Shown here: in pieces, positions 1-42,643 of the stretch
Layout of the letters: the number at the start of each line of letters is the position of its first letter
Position numbering within the stretch: the first letter of the stretch is position 1
Source: Anaerolineae bacterium
GTDB taxonomy: Bacteria > Chloroflexota > Anaerolineae > 4572-78 > J111
NCBI GenBank assembly: GCA_016931895.1
Contig: JAFGDY010000039.1
Coordinates: 1 to 42,643, forward strand
Reading direction: 5' to 3'
DNA length: 42,643 nt
Translations under genes and position numbers: made by a program
Notes under the pieces: generated by a model
Seen by the model: the letters and a program-made list of their open reading frames with translations, nothing else
Database searches by the model: none
What the model was told of the DNA's origin: nothing

Positions 1-200
1 ACTTCCTCACTGACGCCCAGCGAATACATATCGGCGGTGTCAAAAAAGTTGATGCCTAACTCCAGCGCCCGTTTGATAAAAGCACGGCTGTCTTCTTCCG
101 CTAGCACCCAGTCACGCCATTGGGGTGTGCCGTAAGTCATAGTGCCTAAACAAATCCGCGATACCTTGAGGCCGGTGCGGCCCAAATTGATATATTCCAT
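1..200 (-). CDS. Aldo/keto reductase, N-terminal part (cut by window edge)
   Basis: Only the first 66 or so codons are inside the window; the gene continues beyond base 1. Translation on the minus strand gives an N-terminus with the [10 protein letters not shown] opening and the later [11 protein letters not shown] stretch. These are the first beta strand and the Asp/Tyr active-site region typical of aldo/keto reductases, NADPH-dependent enzymes that reduce carbonyl compounds in the cytoplasm. The start is the ATG at 198-200, preceded on the minus strand by a strong AGGAGG ribosome-binding site ending 6 nt upstream. A weak possible promoter (TTGTAC, 18 nt, CATATT) lies further upstream. The substrate cannot be told from this fragment. 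Confidence 0.9.
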
Positions 201-268
201 TATTTGCCTCCTGAATTTTTAATATGGGGTTCTATGGCTAGAGGGTACAAGCTTTTGGAAAGAGAGTC

Positions 269-313
269 AAAAATGTGGCGCAGATTCATACGATCTCAAC
301 GTGAATCTGCGCC
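269..313 (-). terminator. Possible terminator after the VirB4-N-like gene
   Basis: A perfect 12-bp inverted repeat (277-288 with 302-313, GGCGCAGATTCA and its complement) has a 13-nt loop. On the minus strand it is followed after three bases by five T residues. It lies 200 bp downstream of the stop at 518, so it could end the zinc-ribbon/SPFH/VirB4-N-like transcript. The U-tract is short, so it may instead be a simple hairpin. Confidence 0.45.
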
Positions 314-415
314 TCAGACAGAACAAAGGCGTCAGCATGCGGTGTATTCTTGATTTCCGACTATCCTGTGAAGCAAAATTGAGATTGGTGATTTTTGATT
401 TCTGGTTGAGATAGG

Positions 416-492
416 GCTTACGCAAATCATTAATGCGTCCAGAGGTGACAGACACCTTGTAAATGACGGTCACCTCTGGAACTTGCGTAAGC
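416..492. repeat. MITE-like nested palindrome with 10-bp terminal inverted repeats
   Basis: The ends GCTTACGCAA (416-425) and TTGCGTAAGC (483-492) are perfect inverted repeats. Inside them a 12-bp inverted repeat pairs 438-449 with 469-480 (TCCAGAGGTGAC and its complement). A second, alternative small hairpin (AGGTG at 443-447 with CACCT at 453-457) can also form. The whole 77 bp can fold on itself and holds no convincing gene. This resembles a miniature inverted-repeat element moved by a transposase elsewhere. I see no clear target-site duplication, so mobility is inference. It sits at the left border of the AT-rich signalling block. The rest of 201-517 holds only the hairpin at 277-313 and the upstream region of the aldo/keto reductase. 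Confidence 0.65.
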
Positions 493-517
493 TTAAGATT
501 TATTTCATTCTTCATTC

Positions 518-1645
518 TCACTCCCGTTGATGTCCTAAGGAAACATCAGGGAAACCACCTTCTGGGGGTATTGGAATGCGGAAGATTGCCTGCGCTTGTT
601 TGGCACTGACTGCGTATCGTAATCGCCGTAAGGGTAAACCAACCAAATCAGTGCCCCAATAATATTGACTGAGTTGTATCAGATTAATTTTGGCGGTAGA
701 GAGTTCATTGGGAGATAAGGCCCAGTCTAAATTGTAGTTTGCTCCTGGCGTTTCATTCTCTGTTTGGAGTGAAGGTAAGCATAAACCAACACCTATGGCG
801 TTGGCCAGGCCATGCGGCACAATAGGTTCGCCGATGAGGGCTATGCGGAGGGTAAAGGGATGGGGAGTTTGGTATAGCAATTGGTGATAGAATTTGAGCG
901 CCGAAGTGAGTTCAGTCTTCAGATTTCCCGGCAGATTCCCCTTGTCCCCTACAACTTCCAATTCATTCAAATAGACATAATCTCCCTGGTCCCATAGGAT
1001 CGGCATCAGGCTGACACTTAACATCAGGCGTTGGGGGTATCTGGCCAGAGCACACCAAACCTGTTCCATACTTTGCAGATTCCATCGCCAACCGTAGTTG
1101 AGATAAAGCAGCTCAATTGTATTGTCGTTATTGGCCTTAGACGCCACTCGTTCAAAGTGTCTGATTTCAACAATCTGGTGGGGATTTTTGAGGCCGGTAA
1201 TCCACTCGGATTGGTAGGCTCGTTCAAAGTCCGTCTGGTTAGATAGGGAACGTAAAGCAAAGTCAAAAGGAAAGAGAGCAAACACATCTTGGGCCAGGGT
1301 GATAGCTTCGGTACGGGCCTGGTCGGGGGTGGGCGCAAAAGCCTTACCCATAAAAAATATATCTATCTGGGTTTGATTTGTTGCAGAAGAGATAAGGCGT
1401 AATTCAAAGACAGGGCTGCTGTTGGACTCAATATTGGGCAGATGTAAACACTCAATCAGCCGGATCTGCCGTTCCCACGCCTCCATAAGATGACCGGCCA
1501 TCATTGGATTCCAGGCCCGTTGCCGAAACTCGGTAAAAGGACAAGGGGATATTTCAAAAGCAAAGAGCGCATGATAACCTGATGCTGCTTCTATTTTTTG
1601 ACATTTTTGTGGTACCAGATGGACATACAAATCCATATTGATCAC
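518..1645 (-). CDS. Protein resembling the N-terminal domain of VirB4/HerA-type ATPases, without ATPase domain
   Basis: 375 residues, soluble, no signal peptide or membrane segment. I do not recognise a named family with certainty. The overall look (a long alpha/beta region, then LPLRRLRYAVSAKQAQAIFRIP followed by a Pro/Gly-rich loop near the C-terminus) resembles the region just before the P-loop in VirB4/TraC and HerA-like conjugation or helicase ATPases. In those proteins a similar '..A..LFRLP..G.LPG' junction leads into the ATPase. Here the protein stops at that point and no Walker A or B motif follows, so it would be a stand-alone accessory domain. The start is an ATG 22 bp after the SPFH stop codon, so the two are probably co-transcribed and may act together. 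Role unknown; the family assignment is inference. Confidence 0.85.
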   Translation of the reverse strand: MINMDLYVHLVPQKCQKIEAASGYHALFAFEISPCPFTEFRQRAWNPMMAGHLMEAWERQIRLIECLHLPNIESNSSPVFELRLISSATNQTQIDIFFMGKAFAPTPDQARTEAITLAQDVFALFPFDFALRSLSNQTDFERAYQSEWITGLKNPHQIVEIRHFERVASKANNDNTIELLYLNYGWRWNLQSMEQVWCALARYPQRLMLSVSLMPILWDQGDYVYLNELEVVGDKGNLPGNLKTELTSALKFYHQLLYQTPHPFTLRIALIGEPIVPHGLANAIGVGLCLPSLQTENETPGANYNLDWALSPNELSTAKINLIQLSQYYWGTDLVGLPLRRLRYAVSAKQAQAIFRIPIPPEGGFPDVSLGHQRE

Positions 1646-1667
1646 TCCTTAACCGGTTTTTATGGCC

Positions 1668-2768
1668 TCATAATGAGTGTTTGCCATGACCATTGGTGGG
1701 GGCTGAGACAGGCGTTGGTTGTGGTTCAATCAAATGGTCAATCATCTTGCTTAAAGTTTGTTCATGACCATTCGGGTTGTTGGTTTGGGCATAAAGACCG
1801 TTGGAAACAAGCAAATGGCGCGGGTCTCCCCAAGCGGTTATGGCTCGACTGAGGGCATCTATTCGGGCCAGGGTTTGCTCATGAACCAGACGCATTTCCT
1901 CCATCTGTCGTTGAAAATCACGTTGAGTGCTCTCTAACTTAAAGACAAGCGCCTGTCTTTTGGCCTCATCCAGGGCAACCTTTTGGCGGGTTGAAGTAGC
2001 CAACCGTTCAGTTTCAGCCTGGAATAAGGTGAGTTCGCGTTTATTTTCGGCCTGTTGCTGGTGAATTTGGAGGGTTGCCTTTTCGGCGATAAGTTGTTGT
2101 TCAGCCAAAACCTCTTTAGTAGTCAAGGTCAGGTAAGTAGGGTCGCCCTCGGTTTTGATGATTTTGAGACTCAAAATTCGTAATCCGTTTAGAGCTTCTT
2201 CGGTATGCAAGGACTGGCGAATTTGACGTTCCAGGGCCATTTTATTGGTCAATTCCGTAGAGTTTGCTCCGCCAAATAACAAACAATGGGGCAGCTTCTC
2301 TATCACCTGGCGAACTGTACTTTCCACAATTGTGGTCAGGGTTTGGGTAGGCGACTTAAGCTGAATCACAGCTTGGGGATTATCCACCTTAAATTCCACA
2401 TCAACTTGCAGCGAAATTCGAGCCAGGTCCCCGGTATAAAGACCCCTCAGCTCAATCACGCGGCTATGTTGGGACATATCTACCAGCCGACCATCCAACC
2501 GGCCGGCCGGACAGTGACGCAGGCTATACACGCCAGGCCAAAAGGTATGGCAGAAACCGCGACGCCCCCAGATAATCACACAAGAAGCATCAGGCACAAC
2601 CAATTGACCACCCCAGCCAAAAAAGCTGCGAGGCAAGATAAAACGTTCAGCATACAAATCCCCATTAGCCGGTTCAGGATGGTACGCAGGGCCGCTCAAC
2701 AGATCTAGAAGCGTGTTTATTGCCTCAGATATTAACGATTCTTGACAAATATCCGCATTGTTCTTCAT
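1668..2768 (-). CDS. SPFH/band-7 domain protein with coiled coil
   Basis: 366 residues. An SPFH/band-7 (prohibitin/stomatin-like) domain covers roughly residues 45-225, with the typical run of beta strands, then IVESTVRQVIEKLP and LNGLRILSLKIIK. A charged alanine/glutamine-rich coiled coil follows at about 220-310, and then a variable tail. SPFH proteins form ring or cage oligomers, usually at membranes, and scaffold partners. Unlike stomatins, this one has no clear N-terminal membrane helix, so it may be cytoplasmic or peripherally attached. It lies 51 bp after the zinc-ribbon gene and 22 bp before the VirB4-N-like gene, suggesting a three-gene unit. SPFH proteins coupled to zinc ribbons are known in bacteria. 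Function in this setting is not known. Confidence 0.9.
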   Translation of the reverse strand: MKNNADICQESLISEAINTLLDLLSGPAYHPEPANGDLYAERFILPRSFFGWGGQLVVPDASCVIIWGRRGFCHTFWPGVYSLRHCPAGRLDGRLVDMSQHSRVIELRGLYTGDLARISLQVDVEFKVDNPQAVIQLKSPTQTLTTIVESTVRQVIEKLPHCLLFGGANSTELTNKMALERQIRQSLHTEEALNGLRILSLKIIKTEGDPTYLTLTTKEVLAEQQLIAEKATLQIHQQQAENKRELTLFQAETERLATSTRQKVALDEAKRQALVFKLESTQRDFQRQMEEMRLVHEQTLARIDALSRAITAWGDPRHLLVSNGLYAQTNNPNGHEQTLSKMIDHLIEPQPTPVSAPTNGHGKHSL

Positions 2769-2819
2769 TTTTATAGCCCTCCTGCTATCAAACCGTCAAA
2801 CGGTTTTGGTAATGCTTAT

Positions 2820-3023
2820 CTAACAGTACCCATTTTGTATCTCGGCCAGTTTGACTGCATCAACATGTAGGGTGCAATGAGGGCATTTGTGTCTGAGCCA
2901 ATTTCCCCCACGGCACCTTTGACAAAAGAATCTAAAACATTTTGGGCATTTATAAACCCTGATCCTATGAAAGAGTGAGTTGTGTCCACAATTTGGACAA
3001 TGATCAAAAATATCACGAGACAT
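2820..3023 (-). CDS. Small zinc-ribbon/RING-like protein
   Basis: 67 residues with four Cys pairs in the order CPNC, CPKC, CQRC, CPHC, plus several His, consistent with two zinc sites in a zinc-ribbon or RING-like fold. Such modules bind protein or nucleic acid partners, and this small protein has no other domain. The ATG at 3021-3023 is preferred because GGAGGT lies 8 nt upstream on the minus strand. A GTG two codons earlier would overlap the spacing region. A second open frame over the same bases lacks the cysteine pattern and is rejected. It is the first gene of the SPFH trio, with a TATAAT at 3069-3074 and a regulated-looking region further upstream. Likely partner: the SPFH protein. Confidence 0.85.
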   Translation of the reverse strand: MSRDIFDHCPNCGHNSLFHRIRVYKCPKCFRFFCQRCRGGNWLRHKCPHCTLHVDAVKLAEIQNGYC

Positions 3024-3080
3024 AGCCACCTACCTCCATATCTTTATGATTTTTTCATCCTTACCCCAATTATAGCCAAT

Positions 3081-3110
3081 AAAAAAAGCCGGCTATATTA
3101 AAACCGGCTT
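3081..3110 (-). terminator. Rho-independent terminator or attenuator
   Basis: On the minus strand AAGCCGG (3110-3104) pairs with CCGGCTT (3092-3086) over an 11-nt loop and runs into seven T residues. It ends the transcript from the response-regulator gene stopping at 3217. It lies just 3' of a possible promoter at 3126-3131, so it could also act as an early attenuator for the SPFH trio. Confidence 0.85.
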
Positions 3111-3125
3111 GCAGCAAACTTACAA

Positions 3126-3203
3126 TTTATAATTAAATACTACCGTTATCTGATATGAAATTGCACCTATCTAATATGAAACAAACATTAATCTGATTTT
3201 CTA
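3126..3203 (-). promoter_or_regulatory. Tandem direct repeats and -10 box: candidate OmpR-type operator/promoter
   Basis: On the minus strand the 14-mers at 3181-3168 and 3160-3147 (TTTCATATYAGATA) differ at one base and are 21 bp apart, two helical turns. A weaker third copy (ATCAGA at 3196-3191) lies about 22 bp further upstream. The proximal repeat covers the place of a -35 box for TATAAA at 3131-3126, with a 17-bp spacing. This is the layout of promoters activated by OmpR/PhoB-family regulators, which bind head-to-tail repeats. The gene just upstream encodes such a regulator. Binding is inference. Confidence 0.5.
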
Positions 3204-3216
3204 ATAAATCTTGCTT

Positions 3217-5172
3217 TTACTCAATTTGTAAACGATATCCCTGACCTTTGACCATAAGCAGATAACGTGGATTATCGGGGTTAGGTTCAATGCGAAGGCG
3301 CAGCCTTCTCACTAAGGCATTGATACGACCATCCAATTGGTAGTCTCCTGCCTCGTATTTTTCATCAAACACAGTCTCTACAATTTCTTCTCGCCCCACC
3401 AATTTGCCAGGCTGTTGATACAGGCAGCGGAATAATTTTAGCTCTTGCCCAAACAACTCAATTTTATTATTCCCCAGCCATACTACTTCATCCTCATCAA
3501 AACGTAATTTGCCGCCAGGTGAGGGAGAGTCAAATGGCTCATGTAACCGATGGGCCAGCATGCCGGCCGCCAGAAGTAGATGCGCCCCCCGTATTCGTTC
3601 GACCTGCGTAAAGATTTTGTTGGGGTCATGATGGAGAATAATTCCGATGACCCATACCAATAGACCGGCATAATAAGGCAACGGATCATAGTGACCAATT
3701 TCGCCATAGGCGCTCCGTCGAATTTGGCCAATGAGAACCAGGCTCTTTCTTAAGTCGGCAACCACCTCTCGTTCAGGCAATGGCCCATCGAGCCGACTTG
3801 GTTTCACCAGACATTCTTCAAGATCTTGCCAGGCTATCAAGTCAGGAGCTTGACTCAGTTCAAAGCGGACGATCGCCTCCAAACACACAAAATCCCACCA
3901 ATTGGGCATATATCCTGCGTATGCAAAATCAGTCAACCAAGTTTGTCGTCCGTAAATATCCACCAAGATATTATCGGCAGTAATTTGACCCGGCGAAGTT
4001 TTACACACAATTGGCCGGTCATACTCTATAGGGGTGTAGATGGTGGCAATAGGATTAGGACAAATTAGGGTCGCTTGACTGGATAAGTGAAAAACCAAAG
4101 ATTGGTCGGTATATTCCACTTCAATGGCATTCAACGGCCTTACCGCTTGTACAAGAGCGGCTAACCTATGTTCTACTTCAAGGCGGGAGGCTGGCTCTTC
4201 CAACCCAATCCGCCCACGATATAACAACATTAAATCATTAGTGACAATACGCTGCCCTTGCTGGTGCCACGTTGCCAAAACTTCGATAACGTGATCAAAA
4301 GCTACTTTAAGCGGTCGTTCCTTACTTCCCCCAAATAATTGTCGTAGAGATTGAATTGCCTCCAGGTTGGTTGTGGGTAAAACATAAGTTGCTGCGCCAA
4401 AATGGACTGACCTGGTCATTTTGAATTTAGCACCTTGAAATGTGTCGGGAGCCAAATTCAGCAGATGTTCTACTTCTCGCTCCAGCTGGTTACGTTCGCC
4501 GCAGAGCAAAATACGCGGGTCCAGTACGCCTTGTGGCGATTGGGCCAAAACCGGCAGACAGAAGCGCTGCCTATCATGCCAAAAGAGTGTCCCCACTCTG
4601 ATCTGCCGGTAATCGTGGAATAGCTGGCGAAAGAGATCCTTCAATTCGTCAGCTCGATGCAGGAGGGTCTCGGTTAGAGGATCTGGCTGTAATAAACCTA
4701 CAAGGTATAGAAATAAACCTTCTCGATGGTCCGACTGAATATCTAAATCTGTATTCAGACGAACATATTTGGCGATAGCCTGTTCCACGGCTTGGATCAT
4801 GATTTGGGGGCCTTCTTGTTTAGAACGGAAATCTATGGCCGGCGGTAAGCCATCTATTGCCGGCCCCAGCGCCTCACGTACATCCTGATAAGAGGGGAAA
4901 TTTGTAAGAATGATTTTGGGTATCAATTCATAGGTGGAATCTTTAGCTACCGTCAAACCTGTAGTGTCTTTCTCGTCGTCATCGTTAACCAGGCGAATAT
5001 CCAAAATAGCCAAATGGATGTGAGCTGTAACCAGCAGGTGTCGGGCCTGCTCCGGCGTATGCGCCTTGATCACTCGATAACCGGCCTCCTCTAAAAATTC
5101 GGCCCGGGTTTCCAGAAAATCAGGATCATTATCAACTAAAAGAATCGAATAAGGTCTCCTCTCGGTACTCAC
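3217..5172 (-). CDS. Response regulator with phosphotransferase-like middle domain and OmpR-type DNA-binding domain
   Basis: 651 residues. Residues 8-135 are a receiver (acidic D14/D16, phospho-acceptor D58, T90, K118). Residues 555-650 are an OmpR/PhoB winged helix. The long middle part (about 190-545) has a segment, residues 393-416, that lines up with the catalytic loop and metal site of aminoglycoside-phosphotransferase or kinase-like folds. N401 and the Asp of TDF (D415) are kept, but the catalytic Asp position carries Gln396 and the usual HGD reads PGQ, so it is probably inactive. It resembles the 'ternary complex associated' kinase-like domains described in bacterial conflict and signalling proteins; this is from memory, not a search. 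The GTG start has AGGAG 7 nt upstream. It probably takes phosphate from the neighbouring kinases and may act at the repeats at 3147-3203. Confidence 0.9.
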   Translation of the reverse strand: MSTERRPYSILLVDNDPDFLETRAEFLEEAGYRVIKAHTPEQARHLLVTAHIHLAILDIRLVNDDDEKDTTGLTVAKDSTYELIPKIILTNFPSYQDVREALGPAIDGLPPAIDFRSKQEGPQIMIQAVEQAIAKYVRLNTDLDIQSDHREGLFLYLVGLLQPDPLTETLLHRADELKDLFRQLFHDYRQIRVGTLFWHDRQRFCLPVLAQSPQGVLDPRILLCGERNQLEREVEHLLNLAPDTFQGAKFKMTRSVHFGAATYVLPTTNLEAIQSLRQLFGGSKERPLKVAFDHVIEVLATWHQQGQRIVTNDLMLLYRGRIGLEEPASRLEVEHRLAALVQAVRPLNAIEVEYTDQSLVFHLSSQATLICPNPIATIYTPIEYDRPIVCKTSPGQITADNILVDIYGRQTWLTDFAYAGYMPNWWDFVCLEAIVRFELSQAPDLIAWQDLEECLVKPSRLDGPLPEREVVADLRKSLVLIGQIRRSAYGEIGHYDPLPYYAGLLVWVIGIILHHDPNKIFTQVERIRGAHLLLAAGMLAHRLHEPFDSPSPGGKLRFDEDEVVWLGNNKIELFGQELKLFRCLYQQPGKLVGREEIVETVFDEKYEAGDYQLDGRINALVRRLRLRIEPNPDNPRYLLMVKGQGYRLQIE

Positions 5173-5287
5173 TGCTCAACTCCTATTGATGGCTAAATCT
5201 ATTCCCCCAGTTCGGGAAGACTGAGGGGGGTAAACTATTTCCATTGCGCAAGTCATATCCATTCAGTGACAGCCTGAAGATAAACGC

Positions 5288-5668
5288 CTATTGAGATTGA
5301 GCAGGGGAGGAGATATCCAAGGCTGCCTTAATTTTGGAAAGAAGTTCGTCTTGGTCAAATGATTTGCGAATATAGTCAGTTGCTCCGGCCAAAAGTACTT
5401 CTCTGGCTCTTTGCCAGGTGGGAGAAGCTGTGACAACAATAATATGGGACGCGGGTTGCATTTTGCGCAAATTGGATACTAATTGCGCCACATTATCAAC
5501 TGCCCCTGCATCTATAATAATTGCGGTGTACTCTTGCTCAATACCTTGCTGTTCTGCCTGTTTTTCTGAAATTACTTGTAATGTTCCCAGAGACAATACA
5601 CTTTGTTCTAAAACTAAGGGCCACAGTGTTTCAGTTTTCTCGCCAATTAATAAAAAATGGTGTCCCAT
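5288..5668 (-). CDS. Single-domain degenerate receiver protein
   Basis: 126 residues with the CheY-like alternation of strands and helices. D53 in IIIDAG sits at the phospho-acceptor position, T80 in VVTAS at the switch Thr/Ser and K102 in RKSFD at the conserved Lys. The acidic pair after strand 1 that binds Mg2+ is missing: LLIGEKTE offers only one Glu. Phosphorylation may therefore be weak or absent, and the protein could be a phosphate-independent partner of the kinases. The ATG start has AAGG 8 nt upstream. It lies 31 bp after the giant kinase and 115 bp before the response regulator gene, so it probably belongs to the same transcript. A GC-rich imperfect hairpin at about 5203-5229 lies in the gap after it. 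Confidence 0.85.
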   Translation of the reverse strand: MGHHFLLIGEKTETLWPLVLEQSVLSLGTLQVISEKQAEQQGIEQEYTAIIIDAGAVDNVAQLVSNLRKMQPASHIIVVTASPTWQRAREVLLAGATDYIRKSFDQDELLSKIKAALDISSPAQSQ

Positions 5669-5699
5669 AAAGTAAACCTTATCTTGTGACCGATGGATT

Positions 5700-8600
5700 C
5701 TACTGTTTCTTCACGGGCAACCAGATAACCATCTTGGTGCCCTTTGGCCCTGTAACGGCCACTCGTACTTCGCCGCCATAAGTCTGAACAATCGTCTGAA
5801 CCATCAATAAACCCATCCCTAACCCTTTAGCTTCATCAGGTTTCTGAATCGGCTCGTATCCAATTTTGTCTCTAAGCTCCTGAGGAATTCCTGAACCGGT
5901 GTCAGAAACGGATATTTCAACTCCGGCGTTGGTCAATTGGGTGCCAATAATAATCTCTTGTATTTTACACCCATCTACAGCTTTTACCGCATTGTCTACC
6001 AAAATATCAAATGCTCGGCGCAACCATTCAGGACTCAACCATAAGGTCAGGTGAGCCGGAAGCTGAAGATCAAAACAAAGTACAGTTTTTTTATAGGGGT
6101 CATTTTGCCATAGTTGTTTGGCTCGCTCACTGACCAACTCGTTGATTGAAACTAATTCCATTCCGGCTTCAGTAGACAGGGGAGGGGTAATAGGCTTTTT
6201 CAGAATTTGCGCGGCCAAACGTTCAATTGTGGCGGCTCGTTTACTGATTTTGGTTTGTTCAGAGTGAGAGGATAGCTGCTTAAAATCGCGGTGCAACAAC
6301 TGGGCCTGTTCCTGGATGGTTAAAGCATGTTTTTCTATTGTGTGTCGCCAGGCGCTACTGGTCATGCCCATCCAGGCCACCGCAGTTCGCGCTCCTACCA
6401 GCCCTTTCGTCCGGCGCAAATCTTCATTTGTTTGTTTGAGTTGTTCATATAACCGTGCATTTTCAATCACCGCCGCGGCCTGACCGGCAAAAATACGCAA
6501 GAGCCGAGCATCATCTTCGTTAAAAGGCATTCCATCTAATTTATTAGAGGCCTGAATAATGCCTATATTCCGCCGACCTACGACCAGCTTTACCAGCAAG
6601 GTGTCCCGCAAACCGGCTTCTTTGATAAGATCATTCAACCCCAATGCAGTTACCAAAGGGTCTCCTTCTGCTTCGTTGAGAATCAAATGAGGCATTGTCT
6701 CCCATAAGGTGGCAAGATCATCCTTGTCCAGGGGGATGTGATATTTTTGACCAAGCGCATCGGGGACACCATACAATGGCAACTGGCAAACCAGCTTCCT
6801 CTCCACCTCATCATAAAGGAGGATAGCGCACATCTGAACATTTGTTAATTCTGCGATACTCTCGTTTACTCGCTGATATACTTCTTGAATGTCAGTTAAC
6901 GAACTGATTGTTTGCGAAATTCTATGCAGACCGGAAAGTTCCTTGTTTCGCTGCTGTTCGGCCTGGTACAGCCGCGCATTCTCAATGGCGATGGCGAGTT
7001 GGTCGGCCATTGTTTGCAAAATGGCAATGTCTTCTTGAGAGAAGGCGGCTTCTTTAACACTCTGTACCGTTAAGGCGCCAATACACTGATCTCGGCTGAT
7101 GAGCGGCAGAGACAACTCGGAACGAGTTTTGGGTAAGTAGGGGTTATCAAAATGAACATCATCCTTATCAACATCGGGCGCAATGCGCGCTTGCCTATGG
7201 GCTGCACTCCAGCCCACCATCGAATGACCCCCGATGGGTAATTTATGCTTTTCTTTGAGCATTTTTTGACCAGCTTCATCCGTACCCGCCCGCAACACCA
7301 GGTATTCACCCGTCTCATCCGTCAGGAATAACCCAACATAATACACATTGAATCTCTGGCGAATAAGATTAACCGCCTGGCTGATTAGCACGTCGGGATC
7401 AAGAATGGTACTGGTTGACTTGGAGACTTCGGCCACAGTTTGCAGTTGCATCCGGCGGTGTGACATATCGGCCAACAGGCGAGCATTGCTAATGGCAATA
7501 GCCGCCTGGTAAGAGAAAAGCTCGATGTTATTGAGTTCCTCACCGGTAAAACGATGGTGCGAGCGATAATTGATGAACATGACCCCCACTTTTTGTGAAC
7601 CAACCTTGAGGAGAATACTGACTGATGACTTGATACCTTCCCGTTGCACAAAAACGCCGCCAACAATGGGGTCGGATGACGCATCTTCAGCGATATAGGG
7701 TTTATCCAATGCCAAAATATTTCGCACTACCGACTCTCTTACCACTGAGCCTATCTTGAGGACTTCTTCCTCATTATGCACGCCAAACATCGTTGGCGGA
7801 AACCCAAATTCATCCCGGGTTTGATCATAAGTGTAGAGCGTAACGGCGTCACACTGAAGGGCCTCGTAGGTACCTTTGACAATGGAATGAAGCGTACTCT
7901 GTAGGTTTTCCAGTACGCTCACTCTGGCTACAATTTTTGCCGTATCTCGCGTGCGGCTCACTTGTTCTAGTAACCTGGCCTTTTTAAGAGTAAGAGCGGC
8001 GTGGTTGGCAAAGGTTTCCAGGGTTATTTTATCTTCACGGCCAAAGGTGCGAGGTAGTTTGTAATTTACGTATAAGACGCCCAAGGTTTCCTGGCCCACC
8101 TGTAGAGAAATCCCTTGAAAAGCCCGTACCCCAATGGTGCCGCGCAAGCCGTGCCCAATTGGGCCAAGAAAAGCATACTCCGGATCATCAGTGTTGGATA
8201 TAGCCACGTATTTTCGTTCCATCACCACTTCAGCCGTACCGCCTGAACGTGGTTCATCTTTTCTGAACCGTTCTACAAGCTTGGGCCGGATGCCTTCAGT
8301 AATCAATTCGTCGGGCAGAAAGGTATGGCGAATATCGTCATAAGACCAGATCACGACAGAATCGGCTTCCAAGACCTCTTTGGCGCTCTTTACCACCTGT
8401 TGCAAAACTTCTTGCACACTCGCTACACTGGCCAACTTCTCGGCAGCCTGATGAAGGTGCTCCAGTTCACGCATCCGACGGGTGTTGTCATAGGCAATCG
8501 CGGCCTGGTTTGCGTAAAGCCGCAGGGCTTCCGTCTCGGTTGGTAGAAAGATGCGGGGAACACGATAATGAATCCACATCACCCCAATATTGCAGTCGCG

Positions 8601-11600
8601 CACCCCAAATGGCACGCACGCTGCCGCCCTAACCCCATCGCTCAACATGACTGGATTGACTCTATCGGGAAGTTTTTGGACATCTTCTGTGTACCAGGGT
8701 TCTCCCGAAGTCATCACCTGCACCGAAATCCCATCAGGCCTGATCATCTCACCCGTATCCAGACCGTCACCAAAACCAACGGCCACTAAATCAGTTAGCT
8801 CCCCTTTGCGCGAGATCAGGATTATTTTAGACCGCCATCCAGCTAAAGCCTGGCAAGCTTCCTCAACAACAATCCGCAGGGTTTGCTTTGGCTCCATAGC
8901 CGAGATGATGGCGCTACCCGCTTCATATAAAGAGCGAAGTTGTTTGAGTCCCTTTTGAATCTCTTCAAAGTACTGCGCATTAGTTACAGCAATAGCCACT
9001 TGATCGGCAAAAGTAGCGAGCAATTCCAGATCATCGGCTTGAAATACACCGGCTACATCCAGGTTATCCAAAGACAAGGTGCCGATTATCCGCCCTCGAA
9101 CGTTGAGCGGCACACATACCATAGATTTGTGCAACGGCACCTCTGGATGATTGAACCGTTTGTAACGAGGATCCTGGTGTGCATCTGCCACCACTGTGGG
9201 TTGGCGATGTTGGAACACCCAGCCCGCAATGCCTTCGCCAGACCTTAGGCTGAGGGCATCAATGACCTTTGGGCTGTAGCCAAACGTGTTGGCCCGCAAC
9301 CACAAAGTATCAGTTAACTCATCATAGAGATAAAGGGTGCCGCGTTGCGCCATAGGAAAAGCTTCCACAGTCAAACTAACAATTCGCTCCAATACTTCAT
9401 CCAGTTCCAAAACGCCGGTAATGACCTGGCTAACCTGGATGAGGGCGCGCAATCGTTCCTCCAATAGAGTCACCTGGCGCAAGTCACGAATATATCCGGC
9501 CTGTCCAATAGAACGGCCATCTTTATCTCTGATCAACGTACCGGAAAGCAAAGCCGGGATGCGAGAGCCGTCTCGATGTTTAAAATCTACATGCCAACCC
9601 TTAACACTCTCTCCCCGGTTTACTGCCTCAAAGATTTCCTGAGCCTTTTCCACATCCAGGTATAGCCGCGCTGCAGTTTTGTTAATTACCTCTCCCGATG
9701 CCCATCCTAACATTTCTTCGGCCCGCTGGTTAAATATGTTAATCTTTTTATTTTGGTCAATAGCTATCACGGCATCATTAGCATTTTCAACCAGGGCCTC
9801 GCGCCAGTTTTTGGCCTTAACCATTTCCGAAAACAAGCGGGCATTCTCTACTGCAACTGCAACGTGAGCGGCAAATACACGGCAAAGTTCAACTTCCTCT
9901 GTCGAGAACCGGCGCAAATGGCCGACCGCATCAAGGCTAAAAGAACCTAATAATTCGTTGTTTTTGGATATTACCGGGATAATGAGGAGAGATTGAATAT
10001 CAAAATTCAATAGAATATCCCGGACCACGCCCATGGATTCGGCGGCATTGACCTGTTCAATAATAAGGGGCTGGCGGGTTTTTATAAGTTGCTCCTCAGC
10101 CGGTATATCTTTTATGGGGATATTCGTATTCACAATGCCCAATTCCGGGTATTCCGCTGTTACGCAGCCTTGCGTGTAATCCAAGTCAAAAAGAACCAGG
10201 CCGCTATGGTCGGCGCTGAAAAATTCAACGGCATCCTGACAGGCGCTCTTTAGCACCTCGTTTAGGTCTAATGATGAGTTAATCGTTAAAGCTAAATTTT
10301 GTAACGTTTCCAAATTTCGGGCCCGATGGTTAGCCTCTTCAAACAGTCGCCCGTTCTCAATGGCCAGAGCGGCCTGGGTGGCAAAAGCTCGGGCCAGCCG
10401 GGCATGCTCTTCTATGTAAAAATTTGGTTGATGTTTGTCTAGCGTGATCATTCCAATAAGTTGGTCCCCAACCAACATGGGCACTCCCAACCAGCTACGG
10501 ATGCCGGCTTGAACATGAGGTTCTTTTAAGAATACTTCATATTCGGCAGGCGCATTTGAAACAATAAAACATTCTCGGCGGCGAACCACCTCTCGATTAG
10601 GATTCTTCTCGCCATTCACCAGAAACGAAAGCCCCACAATTTCAGGCAGATTAGGAAACCCACAGCCACCAATAATCTCGAGCCGATCTCCTTTTAGCAA
10701 TTGGACTGAGGCGCTATCATAAGGCACTACCCTCTGTAGTTCTGTCAGAATTCGTTCAAAAATCTCCCCTGGTTTCAGGGAGGTTGTCAGCACTAAGGCC
10801 GTTTCTCGTAAAGTTTCAGCCTCCTGGCGACGTTGAGCTTCAGCTTCAAACAAGCGGGTGTTTTCTAAAGCAATAGCAGCCTGATCGGCCAATAATTTTA
10901 ATACCCGCTGTTCATATATCCCAAAGGCCTCACGATGGGTGCTATAGGCATATAATACCCCTTGGTTCCCTGTTTCACCAGGGATGGGCACGCCAATAAA
11001 AGACTTCACCCCAGCCTGAAGTAGCTGCTCGTCTAATATTTCATCAGCCTGGGTCTCTACGTCGGCCAGATTATATAACTCACCGGTTTGAATGATTTGC
11101 CGGGTCAGTAGGGTATTTTTGAGATGGCGTTTCCATTTTATCGTTGCCTGACCGATAAGACTGCCAGAGTCATATTGCACCTGGTTTATCGTAGGATTCA
11201 TCAAGACGACTGAACAGGATTCTGCGCCAACCAATCTGGATACAGCCTCAACAATTACCTCTAATGTCCTGGCCAGGTCCAAGCCACTCACCATGGTATT
11301 AGTAATCTTTAAGATTGTTGAGAGTAAGTCCCGTTCCTGGCGTAGACGGGTTTGTTCTGCAGCCAGGCGAATAGTTATCCCCAACTCGTCAAGATTTAAG
11401 GGTTTGGTCAGGTAACGATAGGCTCCTGCTTGCAAAGCAACCAAGGCTCGATCCATGCCCCAGCCGGTAAAGACAATACATTCTGTATCAGGATAAACTT
11501 CCTTGATTTTTTGCATTAATTCGATGCCACTCGGTTCTGGGTCAATCTCTGGCGCCGGTATGAGCAAGTCATCAATCAAGGCCACATCGTAAGCTCGTTT

Positions 11601-11747
11601 AGCCGCGCAAACTCGTTGCCAGGCTTCCTCTCCATTTGCGGCCGTATCTACCTGATAGTGATACTTGTCTCGAAGACGTTTTGCCAATGGTTCGCGTAAG
11701 CTGCTCTCATCTTCCACCAGTAACACTCTTAACAAGGCGTCTTTCAT
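5700..11747 (-). CDS. Giant receiver/nine-GAF/PAS/HATPase hybrid sensor protein
   Basis: 2015 residues from the preferred ATG at 11745-11747, which has AGAGG upstream; a TTG 16 codons earlier has no such site. Order by eye: receiver (about 5-140, with DD in LIDDLL, FTGW and LTKP), GAF1 (145-300), GAF2 (310-470), GAF3 (480-640), PAS (650-765), GAF4 to GAF9 (about 770 to 1760), helical linker and HATPase_c (about 1890-2010). Each GAF ends in an A-[IV]-x-N-x-[RQ]-like signalling helix. The HATPase has N (DNAVKA), G1 (DTGSGIP) and G2 (GLGMGL) boxes, so it should bind ATP. The dimerisation helix lacks a usual H-E-x-x-N/P box; the nearest His is in AWRHTI. Cytoplasmic, with no membrane helices. It lies 52 bp after the S1-kinase gene. 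Likely an integrator of several small-molecule or redox signals; ligands unknown. Confidence 0.93.
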   Translation of the reverse strand: MKDALLRVLLVEDESSLREPLAKRLRDKYHYQVDTAANGEEAWQRVCAAKRAYDVALIDDLLIPAPEIDPEPSGIELMQKIKEVYPDTECIVFTGWGMDRALVALQAGAYRYLTKPLNLDELGITIRLAAEQTRLRQERDLLSTILKITNTMVSGLDLARTLEVIVEAVSRLVGAESCSVVLMNPTINQVQYDSGSLIGQATIKWKRHLKNTLLTRQIIQTGELYNLADVETQADEILDEQLLQAGVKSFIGVPIPGETGNQGVLYAYSTHREAFGIYEQRVLKLLADQAAIALENTRLFEAEAQRRQEAETLRETALVLTTSLKPGEIFERILTELQRVVPYDSASVQLLKGDRLEIIGGCGFPNLPEIVGLSFLVNGEKNPNREVVRRRECFIVSNAPAEYEVFLKEPHVQAGIRSWLGVPMLVGDQLIGMITLDKHQPNFYIEEHARLARAFATQAALAIENGRLFEEANHRARNLETLQNLALTINSSLDLNEVLKSACQDAVEFFSADHSGLVLFDLDYTQGCVTAEYPELGIVNTNIPIKDIPAEEQLIKTRQPLIIEQVNAAESMGVVRDILLNFDIQSLLIIPVISKNNELLGSFSLDAVGHLRRFSTEEVELCRVFAAHVAVAVENARLFSEMVKAKNWREALVENANDAVIAIDQNKKINIFNQRAEEMLGWASGEVINKTAARLYLDVEKAQEIFEAVNRGESVKGWHVDFKHRDGSRIPALLSGTLIRDKDGRSIGQAGYIRDLRQVTLLEERLRALIQVSQVITGVLELDEVLERIVSLTVEAFPMAQRGTLYLYDELTDTLWLRANTFGYSPKVIDALSLRSGEGIAGWVFQHRQPTVVADAHQDPRYKRFNHPEVPLHKSMVCVPLNVRGRIIGTLSLDNLDVAGVFQADDLELLATFADQVAIAVTNAQYFEEIQKGLKQLRSLYEAGSAIISAMEPKQTLRIVVEEACQALAGWRSKIILISRKGELTDLVAVGFGDGLDTGEMIRPDGISVQVMTSGEPWYTEDVQKLPDRVNPVMLSDGVRAAACVPFGVRDCNIGVMWIHYRVPRIFLPTETEALRLYANQAAIAYDNTRRMRELEHLHQAAEKLASVASVQEVLQQVVKSAKEVLEADSVVIWSYDDIRHTFLPDELITEGIRPKLVERFRKDEPRSGGTAEVVMERKYVAISNTDDPEYAFLGPIGHGLRGTIGVRAFQGISLQVGQETLGVLYVNYKLPRTFGREDKITLETFANHAALTLKKARLLEQVSRTRDTAKIVARVSVLENLQSTLHSIVKGTYEALQCDAVTLYTYDQTRDEFGFPPTMFGVHNEEEVLKIGSVVRESVVRNILALDKPYIAEDASSDPIVGGVFVQREGIKSSVSILLKVGSQKVGVMFINYRSHHRFTGEELNNIELFSYQAAIAISNARLLADMSHRRMQLQTVAEVSKSTSTILDPDVLISQAVNLIRQRFNVYYVGLFLTDETGEYLVLRAGTDEAGQKMLKEKHKLPIGGHSMVGWSAAHRQARIAPDVDKDDVHFDNPYLPKTRSELSLPLISRDQCIGALTVQSVKEAAFSQEDIAILQTMADQLAIAIENARLYQAEQQRNKELSGLHRISQTISSLTDIQEVYQRVNESIAELTNVQMCAILLYDEVERKLVCQLPLYGVPDALGQKYHIPLDKDDLATLWETMPHLILNEAEGDPLVTALGLNDLIKEAGLRDTLLVKLVVGRRNIGIIQASNKLDGMPFNEDDARLLRIFAGQAAAVIENARLYEQLKQTNEDLRRTKGLVGARTAVAWMGMTSSAWRHTIEKHALTIQEQAQLLHRDFKQLSSHSEQTKISKRAATIERLAAQILKKPITPPLSTEAGMELVSINELVSERAKQLWQNDPYKKTVLCFDLQLPAHLTLWLSPEWLRRAFDILVDNAVKAVDGCKIQEIIIGTQLTNAGVEISVSDTGSGIPQELRDKIGYEPIQKPDEAKGLGMGLLMVQTIVQTYGGEVRVAVTGPKGTKMVIWLPVKKQ

Positions 11748-11799
11748 TTCGCTATGCCTCTTGATGGTGCATATTCTACGTAATCGCTTCAACAAACCT

Positions 11800-14094
11800 T
11801 TATGAACTCTGTGGCAGTTCTACCCGGAAGGTAGTACCCATTGGAATAATGCTTTCCTCAACTACAATCCCCCCACCCATGGACTCTACCAAGCTTCGCG
11901 CAATGAATAATCCCAGCCCTGTCCCGCCAGGTCGGCTTGAAAAACCAAGAGCAAAGATGCTTTCCCAAAGTTGGCTATGAATGCCAGGGCCAACGTCGGT
12001 AAACCTTATCCTAACGGGACATTCTTTGTTTGTTTCCCAATTAGTGGTAATAAACAATACTCGTTGACCATCAGGCCACTGTTCCGTTTTCCGGGCAATC
12101 TGTTGGATTGCATTAAGTATCAGATTAGTAAATATCTGTTGTAAGCGCACTATACCACCCTTGACCGTAGGTAAATCTAAAGTAAGTTCAGTTTTGACCC
12201 GTACCCGGTAGTGGTGAATAGTAGGGCGCAACAATTTCACCGTTCGTTGCACTACCTCATTAACATTTACCTCTTCTTCGTATTCAGTTCGCATCAATTC
12301 TCTAAAAAGCTCTACCGTGCTTTTTAGATCCAGGGTTACTTTTAACAATTGGTCAGTAGTGTTTTCCAACTCAGTTACGCTGAAAGAATCTGTAGACCCT
12401 CCTTGTTGCCAACTCGCGCAGTCCGCTCGTAAGTTACGAAGCTGGATTTCTAAACCCGAAATTTTGTTATATACCTCATGGCTAAATCCAGCGGCCAATT
12501 GGCCACTCAAAAGGAGAGGATTAACAGCCTCAATACGCTGTTCTAAGGCTTGACTTTCCAGGGCGACACTAAATAATAGGGCCATTGCCCGGGCATCTCG
12601 CAGGCGATAACGAGCAAAAGCATTTGCAGTACGGTGGAATAAGAAGAGGGCATGGTGCACCTCGCCACCCGCCGAAATGGGTACGCCCAAACACGACTCA
12701 AAGACCACCAGGTCTAACAGCTTATCAAATCGGCGCATCGCTTGCTGTGAGACACAGGCTTCGAAAATATCACCCCGTTCACAAATCACGTCTTTTACGG
12801 GACTCTCTCCCAAAGCATAGATTGCTTCCTGATCCAAGGGCAAGTGTCCAACTTGGACCACAATTGATATCTGTTGCGAATCTGGGGCCAGATAAAAAAT
12901 CAAACCCTGTTCAGCCTGAGTAAACCGAACCAACTCTCGCAAACCGGCCTCAAAACGAAGCGGAAGAGGCAACCCGCTATGCATTGTCCCTGTTAGTTGC
13001 TGAAATACATTGGGCGATTCTTTAGGTTTTACCTTTGAGGTTGACTTCCAAAAGTTAGATATTTGGCCTTGTCTCAACAGAATGAATGATTCGTAAATTT
13101 CTTCTAAGTTCAAGGGTTTAGCAAAAATATCGCTGATGCCCAATGCCTCCAACTCTTCACTCCGTTGGGCAATCCATTCTGGGATGCTCATGACAGCCAC
13201 CTTAGTATTTGGCGCTACTTGTACCAGTGTTTTGATAAAGTCTAAACCATCTTTGCCGGATAGGTCCAAATCAATTAAAGCTACGCCGTATGTTCGCTGA
13301 TATAAGTAGGATAGCGCTTGTTCAACTGATCCAGCTCCTTCGGCAGCAAAGCCCAAGCGGCTTAACCATGCTACCAGAGGCTCTCTTACCTCGTCATGAT
13401 CGTCTACTACCAAGACCCTTCCTATCTTCTCAACCAAACTTGAGTCAACATCTCTTGACCCTACTGTATGAGGGGCAATATCGTCTCTTTCAAAATCACC
13501 CTTTACCCCTTCTCCTTTAATACCTTCTCTTTGGCCCAGAGAATCCAGCATCTGCCCCACCAAGATTTCATGCTTCATCTGTTGCCGAATACTAAGCTTT
13601 ACTCGTCTCTTCTGTTTGTCAAGAAAGGTTATCATTGCCTTCACATGGTCACCAACCCAAAAGAGAGCTTTGGGTTGCTTCACCGACCAGGGCGCCAATT
13701 CGGCCAAAGGAATAAACCCATCTATGCCAGGTACGATTTGGACATATACTCCCCTTGCTGATAGATTCTTAACCGTAGCCGTGATCGTATCCCTCACGTT
13801 GTAGGACCGCAGAAATGTATCCCAGGGATCCGGTTCTGCCCGACGGACACTCAACTCTAAATTTTGATTAGGCGTAGCCAGACCAATAACTAGGCCTTTT
13901 ATTTCGTCCCCTTCTGATACTATCTGATCAGGGTCCAGATTACCAGCCTGGGTCAACTCTCGTCGGCGGATGAAAGCCTGGGTCCCATCCGATAAACGAA
14001 CAAAGACTCCAAAGGGAAAAATTTGTTCAACATGAGCAACAATCATCTGGTTAATTTGATAAACATTATCTTTGTAGTTACTCAACTCTAACAC
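11800..14094 (-). CDS. S1-S1-receiver-GAF-histidine kinase fusion
   Basis: 764 residues. Two S1 OB-fold repeats occupy 14-84 and 99-170 (FPFGVFVRL..QAFIRR and LSARGVYVQI..IDGFIPLAEL, each closing with an LS[VI]R end). A linker follows, then a receiver at 225-345 (D231/D232, D275, K326), a GAF-like domain at about 375-515, a HisKA-like helix with H539 in FSHEVYNKIS, and HATPase_c with N661, G1 DVGPG (700-704) and G2 GTGLGLF. The kinase core looks complete. S1 domains bind RNA in ribosomal protein S1, RNase E and PNPase, so an RNA- or ribosome-linked signal is suggested but not shown. The start is uncertain: the GTG at 14092-14094 opens the frame just ahead of the first S1 repeat but has no clear ribosome-binding site. 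It is first in the transcript and 52 bp before the giant kinase. Confidence 0.92.
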   Translation of the reverse strand: MLELSNYKDNVYQINQMIVAHVEQIFPFGVFVRLSDGTQAFIRRRELTQAGNLDPDQIVSEGDEIKGLVIGLATPNQNLELSVRRAEPDPWDTFLRSYNVRDTITATVKNLSARGVYVQIVPGIDGFIPLAELAPWSVKQPKALFWVGDHVKAMITFLDKQKRRVKLSIRQQMKHEILVGQMLDSLGQREGIKGEGVKGDFERDDIAPHTVGSRDVDSSLVEKIGRVLVVDDHDEVREPLVAWLSRLGFAAEGAGSVEQALSYLYQRTYGVALIDLDLSGKDGLDFIKTLVQVAPNTKVAVMSIPEWIAQRSEELEALGISDIFAKPLNLEEIYESFILLRQGQISNFWKSTSKVKPKESPNVFQQLTGTMHSGLPLPLRFEAGLRELVRFTQAEQGLIFYLAPDSQQISIVVQVGHLPLDQEAIYALGESPVKDVICERGDIFEACVSQQAMRRFDKLLDLVVFESCLGVPISAGGEVHHALFLFHRTANAFARYRLRDARAMALLFSVALESQALEQRIEAVNPLLLSGQLAAGFSHEVYNKISGLEIQLRNLRADCASWQQGGSTDSFSVTELENTTDQLLKVTLDLKSTVELFRELMRTEYEEEVNVNEVVQRTVKLLRPTIHHYRVRVKTELTLDLPTVKGGIVRLQQIFTNLILNAIQQIARKTEQWPDGQRVLFITTNWETNKECPVRIRFTDVGPGIHSQLWESIFALGFSSRPGGTGLGLFIARSLVESMGGGIVVEESIIPMGTTFRVELPQSS

Positions 14095-14182
14095 CCAATG
14101 CAGATTTAAACAATCTTACTTATTTGGTCATAGGCTTTTTTACGTTATACACCAAGATGTCACACTCGAAAATTACATATAT

Positions 14183-14209
14183 ATGATAACAAGATTACAT
14201 TTGAGTCAA
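14183..14209 (-). promoter_or_regulatory. Weak promoter candidate for the kinase block
   Basis: On the minus strand TTGACT (14209-14204) is followed after 15 bp by TATCAT (14188-14183). The spacing is short, so support is low. It lies about 90 bp before the GTG of the S1-kinase gene, in the 386-bp divergent gap 14095-14480. Apart from this and the glpK control region, the gap is AT-rich and shows nothing else I can name. Confidence 0.25.
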
Positions 14210-14407
14210 GTAGACGTAAAACCACCGGATTTAGGAAATGTGTTGTGTCATAGTTTCTTCTGGAAATGATAATGCTTTCTTTGGGATAAATTTTTGTAAT
14301 CAATGAGAGGACTCATCGAAAAAAGAATTATCGAATTGAAATTGTACAAGCCAATACCCAGACTGGCCTGATAAGTGCCCCCACTCCTTCCCCAGCCACC
14401 CCCAAAT

Positions 14408-14437
14408 TTGACAATTAAGCCGGAGTTGAGGCATAGT
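14408..14437 (+). promoter_or_regulatory. Candidate glpK promoter
   Basis: A consensus TTGACA (14408-14413) is followed after 18 bp by CATAGT (14432-14437, four of six matches to TATAAT). Transcription would begin near 14444 and leave a leader of about 36 nt containing AAAGGAG at 14468-14474. Confidence 0.5.
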
Positions 14438-14444
14438 TCAACTC
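14423..14444. promoter_or_regulatory. Operator-like palindrome over the glpK promoter
   Basis: A perfect 7-bp inverted repeat, GAGTTGA (14423-14429) and TCAACTC (14438-14444), with an 8-bp centre. It overlaps the spacer, the -10 box and the likely start point of the glpK promoter. That is where a dimeric repressor would act. The regulator is unknown and is not encoded next to it. Confidence 0.45.
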
Positions 14445-14480
14445 AAACATTGAGCCATTCTCAGGTCAAAGGAGCCTAAA

Positions 14481-15992
14481 ATGACCCAATACATTGCCGC
14501 TATTGACCAAGGTACCACCAGCACCCGCTGTATGATTTTCAACCACGCCGGCCAATCGGTTGGCCTGCACCAGTTGGAACATCAACAAATCTATCCCCAG
14601 CCGGGCTGGATAGAGCACGACCCCCTGGAAATCTGGGCGCGCACCCAGGACGTCATCAAAGAAGCTATGGCCCAGGCTGGAGCTAAAGCAGAAGACATCG
14701 CCGCGGTGGGCATCACCAACCAGCGCGAGACCACCCTGGTGTGGGATAAAAACACCGGCCAACCCTATTACAACGCCATCGTTTGGCAAGACACGCGCAC
14801 CGACAAAATCTGTCGGCAACTGGCCCAGGACGGCGGGCAGGATCGCTTCCGGGCGCAAGTGGGTCTACCCCTGGCCACCTACTTTTCCGGGCCCAAAGTA
14901 AAATGGCTACTGGACAACGTTGCCGGCCTGCGCCAGGCCGCGGCAAAAGGTAATGCCCTCTTTGGCAACATTGACACCTGGCTCATCTGGAACCTGACCG
15001 GCGGGCCTGAAGGCGGCGCGCACGTCACCGACGTTACCAACGCCTCTCGGACCATGTTGATGAATCTGGCCGACGTAAGTTGGAATGACGACATCATCAC
15101 CGCTATGTCCATCCCCAGGTCTATGCTGCCCCACATTCGCCCCTCCAGCGACCCCACCTTCTACGGCTACACCCTGCCCAACGGTCCCTTTGGCGGCAAA
15201 ATCCCGGTGTGTGGCGATGTGGGCGACCAGCAAGCCGCCACCGTGGGCCAGGCCTGCTTTAGCGCGGGCGAAGCCAAAAACACCTACGGCACCGGCTGTT
15301 TTATGCTGCTCAATACCGGCCCGCAGTTGGTAGCCTCCCAAAGCGGCCTACTCACCACCGTTTGTTATCAGTTTGGCGATGCCCCCCCGGTTTACGCCCT
15401 GGAAGGCTCCATTGCCATTACCGGCGCGCTGGTGCAGTGGCTACGCGATAACCTGGGTCTGATTGACACCTCCGCCCAGGTGGAAACCCTGGCCGGCGCC
15501 GTGGAGGACAACGGCGGTCTTTATTTTGTCCCGGCCTTTTCCGGCCTTTTTGCCCCCTACTGGCGCAGCGATGCGCGAGGAGCCATCGTTGGCCTCACCC
15601 GCTACATCAACAAAGGCCACTTTGCCCGCGCCGCGCTGGAAGCCACCGCTTACCAAACCCGCGAAGTGTTGGACGCAATGAACGCCGACTCCGGCTTTGA
15701 CCTCAAAGCGTTGAAAGTGGACGGGGGCATGGTTTACAATGACTTGCTTATGCAATTCCAGGCCGACGTGTTAGGCGTGCCGGTCATTCGCCCCAAAGTG
15801 GCCGAAACCACCGCCCTGGGCGCAGCCTACGCTGCCGGGCTGTCCATTGGTTTCTGGAAAGATACCGCCGAAATGCGGCAAAATTGGGGCATAGATAAAA
15901 TCTGGCAACCCTCCGCCGACGACACGGCCCGCACCACCAACTACGCCCTGTGGAAAAAGGCCGTTACCCGCACCTTTAACTGGATTGAGTAG
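14481..15992 (+). CDS. glpK: Glycerol kinase
   Basis: 503 residues, the usual length for GlpK. It transfers phosphate from ATP to glycerol to give sn-glycerol 3-phosphate for lipid synthesis or catabolism, in the cytoplasm. FGGY-kinase features are clear: the phosphate loop [11 protein letters not shown] at the N-terminus, GWIEHDP, NQRET, the GDVGDQQAA active-site stretch with the catalytic Asp, NTYGTGCF, and the C-terminal KVDGGM and ETTALGAAY motifs. The ATG has AAAGGAG 6 nt upstream. No glpF, glpD or glpT homologue lies nearby, so it seems to be a single-gene unit with its own promoter and palindromic site. Its codon use is G+C-rich, in contrast to the kinase block on the left. Confidence 0.98.
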
Positions 15993-16091
15993 GGCCTGAT
16001 CAAACTGTGGCTGACTTACCCCTGCTGAAAGCTGATTTTCAAAGATGAAGCGACCCTCCTCACTGGTTAAGCTTAATGGCTTTATCATCAC

Positions 16092-16145
16092 CGACGAATA
16101 ACAAACGGCGAAAGTTGGTCGTCGGTCATTCGTCGTTGGTCATTG
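16092..16145. repeat. Degenerate GGTCRTTSGTC repeat, copy 1
   Basis: Short tandem variants of GGTCGTCGGTCATTCGTCGT follow GCGAAAGTT. A related stretch occurs at 30632-30682. Both lie in spaces between genes. The gap 15993-16198 shows no clear terminator for glpK apart from this repeat. Confidence 0.5.
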
Positions 16146-16198
16146 ACGGAACATTCAAAATGTGATAAGGCCTGATAATAACTCGCAAGGATAAATTT

Positions 16199-17281
16199 AT
16201 GCTAAACATACTTGTTATGGGCGCAGGAGCTTTAGGCTCTTTTATCGGCGGCCACCTCTTCGCCGCCGGCCATCAAGTCACTCTGGTGGGGTTGTCTACC
16301 CTCATCCCCAAAATAGCCGCCGATGGGTTAACCTTACGCTGGCCCAACCGGCCGGCGCAAACAATCTTTCCCGGCACCGCCACCACCGTAGTTGGCCCGG
16401 AAACAGCATACGACTTCGTTCTGCTCGCGGTCAAATCGCCGGACACAGCCACGGCCGTGAAACAACTGGCTACCCTACCCCTGGCCGGCCGCAAAACTTA
16501 CTTTGTCTCCTTCCAGAACGGCATTGGCAACGAGGAACAATTGGCGGCGGAATTTGGCCGGCAGCAAGTTATTGCCGGCACCGTCACTATTCCCATCAGC
16601 GTGCCGGAACTGGGCGTAATTGAAGTGAGCAAAGCCAAAGGCGGCCTGGGTCTGGCTCCGCTGGCTGCCGAGCAGCCGGTCAACCTGCTGGCCGGCGCGC
16701 TGAACCAGGCCGGCCTGCCCACCGCCACCTACCCCGATTACCGGGCCATGAAGTGGTCAAAATTATTGCTAAACATTGTCAACAACGCTTCCAGCGCCAT
16801 TTTAAACCAGCCGCCCGCCGAAATTATTGCCCACCCTCAACTGTTCAACCTAGAAATCGAAGCCCTGCGGGAAGGCGCAGCCGTAATGAAAGCGCAGGGC
16901 CTTAAAGCAGTCAATCTTCCCGGCTATCCCGTTGACTGGCTGGTTCGGTTGGTGTCTGCCCGCTGGCTTCCCCTGGCCGCAAAACGAACCATTCTGCGCC
17001 CCTTTATGGTTAGCGGGCGGGGAACCAAAATGCCTTCGCTGCAAATTGACCTGGCTGCCGGACAACCCACGTCGGAAGTGGGCGTGCTGAACGGGGCTAT
17101 TGCGCGGGCGGGGCAAAATGCAGGCATTCCTACCCCCGCCAACCAAACTTTAACCGAGCTTTTGAACGGCCTGGTGTCGGGCCAACTGGCCTGGACCGAT
17201 TATCAGCGCCGGCCGGATAAGTTACTCCAAACTGTCCGTCAAACACAATCCCCAGACTCTAAAGGTTTGAGAGACCTTTAG
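16199..17281 (+). CDS. panE: 2-dehydropantoate 2-reductase (ketopantoate reductase)
   Basis: 360 residues, slightly longer than E. coli PanE (about 303). It reduces ketopantoate to pantoate with NADPH in the pantothenate/CoA pathway, in the cytoplasm. The Rossmann motif GAGALGSFIGG is at residues 8-18, N107 is in FQNGIGNE, and K188 in MKWSKLLLN matches the catalytic Lys of the ApbA/PanE C-terminal domain. AAGGA lies 7 nt before the ATG. No other pantothenate gene is adjacent. The ApbA family also holds paralogues of unknown substrate, so the exact substrate is likely but not certain. The last codons and the stop lie inside the stem of an intrinsic terminator, and the final residues (SKGLRDL) look like a read-through of that repeat. 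Confidence 0.88.
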   Translation: MLNILVMGAGALGSFIGGHLFAAGHQVTLVGLSTLIPKIAADGLTLRWPNRPAQTIFPGTATTVVGPETAYDFVLLAVKSPDTATAVKQLATLPLAGRKTYFVSFQNGIGNEEQLAAEFGRQQVIAGTVTIPISVPELGVIEVSKAKGGLGLAPLAAEQPVNLLAGALNQAGLPTATYPDYRAMKWSKLLLNIVNNASSAILNQPPAEIIAHPQLFNLEIEALREGAAVMKAQGLKAVNLPGYPVDWLVRLVSARWLPLAAKRTILRPFMVSGRGTKMPSLQIDLAAGQPTSEVGVLNGAIARAGQNAGIPTPANQTLTELLNGLVSGQLAWTDYQRRPDKLLQTVRQTQSPDSKGLRDL

Positions 17282-17287
17282 AGTTTT
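17257..17287 (+). terminator. Rho-independent terminator overlapping the panE stop
   Basis: CTCTAAAGGT (17257-17266) pairs perfectly with ACCTTTAGAG (17274-17283) over a 7-nt loop, followed by TTTT. The panE stop codon (17279-17281) is inside the right arm. Confidence 0.75.
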
Positions 17288-17324
17288 CAAACAAGGCCCG
17301 GCAAATTTTTGGAGAGGGAGCATA

Positions 17325-18104
17325 ATGTCCCAAAATCTAAAAGCAAAAACACAGGCCCAATTTGGTCGGTCAAGCCATGCTTACGCTACCAGTACTATTC
17401 ACGCCAAAGGCCAAAGCCTGGCGCTGCTGGTTGAATTGGTTCAACCCGAAACCAACTGGCAAATGTTAGATGTTGGCACGGGCGCCGGCCATACGGCGTT
17501 GGCCTTTGCTCCGCATGTGGCCGGGGTAACGGCCACCGACTTAACCGGGGCCATGGTCAAAAAAACCACCGAGTTAGCCGCTCAACGGGGCTTGACCAAC
17601 GTTAAAACCAAAATTGCCGATGCGGAAGCATTGCCTTTTGCCAACGCCTCGTTTGACCTGGTTACTTGCCGGTTGGCGTTTCATCATTTTCCCCATCCCC
17701 AACAGGCCACGCGCGAATTTGCGCGCGTGCTCAAGCCCGGCGGTTGGCTCGGTTTTGCAGATAACTTCACCGGGCCAGATAGGGCCGCAGCCACATATTA
17801 CAACGCCTATGAAAAACTGCGCGACCCTTCGCATCATTGGGTTTATCCCCTGGCCGATTTGCAGGAAATGTGGGCAGAAGTTGGACTACAAATAATCGTC
17901 GGCCGTGAATTAAAAAAAGAGCTTGAATTCCAAAACTGGGCCGACCGGATGCGCGTCTCCGCCCCTGACAAAGAAGAGTTAGTAGCCATGATGCGCCACC
18001 TTCCCCCCACCCTCCAGCCGTTTTTGGCACCCCGCTGGGCGGATGGAACCATGTACTTCACCCTACACGAAGTAGTGCTGGTGGCACGCTTGCCCCAAGA
18101 TTAA
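17325..18104 (+). CDS. Class I SAM-dependent methyltransferase (UbiE-like)
   Basis: 259 residues. The Rossmann methyltransferase motifs are clear: motif I LDVGTGAGHTAL (about 48-59), an acidic residue in ATDLTG, motif II-like IADAEALPF, the post-I segment FDLVTCRLAFHHF, and motif III VLKPGGWLGFAD. It uses S-adenosylmethionine. The closest general type is the UbiE/COQ5 or Methyltransf_11 group, which methylates small molecules such as quinones. The substrate cannot be read from the sequence. The start has GGAGAGGGAG just upstream, 4 nt before the ATG. It lies 43 bp after panE but is separated from it by a terminator. Confidence 0.93.
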   Translation: MSQNLKAKTQAQFGRSSHAYATSTIHAKGQSLALLVELVQPETNWQMLDVGTGAGHTALAFAPHVAGVTATDLTGAMVKKTTELAAQRGLTNVKTKIADAEALPFANASFDLVTCRLAFHHFPHPQQATREFARVLKPGGWLGFADNFTGPDRAAATYYNAYEKLRDPSHHWVYPLADLQEMWAEVGLQIIVGRELKKELEFQNWADRMRVSAPDKEELVAMMRHLPPTLQPFLAPRWADGTMYFTLHEVVLVARLPQD

Positions 18105-18146
18105 GGATGGCAGGGCGCGTTCAACCGCAAAACGAGACCCGCTTTT

Positions 18147-18174
18147 TTGAAACCGGGCAAGGTATCATTACAAT
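18147..18174 (+). promoter_or_regulatory. Candidate miaB promoter
   Basis: TTGAAA (18147-18152), a 16-bp spacer and TACAAT (18169-18174). Transcription would start near 18181, about 75 nt before the miaB ATG. Confidence 0.5.
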
Positions 18175-18255
18175 GTTGAATGTTGAAATAATGCGGTTGA
18201 GGTTTTGGCTTTAAGGAATTGGTCAAAACAATTCCCGGCCAGGAGTGGATTGTTG

Positions 18256-19596
18256 ATGAAGTATCACATTTGGACCGCCGGTTGTCAAATGAACGTGGCC
18301 GACTCCCAGCGGGTGGGATCGGAACTGGAAAAACTTGGCTACCGTTACACCGGCAATTACCGCCAGGCCGACGTGGTGGTGCTGAACACCTGCGTGGTGC
18401 GCCAGAGCGCCGAAGATAAGGCGACCGGCTTTCTGTGGAGTCTCAAACCCATTAAGGAAGCTAAACCGGATAAAACCATCGCCCTGATGGGCTGCATGGT
18501 GGGGGTCAGGGGCAACGGCAAGCTGGCCCAGGCTTTTCCCCACGTAGACGTGTTTATGCCGCCCAGCCGGCCGGACCCGCTGGTTGACTTTTTACTGGCC
18601 CGCCAGAGCGAGCAGGCCACACTGGAATATCGTCACAAATTACAAAACGAGGAGCTAGCCCTGGCCTTGCCCCGGCGCCAACAAAATAATCTGGTAGCGG
18701 CCTACGTGCCCATCATTTACGGCTGCAATCACGTGTGCGCCTTCTGCGTCATCCCTTCCCGGCGCGGGCGGGAACGCAGCCGGCCGGCAGGTGAGATTGC
18801 CGCCGAGATTCGCAGCCTGGCGGCCCAGGGCGTGCGCGAAGTGACCCTGTTGGGCCAAATTGTGGACCGGTACGGGTTTGATATTCCCCACGGCCCGCGC
18901 CTGCCCGACCTGCTGCGGGTTATTCACCAGATTGACGACCTGTATCGTCTTCGCTTTTTGACCAGCCACCCCAGCTACATGACCGACGAACTGCTAGACA
19001 CGGTGGCCGAACTGCCCAAAGTGTGCGAACACATCGAAGTTCCCCACCAGGCCGGCGATGACGAAGTGCTGGCCCGCATGAAACGGGAATACGACATGGT
19101 CGGCTACTACAATTTAATTCGCCGCATCCGGGAACGGATGCCCACCGTCTCCATTGCCACCGACGTCATTGTCGGCTTCCCCGGTGAAACGGAAACCCAA
19201 TTCCAGCATACCCTGGACACCCTGGCCGAATTAAAACTGGATATTTGCCACGTAGCCATGTACTCGCCGCGGCCCGGCACGGTTTCGGCCAAAATGATGC
19301 CGGATGACGTGCCGCCGGAAGAGAAAAAACGCCGGTTACAAGCAGTCAATAATTTGCAAGAGCAGATTGTGGCCGAGATCAACGCCCGGCTGTTGGGCCA
19401 AACCGTGGAAATTCTGGTCGAAGAAAAACAGCGCGGGCGCTGGAAAGGCCGCACCCGCACCAACAAATTAGTTTTTTTTGAAGATGACGCTCACCAATGG
19501 CAGGGCCAACTGGTAAACGTAAAAATCACCTGGACCGGCCCGTGGAGCATGCGCGGCATTATTGAGGTGAGGGAACCGGCACCTGGAACTTCATGA
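18256..19596 (+). CDS. miaB: tRNA-2-methylthio-N6-isopentenyladenosine synthase (MiaB family)
   Basis: 446 residues from the ATG at 18256, which has AGGAG about 10 nt upstream; the open frame extends 17 codons further without such a site. A radical-SAM methylthiotransferase: the N-terminal UPF0004 domain carries C10 (AGCQMN), C46 (NTCVV) and C80 (MGCMVG) for the auxiliary 4Fe-4S cluster. The radical-SAM triad is C157, C161 and C164 (CNHVCAFC). A TRAM domain with GQTVEILVE closes the protein. MiaB adds a methylthio group to i6A37 in tRNAs that read UNN codons. The CQMN/ADS N-terminus favours MiaB over MtaB or RimO. Its 3' end overlaps the convergent NHL-glycosyltransferase gene by 38 bp. Confidence 0.93.
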   Translation: MKYHIWTAGCQMNVADSQRVGSELEKLGYRYTGNYRQADVVVLNTCVVRQSAEDKATGFLWSLKPIKEAKPDKTIALMGCMVGVRGNGKLAQAFPHVDVFMPPSRPDPLVDFLLARQSEQATLEYRHKLQNEELALALPRRQQNNLVAAYVPIIYGCNHVCAFCVIPSRRGRERSRPAGEIAAEIRSLAAQGVREVTLLGQIVDRYGFDIPHGPRLPDLLRVIHQIDDLYRLRFLTSHPSYMTDELLDTVAELPKVCEHIEVPHQAGDDEVLARMKREYDMVGYYNLIRRIRERMPTVSIATDVIVGFPGETETQFQHTLDTLAELKLDICHVAMYSPRPGTVSAKMMPDDVPPEEKKRRLQAVNNLQEQIVAEINARLLGQTVEILVEEKQRGRWKGRTRTNKLVFFEDDAHQWQGQLVNVKITWTGPWSMRGIIEVREPAPGTS

Positions 19597-22500
19597 CCCG
19601 GTTATTGTCAGAGTCGGCTACCAGCACATGGCCCTCGATGTCAACCGCCAGGCCAACCGGCAGGGCAAATGAGGCCCGGTCCTGGCCATATTGGCCCCAG
19701 GTTACCAGAACGTTACCGTTACTATCGTAAGCAATCACCCGGTAGCCTTCGGGGTCGCTGATGAAAACCCGATCTTGGTTATCAATGGTCAGGTAGGGTT
19801 TGTTGACCACACTTTCCCCTTCCCAGCCCACCACTTCCCATTGAATGATAGGATTGAAGTTAGAATCAAATTTCTGGACGCGCCGGTTCCAGGTATCGGC
19901 CACATAGAAGTTGCCCTGGCTGTCAATATCAATGCCCACGGGTTCTTCAAACGTGCCGGGCACAATACCCCCGCCACCCCAGGCCTGTAAAAATCCCCCG
20001 GTGGGGGTAAATTTTTGCACCCGTTTATTGCCGGTATCGGTAACGTACACGTTGCCCTGGGCGTCAAGGGCAATATCGCGCGGTCCCCAGAAGTTGCCGG
20101 GTTCGGCCTGCGGGTCGGTTTGCACATTGGCAAAGGCGCCAAAGGCAGCTAAAAATTCACCGTTGGCGGAAAATTTTTGGATACGATGATTCCAGGTATC
20201 GGCCACGTATACCGTGCCATCCGGGGCCACGGCAATACCCCACGGCTCGTTGAACTGGCCCGGCGCAGCACCTTCGCTGCCCCAGATAAAGAGGAAATTG
20301 CCCGCCGGGTCAAAAACCTGGATCCGGTGATTGCCGCTATCGGCCACATAGATGCGCCCGTCGGGGGCTACGGCCAAGTTGCGCGGGGTTACAAATTGAC
20401 CCTCTCCCTGGCCGTTGCTGCCCCAAATTTGCAGGGCATCGGTTTCGGCTCGTTTACCTTCGTAGGGGTCCAGGCTGGGGGCCTGCACCAATTCAATGGG
20501 ACCACTCTGGTAGTCCCATATATCGTTAAGCACGTCTTTGCGCACGTAAAGGTAAAAACGATGCACATAGGGCCACTCGTTGAGTTCGTAATCCTCATAT
20601 TCCCGGTAAAACCAGATTTTCCACAGTTTGCGCCAATTGTCCTTAACCGTTTGCCGGCGGGCGGCCTGGGCCTCGGCGGTGTCGGCGGCCAGGTCTGCCG
20701 GTGGCGGGCCGATAACGTAATTTTGCCATAACTTGGTCAAGGTTTGGTCTTTATAATCCTCAATCGGCCACCACACCAGCCGGTAGCGGTAGCGGGTATA
20801 TCTATCGCCCAAAAAGGGTTTGGCCTTGCTCTCATTGGCCGAGCCGACAATGACAATGGGTGAATCCAACGCCTCGCGGGTGGGATTTTCGCCATAGTAG
20901 GCCCGGTTGGGATACTGGCGCATGTACCACTCCAGCGGCCATGTGGAATCATTGTCGTAGGCTACTTTGATCTGTTTGTCACCCACCGTGCGGCGGGAGA
21001 TGTCGTCAATCTGGTTCAGCACCAGTTTCACATCCGGCGAAGCGTGGGCATAAACCATCACCTCATTGACATAATCATAATTGATATAATTGAACATCCA
21101 GGCAAAACGGATGGTCAACAGGCTGAGTACCAAAAGCAGGGTAACAAAAGCGATGCGTAATGCCGCCCCCAGCCCCATTCTGACACTGTAATACCAGACG
21201 ACTACGGCCAGACCCAGCAAAACAATCAAGGCCAGGAAAAATTGGAACGTTTCCTGAATATCGTTGATGGATTGTCCCTGGAATGGTTCTGCGGTAAATA
21301 GAGCAATCAAGGTAGGAATAGTCAAGAGCAGCCCCCCGCCCAGGATAAGCCCGCCTTTTTGCCGTGCTTCCGACCAGTTGAAACGACGCAGCACTGTCTG
21401 GATAACGTGCGCGGCCAGGAACACAAAGGGCAGCGTGAGATGAACGGACAGCCAGGGCATTTTTTCCCCGGCCCAGCTATAAATCACCACGGCCAGCAAG
21501 GTCCAGTAAATAACAAAGGCCGCAAACGTTCCCCCATCCGAAGGCCAGATGGCGCGGGGAGAGGACGCATCCGCTGGCTGGGCTGTCTCTGAGTTGGTAT
21601 GGGCCGGAAAGCCTCTGGGACGAAACAGGTACGCCAGGCTACCGCCGAGTCCAATCAGCACCGGCAAAAACTCATACATGGGCACCAGGAAAAGGTAATA
21701 ATACCAGGGCTGTGAACCGCGTTCTACTTCCTGCTGGCTGAGCCAGTAGTGCAAGGCGCCATACGTGCCCGTAGCCAGGCCGCCAATATTGGAGAAAAAG
21801 GTGGTATACAGGAGCACAAAAATGATGGCGGCCGCCACCAAAGCCTGCATTAGCACCGGCAGGCGTTCCGAGAGGCTAACGATCATCGCCGTGACCGGCC
21901 GGTTGTTTCGATCCACGCCAAGTTGGATCAAAACCGCGCCAATGAGCAGGCCAATCAGCATGATGGTCATGCCAATATAGTCCCAGGCATCAAACCCTGC
22001 TGCTGCTTCAGTCCCTGCCGCCGGCAGCAAGGTATCGGCCTGGGCGGCCAAAATGGCAATAACAATAACCAGCAATAGAATCAGGCCCACCAGAAAAACA
22101 TTAAGCCACAACCGCGACGATTTGACGTTTTCCCAAACCCAGGCCCAGAAGATAAAGGTGAAACCAATAAACCCATGAATAAAGGCCACCTCTTTGGTGG
22201 TCAACATAAAACTTATGGCTATAGTGCCAATAAATAGCCAGCGGTTGGACCGGGTGCGCATGTATTGAAAGAAGGCCAGCACCATCAGCACAGTCCACAC
22301 AGAAATGTAAATATCGTTGCGAATGTAGCGGCTGTAGTAAAGCAAGCCTGGCGATATCAGAATCATAAACGAAGCGACCAGCGCGCCCAGCCGGCCCAAC
22401 CAGGGCCGGAACCAATACGGCAGCATCACCAGGGCAATGCCAAAGAGGGCGGTTGAGAGCCGGGCCGTAAAATCATTATCGCCAAACAGAAAATACATGA

Positions 22501-22762
22501 GCGCGGTGATGTGAAACAGAAACGGCCCATGCATCAAGGGATCATGATGGTAGCCTTTACCCGCGTAAAGATTCCAGGAGTAGAGCGTGTGCAGGCTTTC
22601 ATCATGACTCATTACCCGCGTGCCCAAATCGTAAAAACGGGTGATAACGGCCAGGAGGAAGAGAATGATATACAGCGCCACTTCCCAATTGAGGGTGAAG
22701 GTGTTCAAAAGGGGCAGGTCTAAGCCGCTTTTTTTGTTGATCGTATTGTTTTGAACGGTCAA
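19559..22762 (-). CDS. Agl23-like membrane glycosyltransferase fused to NHL beta-propeller
   Basis: 1067 residues from a TTG at 22760-22762, chosen because AAAAGGAG lies 6 nt upstream. An ATG at 22807 has no ribosome-binding site. The N-terminal two thirds is a polytopic GT-C-fold protein with about a dozen membrane helices. It has the Agl23-type signature (GTRVMSHDESLH, with D54 and E55 at the catalytic acidic pair, then HDPLMHGPFLFH). The C-terminal 280 or so residues hold six NHL repeats of the type P..IAV.PDG.VYVADT.NHR[IV]QKF, which should fold as an extracytoplasmic beta-propeller. GT39-like enzymes transfer sugars from lipid-phosphate donors; the propeller may bind glycan or protein. 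It follows the GT39-like gene and probably shares its transcript. Confidence 0.92.
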   Translation of the reverse strand: MTVQNNTINKKSGLDLPLLNTFTLNWEVALYIILFLLAVITRFYDLGTRVMSHDESLHTLYSWNLYAGKGYHHDPLMHGPFLFHITALMYFLFGDNDFTARLSTALFGIALVMLPYWFRPWLGRLGALVASFMILISPGLLYYSRYIRNDIYISVWTVLMVLAFFQYMRTRSNRWLFIGTIAISFMLTTKEVAFIHGFIGFTFIFWAWVWENVKSSRLWLNVFLVGLILLLVIVIAILAAQADTLLPAAGTEAAAGFDAWDYIGMTIMLIGLLIGAVLIQLGVDRNNRPVTAMIVSLSERLPVLMQALVAAAIIFVLLYTTFFSNIGGLATGTYGALHYWLSQQEVERGSQPWYYYLFLVPMYEFLPVLIGLGGSLAYLFRPRGFPAHTNSETAQPADASSPRAIWPSDGGTFAAFVIYWTLLAVVIYSWAGEKMPWLSVHLTLPFVFLAAHVIQTVLRRFNWSEARQKGGLILGGGLLLTIPTLIALFTAEPFQGQSINDIQETFQFFLALIVLLGLAVVVWYYSVRMGLGAALRIAFVTLLLVLSLLTIRFAWMFNYINYDYVNEVMVYAHASPDVKLVLNQIDDISRRTVGDKQIKVAYDNDSTWPLEWYMRQYPNRAYYGENPTREALDSPIVIVGSANESKAKPFLGDRYTRYRYRLVWWPIEDYKDQTLTKLWQNYVIGPPPADLAADTAEAQAARRQTVKDNWRKLWKIWFYREYEDYELNEWPYVHRFYLYVRKDVLNDIWDYQSGPIELVQAPSLDPYEGKRAETDALQIWGSNGQGEGQFVTPRNLAVAPDGRIYVADSGNHRIQVFDPAGNFLFIWGSEGAAPGQFNEPWGIAVAPDGTVYVADTWNHRIQKFSANGEFLAAFGAFANVQTDPQAEPGNFWGPRDIALDAQGNVYVTDTGNKRVQKFTPTGGFLQAWGGGGIVPGTFEEPVGIDIDSQGNFYVADTWNRRVQKFDSNFNPIIQWEVVGWEGESVVNKPYLTIDNQDRVFISDPEGYRVIAYDSNGNVLVTWGQYGQDRASFALPVGLAVDIEGHVLVADSDNNRVMKFQVPVPSPQ

Positions 22763-22840
22763 GGTGCGCTCCTTTTCAGGTAAATGGTAGACAGTAGACA
22801 GGGCCATGTGGGAAAGAAGAAAGGTCTACTGCTGAATATT

Positions 22841-24709
22841 TTAATTTTCGGGCAGGCGTAACCATAGAACAACTTTATCCCCGGTGGGTAACTCGTTGGT
22901 ATGGCGGTAAATTAGCCACGTGATCAATGTTTTTGACGGCAAACCGGCCGGCGACCAACGAGCGTTCAGGGCAAAGTCCTGCCCAAAATAGGCCTGATCC
23001 AAACCCAATTCGTCGGTAGGGGGGGTAATGATGGCCGTGGTAGGTGTATTGAGGTTGGAGGCAATCGCCAGGTGGCGGTAGTTTCGTAATTGCCATTGCA
23101 GGGCCGGGCTGGCCACTCTGGCCAGGGTTACGTCCAGCAAGGTTTCATCACCCACCCGGCGAGCCGATTGGTTGGCCAGGGTGTCGGCCAACAGTTCCAG
23201 GCCGGTTGCCGGTGGGGTTCCGGCCAGGGGTTGGTAGGGCAGGTAACGCAGCGATCCAAAATTTAAACGCCAGCCAATGCTAACGGCGCATAACACGCCC
23301 AGCGTTACCCCAACCAGGCCCAGACCCCGCAGGGCAATTTCGGGGCCGTTCATAAACCAGAAAAAGCCAAATATAAATAGAAAAAGAAGGGGGGGGATGG
23401 TTAACACTATCAATTGCATCCAAATAGCATTTTGGCAAAGCCAGGGGATGGGGAAAATACAATCACGCGTAAGCCAGCCGGTCACCAGAATATAGCCAAT
23501 ACTGGCTATCACCAGGCCAACGGCCAGGATAAGGCCTTCGTTTTGCCAGGCACCATGCTTTTGGATACCTGCCCATAGTTCGGCCAGGGCAAAAGCAGCC
23601 AAAAAAGCCAACGGCGTTACCAACAAAATAACATTGCCGGTGGGACGGCCGGCCATGAGCACGTCAAGCACCAACAAGCCCACAAACCAGAGGCTAAAAC
23701 TGACCATCAACAGGCTGCGGCGCACCAGGGTTATGGCCAGGCCGGCCAGGCCGCTAAAAACCAGCAACGGCTCGTAAATGGTCAACAAAAATACGGCGTT
23801 GAAACCGGCCTCGGGATGCGGGGCAAAACTGAAACGGTTGAACCAATCAGGCAAAGCGCCGGTCAAGACGCCCAGACCGCTCACGTTGAATAGCGCAGTA
23901 GTAGAGAATAAAACCAGGGCCACCACAAAAAAGATACCGGCCTGACCCCAGGGAGGAATTGAACCCGTATCGGTAGCCTTATCTTCAGCCTCGCTCCTTT
24001 CTTTCTCCAAAGTTTTAAAAGCCGGAAACTGGACAAAGATAATCAGGCCAAAAACTAACACGATGGAAAAGGCCATTGGCCCGGCCGCAAACATCAAAGC
24101 CAACCCTACCGCCGCCAGTAGAAACCAACGCCGTTGTCTGCCCGTAGCCCAATTGAAAAAGCCGCTCACCACCAGCAAGGTCCCCACTGCCACCCCGATT
24201 TCGGGATTGAGCGTGCGCGAGAGATAGATAGCGCCGGGGGAAATGGCCAGTAGAAATGAGGCCAGTAAGCAGACTCGCGCGCCCAGAAGACAGCGCATGG
24301 TCAGGGGCAGTAAAACCAGAGCCATGCCCAATAATGCAGCCGCGAGTCGCGCCGAAGCATCGCTGCTGCCAATCAGGAAAAAAGTGAACGTGTTCAGCGT
24401 CACTAACAGGGGGCTGTAATATTCCGCTGGGGGCAGGTCGCCGCGATAAAGGGCCAGGGCCAAGAGGCTTTGCTGCGCTTCCACGTTTGAAAGGGGATAG
24501 GTTCCCAAATTCCACAACCGCAGGCCCAGGGCCAGGATAAAAATGAGCGCGTAGAGAAAGATTTCCAGAGATAACCAGGGCAGAATAACAGGTCTGGTTT
24601 CAGAATCAGGAATTATAACCTCCTGAATTTCTGTTTCCGGCCCTGGCTTTTCCACTATTTCCGTTTTAAAAGGATGAGGTCTGATTTTTCTGCGTATCTT
24701 TTTGGTCAA
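22841..24709 (-). CDS. Divergent GT39-like (PMT/ArnT-type) membrane protein
   Basis: 622 residues with about 12 membrane helices after a basic cytoplasmic N-terminus. The first loop reads YPLSNVEAQQSLLAL where PMT/ArnT-type GT-C enzymes have a [HY]xDE motif. Glu77 is kept but the preceding Asp position is Val76, so activity is doubtful. The later region (EPLLVFSGLAGLAI, NVILLVTPLAFLAAFAL) follows the usual topology of this group. The start is uncertain: the only sensible start in frame is TTG at 24707-24709, one base after a TATAAT (24711-24716) and with no ribosome-binding site. A GTG 18 codons downstream is the alternative. It lies upstream of the Agl23-like gene (78 bp) and probably works in the same envelope glycosylation pathway. 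Confidence 0.85.
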   Translation of the reverse strand: MTKKIRRKIRPHPFKTEIVEKPGPETEIQEVIIPDSETRPVILPWLSLEIFLYALIFILALGLRLWNLGTYPLSNVEAQQSLLALALYRGDLPPAEYYSPLLVTLNTFTFFLIGSSDASARLAAALLGMALVLLPLTMRCLLGARVCLLASFLLAISPGAIYLSRTLNPEIGVAVGTLLVVSGFFNWATGRQRRWFLLAAVGLALMFAAGPMAFSIVLVFGLIIFVQFPAFKTLEKERSEAEDKATDTGSIPPWGQAGIFFVVALVLFSTTALFNVSGLGVLTGALPDWFNRFSFAPHPEAGFNAVFLLTIYEPLLVFSGLAGLAITLVRRSLLMVSFSLWFVGLLVLDVLMAGRPTGNVILLVTPLAFLAAFALAELWAGIQKHGAWQNEGLILAVGLVIASIGYILVTGWLTRDCIFPIPWLCQNAIWMQLIVLTIPPLLFLFIFGFFWFMNGPEIALRGLGLVGVTLGVLCAVSIGWRLNFGSLRYLPYQPLAGTPPATGLELLADTLANQSARRVGDETLLDVTLARVASPALQWQLRNYRHLAIASNLNTPTTAIITPPTDELGLDQAYFGQDFALNARWSPAGLPSKTLITWLIYRHTNELPTGDKVVLWLRLPEN

Positions 24710-24888
24710 GATTATACCGTTTGTGATTGATTGAAATTTTGTAGGTAAACCCTAAAGGTTGTTGAACAAATCGTTGGTCCAGGCGTCTTTAAGATTTTTT
24801 GCCCCGGAAGTTTCTAAACGGGTATCATTATAGCACAACTTTTGGCTTTGTTCATAAATAAAGCCGCATATTGCGCGCTTGTTCCTGT

Positions 24889-25410
24889 TTACGGGCCGAT
24901 CTGGCCCCCCTTGTTCCCCATTGCCGGGGGCAGCGGGGACGGGCGGCCGGTCAGAGTGGGCTGAACCGGCGGCGCAGCAGGTGTATCTACCCCCATTAAA
25001 ACCTGGATAGACGAAATAGGCGTGGCCGAAGGCCGGGGCGTCGCCAAAAATGATTGGGGGCTGACCCAGGCAGGCGACTCGGCGGAAGCGGCCGGCGTGA
25101 TTGTAACCAGGGGCGTGCTGGTGGCCAAAGGCTCCAGCAGGAAGATGCGCACAACGCCCTGGCGCAATACGTCAAAGATTGCCGCGCGCACCGGGGGCAA
25201 GGCTAATAAGGCTACTACGGCCAGCCCGGCCACCAACATGGTCCAGGCCAACCGCCGCGACGATTGAACAGCTTGCAGCTTTGGAGCCGCCAGGTGTTGT
25301 TTGACCCCTGCGACTATATTGGGTGTGGCCGGATAAGGAAAGTGAGGGGCCACTTTTTGCAGGTGGGCTGCCAACGGCTCAACGGATTGTTCAAATGATG
25401 GTTTGTTCAT
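24889..25410 (-). CDS. Single-pass membrane protein, probable anti-sigma factor
   Basis: 173 residues. A 50-residue cytoplasmic N-terminal part is followed by one membrane helix (AWTMLVAGLAVVALLALPPV, about 50-70) and a Pro/Ser/Thr-rich outer part with low-complexity TPLVTITPA and PRPSATP stretches. Its ATG overlaps the sigma-factor stop by four bases (ATGA), so translation is coupled. This layout is typical of anti-sigma factors that hold an ECF sigma at the membrane. The zinc-binding HxxxCxxC of the common ZAS type is absent, so the assignment rests on context and topology. It may belong to an unnamed anti-sigma class. Confidence 0.8.
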   Translation of the reverse strand: MNKPSFEQSVEPLAAHLQKVAPHFPYPATPNIVAGVKQHLAAPKLQAVQSSRRLAWTMLVAGLAVVALLALPPVRAAIFDVLRQGVVRIFLLEPLATSTPLVTITPAASAESPAWVSPQSFLATPRPSATPISSIQVLMGVDTPAAPPVQPTLTGRPSPLPPAMGNKGGQIGP

Positions 25411-25973
25411 ACCGCACGTTCTTCCTTTAAGGCCGGAAATTCTTTGCTTACCACCTCTCGGAGACGGTTCAGGACGCGGTGCAGGCGAGATTTAACTGTG
25501 CCGGGGGCGATGTTCATTATCTCGGCTGTTTCCGCCACCGATAGTTCCAAAAAATAGCGTAAGTAGACGATTTCCTGGTCAGCCTGGTTCAAATGCCGGA
25601 CCGCCTGCCAGAGGGTTTGGGCTTCCCATTGCTGGAGCTGCTGCTCTTGAGGCGTTGGCCCCACTGGTTCTGACTCTTGTTGAAACCACCGGCCCAGGGC
25701 CGCCAGATAACGCCCCACCGACCGGCGCCGGTTATGGGCCAAGTTGATGGTGATGCGATATAACCAGGGCCGCAGAGGCCGGGCCAGGTCAAAAAGATCC
25801 AGGGCGTAAAAAGCGCGGATAAAAGCTTCCTGGGCCACATCTTCGGCTTCGTCGGCATCGCCCAATAACAAATAGGCCAGGCGAAAGATAGCTTGTTGAT
25901 GGTGGTCAACCAGCATTGCCCACGCTTCCTCGTCTCCCTGGCGAGCCTGCGTGATGAAATCAGATTCGTTCAC
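25407..25973 (-). CDS. ECF-type RNA polymerase sigma factor
   Basis: 188 residues. Region 2 is at about 10-90 (DEEAWAMLVDHHQQAIFRLAY, DEAEDVAQEAFIRAF, RPWLYRITINLAHN) and region 4 at about 125-180 (LSVAETAEIMNIAPGTVKSRLHR, a helix-turn-helix for the -35 box). There is no region 3, as expected for ECF sigmas. The start is GTG at 25971-25973, and the only Shine-Dalgarno-like bases (GGAAAA) lie inside the 20-bp palindrome directly upstream. The downstream gene is the probable anti-sigma factor. On the minus strand a GGAAC at 26035-26031, 58 bp before the start, could be the -35 of an autoregulated ECF promoter. Target genes may include the flanking envelope genes; that is inference. Confidence 0.95.
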   Translation of the reverse strand: MNESDFITQARQGDEEAWAMLVDHHQQAIFRLAYLLLGDADEAEDVAQEAFIRAFYALDLFDLARPLRPWLYRITINLAHNRRRSVGRYLAALGRWFQQESEPVGPTPQEQQLQQWEAQTLWQAVRHLNQADQEIVYLRYFLELSVAETAEIMNIAPGTVKSRLHRVLNRLREVVSKEFPALKEERAV

Positions 25974-25976
25974 ATG

Positions 25977-25996
25977 AATCTTTTCCGGAAAAGATT
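25977..25996. promoter_or_regulatory. Perfect 20-bp palindrome before the ECF sigma gene
   Basis: AATCTTTTCC is followed directly by its complement GGAAAAGATT, with no spacer. It starts 3 bp upstream of the GTG and covers the only ribosome-binding-like bases. It fits a dimer-binding operator, or translation control by RNA pairing. A 20-bp perfect palindrome here is unlikely by chance. Confidence 0.5.
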
Positions 25997-26035
25997 ATTT
26001 TACTGCATATACACCGTCCGGTTAGAGTTGGTTCC

Positions 26036-28687
26036 CTACCGGCGTTGATATATCGTCACATTATCCTGTTCAAAAACAACATCCATCAGAAACGCAAATT
26101 TTTTAAGGCCCTGCGCTGAATAGCGTTCTTTCTCCAACAAGCCAACATAAACGTAGGTGATATTGTATTTGTCCAGCAATTCCTGGGCGCGTTGAAAGTC
26201 TATGGTATTAAAGAGTTCTTCAATATCCAACTCGCGGCGGCCTGGTTCATCATAATTGCCGCGCCACTGAGCCTCATGATTGCCCCAGCCAAGCGGGGTG
26301 GGCAGGCCCGTCAGGGCCGAGATACGGTTGGTATAACTATAAGCCTGGCCCCCGCCATGCGCTTCCAGAATGACCGCGTTGGGGGGGGCATTGGCCCGCA
26401 GCCATTGAATGGCGGCATAATCGCCGGGGTGGTGTTCCGCAATCCAGCGAATGCTGTTCAGGGTGGGTTCATCCTGGAAGTTATTGGCTTTGTTGGGGAT
26501 GGCCAGGATCGGATAGACCAATCCACCGGCCACCAACAAACCCATCCCAACTTGCCAGAGCACGACCCAAAAGCCCCGCAAATTTTTTGAAACAGCATAA
26601 AGGGCAAACGCCGAGGCCAGGGCCAGCAGGACCCAAGCTTGAAAATAAAACTTAAAAACCGTGTTCATCCGAATCCCAAAATTATCGCGCAGGTAGATAA
26701 ACTCCACGGCCAGGGTCAGGCCCAGGCCAACCAGGAGTAAAATGAGGATGAACTTTTCGATGAGAAGGGAAGTAGGGGAATGGTTTTCAGATTGTTCTTG
26801 GCTGGGCGTTGATCCATAGGCCGGTTCGTTGACTCGCTGACCGGCTGACTCCCCAACCAACAAAGCCAAAGCCCAGCCCACCAAGCCGCCAACCAGCAAG
26901 AATGTCCAGGGATTATGGATGCGCTGCCATAGAGCTACCTGCGCTAATGCGCCCACCGTTGACACACCCAGGGCTTGCTGTATTTCTGGATTACTGAGTA
27001 TTCCTTCAATGTAACGACGCCCGCTTGGACTGAAGAGGATGCCGACCAGAGAGGCCAACATCAGCAAGATCGGCCCCAAGACAGTGAGGGGCAGCGACCA
27101 ACTAAGATTTTTTTGCCAATTTTGATACTGCCGGGATAAAACCAGCAAAAAAACAAAACCGGCTACCAGAAACGGGCCGAAGAAAACGAAGAATTGCGGC
27201 AAACGGGTTGGATTCCACAGATTGGGCAGAATTCCTCTGGCTTGTGATTGGAAGGTAGCATAGAAGGGAAAGTAGAGGATTATGCCCGCAACACCCAAAA
27301 TGGCCACGCCAATGATTCCTGAAACGAGAGCAGATTGACTCTTATCAGTCCGGGGTTGGGTTAACCAGAGGATAAAGGCCAGTCCAACTACACTCAGGTA
27401 AATGGGAAAATCCCACGTGTTCAAAAAACTTAAACCGCCCACAAACACGGCATAGAGGGCAAAAGCCAACCGTCCGCCAGTAGCTTCGGTGATCGCCTGC
27501 CAGCTATCCTTTAGAATCATTTTGGTTTGCTCAAAAAGAGCGGTTAGGCTTGACCCCATTTTTGTTTGGGCTGGCTGATGTTGATTACCGGCCGCCGCCT
27601 GTCGGCTGACCAATAAATTCAAGGCCAAGGCCACTACCAGCAGCACAAACGGCAACGCCAGCACGTGCGGATGAACATCGCCTAATAGAAAACTAAAAAA
27701 GGGAAATTCATCAATAACCTCTTGTTCCTGGCCGGTAGGCGTGTAATCGGTGAGCACGCGAGAGCCGCGCCACCACCAGATGAAGCGGTCGGGAATCCAA
27801 CTACTGCCGGGCACAGGTGGTTCTTTTAAATTGCGAATGTCGAGCCAGGCCCAAAAGCCGACCGAAAAAAGGCCCCGTTCATGAAAAACTTCCAGCAGCC
27901 CCTCCAGGTTGCCCAAAAAGGCCACAAACAGCGCAGCTACAAAGCCGGTAAGTACAGCCGGAAGATTGGCGATCCTTTGGCCCGGTTCAGAATAGTCTGG
28001 CGATCCTTGGGCTTTGCCTGGGACAAATTGGCGATTTACACTTTGATATAAATTGATCAGGTTAGCGCCCAGGCCAAAAGCCGCGGTGAGCGTCAGCGCC
28101 AGGAGCGTGGGGATGTAAAGGTTAAAGGCGATAGTGGAAACCTGGCCCGACAGGCGGGTCAGCATCGCCATCAGGACGTAACCAAAATAATAGTAGCTGA
28201 TGGCAAAACCGGACAGCCAGGGGTCTTGCGGGGGAAAATAATCGCTGTTCAATGTGCCGTTGATAAAGGCGATTTCCATCCATTTTTCACCCCCCGCAGT
28301 TTCGATGTTGGGGTTATAGGCTTTGAAGATAGTCCAGCCCACCAGAGCCAGGTGAAAGAGTAATTCCACGGCCAGAACGTAACGCCATTCCTGTTTGAGC
28401 CAGGTTAGCAGCGTCCTGTCCCCGGTCTGGACTTGCTGTCGTCGCCAGAGCAGGCCCAAGGCCAGCACCAACACCAGAGCAATGAGGATACCGCCACTAT
28501 TATTTTGCAGCAGCCGAAACGTACCGCCCAGCCACAAAATATAACCGGCGAGCAGCAGCCCTACAGGCCGGGCAAAGGCAAAGCCCCGGTCGGGCAAAAA
28601 GCGCAGCAGGCAAAACGCCAGCGGCCAGCCGACCAGGCCAACGATGAAGGTGATCAGCCACCAAATCAGGAGAGGCGTAAGATCCAA
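26036..28687 (-). CDS. DUF2298 (chlor_Arch_YYY) polytopic membrane protein
   Basis: 883 residues, a multi-helix membrane protein. The family signature is clear: YYYFGY at 165-170, EFPFFSFLLGDVHPH at about 327-341, and an NWDFP-like NTWDFPIYL stretch. The C-terminal soluble end (IQWLRANAPPNAVILEAHGG..) is seen in GT-C-type membrane enzymes. DUF2298 proteins are thought to be membrane glycosyltransferase relatives, but no reaction has been assigned. The TTG start at 28685-28687 has AGGGA 9 nt upstream. It is a paralogue of the C-terminal half of the 31469-36121 protein, sharing the LPDRG[FY]A segment near the first helices. It lies between the Vps62-like gene and the sigma/anti-sigma pair. Confidence 0.9.
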   Translation of the reverse strand: MDLTPLLIWWLITFIVGLVGWPLAFCLLRFLPDRGFAFARPVGLLLAGYILWLGGTFRLLQNNSGGILIALVLVLALGLLWRRQQVQTGDRTLLTWLKQEWRYVLAVELLFHLALVGWTIFKAYNPNIETAGGEKWMEIAFINGTLNSDYFPPQDPWLSGFAISYYYFGYVLMAMLTRLSGQVSTIAFNLYIPTLLALTLTAAFGLGANLINLYQSVNRQFVPGKAQGSPDYSEPGQRIANLPAVLTGFVAALFVAFLGNLEGLLEVFHERGLFSVGFWAWLDIRNLKEPPVPGSSWIPDRFIWWWRGSRVLTDYTPTGQEQEVIDEFPFFSFLLGDVHPHVLALPFVLLVVALALNLLVSRQAAAGNQHQPAQTKMGSSLTALFEQTKMILKDSWQAITEATGGRLAFALYAVFVGGLSFLNTWDFPIYLSVVGLAFILWLTQPRTDKSQSALVSGIIGVAILGVAGIILYFPFYATFQSQARGILPNLWNPTRLPQFFVFFGPFLVAGFVFLLVLSRQYQNWQKNLSWSLPLTVLGPILLMLASLVGILFSPSGRRYIEGILSNPEIQQALGVSTVGALAQVALWQRIHNPWTFLLVGGLVGWALALLVGESAGQRVNEPAYGSTPSQEQSENHSPTSLLIEKFILILLLVGLGLTLAVEFIYLRDNFGIRMNTVFKFYFQAWVLLALASAFALYAVSKNLRGFWVVLWQVGMGLLVAGGLVYPILAIPNKANNFQDEPTLNSIRWIAEHHPGDYAAIQWLRANAPPNAVILEAHGGGQAYSYTNRISALTGLPTPLGWGNHEAQWRGNYDEPGRRELDIEELFNTIDFQRAQELLDKYNITYVYVGLLEKERYSAQGLKKFAFLMDVVFEQDNVTIYQRR

Positions 28688-28835
28688 GGTGGGTTATCCC
28701 TTAACAGATTGCAGTGATGATATAACGTGAAATGTTCTGTTGCAAATTACACTTTGGCCTATGATTGTTCAAGTTGAATACCCCATTCGTTGGGGAAAGG
28801 TTCCCTGGACAAAATTCTTGTCCGGGGGCAATTTT

Positions 28836-30002
28836 TTATCCTGGTACATCTGCCCATGCCACTGGCCCGACCCACTGCGGGCGCTGCTTGCCGGTATCAC
28901 CGATCATGGGGCCATGCGGGGCGCTGACGCCGGGCAACTCAATTTCAGGTGTTTTAGAGCGGGCGGTTAAAAAGCCAACCGGAGTGGCCAAGGTAACCAA
29001 TTTCAGCAGCTTGTGAGTCTGCTCCACTGGCAGCCAGAACCGAGTGCCCCACGAACCGCGATAGGCTGGCAACCAGGGCACATCATCCAGAGAAATGCGA
29101 TGCACCCAGTCATCATAGCCAATAGTAACGCCGTCGCCGGTGGCGTAGTCAACCAGATTATACAACTCCATCAGGGGATAAGGTTTGGCTTCGGGATAAG
29201 TGGCATGCGAACCGGCGGCCACATAGCCAATGGGGTGTGACCCCACCTTATCTACATCTTGGTGGTCCCAGGGTTTGGTGAGGCGGGAGTGGTGGCCGAC
29301 AAAGGTGACATAAGCGGGCGGCTCATGGGGACGCCCTTGGGCGTCAAGCCGGAAAAAGAGCATCATATTTTCCCAGTCTGCTTCATGGTCGTTCATGCCG
29401 TTGAAGCTACGACCCCAATCGTTGTAGCTGTAGAAAAGCCAATATTGCAGGCAGAGGTACTGGCCATCACGCCTCTGGCGATAGTAATAAGTGTAGGCCG
29501 GTTTGCGAGACTGGAAGCGGTCTACCGCTGTGTCACGTGTTTGGAGCGGGAGAATGAGGCGGGGCAGTTCCTCCGGTGAGGCGCTTTCGAGCGTTCCCTG
29601 GAGCAAAGGCGTAATCAAGTCGTTCCACCAAAACAAGCGAGCCGCGCTTTTGGTCTTGGGGCTGAACCAGCTATAAGCGCAGCTGGCCAACTCCTCACTC
29701 CAATTCGAGGCTGCTTCCAACGACCAGCGATACACCAGCTCGATGGCCGCTTGACTCCACCCCTTGACAACCTCCCCACCCGACAACGGCCCAGTCTCCA
29801 CCGAGCGTAAAAACACTTCCGGCAATGAGGCATGTTTGACCAGATGATCCGGGGTGACTCGGCCTGTTGGCGCCAGGGGCGTACTCTGGCTTTTGACATG
29901 CAGGCTACTATATTTGAGCAAGTCATCAACCCGCATCGGAAAAAAGTGTTCACCTTTGGCATAACGTAGAATAGGCGCATATTTTTGATGTAGTTCGGTC
30001 AT
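28836..30002 (-). CDS. Vps62-like (DUF946-type) protein
   Basis: 388 residues from the ATG at 30000-30002, which has AAGG 8 nt upstream; a TTG eight codons earlier opens the frame. The middle holds the Vps62-family signature: YYYRQRRDGQYLCLQYWLFY, then YNDWG, NDHEADWENM and GSHATYPE. These are rich in conserved His, Asp and Glu that suggest a metal-dependent site. The family is named after a yeast vacuolar protein-sorting gene, is common in fungi and plants and scattered in bacteria, and has no established biochemical role. There is no signal peptide or membrane helix. It is 29 bp after the isochorismatase-like gene and probably co-transcribed. Function unknown. Confidence 0.82.
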   Translation of the reverse strand: MTELHQKYAPILRYAKGEHFFPMRVDDLLKYSSLHVKSQSTPLAPTGRVTPDHLVKHASLPEVFLRSVETGPLSGGEVVKGWSQAAIELVYRWSLEAASNWSEELASCAYSWFSPKTKSAARLFWWNDLITPLLQGTLESASPEELPRLILPLQTRDTAVDRFQSRKPAYTYYYRQRRDGQYLCLQYWLFYSYNDWGRSFNGMNDHEADWENMMLFFRLDAQGRPHEPPAYVTFVGHHSRLTKPWDHQDVDKVGSHPIGYVAAGSHATYPEAKPYPLMELYNLVDYATGDGVTIGYDDWVHRISLDDVPWLPAYRGSWGTRFWLPVEQTHKLLKLVTLATPVGFLTARSKTPEIELPGVSAPHGPMIGDTGKQRPQWVGPVAWADVPG

Positions 30003-30031
30003 AGTCTTTACCTTGGTTGGGATCAACGTTC

Positions 30032-30574
30032 TTATTTAACAATACGGGCAATCTGCCGGAACTGATCGCCTTCAGCCACGCGCAGTAATTCAAAGAGGGC
30101 CATCTCGGTGCTGGTCAACTTGGCCTCCGCCTCCTTCATTCGTTCCAGGCCAATTTTTCGGTTCTGTTTGGTTCTGGATGAGACGGCATCGGCCACCACC
30201 TGCACTTCGTAGCCGGCCTCAAGCAAATCTAGCGCGGTTTGATATACGCACACGTGGGTTTCGATGCCGGTTAACAAAATCTGTTTGCGCTCCAAAGCCT
30301 GGAGCGCCGCCATAAAGGGTTGATGGCCGCAACAGCTAAAGCTGGACTTGGCCAGGGGATCGCCATTGGGGGCTAAGAGTTCGGCAAACTCAGGCAAGGT
30401 TGGCCCTAATTTTTCTGGCACTTGTTCGGTCCAGATAATGGGTATAGCCAATACCTGGCAGCCCTTGATGATTTGCTCCAGGTGGGCAAACAATTCTTCT
30501 TTTTGATACATCAGTTGGGCCAGTTTGCCTTGCACATCAATAACAATTAAAGCGGTGTTGTTTACTTTGAGCAT
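30032..30574 (-). CDS. Isochorismatase-family hydrolase
   Basis: 180 residues, the usual size for the single-domain isochorismatase or nicotinamidase-like fold. The catalytic triad is visible: D13 (VIDVQGK), K76 (LAKSSFSC) and C109 (GIETHVCVYQT), the last preceded by the expected cis-peptide region. Such enzymes hydrolyse amides or enol ethers of small molecules; some, like YcaC, have no known substrate. This one looks closest to the YcaC-like group because of the ETHVCV..TA..LL..GYEV segment. The ATG has AGGAGAG 6 nt upstream. It follows the methyltransferase gene after 122 bp that carry a degenerate repeat, and precedes the Vps62-like gene. Confidence 0.92.
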   Translation of the reverse strand: MLKVNNTALIVIDVQGKLAQLMYQKEELFAHLEQIIKGCQVLAIPIIWTEQVPEKLGPTLPEFAELLAPNGDPLAKSSFSCCGHQPFMAALQALERKQILLTGIETHVCVYQTALDLLEAGYEVQVVADAVSSRTKQNRKIGLERMKEAEAKLTSTEMALFELLRVAEGDQFRQIARIVK

Positions 30575-30631
30575 ATTTGTCTCTCCTAAAAATACTTACT
30601 GGTCAAGTTCAGTGGCTCTATAGTCATCGGC

Positions 30632-30682
30632 AGATGACGAAGGGCGAACGACAAAAGTTGGTCATTGGTCGTTGGTCGTTAG
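30632..30682. repeat. Degenerate GGTCRTTSGTC repeat, copy 2
   Basis: ACAAAAGTT followed by GGTCATTGGTCGTTGGTCGT, a variant of the stretch at 16092-16145. It lies in the gap between the isochorismatase-like and methyltransferase genes. Confidence 0.5.
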
Positions 30683-30696
30683 GATGGCCCAGCCTT

Positions 30697-31467
30697 TCAA
30701 TTTTTCGGCGCGGTACAAATAACGGCAAAAACCCGGTGGGGCGTAGCCAGGGGGTCATCAGGAAATTGCTCCTTCAAAAGTTGTTCAAGTTCTTGGTCAA
30801 ATTGAGCAACCTGGGCAGGGGGAAGAGAAGCGGCCACACCGGCGCTGGCCCGGATCCGCCCCCGCCAGGCCTGGTGGGTGTAGATGGCCGGAAGGTCAAA
30901 GGAAAAGGTTTCGATATTTTCAAAACCGGCCACCGCCATATCATATAACCAGGCCGCGTGAATGCCGTTGCCGCCGCTGCCCCGCCAAGCAGGATTATGC
31001 TGCAAAATCAACCGCTCGGTGGCTTCAACCACGTTGCCGGGGAGAGGCAACCAATCAAAATGGGCAATCACCAGATGACCGCCCGGCGCCAGCAAACGGC
31101 GAACCTCTGCCGCCGCTTTGGGGCGATCAAACCAGTGCCAGCATTGCCCGGCCGTAACCACGGCAAAACTGCCGTCTGCCAGGGCCACTCGCTCCGATAC
31201 ACCCTTGAGGTAATGAACGGTGACGCCAACTTGTTTATCCAGTTGTTCAGCCTGGGCCAGGAGAGAGGCTGATGGGTCTAGCCCCACCACCCGGCAACCC
31301 CGTTGGGCCAGGCCGCGAGCCACCGTGCCCGCGCCGGTACCCAAGTCAAGCACACGCTGCCCTCTCAACCCGATGCCAAAAGTCGTCAAACGTTCAAAAA
31401 ATGCTTCGGGAAAACCGGCGCGGTATTTGCCGTAATCCTGGGCGGTTTTGCCAAAGTCTATGGTCAT
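30697..31467 (-). CDS. Class I SAM-dependent methyltransferase
   Basis: 256 residues. Motif I VLDLGTGAGTVARGLA (about 40-55), an acidic residue in VVGLDPSASLL, the post-I segment FAVVTAGQCWHWFD, and motif III LLAPGGHLVIAHFD mark an AdoMet-binding Rossmann fold of the Methyltransf_11 type. The GQCWHWFD signature is seen in a group of small-molecule methyltransferases related to trans-aconitate methyltransferase, but the substrate is not known. The ATG follows the stop of the upstream GT39-DUF2298 gene after one base (TAAAATG), so the two are translationally coupled. Confidence 0.93.
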   Translation of the reverse strand: MTIDFGKTAQDYGKYRAGFPEAFFERLTTFGIGLRGQRVLDLGTGAGTVARGLAQRGCRVVGLDPSASLLAQAEQLDKQVGVTVHYLKGVSERVALADGSFAVVTAGQCWHWFDRPKAAAEVRRLLAPGGHLVIAHFDWLPLPGNVVEATERLILQHNPAWRGSGGNGIHAAWLYDMAVAGFENIETFSFDLPAIYTHQAWRGRIRASAGVAASLPPAQVAQFDQELEQLLKEQFPDDPLATPHRVFAVICTAPKN

Positions 31468-31468
31468 T

Positions 31469-34400
31469 TTATTTTACCCGTTTATAAATCTTTGTTTTTT
31501 CATTTTCAAAAACCAAGGCCAGTTCGCCTTGAGTCGCAAGCTGCTCAAATTCAACGGCAACGTGGTCGCCATAGGTAATGCGCTCAAGTTGGCCCAGATA
31601 GACATAAGTAATATTAAGTTCGTCTATCAGTTCCAGGGTACGGCGCGGGTCTGGGGTGGTCCAAAATTGATTGATCATAAAGTCACGCTCGCCGACTTGC
31701 CGGGCGTAGCGCTGCTCGTTCTGATGCAGGCCGCCCAACACCGAGGGCAGGCCGGTGTAAGCCGCCACCCGCATGCCGCCTTCGCGGTAATAACCCACTT
31801 TGGCTTCGGCGATGATGGGCGTGCCAAACACGTTAGCTTGCAGCCAGCGGATAGCTTCGTAATCGTATTTGAGTTCAATGAGTTTACCGGCAGGCCATTC
31901 AAACGTACCCACGGTCATATAAGCCAGGCCATCGAGCGTGCCGATAGGCGGACGATTGTCATCGCCGGGGAAACGGTCGTTTACCCGCGTGCGCGTGCCC
32001 AGCGCGGGATAAACCAGGGTGGCCAGCAGCAAAAGTAAAACAGCGTCCTGCCAGGCTAACTGTCCCGGCCAGGACCAGCGTCCGCTCCACGCCCAGAGTT
32101 GAGGCAGAGTGACGGCGGCCACAACCCCAAAAATGAGCCAGACCTGGATATAGAATTTGAACAGGGTGTTCATGCGGTAATAATCTCCGCCGCCGAGCCA
32201 ATCGCGTAAAAAGAAGAACTCCATGCCCAGCAAAACCAACAGGCCGGTGAAGGCCAACAGGTTCAGGGAGGCAATTTCTCCGGAAGCTTCTGGCCGGAAA
32301 AGTAAGAGCAAGGCCAGAGCTACCAGGGGCACGAGATAAGCCGGCACCCCATACCCCAACAGGAACAAGGCCAGGGCAATCACAAACATCCCGGCCAGGC
32401 TCAGTAAACCCACCCGGCAGGCATCGGTCTGCCGTTTGACCACCCGGCGATAAATTTCATAAAGATGGGGCCAAACCCGCCAGCGGCGAAGCGCCAGACT
32501 CATAACCCGCAGCAGACTATTACGACTGACCGGATAGAGCAGGGAGACCCATAACCATGTCACCAGGATGAACAAAAAGAAGCCCCAAATTTTGAGATGC
32601 TGGTCGAGCGGGGTTTTGGTATGCACCAGGCCCAGGCCCACATCAATGGCCTGGTAATTGAGGAAGAAAGGGAGGTATAGAAGATAGGTAACGGTAAATA
32701 AAGCCCCGGCAAAGATACCACTTTTCAGTAACAGTAAGCCACTTTTTTGCATGGTCAAGGGCCTTTCCAAACAGCGGTAATCATTGAGCAGAAAAGCTGC
32801 CGCCATCAGGCCCAGATAGGTAGGCAGGTCCCAGGTATTGATCACGGCCACTGCGCCCAGCACAAAAGGCAACGCCAGCCAACGGAGGAGGGTAGAGAGG
32901 AGTGAATTGGACGCCAATGGGCCATTCTCCGGTTGGCCAGCAATTTCATCAGCAGGTTGACTCGCCGACACGGTAACTGGCGGGCGGGCTGGCCTCAGCC
33001 AGTGGTAGACCAGACTCAGAAATAGCGCAGTAAAAGGGAGACCAATCATGTGTGGGTGCAGGTCGGCAAAAATAAAGCTGAAGTAGGGAAACTCGTTGAT
33101 TGTTTCCGGGATGACGCGGGTGGGATCCCAATAGTTATAGGCGGGAAGCCTTTCGCCGCCGATGAGGGGAGGAATACCGCTTACGGCCCGCGCCACTGTT
33201 TCCAGGCCAGGGATGGCGCTCCGAAAATCGCTGGTGCCAAGCTGGCCCAACTCCCGTAAAAATTGGGCCGCTCCTTCCAGGTTGCCCAGAAAAACAACAA
33301 ACAAAATACCCAGCAGCCCGGCAATGACATACCTGGCACTCAAACTCTGCGATTTGCCATTTGCCATGCCTCTGTTTGATAGATTCCCGGCCAGGCTGAA
33401 GACGTTGCTGGCCGTCAAGCCGGCCAGCATCGGCACAGCCAGATTAAACGCGATCTCCGGCCGGATGCCGGTCAATTTGATCAAAAGGCCAACCAGGAAC
33501 AGGCCATAGTAATAATAATTCATCACCCCTCCGGCAAAAAAGGGGTCGTAGGGTGGCATCGTGGCGCTTTTGACCACGGCGTTGAGAAAACCGATTTCCA
33601 GCATTTTTTCGCCGCCCTGCCAGGGCTGCCACAGATCAGGGTTGAGCACTCGCAGCCGGACAAAGAATAAATAAACCAGGAGAAAAATGATTTCCGTAAC
33701 CAGAATGAGCCATCGCTCTTGCCGCCAGAATTGGGCAATTTTCTGACGCCACTTGATAGCGACCCAAAGAGCAAAACCAAGCAGGATGATGACGGCCAAC
33801 ATAGCCGTAGCGCGGGTATTACCCAGCCAGCCCAGGCTACTGTTGAGCCAGACAAAGTAACTAACCAGCAGCAGTCCAAAACTTTTGCTCAAGGCATACC
33901 CTCGATCCGGCAATTTGTGAAAGAAAAAAAAGGTAAGGGGGAAGGTCATAAAGCCAATTAATATGACCGCCAACCACCAAATTGAGACAGCCAGGAAAGT
34001 TGAATTGTTGGCCGGGGTGTTCCAGTTATAATCGTCAACAACAGGCAGTTGGTCAACCGGCGTGGTCAGTAGTAGAGATTTACCCTCATCTTTTTCTTCC
34101 GGCTGGTACGGGGCGGGCGAATTTTTACCAATACTGCGCAGGCGGGTGAGCAGGGTGGGCGGGCCAACGTAACCGGGCTTGGCCCCGGCCCAGGTATCGC
34201 CCAAAATGGCATCCCATTCTGGGGCAGAAAGCTGGCGAGTTTTTTGGAACAGGATGGGTTTGGGGTGATCGTATACGGTAAAACTTTCGTCGGCGGCCTG
34301 GTCGTCAAACACCACAGGGCCAAGCCGGGGCGGCGTTTCCACAGAATAGATTTTAGTAAAGCCCAACTCGCCGGAAAAGAGAGCCTGGTAATAGCGCGTA

Positions 34401-36121
34401 CTCATAGGATAACGTTCCGGTAGGCGGGGAATGGTGCGATATAGCCGGTTACTGGCCAGCACAAGGTAATCACAATCCAGCAAGGTTTGGCGCAGAAACG
34501 CATACTTTTGCGGGCTGTCCTCATCGTACATAGGCAATTGGGGCTGAAAGTAACCGTGCGCGCCGGGGTTGCCGCCGGGTTCGGGAATGTCGGTGGGCAT
34601 GCGGTCGTCCCAATGTTCCCAGGCAATACACGAGCCATCCGGCACGTTGGCATAGACCCAACGGGCAAACGTAACCCAGGTATGTTCGGTGCCGTACACG
34701 CCGTTGACAAAAGCCAGGGCCCAGAAAATTGCGCCGCCGAGAGCAAGAACAGTTAGAATAACGGCAGCGATTTTGGTTAATTTCTCCGGCCAGGGAGAGC
34801 CGGAAAATGAGGGTGGGAGCGTTTCATTGATAATTTGCCCATTTGCGGACGACTTTTGATTGTCTTTACTGGTTTTGTACTGCCACAAAGCCACAACCAG
34901 CCCTGCCCCAAACAGGATAAAGAGGGGCACCACCGGAATCATATAACGCATGAATTTGGCCAGAAACAGGCCGGTGGGGCCAAAGTAGAGAATAATCCAC
35001 CAGAGAATGATCCACTCGCCGGGGTGGGCTTTGCCGCGAACGGCCTTACCGATCACCCAGCCCAACCCGGCAAAAGCCAGCAGCCCCAGCGGCCAGCCCA
35101 TGCCCCAGCGTAATTGCTGCCAGATAAAATAAATGTAGGGCCAGGTCTGGCGGTATTGCCGGGTAAAGGGGAAGTCGGCCACGCCACTGACCATATTACC
35201 CTGTTCATCTATGACCGCCCGCTTGAAGTTTTCAAAATCAAGCAGCACAAAGGGAGAGGTGACGGCGAAAACAACAAAGGCCACAAACAGTGCCATGATA
35301 ACCAAGATCAGCACCCGACTGGAAAGGGCAGAGGAGAGAGCAGAGGTTGGAAATTCAGACTTGCCCGCCATTTTTTGTTGATGGCAAATAATCAAATAAC
35401 CGGCTACCACCGGAGCAAAGGCTATGGGCAGGGCGCTGAACTTTGAGGCCACAGCCAGGCCAATGCCCAGGCCGGTGACCAGGGCGGCCCCAATGGACTG
35501 ACAGTCGTACAACAAAATAGCGCCATAAATGGCCAGTAAGGTAAAAGTAGTGGAAACCGGGTCTACGGCAAAAAAATGAGCCAACTGCACCTGCAAAACA
35601 GTAAAGGTAGAAAGAGCTGCGGCCAACAAACCCGCCCAAACCCCGTACAAACGCCGGCCCAATAGAAAGATCAGGTAGACGCTCAGTAAATCGGCCAGGG
35701 CCATCAGGCCACGACCGATGCGGGCAAAACCGTGTGGCGTGAGGCTGCTTGATAGAAATTGTTTCCATTCCGGGGGCAGGTCAAACGGCAGAGAGTCGGT
35801 ATATTGGGCTAAATCATTGCACACGTTGGCCACAAAAACCAGGGTGTACAGCGGAAAATGGCCGTAGGTGTAACTGCGCCGTGTTTGATGATTAACATCC
35901 CAAAAAGGATTCAGGGTTGAGGCGCGGGGATTAAGAATCTTGGCCGGGTCTTCCGGCCAGTGGATGGTGGGCGCATAAAAAGCCACGGTCGAACGCTCGT
36001 CGGGATGAGCGAAGATGCCATTGTCCCAATTGAGATTGTAGAAGCGAAGGCCAGCGGCTATGGCCATAATCACAATTAGCAGCACTGGCGCCAGTCGGTG
36101 GGTTAATCTTTGTTGGTGCAT
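31469..36121 (-). CDS. GT39-like glycosyltransferase fused to DUF2298 membrane domain
   Basis: 1550 residues from the ATG at 36119-36121. The N-terminal part (to about 690) is a GT-C/PMT-like transferase: FAHPDERS with D41 and E42 at the catalytic acidic site, followed by many membrane helices and a soluble segment. From about 720 a second polytopic unit matches DUF2298: HKLPDRGYA, YYYYGLFLVG, EFPYFSFIFADLHPH, NTWDLPTYL. Fusing a lipid-linked sugar transferase to DUF2298 argues that both act on the same substrate in the membrane. There is no Shine-Dalgarno. A TTGCTC/TACAAT promoter ends 7 nt before the ATG, so the mRNA is probably leaderless. The next gene, a methyltransferase, starts one base after the stop. 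Confidence 0.92.
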   Translation of the reverse strand: MHQQRLTHRLAPVLLIVIMAIAAGLRFYNLNWDNGIFAHPDERSTVAFYAPTIHWPEDPAKILNPRASTLNPFWDVNHQTRRSYTYGHFPLYTLVFVANVCNDLAQYTDSLPFDLPPEWKQFLSSSLTPHGFARIGRGLMALADLLSVYLIFLLGRRLYGVWAGLLAAALSTFTVLQVQLAHFFAVDPVSTTFTLLAIYGAILLYDCQSIGAALVTGLGIGLAVASKFSALPIAFAPVVAGYLIICHQQKMAGKSEFPTSALSSALSSRVLILVIMALFVAFVVFAVTSPFVLLDFENFKRAVIDEQGNMVSGVADFPFTRQYRQTWPYIYFIWQQLRWGMGWPLGLLAFAGLGWVIGKAVRGKAHPGEWIILWWIILYFGPTGLFLAKFMRYMIPVVPLFILFGAGLVVALWQYKTSKDNQKSSANGQIINETLPPSFSGSPWPEKLTKIAAVILTVLALGGAIFWALAFVNGVYGTEHTWVTFARWVYANVPDGSCIAWEHWDDRMPTDIPEPGGNPGAHGYFQPQLPMYDEDSPQKYAFLRQTLLDCDYLVLASNRLYRTIPRLPERYPMSTRYYQALFSGELGFTKIYSVETPPRLGPVVFDDQAADESFTVYDHPKPILFQKTRQLSAPEWDAILGDTWAGAKPGYVGPPTLLTRLRSIGKNSPAPYQPEEKDEGKSLLLTTPVDQLPVVDDYNWNTPANNSTFLAVSIWWLAVILIGFMTFPLTFFFFHKLPDRGYALSKSFGLLLVSYFVWLNSSLGWLGNTRATAMLAVIILLGFALWVAIKWRQKIAQFWRQERWLILVTEIIFLLVYLFFVRLRVLNPDLWQPWQGGEKMLEIGFLNAVVKSATMPPYDPFFAGGVMNYYYYGLFLVGLLIKLTGIRPEIAFNLAVPMLAGLTASNVFSLAGNLSNRGMANGKSQSLSARYVIAGLLGILFVVFLGNLEGAAQFLRELGQLGTSDFRSAIPGLETVARAVSGIPPLIGGERLPAYNYWDPTRVIPETINEFPYFSFIFADLHPHMIGLPFTALFLSLVYHWLRPARPPVTVSASQPADEIAGQPENGPLASNSLLSTLLRWLALPFVLGAVAVINTWDLPTYLGLMAAAFLLNDYRCLERPLTMQKSGLLLLKSGIFAGALFTVTYLLYLPFFLNYQAIDVGLGLVHTKTPLDQHLKIWGFFLFILVTWLWVSLLYPVSRNSLLRVMSLALRRWRVWPHLYEIYRRVVKRQTDACRVGLLSLAGMFVIALALFLLGYGVPAYLVPLVALALLLLFRPEASGEIASLNLLAFTGLLVLLGMEFFFLRDWLGGGDYYRMNTLFKFYIQVWLIFGVVAAVTLPQLWAWSGRWSWPGQLAWQDAVLLLLLATLVYPALGTRTRVNDRFPGDDNRPPIGTLDGLAYMTVGTFEWPAGKLIELKYDYEAIRWLQANVFGTPIIAEAKVGYYREGGMRVAAYTGLPSVLGGLHQNEQRYARQVGERDFMINQFWTTPDPRRTLELIDELNITYVYLGQLERITYGDHVAVEFEQLATQGELALVFENEKTKIYKRVK

Positions 36122-36128
36122 GCTGAGT

Positions 36129-36157
36129 ATTGTAATCGGGGGATGGAGGTTGAGCAA
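36129..36157 (-). promoter_or_regulatory. Promoter of the GT39-DUF2298 gene, probably leaderless
   Basis: On the minus strand TTGCTC (36157-36152), a 17-bp spacer and TACAAT (36134-36129). Seven bases separate the -10 from the ATG at 36121, so transcription should start at or next to the A of ATG. Confidence 0.6.
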
Positions 36158-36181
36158 GTGATAAGGGGGTAAGTGACCAAT

Positions 36182-36210
36182 TTGCTCTTACCGTCTGATA
36201 ATGCTACAAT
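36182..36210 (+). promoter_or_regulatory. Promoter of tRNA-Gln
   Basis: TTGCTC (36182-36187), a 17-bp spacer and TACAAT (36205-36210). The hexamers and spacing are identical to those of the divergent promoter at 36129-36157. The start point would be near 36217, just before the tRNA. Confidence 0.65.
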
Positions 36211-36221
36211 ATTTTTATCAT

Positions 36222-36292
36222 TGGGGAGTCGTCTAATGGTAGGACAGCAGACTCTGGATCTGTCGGTCGGGGTTCGAGTCCCTGCTCCCCAG
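36222..36292 (+). tRNA. tRNA-Gln (anticodon CUG)
   Basis: 71 nt cloverleaf. The acceptor TGGGGAG pairs with CTCCCCA; the U1-A72 pair is typical of tRNA-Gln. G73 is the discriminator. The anticodon stem is GCAGA/TCTGT (closed by a G-U pair) with loop CTCTGGA, so the anticodon is CTG, reading CAG. The T arm has GGTTCGAGT. CCA is not encoded. It stands alone with its own promoter and terminator. Confidence 0.95.
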
Positions 36293-36305
36293 TATCACTA
36301 TTGGC

Positions 36306-36337
36306 TAGGGCAAGACAAAAACTTGCCCTACTTTTTT
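36306..36337 (+). terminator. Rho-independent terminator after tRNA-Gln
   Basis: TAGGGCAAG (36306-36314) pairs perfectly with CTTGCCCTA (36322-36330) over a 7-nt loop, followed by C and six T residues. Confidence 0.9.
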
Positions 36338-36493
36338 ATGTTGTGGCCTCGTTTTTTCTGTTTACTCTCTCCACCCTTAAAAGTCCAGTCCCAGTAAATC
36401 CAGGTTCCCGACTGCGGAAGTTTTTGCGGTACCGAGATACAGAACAGCCAAACTTGGCCCAGCATAGCCTTGGAGTCAGCATAAGGAACTGCC

Positions 36494-37507
36494 ATGAAAA
36501 CAATAGTGTATAATGATGTCGGTGGATTTGAGGCATTGGCCGGTGAATGGGATGAACTACTGGCGCGGACTAAACATGCTCCTATTTTTATGCGATATGT
36601 TTATCAGCAAACCTGGTGGCAATATTTAGGCAATAATGAATTGGTGTTGATTGCCATCCGCGATAACAATAACCAGCTTGTGGGCCTGGCCCCACTCTAC
36701 AGCAAAATCAACCTGACCGGACAGCGAGAGCTGAGCTTTGTGGGTTGCGTGGATGTGTCGGATTATCTGGATCTGTTGGTTGATAAAGAGAGCGTGGACA
36801 GGGTGCATCAGGCTTTGCTCGACTGTTTGGCCGGGACAGACGGGCCGCCCTGGGATAAACTCTATCTATGCAGTTTGCCGCAGTCCTCTCTCACCTCCAC
36901 TCTCCTGGCCCAGGCCGCCCGCGCCCGTGGCTGGCAAGTTGAGGTCTGCCAGCAGGATGTGTGTCCCGTCATCACCCTGGCCAATAGTTGGGATGAGTAC
37001 CTGGCCGGGATTGACAAAAAACAGCGCCACGAAATCCGGCGTAAGATCCGGCGCATCGAAGACAGCGCCCAGGTACGTTGGAACGTGGTTGATTCGGAAG
37101 AGGGGTTAGCGGCAGCAATGGATATTTTTATTGACCTGCACCAAAAATCAACCCGCGATAAGCGAAATTTTTGGGGTGAGGAGATGATTTTGTTCTTCAA
37201 GGCTCTGGCCGCCGAGTTGGCCAGGGCGGGCTGGCTCAAACTGTTCTTTATCGAAGTCAATGGGAGAACAGCCGCAGCGCTGCTTTGTTTTGACTATAAT
37301 AACGAATTCCTGGTTTATAATTCCGGATACGACCCCGACCAATTTGCCAATCTGAGTCCGGGCAACGTGCTAGTGGCTTACTCTATCCAGCAAGCCATCA
37401 GGTTGGGGCGCAGCCGCTACGACTTTTTGCGCGGCGACGAGGTTTACAAATTCCGTTTTGGAGCCAAAGCCGAGCCGGTGTATGATTTGCATATTACCTG
37501 GCAATAA
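36494..37507 (+). CDS. FemAB/BioF2-like GNAT acyltransferase
   Basis: 337 residues. The C-terminal half (about 155-320) fits the BioF2-like acetyltransferase fold of the CelD/FemAB type: YLAGIDKKQRHEIRRKIRR, then LKLFFIEVNGRTAAALLCFDYNNEFLVYNSGYDP, and finally YDFLRGDEVYKFRFGA. Members add acyl or aminoacyl groups to sugars or peptides in exopolysaccharide, cellulose or cell-wall work. The N-terminal half is a second GNAT-like lobe (IRDNNNQLVGLAPLY). The ATG has AAGGAA about 6 nt upstream. The GT4 glycosyltransferase gene starts 18 bp downstream, so the two form an operon, most likely for a surface glycan. Substrate unknown. Confidence 0.88.
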   Translation: MKTIVYNDVGGFEALAGEWDELLARTKHAPIFMRYVYQQTWWQYLGNNELVLIAIRDNNNQLVGLAPLYSKINLTGQRELSFVGCVDVSDYLDLLVDKESVDRVHQALLDCLAGTDGPPWDKLYLCSLPQSSLTSTLLAQAARARGWQVEVCQQDVCPVITLANSWDEYLAGIDKKQRHEIRRKIRRIEDSAQVRWNVVDSEEGLAAAMDIFIDLHQKSTRDKRNFWGEEMILFFKALAAELARAGWLKLFFIEVNGRTAAALLCFDYNNEFLVYNSGYDPDQFANLSPGNVLVAYSIQQAIRLGRSRYDFLRGDEVYKFRFGAKAEPVYDLHITWQ

Positions 37508-37525
37508 GGTCACAAAGGGGTAACC

Positions 37526-38812
37526 ATGATCCAGAGAATAGCGATGTTAAGCGTACATACTTGCCCCCTGGCCATGTTAGGCGGCAAGGAGACAGGGGGG
37601 ATGAACGTGTACGTGCGCGATTTAAGTAAAGCCTTGAGCCGGCGCGGAATCTATGTAGACGTGTACACCCGTTCCCAAAATACAACCAGCGCCCGGGTCA
37701 GTAACTCCCTGGCCGAACGGGGGCGGGTGATCCACGTAAAAGCCGGGCCGGAACATCCTTACAACAAAAATCTGGTCTATGACCATTTAGATGAATTTGT
37801 CAGAGGGGTCAAAGCCCAAGTTGAAGCCGATCGCCTGGCTTATGATTTGATTTACAGCCATTATTGGCTCTCAGGCATTGCGGCTGCGGCCTTGCGCCAA
37901 ACCTGGGATATCCCCATTGTGCAAATGTTTCATACCCTGGCCGAGATGAAAAACCGGGTGGCCCAATCCCCCGCCGAACGCGAGCCTGCGCGGCGCGTTG
38001 ATTGTGAGGGAGAAGTGATGCGCTTGGCCGACCGCCTGATTGCGGCCACGCCCCTGGAAAAAAACCAGATGACCTGGCTTTACGGCGCGCCCTCCGACAA
38101 AATCAATATTGTTCCGCCCGGCGTTGACCTGGAGCGTTTTCAGCCGCTGGATAGAGCTGAGGCGCGGCGTTACATTGGCATACCGCCCGATCACCAGATG
38201 ATCCTATTTGTGGGCCGCATTCAGCCGTTAAAAGGCATTGATATTTTGATGAGAGCCTTGGCCCTGGTGAAACAAAGAGACCCGGCAATTGCCCAAAATA
38301 TCTGTGTTACTATCATTGGCGGCGATCCTAATCCTGACGCTGAAACAGAAAAAGTTGAGCTTGAACGCCTGGAATCGCTCCGCGCGGAACTGGGCATTAG
38401 CGATTTGGTGACGTTTCTGGGGGCCAAAGACCAGGACACCCTGGTTTATTATTACTCTGCCGCCGAAATGGTGGTTATGCCCTCCCATTACGAGTCATTT
38501 GGCATGGTGGCCCTGGAAGCAATGGCCTGCGGCACGCCCATCATCGCTTCGGATGTGGGCGGTTTATCCTTTAGCATTGAAGACGGTTTCAACGGCTACC
38601 TGGTGCCGGGCCGTAATCCGCAGGCCCTGGCCGACAAGATAGTGATGCTGCTCAAGTATCCCATTTTGCGGGAGCAGTTTGGCGAACAGGCCCGCGCCTG
38701 GGTTTCTCGCTACAGTTGGGTTGACATTGCCGACGAGTTGTTGGATGTTTTTGCCGATACCTTGACCCAGTACGAAAAGAAACGCAAAGAAAAGATGGAT
38801 GTGGTGTGGTGA
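37526..38812 (+). CDS. GT4-family glycosyltransferase (MshA-like)
   Basis: 428 residues with the GT-B fold. The N-terminal GGKETGGMNVYVRDLSKAL resembles MshA and sucrose-synthase-like enzymes. The donor domain has GRIQPLKGIDILMRA and PSHYESFGMVALEAMACGTPIIASDVGG, carrying the E-x7-E motif that binds the nucleotide sugar. It is a retaining, cytoplasmic enzyme. MshA proper makes mycothiol, but no other mycothiol gene is seen here, and many enzymes with this signature build glycans or sucrose-like compounds. The ATG has AAGGGG about 7 nt upstream. It follows the FemAB-like gene and ends 10 bp from the convergent glycosidase-like gene, with no visible terminator between. Confidence 0.93.
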   Translation: MIQRIAMLSVHTCPLAMLGGKETGGMNVYVRDLSKALSRRGIYVDVYTRSQNTTSARVSNSLAERGRVIHVKAGPEHPYNKNLVYDHLDEFVRGVKAQVEADRLAYDLIYSHYWLSGIAAAALRQTWDIPIVQMFHTLAEMKNRVAQSPAEREPARRVDCEGEVMRLADRLIAATPLEKNQMTWLYGAPSDKINIVPPGVDLERFQPLDRAEARRYIGIPPDHQMILFVGRIQPLKGIDILMRALALVKQRDPAIAQNICVTIIGGDPNPDAETEKVELERLESLRAELGISDLVTFLGAKDQDTLVYYYSAAEMVVMPSHYESFGMVALEAMACGTPIIASDVGGLSFSIEDGFNGYLVPGRNPQALADKIVMLLKYPILREQFGEQARAWVSRYSWVDIADELLDVFADTLTQYEKKRKEKMDVVW

Positions 38813-38822
38813 AAGGTATAGG

Positions 38823-40334
38823 TCAGTGGGTAGTGGTTACGGCCGGCCGCGCCAGCCGGATGTGTCTCACCTGAAAATCATCCCAAACAAAATTTTCATG
38901 TTGGGCGTCGGGGATAAGGCGGGTAGTGGTAATGGTCAGTTCGTTATAGCCGGGGCGCAACAACGAGGCCGGCACGGAACGGCGTATTGTTAGCCAGCGG
39001 CGAGTATAATCCTGCTGGGGTAAATCCGGGGAGAGGGGCGTGCCGTTAACGGCCACCGTAGTCCCAACTTCATTTTGCTGCATCAACTCCAGCCGCAGCG
39101 TCCAGGCCACCGGCCCGGGGTCAACCACGTAAAAACCGCCGGTCCAGGAAAGGCTGGGCTTACGCCCGGCAAAGAGGGGCCACCAGGGCGGGCGCAAGTC
39201 GCTATCGCCCAGGTGTAGGAGAACATCCCGACCCAAAATTTGGATAGTGTCCTGCGGCTCAAGTTGGGACGCAGGTATGCCCCGTTCGTCCCGGCTGCCG
39301 ATGGCTTCTTGCCAGGCCCGGTAAACAGGGCGAGGCGTGCCGTCAAAGTTAAGCAAACTATAACCGCCAAAGGGGTCGCCCGGCTCCGGCACAGACAGAT
39401 TCCACACCGTCACCAATTCCACCCAGGGCCACTCGCGACGGATCATGTTTAAAGCGTCAACCAAATAGGCGGCTTGCTGCGCCAAGTTCACCCCGATGTC
39501 CGGCTGTTCCGGCGGCGGGTCAACGGTCCAGCCCATTTCCGTAATCCAGACCGGCTTATGGGCGTCGCCGTTTTTAAGCATAATGGCTCGCAACTCGGCC
39601 AAGCGTTTAAAGGCGGGATGTTCCCGGTCTCCTGCCGCAGCGAGGGGCGGTTGACCAAAGCTGTAAGGATGGGCCGCCAGCACGTCAAAATAGGCCGACG
39701 CCCCGGCGCGATACATCTCTTGCAAAAAAAGTCGCTCGTCCATCGCCTGGCCATTGTTGCTGTTGGTGGGAGCCAGCCCGGCCGCTACAACCACTGCGTT
39801 GGGGTCAACCGTTTTGACGGCCTGATATCCTACCCGCAAAAGCTCCGTAAAAGCCGCCGGGTCCGGCGGCTGCCCGCCCCATTCAAGGGCCAAATTGGGT
39901 TCATTCCAGATGATGTAAGTCCCCACTCGCCCACGGTACCGCTCAACCACCCGGCGCACAAAATAGCCATAATCGTCCAAGTTATCCGGCGGCGCGTTCA
40001 GCGATAAGTCAACTTTACTGGCCCAGGCCGGGTGTTGGTCCAGCCGCACAATTAAATCCAGGCCATAATACTCGGCCCCGGCCACAATCTGATCGGTCAC
40101 TTCCCAGTGAAACTGGCCCCGCGTCGGTTCAACTTCTCGCCAGGGAAAAACTTGCACAATGGTATCCGCCCCTGACTGTTGGGCCAAAACCAGCATTGAG
40201 TCAGCGGGGCGCAGGGTGTGGACGGCAAAACGGAGAGGCATCCGCGCCGGGTTCCTGCTCTCGCTGCACCCGGCTAAAGTGATGAAAATCAAGATCAATA
40301 AAACGTATTGCATATTACGTAGTGCGTATCGCAT
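38823..40334 (-). CDS. Lipoprotein with clan GH-A-like glycosidase domain
   Basis: 503 residues from the ATG at 40332-40334, which has AAGGG 6 nt upstream; a GTG seven codons earlier and an ATG seven codons later are possible. A signal peptide ends in a lipobox (ITLAGC), so it is a lipid-anchored, exported protein. The body is a TIM barrel of clan GH-A type: IIWNEPNL holds the acid/base Glu and WITEMGWT the nucleophile Glu, with a WREVEP..G.FHW start as in GH39/GH5-like enzymes. The last 130 residues look like a beta-sandwich, perhaps carbohydrate-binding. It faces the GT4 operon and follows the Asp-box lipoprotein gene. Target glycan unknown. Confidence 0.88.
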   Translation of the reverse strand: MRYALRNMQYVLLILIFITLAGCSESRNPARMPLRFAVHTLRPADSMLVLAQQSGADTIVQVFPWREVEPTRGQFHWEVTDQIVAGAEYYGLDLIVRLDQHPAWASKVDLSLNAPPDNLDDYGYFVRRVVERYRGRVGTYIIWNEPNLALEWGGQPPDPAAFTELLRVGYQAVKTVDPNAVVVAAGLAPTNSNNGQAMDERLFLQEMYRAGASAYFDVLAAHPYSFGQPPLAAAGDREHPAFKRLAELRAIMLKNGDAHKPVWITEMGWTVDPPPEQPDIGVNLAQQAAYLVDALNMIRREWPWVELVTVWNLSVPEPGDPFGGYSLLNFDGTPRPVYRAWQEAIGSRDERGIPASQLEPQDTIQILGRDVLLHLGDSDLRPPWWPLFAGRKPSLSWTGGFYVVDPGPVAWTLRLELMQQNEVGTTVAVNGTPLSPDLPQQDYTRRWLTIRRSVPASLLRPGYNELTITTTRLIPDAQHENFVWDDFQVRHIRLARPAVTTTH

Positions 40335-40376
40335 ACTTGACCCTTGACGCTCCACTTAACACTCGACACCCCGCCT
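40299..40376. repeat. Low-complexity CGTATTGCRTATTACGTA / CTTGACGC tract
   Basis: Overlapping variants of TATTGCATATTACGTAGTGC, then CTTGACCCTTGACGCTCC and CACTTAACACTCGACAC, fill the gap after 40377 and run into the first codons of the glycosidase-like gene, whose residues MRYALRNMQY are therefore partly repeat-coded. Confidence 0.4.
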
Positions 40377-42446
40377 TTAATCCACCCTTTGCCCCACCCA
40401 AACCCCGCCGGCAGCAGCCACAAATAATTCCTCATCTGGCCCCCAGGCCATCGCTTTAACCACCTCGTCGCTCAAATCAGGCGGGCCGATGGGCTGCCAC
40501 GTTTGCCCCCCATTCGCCGATTGGTACACCCCAGCGTAAGCCGTTCCGGCGTAAAGCAGCCGGCTTTCAGCGGGATCGGCCAAAAAAGCCGTCACCGAGA
40601 TGTCTGCCAGGCCATAGCCCCAGCCCGGCTCGCCGGTTGGCCCTTGCACCGTATCGCCGCGGTCAAGGCTGCGATACGCGCCGCGCGTTGCGCCAATATA
40701 AAGAACCGGATCGTTTCCAAAGATGGATGAACCGGCCTGGGGCAGCAGCGCCAGAATGGATTGCTCGTTCAACTCCGGGGCAACCAATTGCCATATTTCA
40801 GACCGGTACGGCGAGGCGCATAACCAATCTGGGCACATCTGGAACAGCAATGTTTGCAACTTCCCCTGCCACTCCTCAAGTTTGCGGCTGCGGTAAAGGC
40901 CGGTTTCCGTACCCACATAAACCACCGGCTCCAGGGGATCAACCGCCAAACTGGTTGTTTCCAGCACCTCGCCCAAACCTGCCCAGCGAGCATGCCACGT
41001 TTGGCCGCCATCCTGGCTTTCATAAGGGCGCTCCCAGGCGGCCAGGAGATAGAGGTGGTTGGGTTCTTGGGGGTCAACGGCCAGGGCGGGAATCCCCACC
41101 CCCGGCGAGGAAGTCGGCTGCCAGCTTGCTCCGGCATCATGGCTATAATAAACTCCGGCAAACGAGGTCCCCAGGTAAAGCCGTTGGCCATCTTGAGGCG
41201 CAACAGCAAGTGAGGCTACGCCCAATGGAAATTCATCCGTTAACAGAGTCCAGCAGCGGGTATCGGGTTGCCAGCGAAAGAGGCCGGTTTGAGCGCCCAG
41301 CAAAACCCCGGCATCGGTTGTCAGGAGGGTTTGCGCGTTGGGGCTGCCCACCGAGGGGGCAAGATACGCCCACGTTTGCCCTTCGTCAATACTGGCATAA
41401 AGACCGTTCCAGGTAGCGGCCAAAAATTTCTCCACGCCGCTGGCCGACCTGACTGCGGCCAGGCCTAAAATACTACCGGCGGCTCGTCCCGGCCCGCCTT
41501 GTTGCCAGGTTTCGCCGCTGTCTGGGCTGCGATAAATTTCTCCCTGGCCGGTTCCGGCCCCCACCACTCCATCCGCCAGCCAGAGCAAAGCAGTCACTTC
41601 ATCCTGCGCCCAGGCTAACGATAACAACGTATGCCAGGATTGGCCGCCATCCAGCGTTCGCGTTAAACGGTCCTGCGTACTGTAATTGTCTAACACCCTG
41701 GCCAGGCCATCCTCTTTAATGGTTTGCTCGCGCAGGCTGGCCATAGCCTGCGTGGGGTTAACCGGATTAACGGCCAGATTAGTTATGTACCGGCCCGGAT
41801 AGGTGCTTTGCCAGGTTTGGCCGCCATCTTGGCTGGCAAACACACCCTGGCCGGAGGTGCCGGCGTAAAGATACCGGCCATCGGGAGAAACGGCCAGGGA
41901 AATTACGGCGGCAGAGGCCAGGGGCGACTCATTAGCGGCTAGCGCCTGCCACCCCTGTCCATTCTGCGCCTCGGCATAAACGCCGACCCCATCTAGGCCT
42001 ACATAGAGACGCCCGGTTGCATCGGCGGCCAGGGCAAAGGCAGTTACTGCTGGTAAGCCTGTAACTGGTTGCCAACTTGCTCCGGCGTCGGCGCTTCCCA
42101 ACAAGCCGTCACGGGTAGCCGCCCATAAATCCACCTGGCCGTTGCTTAAAATGGGTTGCGGCAACAGGTCAAAAACAGGATTGTCCGCCAGGCCAGCAGC
42201 GCCGGTGGTCCACGTTTGACCGCCATCGTGGGTGGTAGCCAGGCCAGCAGGAGCGTAATAGCCGGCCCAAAACCGATCATCAGTGAGCGGGTCGGCGGCT
42301 ACGGCCAGCATAATAGCCCGGCGAGGCAGGCCAGCTTCGGCTCGTTCCCAGCGCCAGTGAGGCAACGAAGTGACTTCGGCCTGGCACGCTGTCAAATCAA
42401 AAACTAAAAACCCACAGCATATTAAAAGCCAAAAACAAGGCTTCAT
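40377..42446 (-). CDS. Lipoprotein with Asp-box (sortilin/BNR-like) beta-propeller
   Basis: 689 residues from the ATG at 42444-42446, preferred because GAGG lies upstream and a signal peptide with lipobox (DLTAC) begins there. The open frame extends 22 codons further upstream. About ten Asp boxes of the S-x-D-x-G-x-T-W type are visible (HDGGQTW, QDGGQTW twice, LDGGQSW, IDEGQTW, HDAGASW, ANGGQTW and degenerate forms), spaced through the protein. This predicts one or two beta-propellers like those of sortilins, sialidases and Ycf48. No catalytic residues of sialidases are recognisable, so it is more likely a binding or assembly protein on the outer face of the membrane. It is 42 bp before the glycosidase-like gene. 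Confidence 0.88.
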   Translation of the reverse strand: MKPCFWLLICCGFLVFDLTACQAEVTSLPHWRWERAEAGLPRRAIMLAVAADPLTDDRFWAGYYAPAGLATTHDGGQTWTTGAAGLADNPVFDLLPQPILSNGQVDLWAATRDGLLGSADAGASWQPVTGLPAVTAFALAADATGRLYVGLDGVGVYAEAQNGQGWQALAANESPLASAAVISLAVSPDGRYLYAGTSGQGVFASQDGGQTWQSTYPGRYITNLAVNPVNPTQAMASLREQTIKEDGLARVLDNYSTQDRLTRTLDGGQSWHTLLSLAWAQDEVTALLWLADGVVGAGTGQGEIYRSPDSGETWQQGGPGRAAGSILGLAAVRSASGVEKFLAATWNGLYASIDEGQTWAYLAPSVGSPNAQTLLTTDAGVLLGAQTGLFRWQPDTRCWTLLTDEFPLGVASLAVAPQDGQRLYLGTSFAGVYYSHDAGASWQPTSSPGVGIPALAVDPQEPNHLYLLAAWERPYESQDGGQTWHARWAGLGEVLETTSLAVDPLEPVVYVGTETGLYRSRKLEEWQGKLQTLLFQMCPDWLCASPYRSEIWQLVAPELNEQSILALLPQAGSSIFGNDPVLYIGATRGAYRSLDRGDTVQGPTGEPGWGYGLADISVTAFLADPAESRLLYAGTAYAGVYQSANGGQTWQPIGPPDLSDEVVKAMAWGPDEELFVAAAGGVWVGQRVD

Positions 42447-42605
42447 GATGTCCTCACCTGGCCAGGGGCGCTTTACAGCCAAGCCAGAAATCAAGGCGAA
42501 TGGAATCGCCAAAAATCACGGTCATTTTACCCCGTCCTATTCCGAATCGTTTGACCTATACTGAGATTAGTTTGAAACCATTACTTTCAGTAACAATGGC
42601 GGATA

Positions 42606-42643
42606 TGTCATTTCGACCGAAGGGAGAAATCTCCTCGAAACCG
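42606..42643. repeat. REP-like dispersed palindrome (runs off the window)
   Basis: TTTCGA (42611-42616) pairs with TCGAAA (42635-42640), and inside them GGAG (42623-42626) pairs with CTCC (42631-42634) over a 4-nt loop. Sequences of the form GTCATTTCGACCGAAGGGAG are, from memory, common dispersed intergenic repeats in several phyla. The bases 42513-42605 upstream of the Asp-box gene show no gene. Confidence 0.5.

Follow-up and report, generated by a model that had tools for sequence, protein, structure and literature searches.

VirB4 proteins are known motors, and HerA has a HAS-barrel as its N-terminal domain. Among SPFH proteins, an N-terminal hydrophobic anchor is typical of HflK/C and stomatin but is not universal. 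TCAD9 is associated with vWA-MoxR-VMAP systems and, in the accessible part of the source, appears in a figure legend on CRISPR-associated proteins (PMC10910872). The accessible part of the account of vWA-associated effectors (PMC7159879) mentions receiver domains, not histidine kinases, and has SPFH in its reference list only. The VirB4 N-terminal domain (N-domain), SPFH, two-component proteins, and TCAD9 are thus known as parts, but a motorless N-domain paired with an SPFH protein, and the operon that holds the pair, were not met in the literature searched. Judged by the listing of matches, a search with DUF87 plus SPFH and VirB4 plus SPFH among its themes apparently gave no paper that describes such a pair.

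We describe such a pair in a contig from an Anaerolineae bacterium (Chloroflexota). The window, our name for the whole stretch of DNA analyzed, is this entire contig of 42,643 nt (JAFGDY010000039.1, assembly GCA_016931895.1; G000:C39 in our numbering of genomes, G, and contigs, C; loci are numbered L). Open reading frame (ORF) calls with translations support the zinc, SPFH, and N-domain ORFs, all on the minus strand, as real. ORF starts were set mechanically, and some overlaps (to -203) may reflect overlong starts. The features are as follows.

518 to 1645, minus strand: stand-alone protein with the predicted fold of a VirB4-type N-terminal domain, 375 amino acids (aa), no ATPase domain (AF2, Foldseek, VIA-align, fused relatives)
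1668 to 2768, minus strand: SPFH/band-7 protein, 366 aa, no transmembrane (TM) segment, predicted helix of ~105 residues after the SPFH domain (Pfam, AF2, hydropathy)
2820 to 3029, minus strand: small four-CxxC zinc protein, 69 aa, internal ATG at 3023 (sequence; homologue 55% identical in G016)
3086 to 3110, minus strand: terminator-like hairpin and T run between the TCAD-like and zinc genes (consensus match only)
3217 to 5172, minus strand: protein with receiver, TCAD9/APH-like middle, and OmpR-type winged helix, 651 aa (Trans_reg_C 4.1e-13; Response_reg 7.4e-7, just below the cutoff; phmmer match to L062)
5288 to 5668, minus strand: single receiver-domain protein, 126 aa (Response_reg 2.2e-8; positional counterparts in L154 and L174)
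5700 to 11795, minus strand: receiver-multi-GAF/PAS-HATPase hybrid kinase, 2,031 aa (Pfam; homologue of L062 3245-7039, 9e-64)
11800 to 14094, minus strand: S1-S1-receiver-GAF-HATPase kinase, 764 aa (Pfam; homologue of L062 7050-9233, 6e-69)

Pfam, applied to 11 of the 24 window proteins, recognized no P-loop ATPase and no type IV secretion component. Hydropathy was computed for six window proteins, none of which has a TM-like segment. Two inverted repeats lie beyond the N-domain gene, toward the end of the contig, at 438 to 480 (17-nt arms) and 274 to 316 (15-nt arms).

The 375-aa protein matched no Pfam, PADLOC, or NCBIfam family. Its AF2 model, built from a 20-sequence alignment (pLDDT 83.8; pTM 0.88), aligned over its whole fold with residues 27 to 428 of TrwK/VirB4 (PDB 7o43 and 8rtd), the stretch that precedes the TrwK ATPase; VIA-align gave a Z of 17.9 and an rmsd of 4.1 over 284 residues, with an identity of ~7% over the aligned residues. 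The family next after TrwK/VirB4 had a Z of 10, and FAD oxidases had a Z of about 5 to 6. All 14 Foldseek matches below 0.001 were R388 type IV secretion entries holding TrwK/VirB4 (best E, 1.6e-6). The predicted fold of the 375-aa protein is that of the VirB4 N-terminal domain. The first-pass annotation had called the protein VirB4/HerA-like and proposed a profile comparison; the fold comparison bears out the VirB4 part, and no HerA N-domain was among the Foldseek and VIA-align matches listed. In the profile comparison with PDB sequences nothing scored below 0.15, and the likeness to VirB4 is visible by fold comparison only. Chains of the ESX-3 and ESX-5 core complexes gave a Z of 8 to 10 against the same model, a possible fold link between type VII and type IV scaffolds.

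Unlike TrwK, the window protein has no ATPase: a RecA-like P-loop or HerA ATPase domain is absent, the stop codon lies at 518 to 520, and Pfam found no ATPase in it. The sequence continues from 518 down to base 1, and because 517 further bases follow the stop codon, the ORF is not clipped by the contig edge. A search of 61 relatives with the N-domain gave two matches, the window itself and G031. The G031 protein (L004) is a 983-aa open frame in which the N-domain match precedes a P-loop, GSTGSGKT, and a Pfam DUF87/HerA match at 431 to 490. The fused protein had matches in 21 of the 298 genomes of the class; the N-domain is thus often the front half of a HerA/VirB4-type ATPase. Since relatives continue from this domain into DUF87/HerA, the window protein ends at the junction where the ATPase would begin, as the first-pass annotation had supposed. 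It is built like the front half of a VirB4, yet it is not a VirB4 by membership, for which the ATPase is the criterion.

The motorless form is not confined to the window. We found 15 such proteins: that of the window, that of L044 (G081; contig VGOG01000218.1, a Chloroflexi metagenome-assembled genome), and those of 13 of the 120 sampled genomes in the family of G195. Fourteen of these 120 genomes matched the N-domain, 13 with frames of 364 to 430 aa and one, G829, with a frame of 911 aa. The ORFs of L044 (410 aa) and L062 (G195; 369 aa) end where the window protein ends. Across the 15 loci, the motorless ORFs have 358 to 410 aa and conserved ends around FR[LIFWY]P, and in most loci the next gene lies within a few bases. 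Because 13 of the 15 loci come from one family, the loci are not independent. The wider survey had matches in 23 of 396 genomes; those with fetched neighborhoods were read, and G143:C38 (a 302-aa frame) was left out. A second search of the genome contig collection confirmed 1 of 159 stretches, on the same contig as L044; a search of plasmids with the N-domain (tblastn) gave none.

In a tree of 30 rows, the motorless forms all fell on one side of a branch with a support of 91/89, which is under the tool's starred level, and they adjoined fused proteins from SPFH-bearing loci. The tree omits L031 (matched stretch of <250 aa), and the tree and the profile scan cover loci with fetched neighborhoods, without short-contig loci such as L008, L013, L020, L035, L040, L042, and L043. 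The motorless form probably arose once, from a VirB4-like ATPase beside SPFH; we infer the direction, from fused to motorless by loss of the motor.

The SPFH protein of the window matched Pfam Band_7 (E = 1.9e-6, above the gathering score). Its AF2 model (pLDDT 77.5, with a pTM of only 0.50) shows the SPFH domain followed by a helix that spans residues 210 to 314. Among its structural matches are stomatin (4fvg, with a Z of 14.4 and an rmsd of 1.6 over 107 residues), HflK, prohibitin, and flotillin. In the SPFH domain and long helix, compared as single-chain models, it is thus like the proteins that form SPFH cages. It differs from them in having no TM segment and in having a VirB4-type domain as its conserved partner. 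As the first-pass annotation had noticed, a clear membrane anchor is absent: the maximal 19-residue hydropathy is 1.21. The SPFH proteins of the motorless loci likewise have no clear TM segment (maxima, 0.83 to 1.59). Among those of the fused loci, one of the two in L004 (2.17) and that of L056 (3.58) have a TM-like segment. A search with the window SPFH protein in the genome contig collection gave 26 pattern stretches, none confirmed.

SPFH lies directly upstream of the motorless N-domain gene, on the same strand, in 14 of the 14 loci with room for it (the window, L044, L062, L142, and L144 to L153); in the fifteenth, L143, the contig extends only 353 bases upstream, which leaves no room. ATPase fusions of this N-domain near SPFH, an arrangement that the first-pass annotation had thought worth seeking elsewhere, were found in the Chloroflexi loci L004 (two SPFH genes), L029, L055, L056, and L057, the last through a Band_7 match below the cutoff (1.3e-4). 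The N-domain hidden Markov model matched these five with E values of ~1e-101 to 1e-103, all five being inside the profile. L058 looks alike, with SPFH beside a fused N-domain, by visual inspection only. The SPFH profile had no match in ten loci whose N-domains are more distant (L030 to L034, L036, L037, and L059 to L061). The fusion operons are unlike the window in their fused motor, in an extra SPFH C-terminal domain of ~100 aa, and in their neighbors (Hsp70, J/zinc-ribbon, E1, and JAB proteins).

In the family of G195, the pair stands in an operon of six genes, in the order SPFH, N-domain, S1-receiver-HATPase kinase, receiver-multi-GAF-HATPase kinase, receiver-TCAD9, and AAA NTPase, with most gaps between genes at -4 to 20 bases. 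The set is complete in 8 of the 13 family loci. Two others reach the contig edge after three genes, L143 has no room for SPFH, L152 has no S1 kinase, and L144 consists of SPFH, N-domain, and AAA only; the S1 kinase is missing from G747 and G081. The window holds the first five gene kinds in another order, with the kinases and the TCAD-like gene upstream of the pair. Two large hybrid histidine kinases and a receiver-TCAD9-like protein accompany the pair both in the window and at most of the 13 family loci, in two gene orders. The two-component features of this cassette, HATPase and receiver domains, were recognized by Pfam, and both large window kinases have GHKL (HATPase_c) domains. The window TCAD-like protein aligns with the TCAD9 protein of L062 (phmmer, 9.1e-7); Pfam TCAD9 matched the proteins of L062, L142, and L150, and the window homologue had no TCAD9 match up to an E of 10. 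Its kinase loop is degenerate (SPGQITADN), and HGDLHxDN is kept in most family loci. Receiver-TCAD9 proteins in the family loci are the likeness to the TCAD9/vWA-MoxR-VMAP systems as these appear in the accessible parts of the two sources (PMC7159879 and PMC10910872). The differences from what those parts hold are the hybrid histidine kinases here and that no vWA, MoxR, or VMAP was recognized among the 11 of 24 window proteins scanned.

The cassette and the pair also occur apart. Eight genomes have the S1 kinase; six besides the window were fetched, G106 being left out, and in all six loci (L154 to L159) the kinases stand without the pair, as they do in L174. Conversely, L044 has the pair without kinases, beside type III CRISPR genes. 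At many family loci the neighbors are housekeeping-like (by eye).

The zinc protein has the four CxxC pairs attributed to it (CPNC, CPKC, CQRC, and CPHC), and its gene had matches at E <= 0.01 in 12 of 61 genomes, the window's own included; most were weak. The best other match, in G016 (L174), is 55% identical, and SPFH and the N-domain are absent there. The L174 zinc gene stands after a kinase C terminus, a receiver gene, and a TCAD-like gene, arranged as in the window, and the genes after it resemble those for trigger factor, ClpP, and ClpX (by eye); the S1 kinase of G016 is on another contig. Because the homologue follows a two-component cassette that has no SPFH, the zinc gene belongs to the cassette. 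We therefore rejected zinc, SPFH, and N-domain as one conserved unit: of the three-gene linkage first proposed, SPFH with the N-domain stands and the zinc gene drops out. The hairpin at 3110 to 3086 has the longest stem of seven terminator-like sites in 1 to 5800, where shuffled sequences average 6.7 sites. Since it lies between the TCAD-like and zinc genes, zinc, SPFH, and N-domain may be their own transcription unit; a promoter scan of the minus strand gave no promoter-like sequence from 3029 to 3217.

The two predicted folds, the missing motor, the linkage of SPFH to the N-domain, and the signaling operons in two gene orders suggest that part of a secretion machine has been reused as a cell-signaling scaffold. 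Our most likely reading, which we hold tentatively, is that an SPFH ring and a VirB4-type adaptor serve as a soluble scaffold for signaling. The SPFH protein would most likely assemble into a soluble or peripheral ring or cage through its SPFH domain and long helix. The N-domain would dock there in an adaptor role, the one by which it would hold the ATPase in the fused relatives. In the window and most family loci, the resulting two-protein platform would bring together the cytosolic hybrid kinases and the receiver-TCAD9 output protein. Input sensed by the S1 and GAF domains would alter both the platform and the phosphorelay. The output would be the putatively DNA-binding winged-helix TCAD-like protein in the window, and an active-looking APH-type kinase with the AAA NTPase in the family of G195. 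Against such a scaffold are the occurrence of the pair without kinases and of kinases without the pair, and the terminator-like site between pair and cassette in the window. A bolder form, which we regard as possible if doubtful, is a cytosolic signaling organelle: a ring or cage of anchorless SPFH and motorless VirB4-type protein bearing S1/GAF kinases, together with either a TCAD9-type kinase or a DNA-binding output protein and, at times, an AAA NTPase. If so, a secretion-motor scaffold would have turned into a receptor hub.

The main rival, somewhat unlikely in our estimation, gives the N-domain a different NTPase: SPFH, N-domain, and AAA (TniB/STAND-like) would be the core machine, the kinases would regulate it, and the window's AAA would be encoded elsewhere. 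Every one of the 11 family loci that could be evaluated has the AAA gene with the pair, L144 with its three genes included. Its product is a P-loop protein other than the cognate ATPase, with Walker A GAPSVGKT in L062 507-1583 and weak AAA_22, AAA_16, and TniB matches among the L143 and L150 homologues. The window's genome has three AAA homologues elsewhere, one of which (L163; G000:C157, 155-2169) immediately precedes a gene for a stomatin-like SPFH protein whose N terminus is hydrophobic. However, no AAA gene adjoins the pair in the window or in L044, and one follows the cassette without the pair in L158 and L159, so AAA may belong to the TCAD gene. The first-pass annotation had raised a motor borrowed in trans; for a cognate HerA/VirB4-type ATPase, this now looks improbable. 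The cognate ATPase domain had no match at E <= 1e-5 in 13 of the 15 motorless genomes, which are 94 to 100% complete. The two exceptions are G816 (967 aa) and the window's own genome, in which a distant homologue on C161 (943-aa frame, E 1.6e-38) matches the fused query from residue 330 only and, having a different N-terminal half, does not match the N-domain profile (L028).

Defense is a possible purpose beside the scaffold reading, which we still consider the most likely. That the pair is specifically an accessory module of conflict or defense systems (type III CRISPR or TCAD9-type), anti-phage and not for ordinary stress sensing, we think unlikely. The order RAMP-RAMP-Cas6-SPFH-N-domain on one strand of L044 (3107 to 6288), with 38 bases from Cas6 to SPFH, speaks for it, as do the fused ATPase's match to PADLOC mad8 (4.7e-12) and the tie of the TCAD9 name, in the accessible part of the source, to conflict systems and CRISPR-associated proteins (PMC10910872). 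A literature search for the MADS system gave nothing relevant among the matches listed. Against this purpose, PADLOC had no match for the four window proteins scanned, the CRISPR locus is single beside the many family loci with housekeeping-like neighbors, and no viral relative was found when viral contigs were searched with the fused N-domains (69 stretches, none confirmed). A reading of the gene as the decayed remains of a fused ATPase gene, or as an artifact of assembly, has nothing in its favor beyond the missing domain and is extremely improbable; a truncated pseudogene or artifact is refuted by 15 loci with like lengths, conserved ends, a conserved partner, and a close next gene.

In the motorless form, the docking half of VirB4 has been retained with its own conserved partner and operon, and the motor is gone. 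With the pair, the function of the VirB4 N-domain on its own becomes open to test. The pair also links SPFH proteins to a defined phosphorelay, and the operon ties a TCAD9-type conflict protein to histidine kinases.

The SPFH proteins of L004, L029, L044, and L055 to L058 end in a domain of ~100 aa with a YPxxxP motif, RWD/UBC-like by eye, which is missing from the SPFH proteins of the window and of the family of G195. Pfam gave no support for this identity in L044, L029, or L055; a neighbor gene in L055 (15351 to 17132) has an RWD match below the cutoff (0.0031). In the same locus (G538:C62, 6956 to 14304), the fusion and SPFH lie directly beside E1-like ThiF (5e-35), JAB (2.5e-8), and an E2-like ORF (by eye), which reads as a ubiquitin-like conjugation operon with SPFH and a HerA/VirB4-type motor. 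In L057, L058, and L029, the fused ATPase accompanies SPFH, Hsp70 (4.2e-79 in L057; by eye in the others), and J/zinc-ribbon proteins, and L057 and L058 have a caspase-like ORF (by eye). In L030 to L039, distant N-domain ATPases lie beside zinc-ribbon and secreted-peptidase- or nuclease-toxin-like ORFs (by eye), perhaps an undescribed export system.

What the first reader, a model, noticed from the sequence alone, without database searches (positions are those of the whole stretch)
11800..14094. Histidine kinase with two N-terminal S1 RNA-binding repeats and an internal receiver
S1 domains are usual in ribosomal protein S1, RNases and PNPase, not in two-component kinases. Here two clear repeats precede a receiver, a GAF-like domain and a kinase core that keeps H539, N661 and both G boxes. 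A kinase that could sense RNA or ribosomes directly would be a new signal type.
Basis: partly seen in the sequence, partly recalled or inferred. Interest (0 to 1): 0.75.

Follow-up and report, generated by a model that had tools for sequence, protein, structure and literature searches.

The report
Ribosomal-S1-type histidine kinase in effector operon
This is a real, conserved family of bacterial sensor kinases carrying two domains related to a ribosomal RNA-binding protein, encoded in a fixed signalling operon whose last gene resembles parts of bacterial immunity and cell-death systems, so these cells may read RNA or ribosome state to trigger a defence-like response.

Summary
Window 11800-14094, minus strand, encodes one uninterrupted 764-aa protein: S1-S1-receiver-GAF-histidine kinase. 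It is not a fusion artefact. Homologues occur in 24 of 396 genomes of the class (own included) and 5 of 158 of a second class. Every member with an intact N-terminus keeps both S1 domains; H539, N661, D275 and K326 are invariant. The S1 pair, with its DPW linker, matches the central repeats of ribosomal protein bS1 (profile E = 3e-77) and evolves under constraint like the other domains.

Here TCAD9 is degenerate and ends in a winged helix; in relatives that protein ends in TIR, CHAT or caspase domains, the outputs of bacterial conflict and cell-death systems.

Best explanation: an RNA- or ribosome-responsive phosphorelay controlling a conflict or stress output. RNA binding, phosphotransfer and defence function are all inferred, and this member keeps only part of the classical S1 RNA pocket. 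No paper describing S1-domain histidine kinases was found in an open-licence library. Distribution outside the phylum is unknown.

The parts
11800..14094 (-). Gene 1: S1-S1-REC-GAF-histidine kinase, 764 aa
   Evidence: ORF and Pfam; full-length homologues
13831..14055 (-). S1 domain a, residues 14-88, with family motif I-R-x-R-E (R43, R45, E46)
   Evidence: Pfam S1, two stretches; conservation
13576..13830 (-). DPW linker (89-91) and S1 domain b, residues 92-173
   Evidence: Pfam S1 best stretch 100-170; unbroken bS1 alignment through the linker
13075..13422 (-). Receiver domain, residues 225-340, phosphoacceptor D275, K326
   Evidence: Pfam Response_reg; invariant residues
12550..12972 (-). 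GAF domain, residues 375-515, with family-invariant C468
   Evidence: GAF_2 just under cut-off; conservation
12280..12531 (-). Dimerisation/H-box region, residues 522-605, H539
   Evidence: Invariant H539 in the family alignment
11806..12279 (-). HATPase_c domain, residues 606-763, N661 and G boxes
   Evidence: Pfam HATPase_c; conservation
5700..11795 (-). Gene 2: giant kinase, REC, nine GAF, PAS, HATPase_c, up to 2031 aa (the start may be the ATG near 11747)
   Evidence: Pfam; adjacent to gene 1 in relatives; conserved H-box His
5288..5668 (-). Small receiver-like protein, 126 aa
   Evidence: Partial Response_reg match; a similar small gene lies in the same place in G016
3217..5172 (-). Gene 3: REC, degenerate TCAD9, winged helix, 651 aa
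   Evidence: Pfam REC and Trans_reg_C; adjacent in relatives
3538..4755 (-). Degenerate TCAD9 (APH-kinase-like) region of gene 3, residues 140-545
   Evidence: Leave-clade-out profile 1.5e-18 and hhalign probability 99.96

Best explanation
The protein is the sensor of a multi-kinase phosphorelay. Its N-terminal S1 pair, related to a bS1-type tandem, docks on RNA or the ribosome, and that state is relayed through the receiver and GAF domains to the H539 kinase. Phosphate then passes, together with input from the giant GAF kinase encoded next, to the receiver of the REC-TCAD9 protein, whose C-terminal module is the output: gene regulation by a winged helix in this genome, TIR, CHAT or caspase activity in relatives. 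Shown here: the architecture, its conservation, the bS1 relationship, intact catalytic residues, the operon, and the exchangeable conflict-type outputs. Inferred: RNA or ribosome binding, the direction of phosphotransfer, and any role in conflict, defence or cell death.
For: S1 pair and linker align unbroken with bS1 D3-D4, E = 3e-77, far ahead of PNPase or Tex; own-genome best match is bS1, 1.2e-51. S1 retained in all members with an intact N-terminus under purifying selection. Catalytic residues invariant. Gene 2 beside gene 1 in 23 loci and gene 3 in 18, plus loci of a second class. Gene 3 outputs: winged helix, TIR, CHAT plus ThsB-like TIR, caspase.
Against: No RNA-binding or kinase data. 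The S1 domains are mostly net acidic and this member has only part of the canonical pocket; only 9 of 24 members keep aromatic-F-H-D-R/K in S1b. The S1 pair sits beside the receiver, so an output role is possible. The window's own output is a winged helix, which is ordinary for a response regulator. No defence-family hit for the window's genes beyond a marginal receiver match.
Confidence: 0.45

Rival explanations
1. The S1 pair is an output, not a sensor: phosphorylation of the adjacent receiver by the operon's kinases controls binding of the S1 pair to mRNA or the ribosome, so the protein adjusts translation or transcript stability, as ANTAR regulators act on RNA.
For: The S1 pair lies directly before the receiver, whose D275 and K326 are invariant; bS1 relationship.
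Against: The operon already has a clear output protein in gene 3. The N-terminal position before GAF and kinase is typical of inputs. The one stand-alone S1-S1-partial-REC gene found is truncated beside a transposase.
Confidence: 0.25
2. The S1 pair no longer binds RNA and serves as a protein-docking or dimerisation module; the signal is sensed by the GAF domains (invariant C468), and this is an ordinary multi-GAF two-component system.
For: Pocket residues incomplete in this member; family-specific I-R-x-R-E motif and invariant W91 suggest another constraint; C468 invariant.
Against: Nine of 24 members keep a near-canonical S1b pocket, and the pair is clearly bS1-like.
Confidence: 0.22
3. Artefact: frameshift, misassembly or a one-off fusion of two genes.
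For: The window comes from a draft genome of 320 contigs.
Against: The same full-length architecture in many genera and two classes, with conserved residues, operon and purifying selection.
Confidence: 0.01

Closest known systems
Ribosomal protein bS1, central repeats
   Same: Tandem S1 domains with the (E/D)PW linker; continuous profile alignment, E = 3e-77
   Different: Only two S1 repeats, a family motif I-R-x-R-E, and fusion to receiver, GAF and kinase
ZraS/AtoS-type sensor histidine kinases
   Same: Kinase core with H-box, N-box and G-boxes
   Different: Cytosolic-looking N-terminus with S1-S1-REC-GAF in place of usual sensor domains
ANTAR response regulators (EutV)
   Same: Two-component signalling joined to RNA recognition (PMC3369931)
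   Different: There the RNA-binding domain is the output of a response regulator; here S1 domains head the kinase itself
TCAD9 proteins linked to vWA-MoxR-VMAP conflict systems (PMC10910872, PMC7159879)
   Same: TCAD9 domain in gene 3 relatives, with TIR, CHAT or caspase modules
   Different: Under histidine kinases, with a receiver; no MoxR, vWA or VMAP genes identified in the loci examined; PMC7159879 found no histidine kinases among vWA-associated effectors

Membership tests
Histidine kinase | Phosphoacceptor His, N-box and G-boxes | tested here: met
   H539, N657, N661 and G-box residues invariant; HATPase_c 5e-17
Histidine kinase | Autophosphorylation and phosphotransfer | not testable with these tools
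   Needs purified protein
S1 domain family (PF00575) | Profile match above the curated cut-off | tested here: met
   71 bits against 22, two stretches; both stretches also over cut-off in the genome search
S1 domain family (PF00575) | OB fold shown by structure | tested here: inconclusive
   Single-sequence model failed, pLDDT 34; sequence matches solved bS1 structures
RNA-binding S1 proteins | Canonical pocket residues (aromatic, F, H, D, R) | tested here: inconclusive
   Partial in the window protein; aromatic-F-H-D-R/K in S1b of 9 of 24 members. Pocket positions recalled from PNPase S1
TCAD9 (PF19974), gene 3 | Profile similarity | tested here: met
   Relatives 1e-15 to 1e-42; the window copy is missed by Pfam but found by a leave-clade-out profile, 1.5e-18
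vWA-MoxR-VMAP ternary conflict system | MoxR, vWA and VMAP partners beside TCAD9 | tested here: not met
   The window operon holds none of them, and none was identified among the neighbours scanned in relatives; not every neighbour was scanned
Anti-phage defence system | Match to a known defence family | tested here: inconclusive
   Window genes have no convincing PADLOC hit; relatives' gene 3 C-termini match TIR, CHAT and caspase defence models
Anti-phage defence system | Protects against phage when expressed | not testable with these tools
   Needs an experiment

The most novel reading that the evidence does not exclude
A phosphorelay-based bacterial immune or cell-death system in which a kinase reads RNA or the translating ribosome through bS1-related domains and triggers a REC-TCAD9 protein with winged-helix, TIR, CHAT or caspase output.
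Probability: 0.25. Interest if true: 0.92.

Novelty: new variant of a known kind. Interest (0 to 1): 0.72.

Why it matters
Histidine kinases with a ribosomal-protein-type sensor would give two-component systems a new class of input, the state of RNA or of translation. The operon also links phosphorelays to TCAD9, TIR, CHAT and caspase modules, a link that the survey of vWA ternary conflict systems did not report (PMC7159879). Together they give a concrete, testable case of conflict-type outputs placed under two-component control.

Tried and rejected
Single-sequence AlphaFold of residues 1-180 gave pLDDT 34 and was discarded. An alignment-based structure job was not submitted, because the homologues come from the genome search, which the tool does not list as an allowed source. 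The one genome-contig scan used a single protein, gave poor peptide patterns and found only a distant REC-GAF-HK match; a later attempt to centre a search on another phylum was not accepted, so distribution outside the phylum is unknown. No relatives in viral contigs or plasmids. Paper searches for S1 domain with histidine kinase found nothing relevant. Artefact and one-off fusion were rejected on the homologues. Membership in the vWA-MoxR-VMAP ternary systems was rejected for lack of the partner genes.

Full report
Observation. The finding lies on the minus strand of 11800-14094: one 764-aa ORF with a GTG start. Pfam finds two S1 domains (1.1e-19), a receiver (6e-17), a GAF just under its cut-off (2e-6) and HATPase_c (5e-17). 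The open frame reaches only 7 codons further upstream. H-box, N-box and G-boxes are intact, and the kinase core resembles ZraS and AtoS.

Not a fusion artefact. Homologues were found in 24 of 396 genomes of the class, the window's own included, and in 5 of 158 genomes of a second class of the phylum. Nearly all are full length. The exceptions are cut by contig ends, apart from genome G110, where a truncated S1-S1-partial-REC gene lies beside a Mutator-family transposase gene. All members with an intact N-terminus carry both S1 domains. Invariant in a 22-sequence alignment are R45, E46, W91, D149, D275, K326, C468, H539, N657, N661, H706 and the main G-box glycines. Mean pairwise identity is 0.38 and 0.37 for the two S1 domains, 0.42 for the ATPase and 0.14 for the S1-REC linker. 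In three close pairs dN/dS of the S1 domains is 0.06-0.42, in the range of the other domains, while the linker is 0.34-1.1.

Origin of the S1 pair. A profile of the pair matches bS1 chains in the PDB at 3e-77, ahead of Rrp5 (4e-62) and far ahead of PNPase and Tex, and the alignment runs unbroken through the EDPW linker of bS1. In its own genome the best match is the 420-aa bS1 (1.2e-51), ahead of a 300-aa protein with two S1 domains and three single-S1 matches. This supports descent from a bS1-type tandem. RNA binding is not shown. At the positions that form the RNA pocket in PNPase S1 (own knowledge), S1b of this protein reads R114, Y117, P129, D159, R163/R164; 9 of 24 aligned members read aromatic-F-H-D-R/K. 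S1a carries a family-specific I-R-x-R-E where HxSE is usual.

Operon. The genes from 3217 to 14094 are contiguous on the minus strand: gene 1; gene 2 with REC, nine GAF, PAS and HATPase_c and a conserved H-box His; a 126-aa receiver-like protein; and gene 3. Clustering puts gene 2 beside gene 1 in 23 loci and gene 3 in 18, and the second class adds more; most of the remaining loci end at contig edges. One relative (L059) has a different kinase end in gene 2 and an EAD7-REC-CHAT protein in place of gene 3.

Gene 3. Relatives are REC-TCAD9 proteins (PF19974, mostly 1e-15 to 1e-42) whose C-terminus is TIR (L066), CHAT plus a ThsB-like TIR (L076), a caspase with GHG and DACHA motifs (L077), or a winged helix (L058, L061, G016, G394). 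In several clade-2 loci the next gene carries a winged helix, with an AAA domain in L068, L069 and L074. The window's TCAD9 is missed by Pfam but found by a profile built without its clade (1.5e-18) and by hhalign (probability 99.96). Its HGD motif is lost, so it is predicted to be a pseudokinase. A tree of gene 1 shows two well-supported clades, with the winged-helix form grouped around the window protein; the rarer outputs fall on separate branches.

Wider setting. REC-TCAD9 genes occur in 45 of 396 genomes of the class. Of 22 loci of this kind fetched without an S1 kinase, 18 have a gene with a histidine-kinase core beside or near the REC-TCAD9 gene. The S1 kinase is therefore one specialised branch of kinase-to-REC-TCAD9 systems.

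Literature. TCAD9 is described as associated with vWA-MoxR-VMAP conflict systems (PMC10910872). The survey PMC7159879 reports S1-like OB folds among effectors but no histidine kinases among vWA-associated effectors; PMC8195603 reports S1 domains with OST-HTH in TERNS3 effectors and receivers without histidine kinases. No paper on S1-domain histidine kinases was found. The library holds open-licence papers only, so this absence is weak evidence.

Mechanism. Most likely this is a sensor kinase that reads RNA or ribosome state and feeds a phosphorelay to a conflict- or stress-type output (0.45). Rivals are the S1 pair as a receiver-controlled output (0.25) and the S1 pair as a protein-docking module with sensing by GAF (0.22). 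Defence function is an inference from domain company only. The tools give no taxon name; Chloroflexota is my guess from gene content and was not tested.

Noticed in passing
window 12691-12693 (C468 of gene 1): A cysteine in the GAF domain (FESCLGVP) is invariant across the family, as conserved as H539; possible redox or ligand role.
   Followed up: no
window 5288-5668: A 126-aa receiver-like protein that seems to lack the N-terminal acidic pair but keeps the acceptor Asp and the Lys; a similar gene lies in the same place in G016.
   Followed up: partly
L079 7378-8148 and 8567-9730: Truncated S1-S1-partial-REC gene next to a Mutator-family transposase gene, probably a relic of an insertion.
   Followed up: partly
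L124-L143, L152, L153: REC-TCAD9 genes without an S1 kinase lie beside or near other histidine kinase genes in 18 of 22 fetched loci, a broader two-component/TCAD9 association.
   Followed up: partly
L078 13399-15999: A second TCAD9 protein, with an AAA domain, on the other side of the S1 kinase operon in G725.
   Followed up: no
L148-L151 (own genome contigs C177, C146, C32, C202): Four further TCAD9 genes in the window's own genome, away from its only S1 kinase.
   Followed up: no
window 19559-36157: A cluster of large membrane proteins: two DUF2298 proteins, PMT-type mannosyltransferase domains, an NHL-repeat protein and an ECF sigma factor.
   Followed up: no
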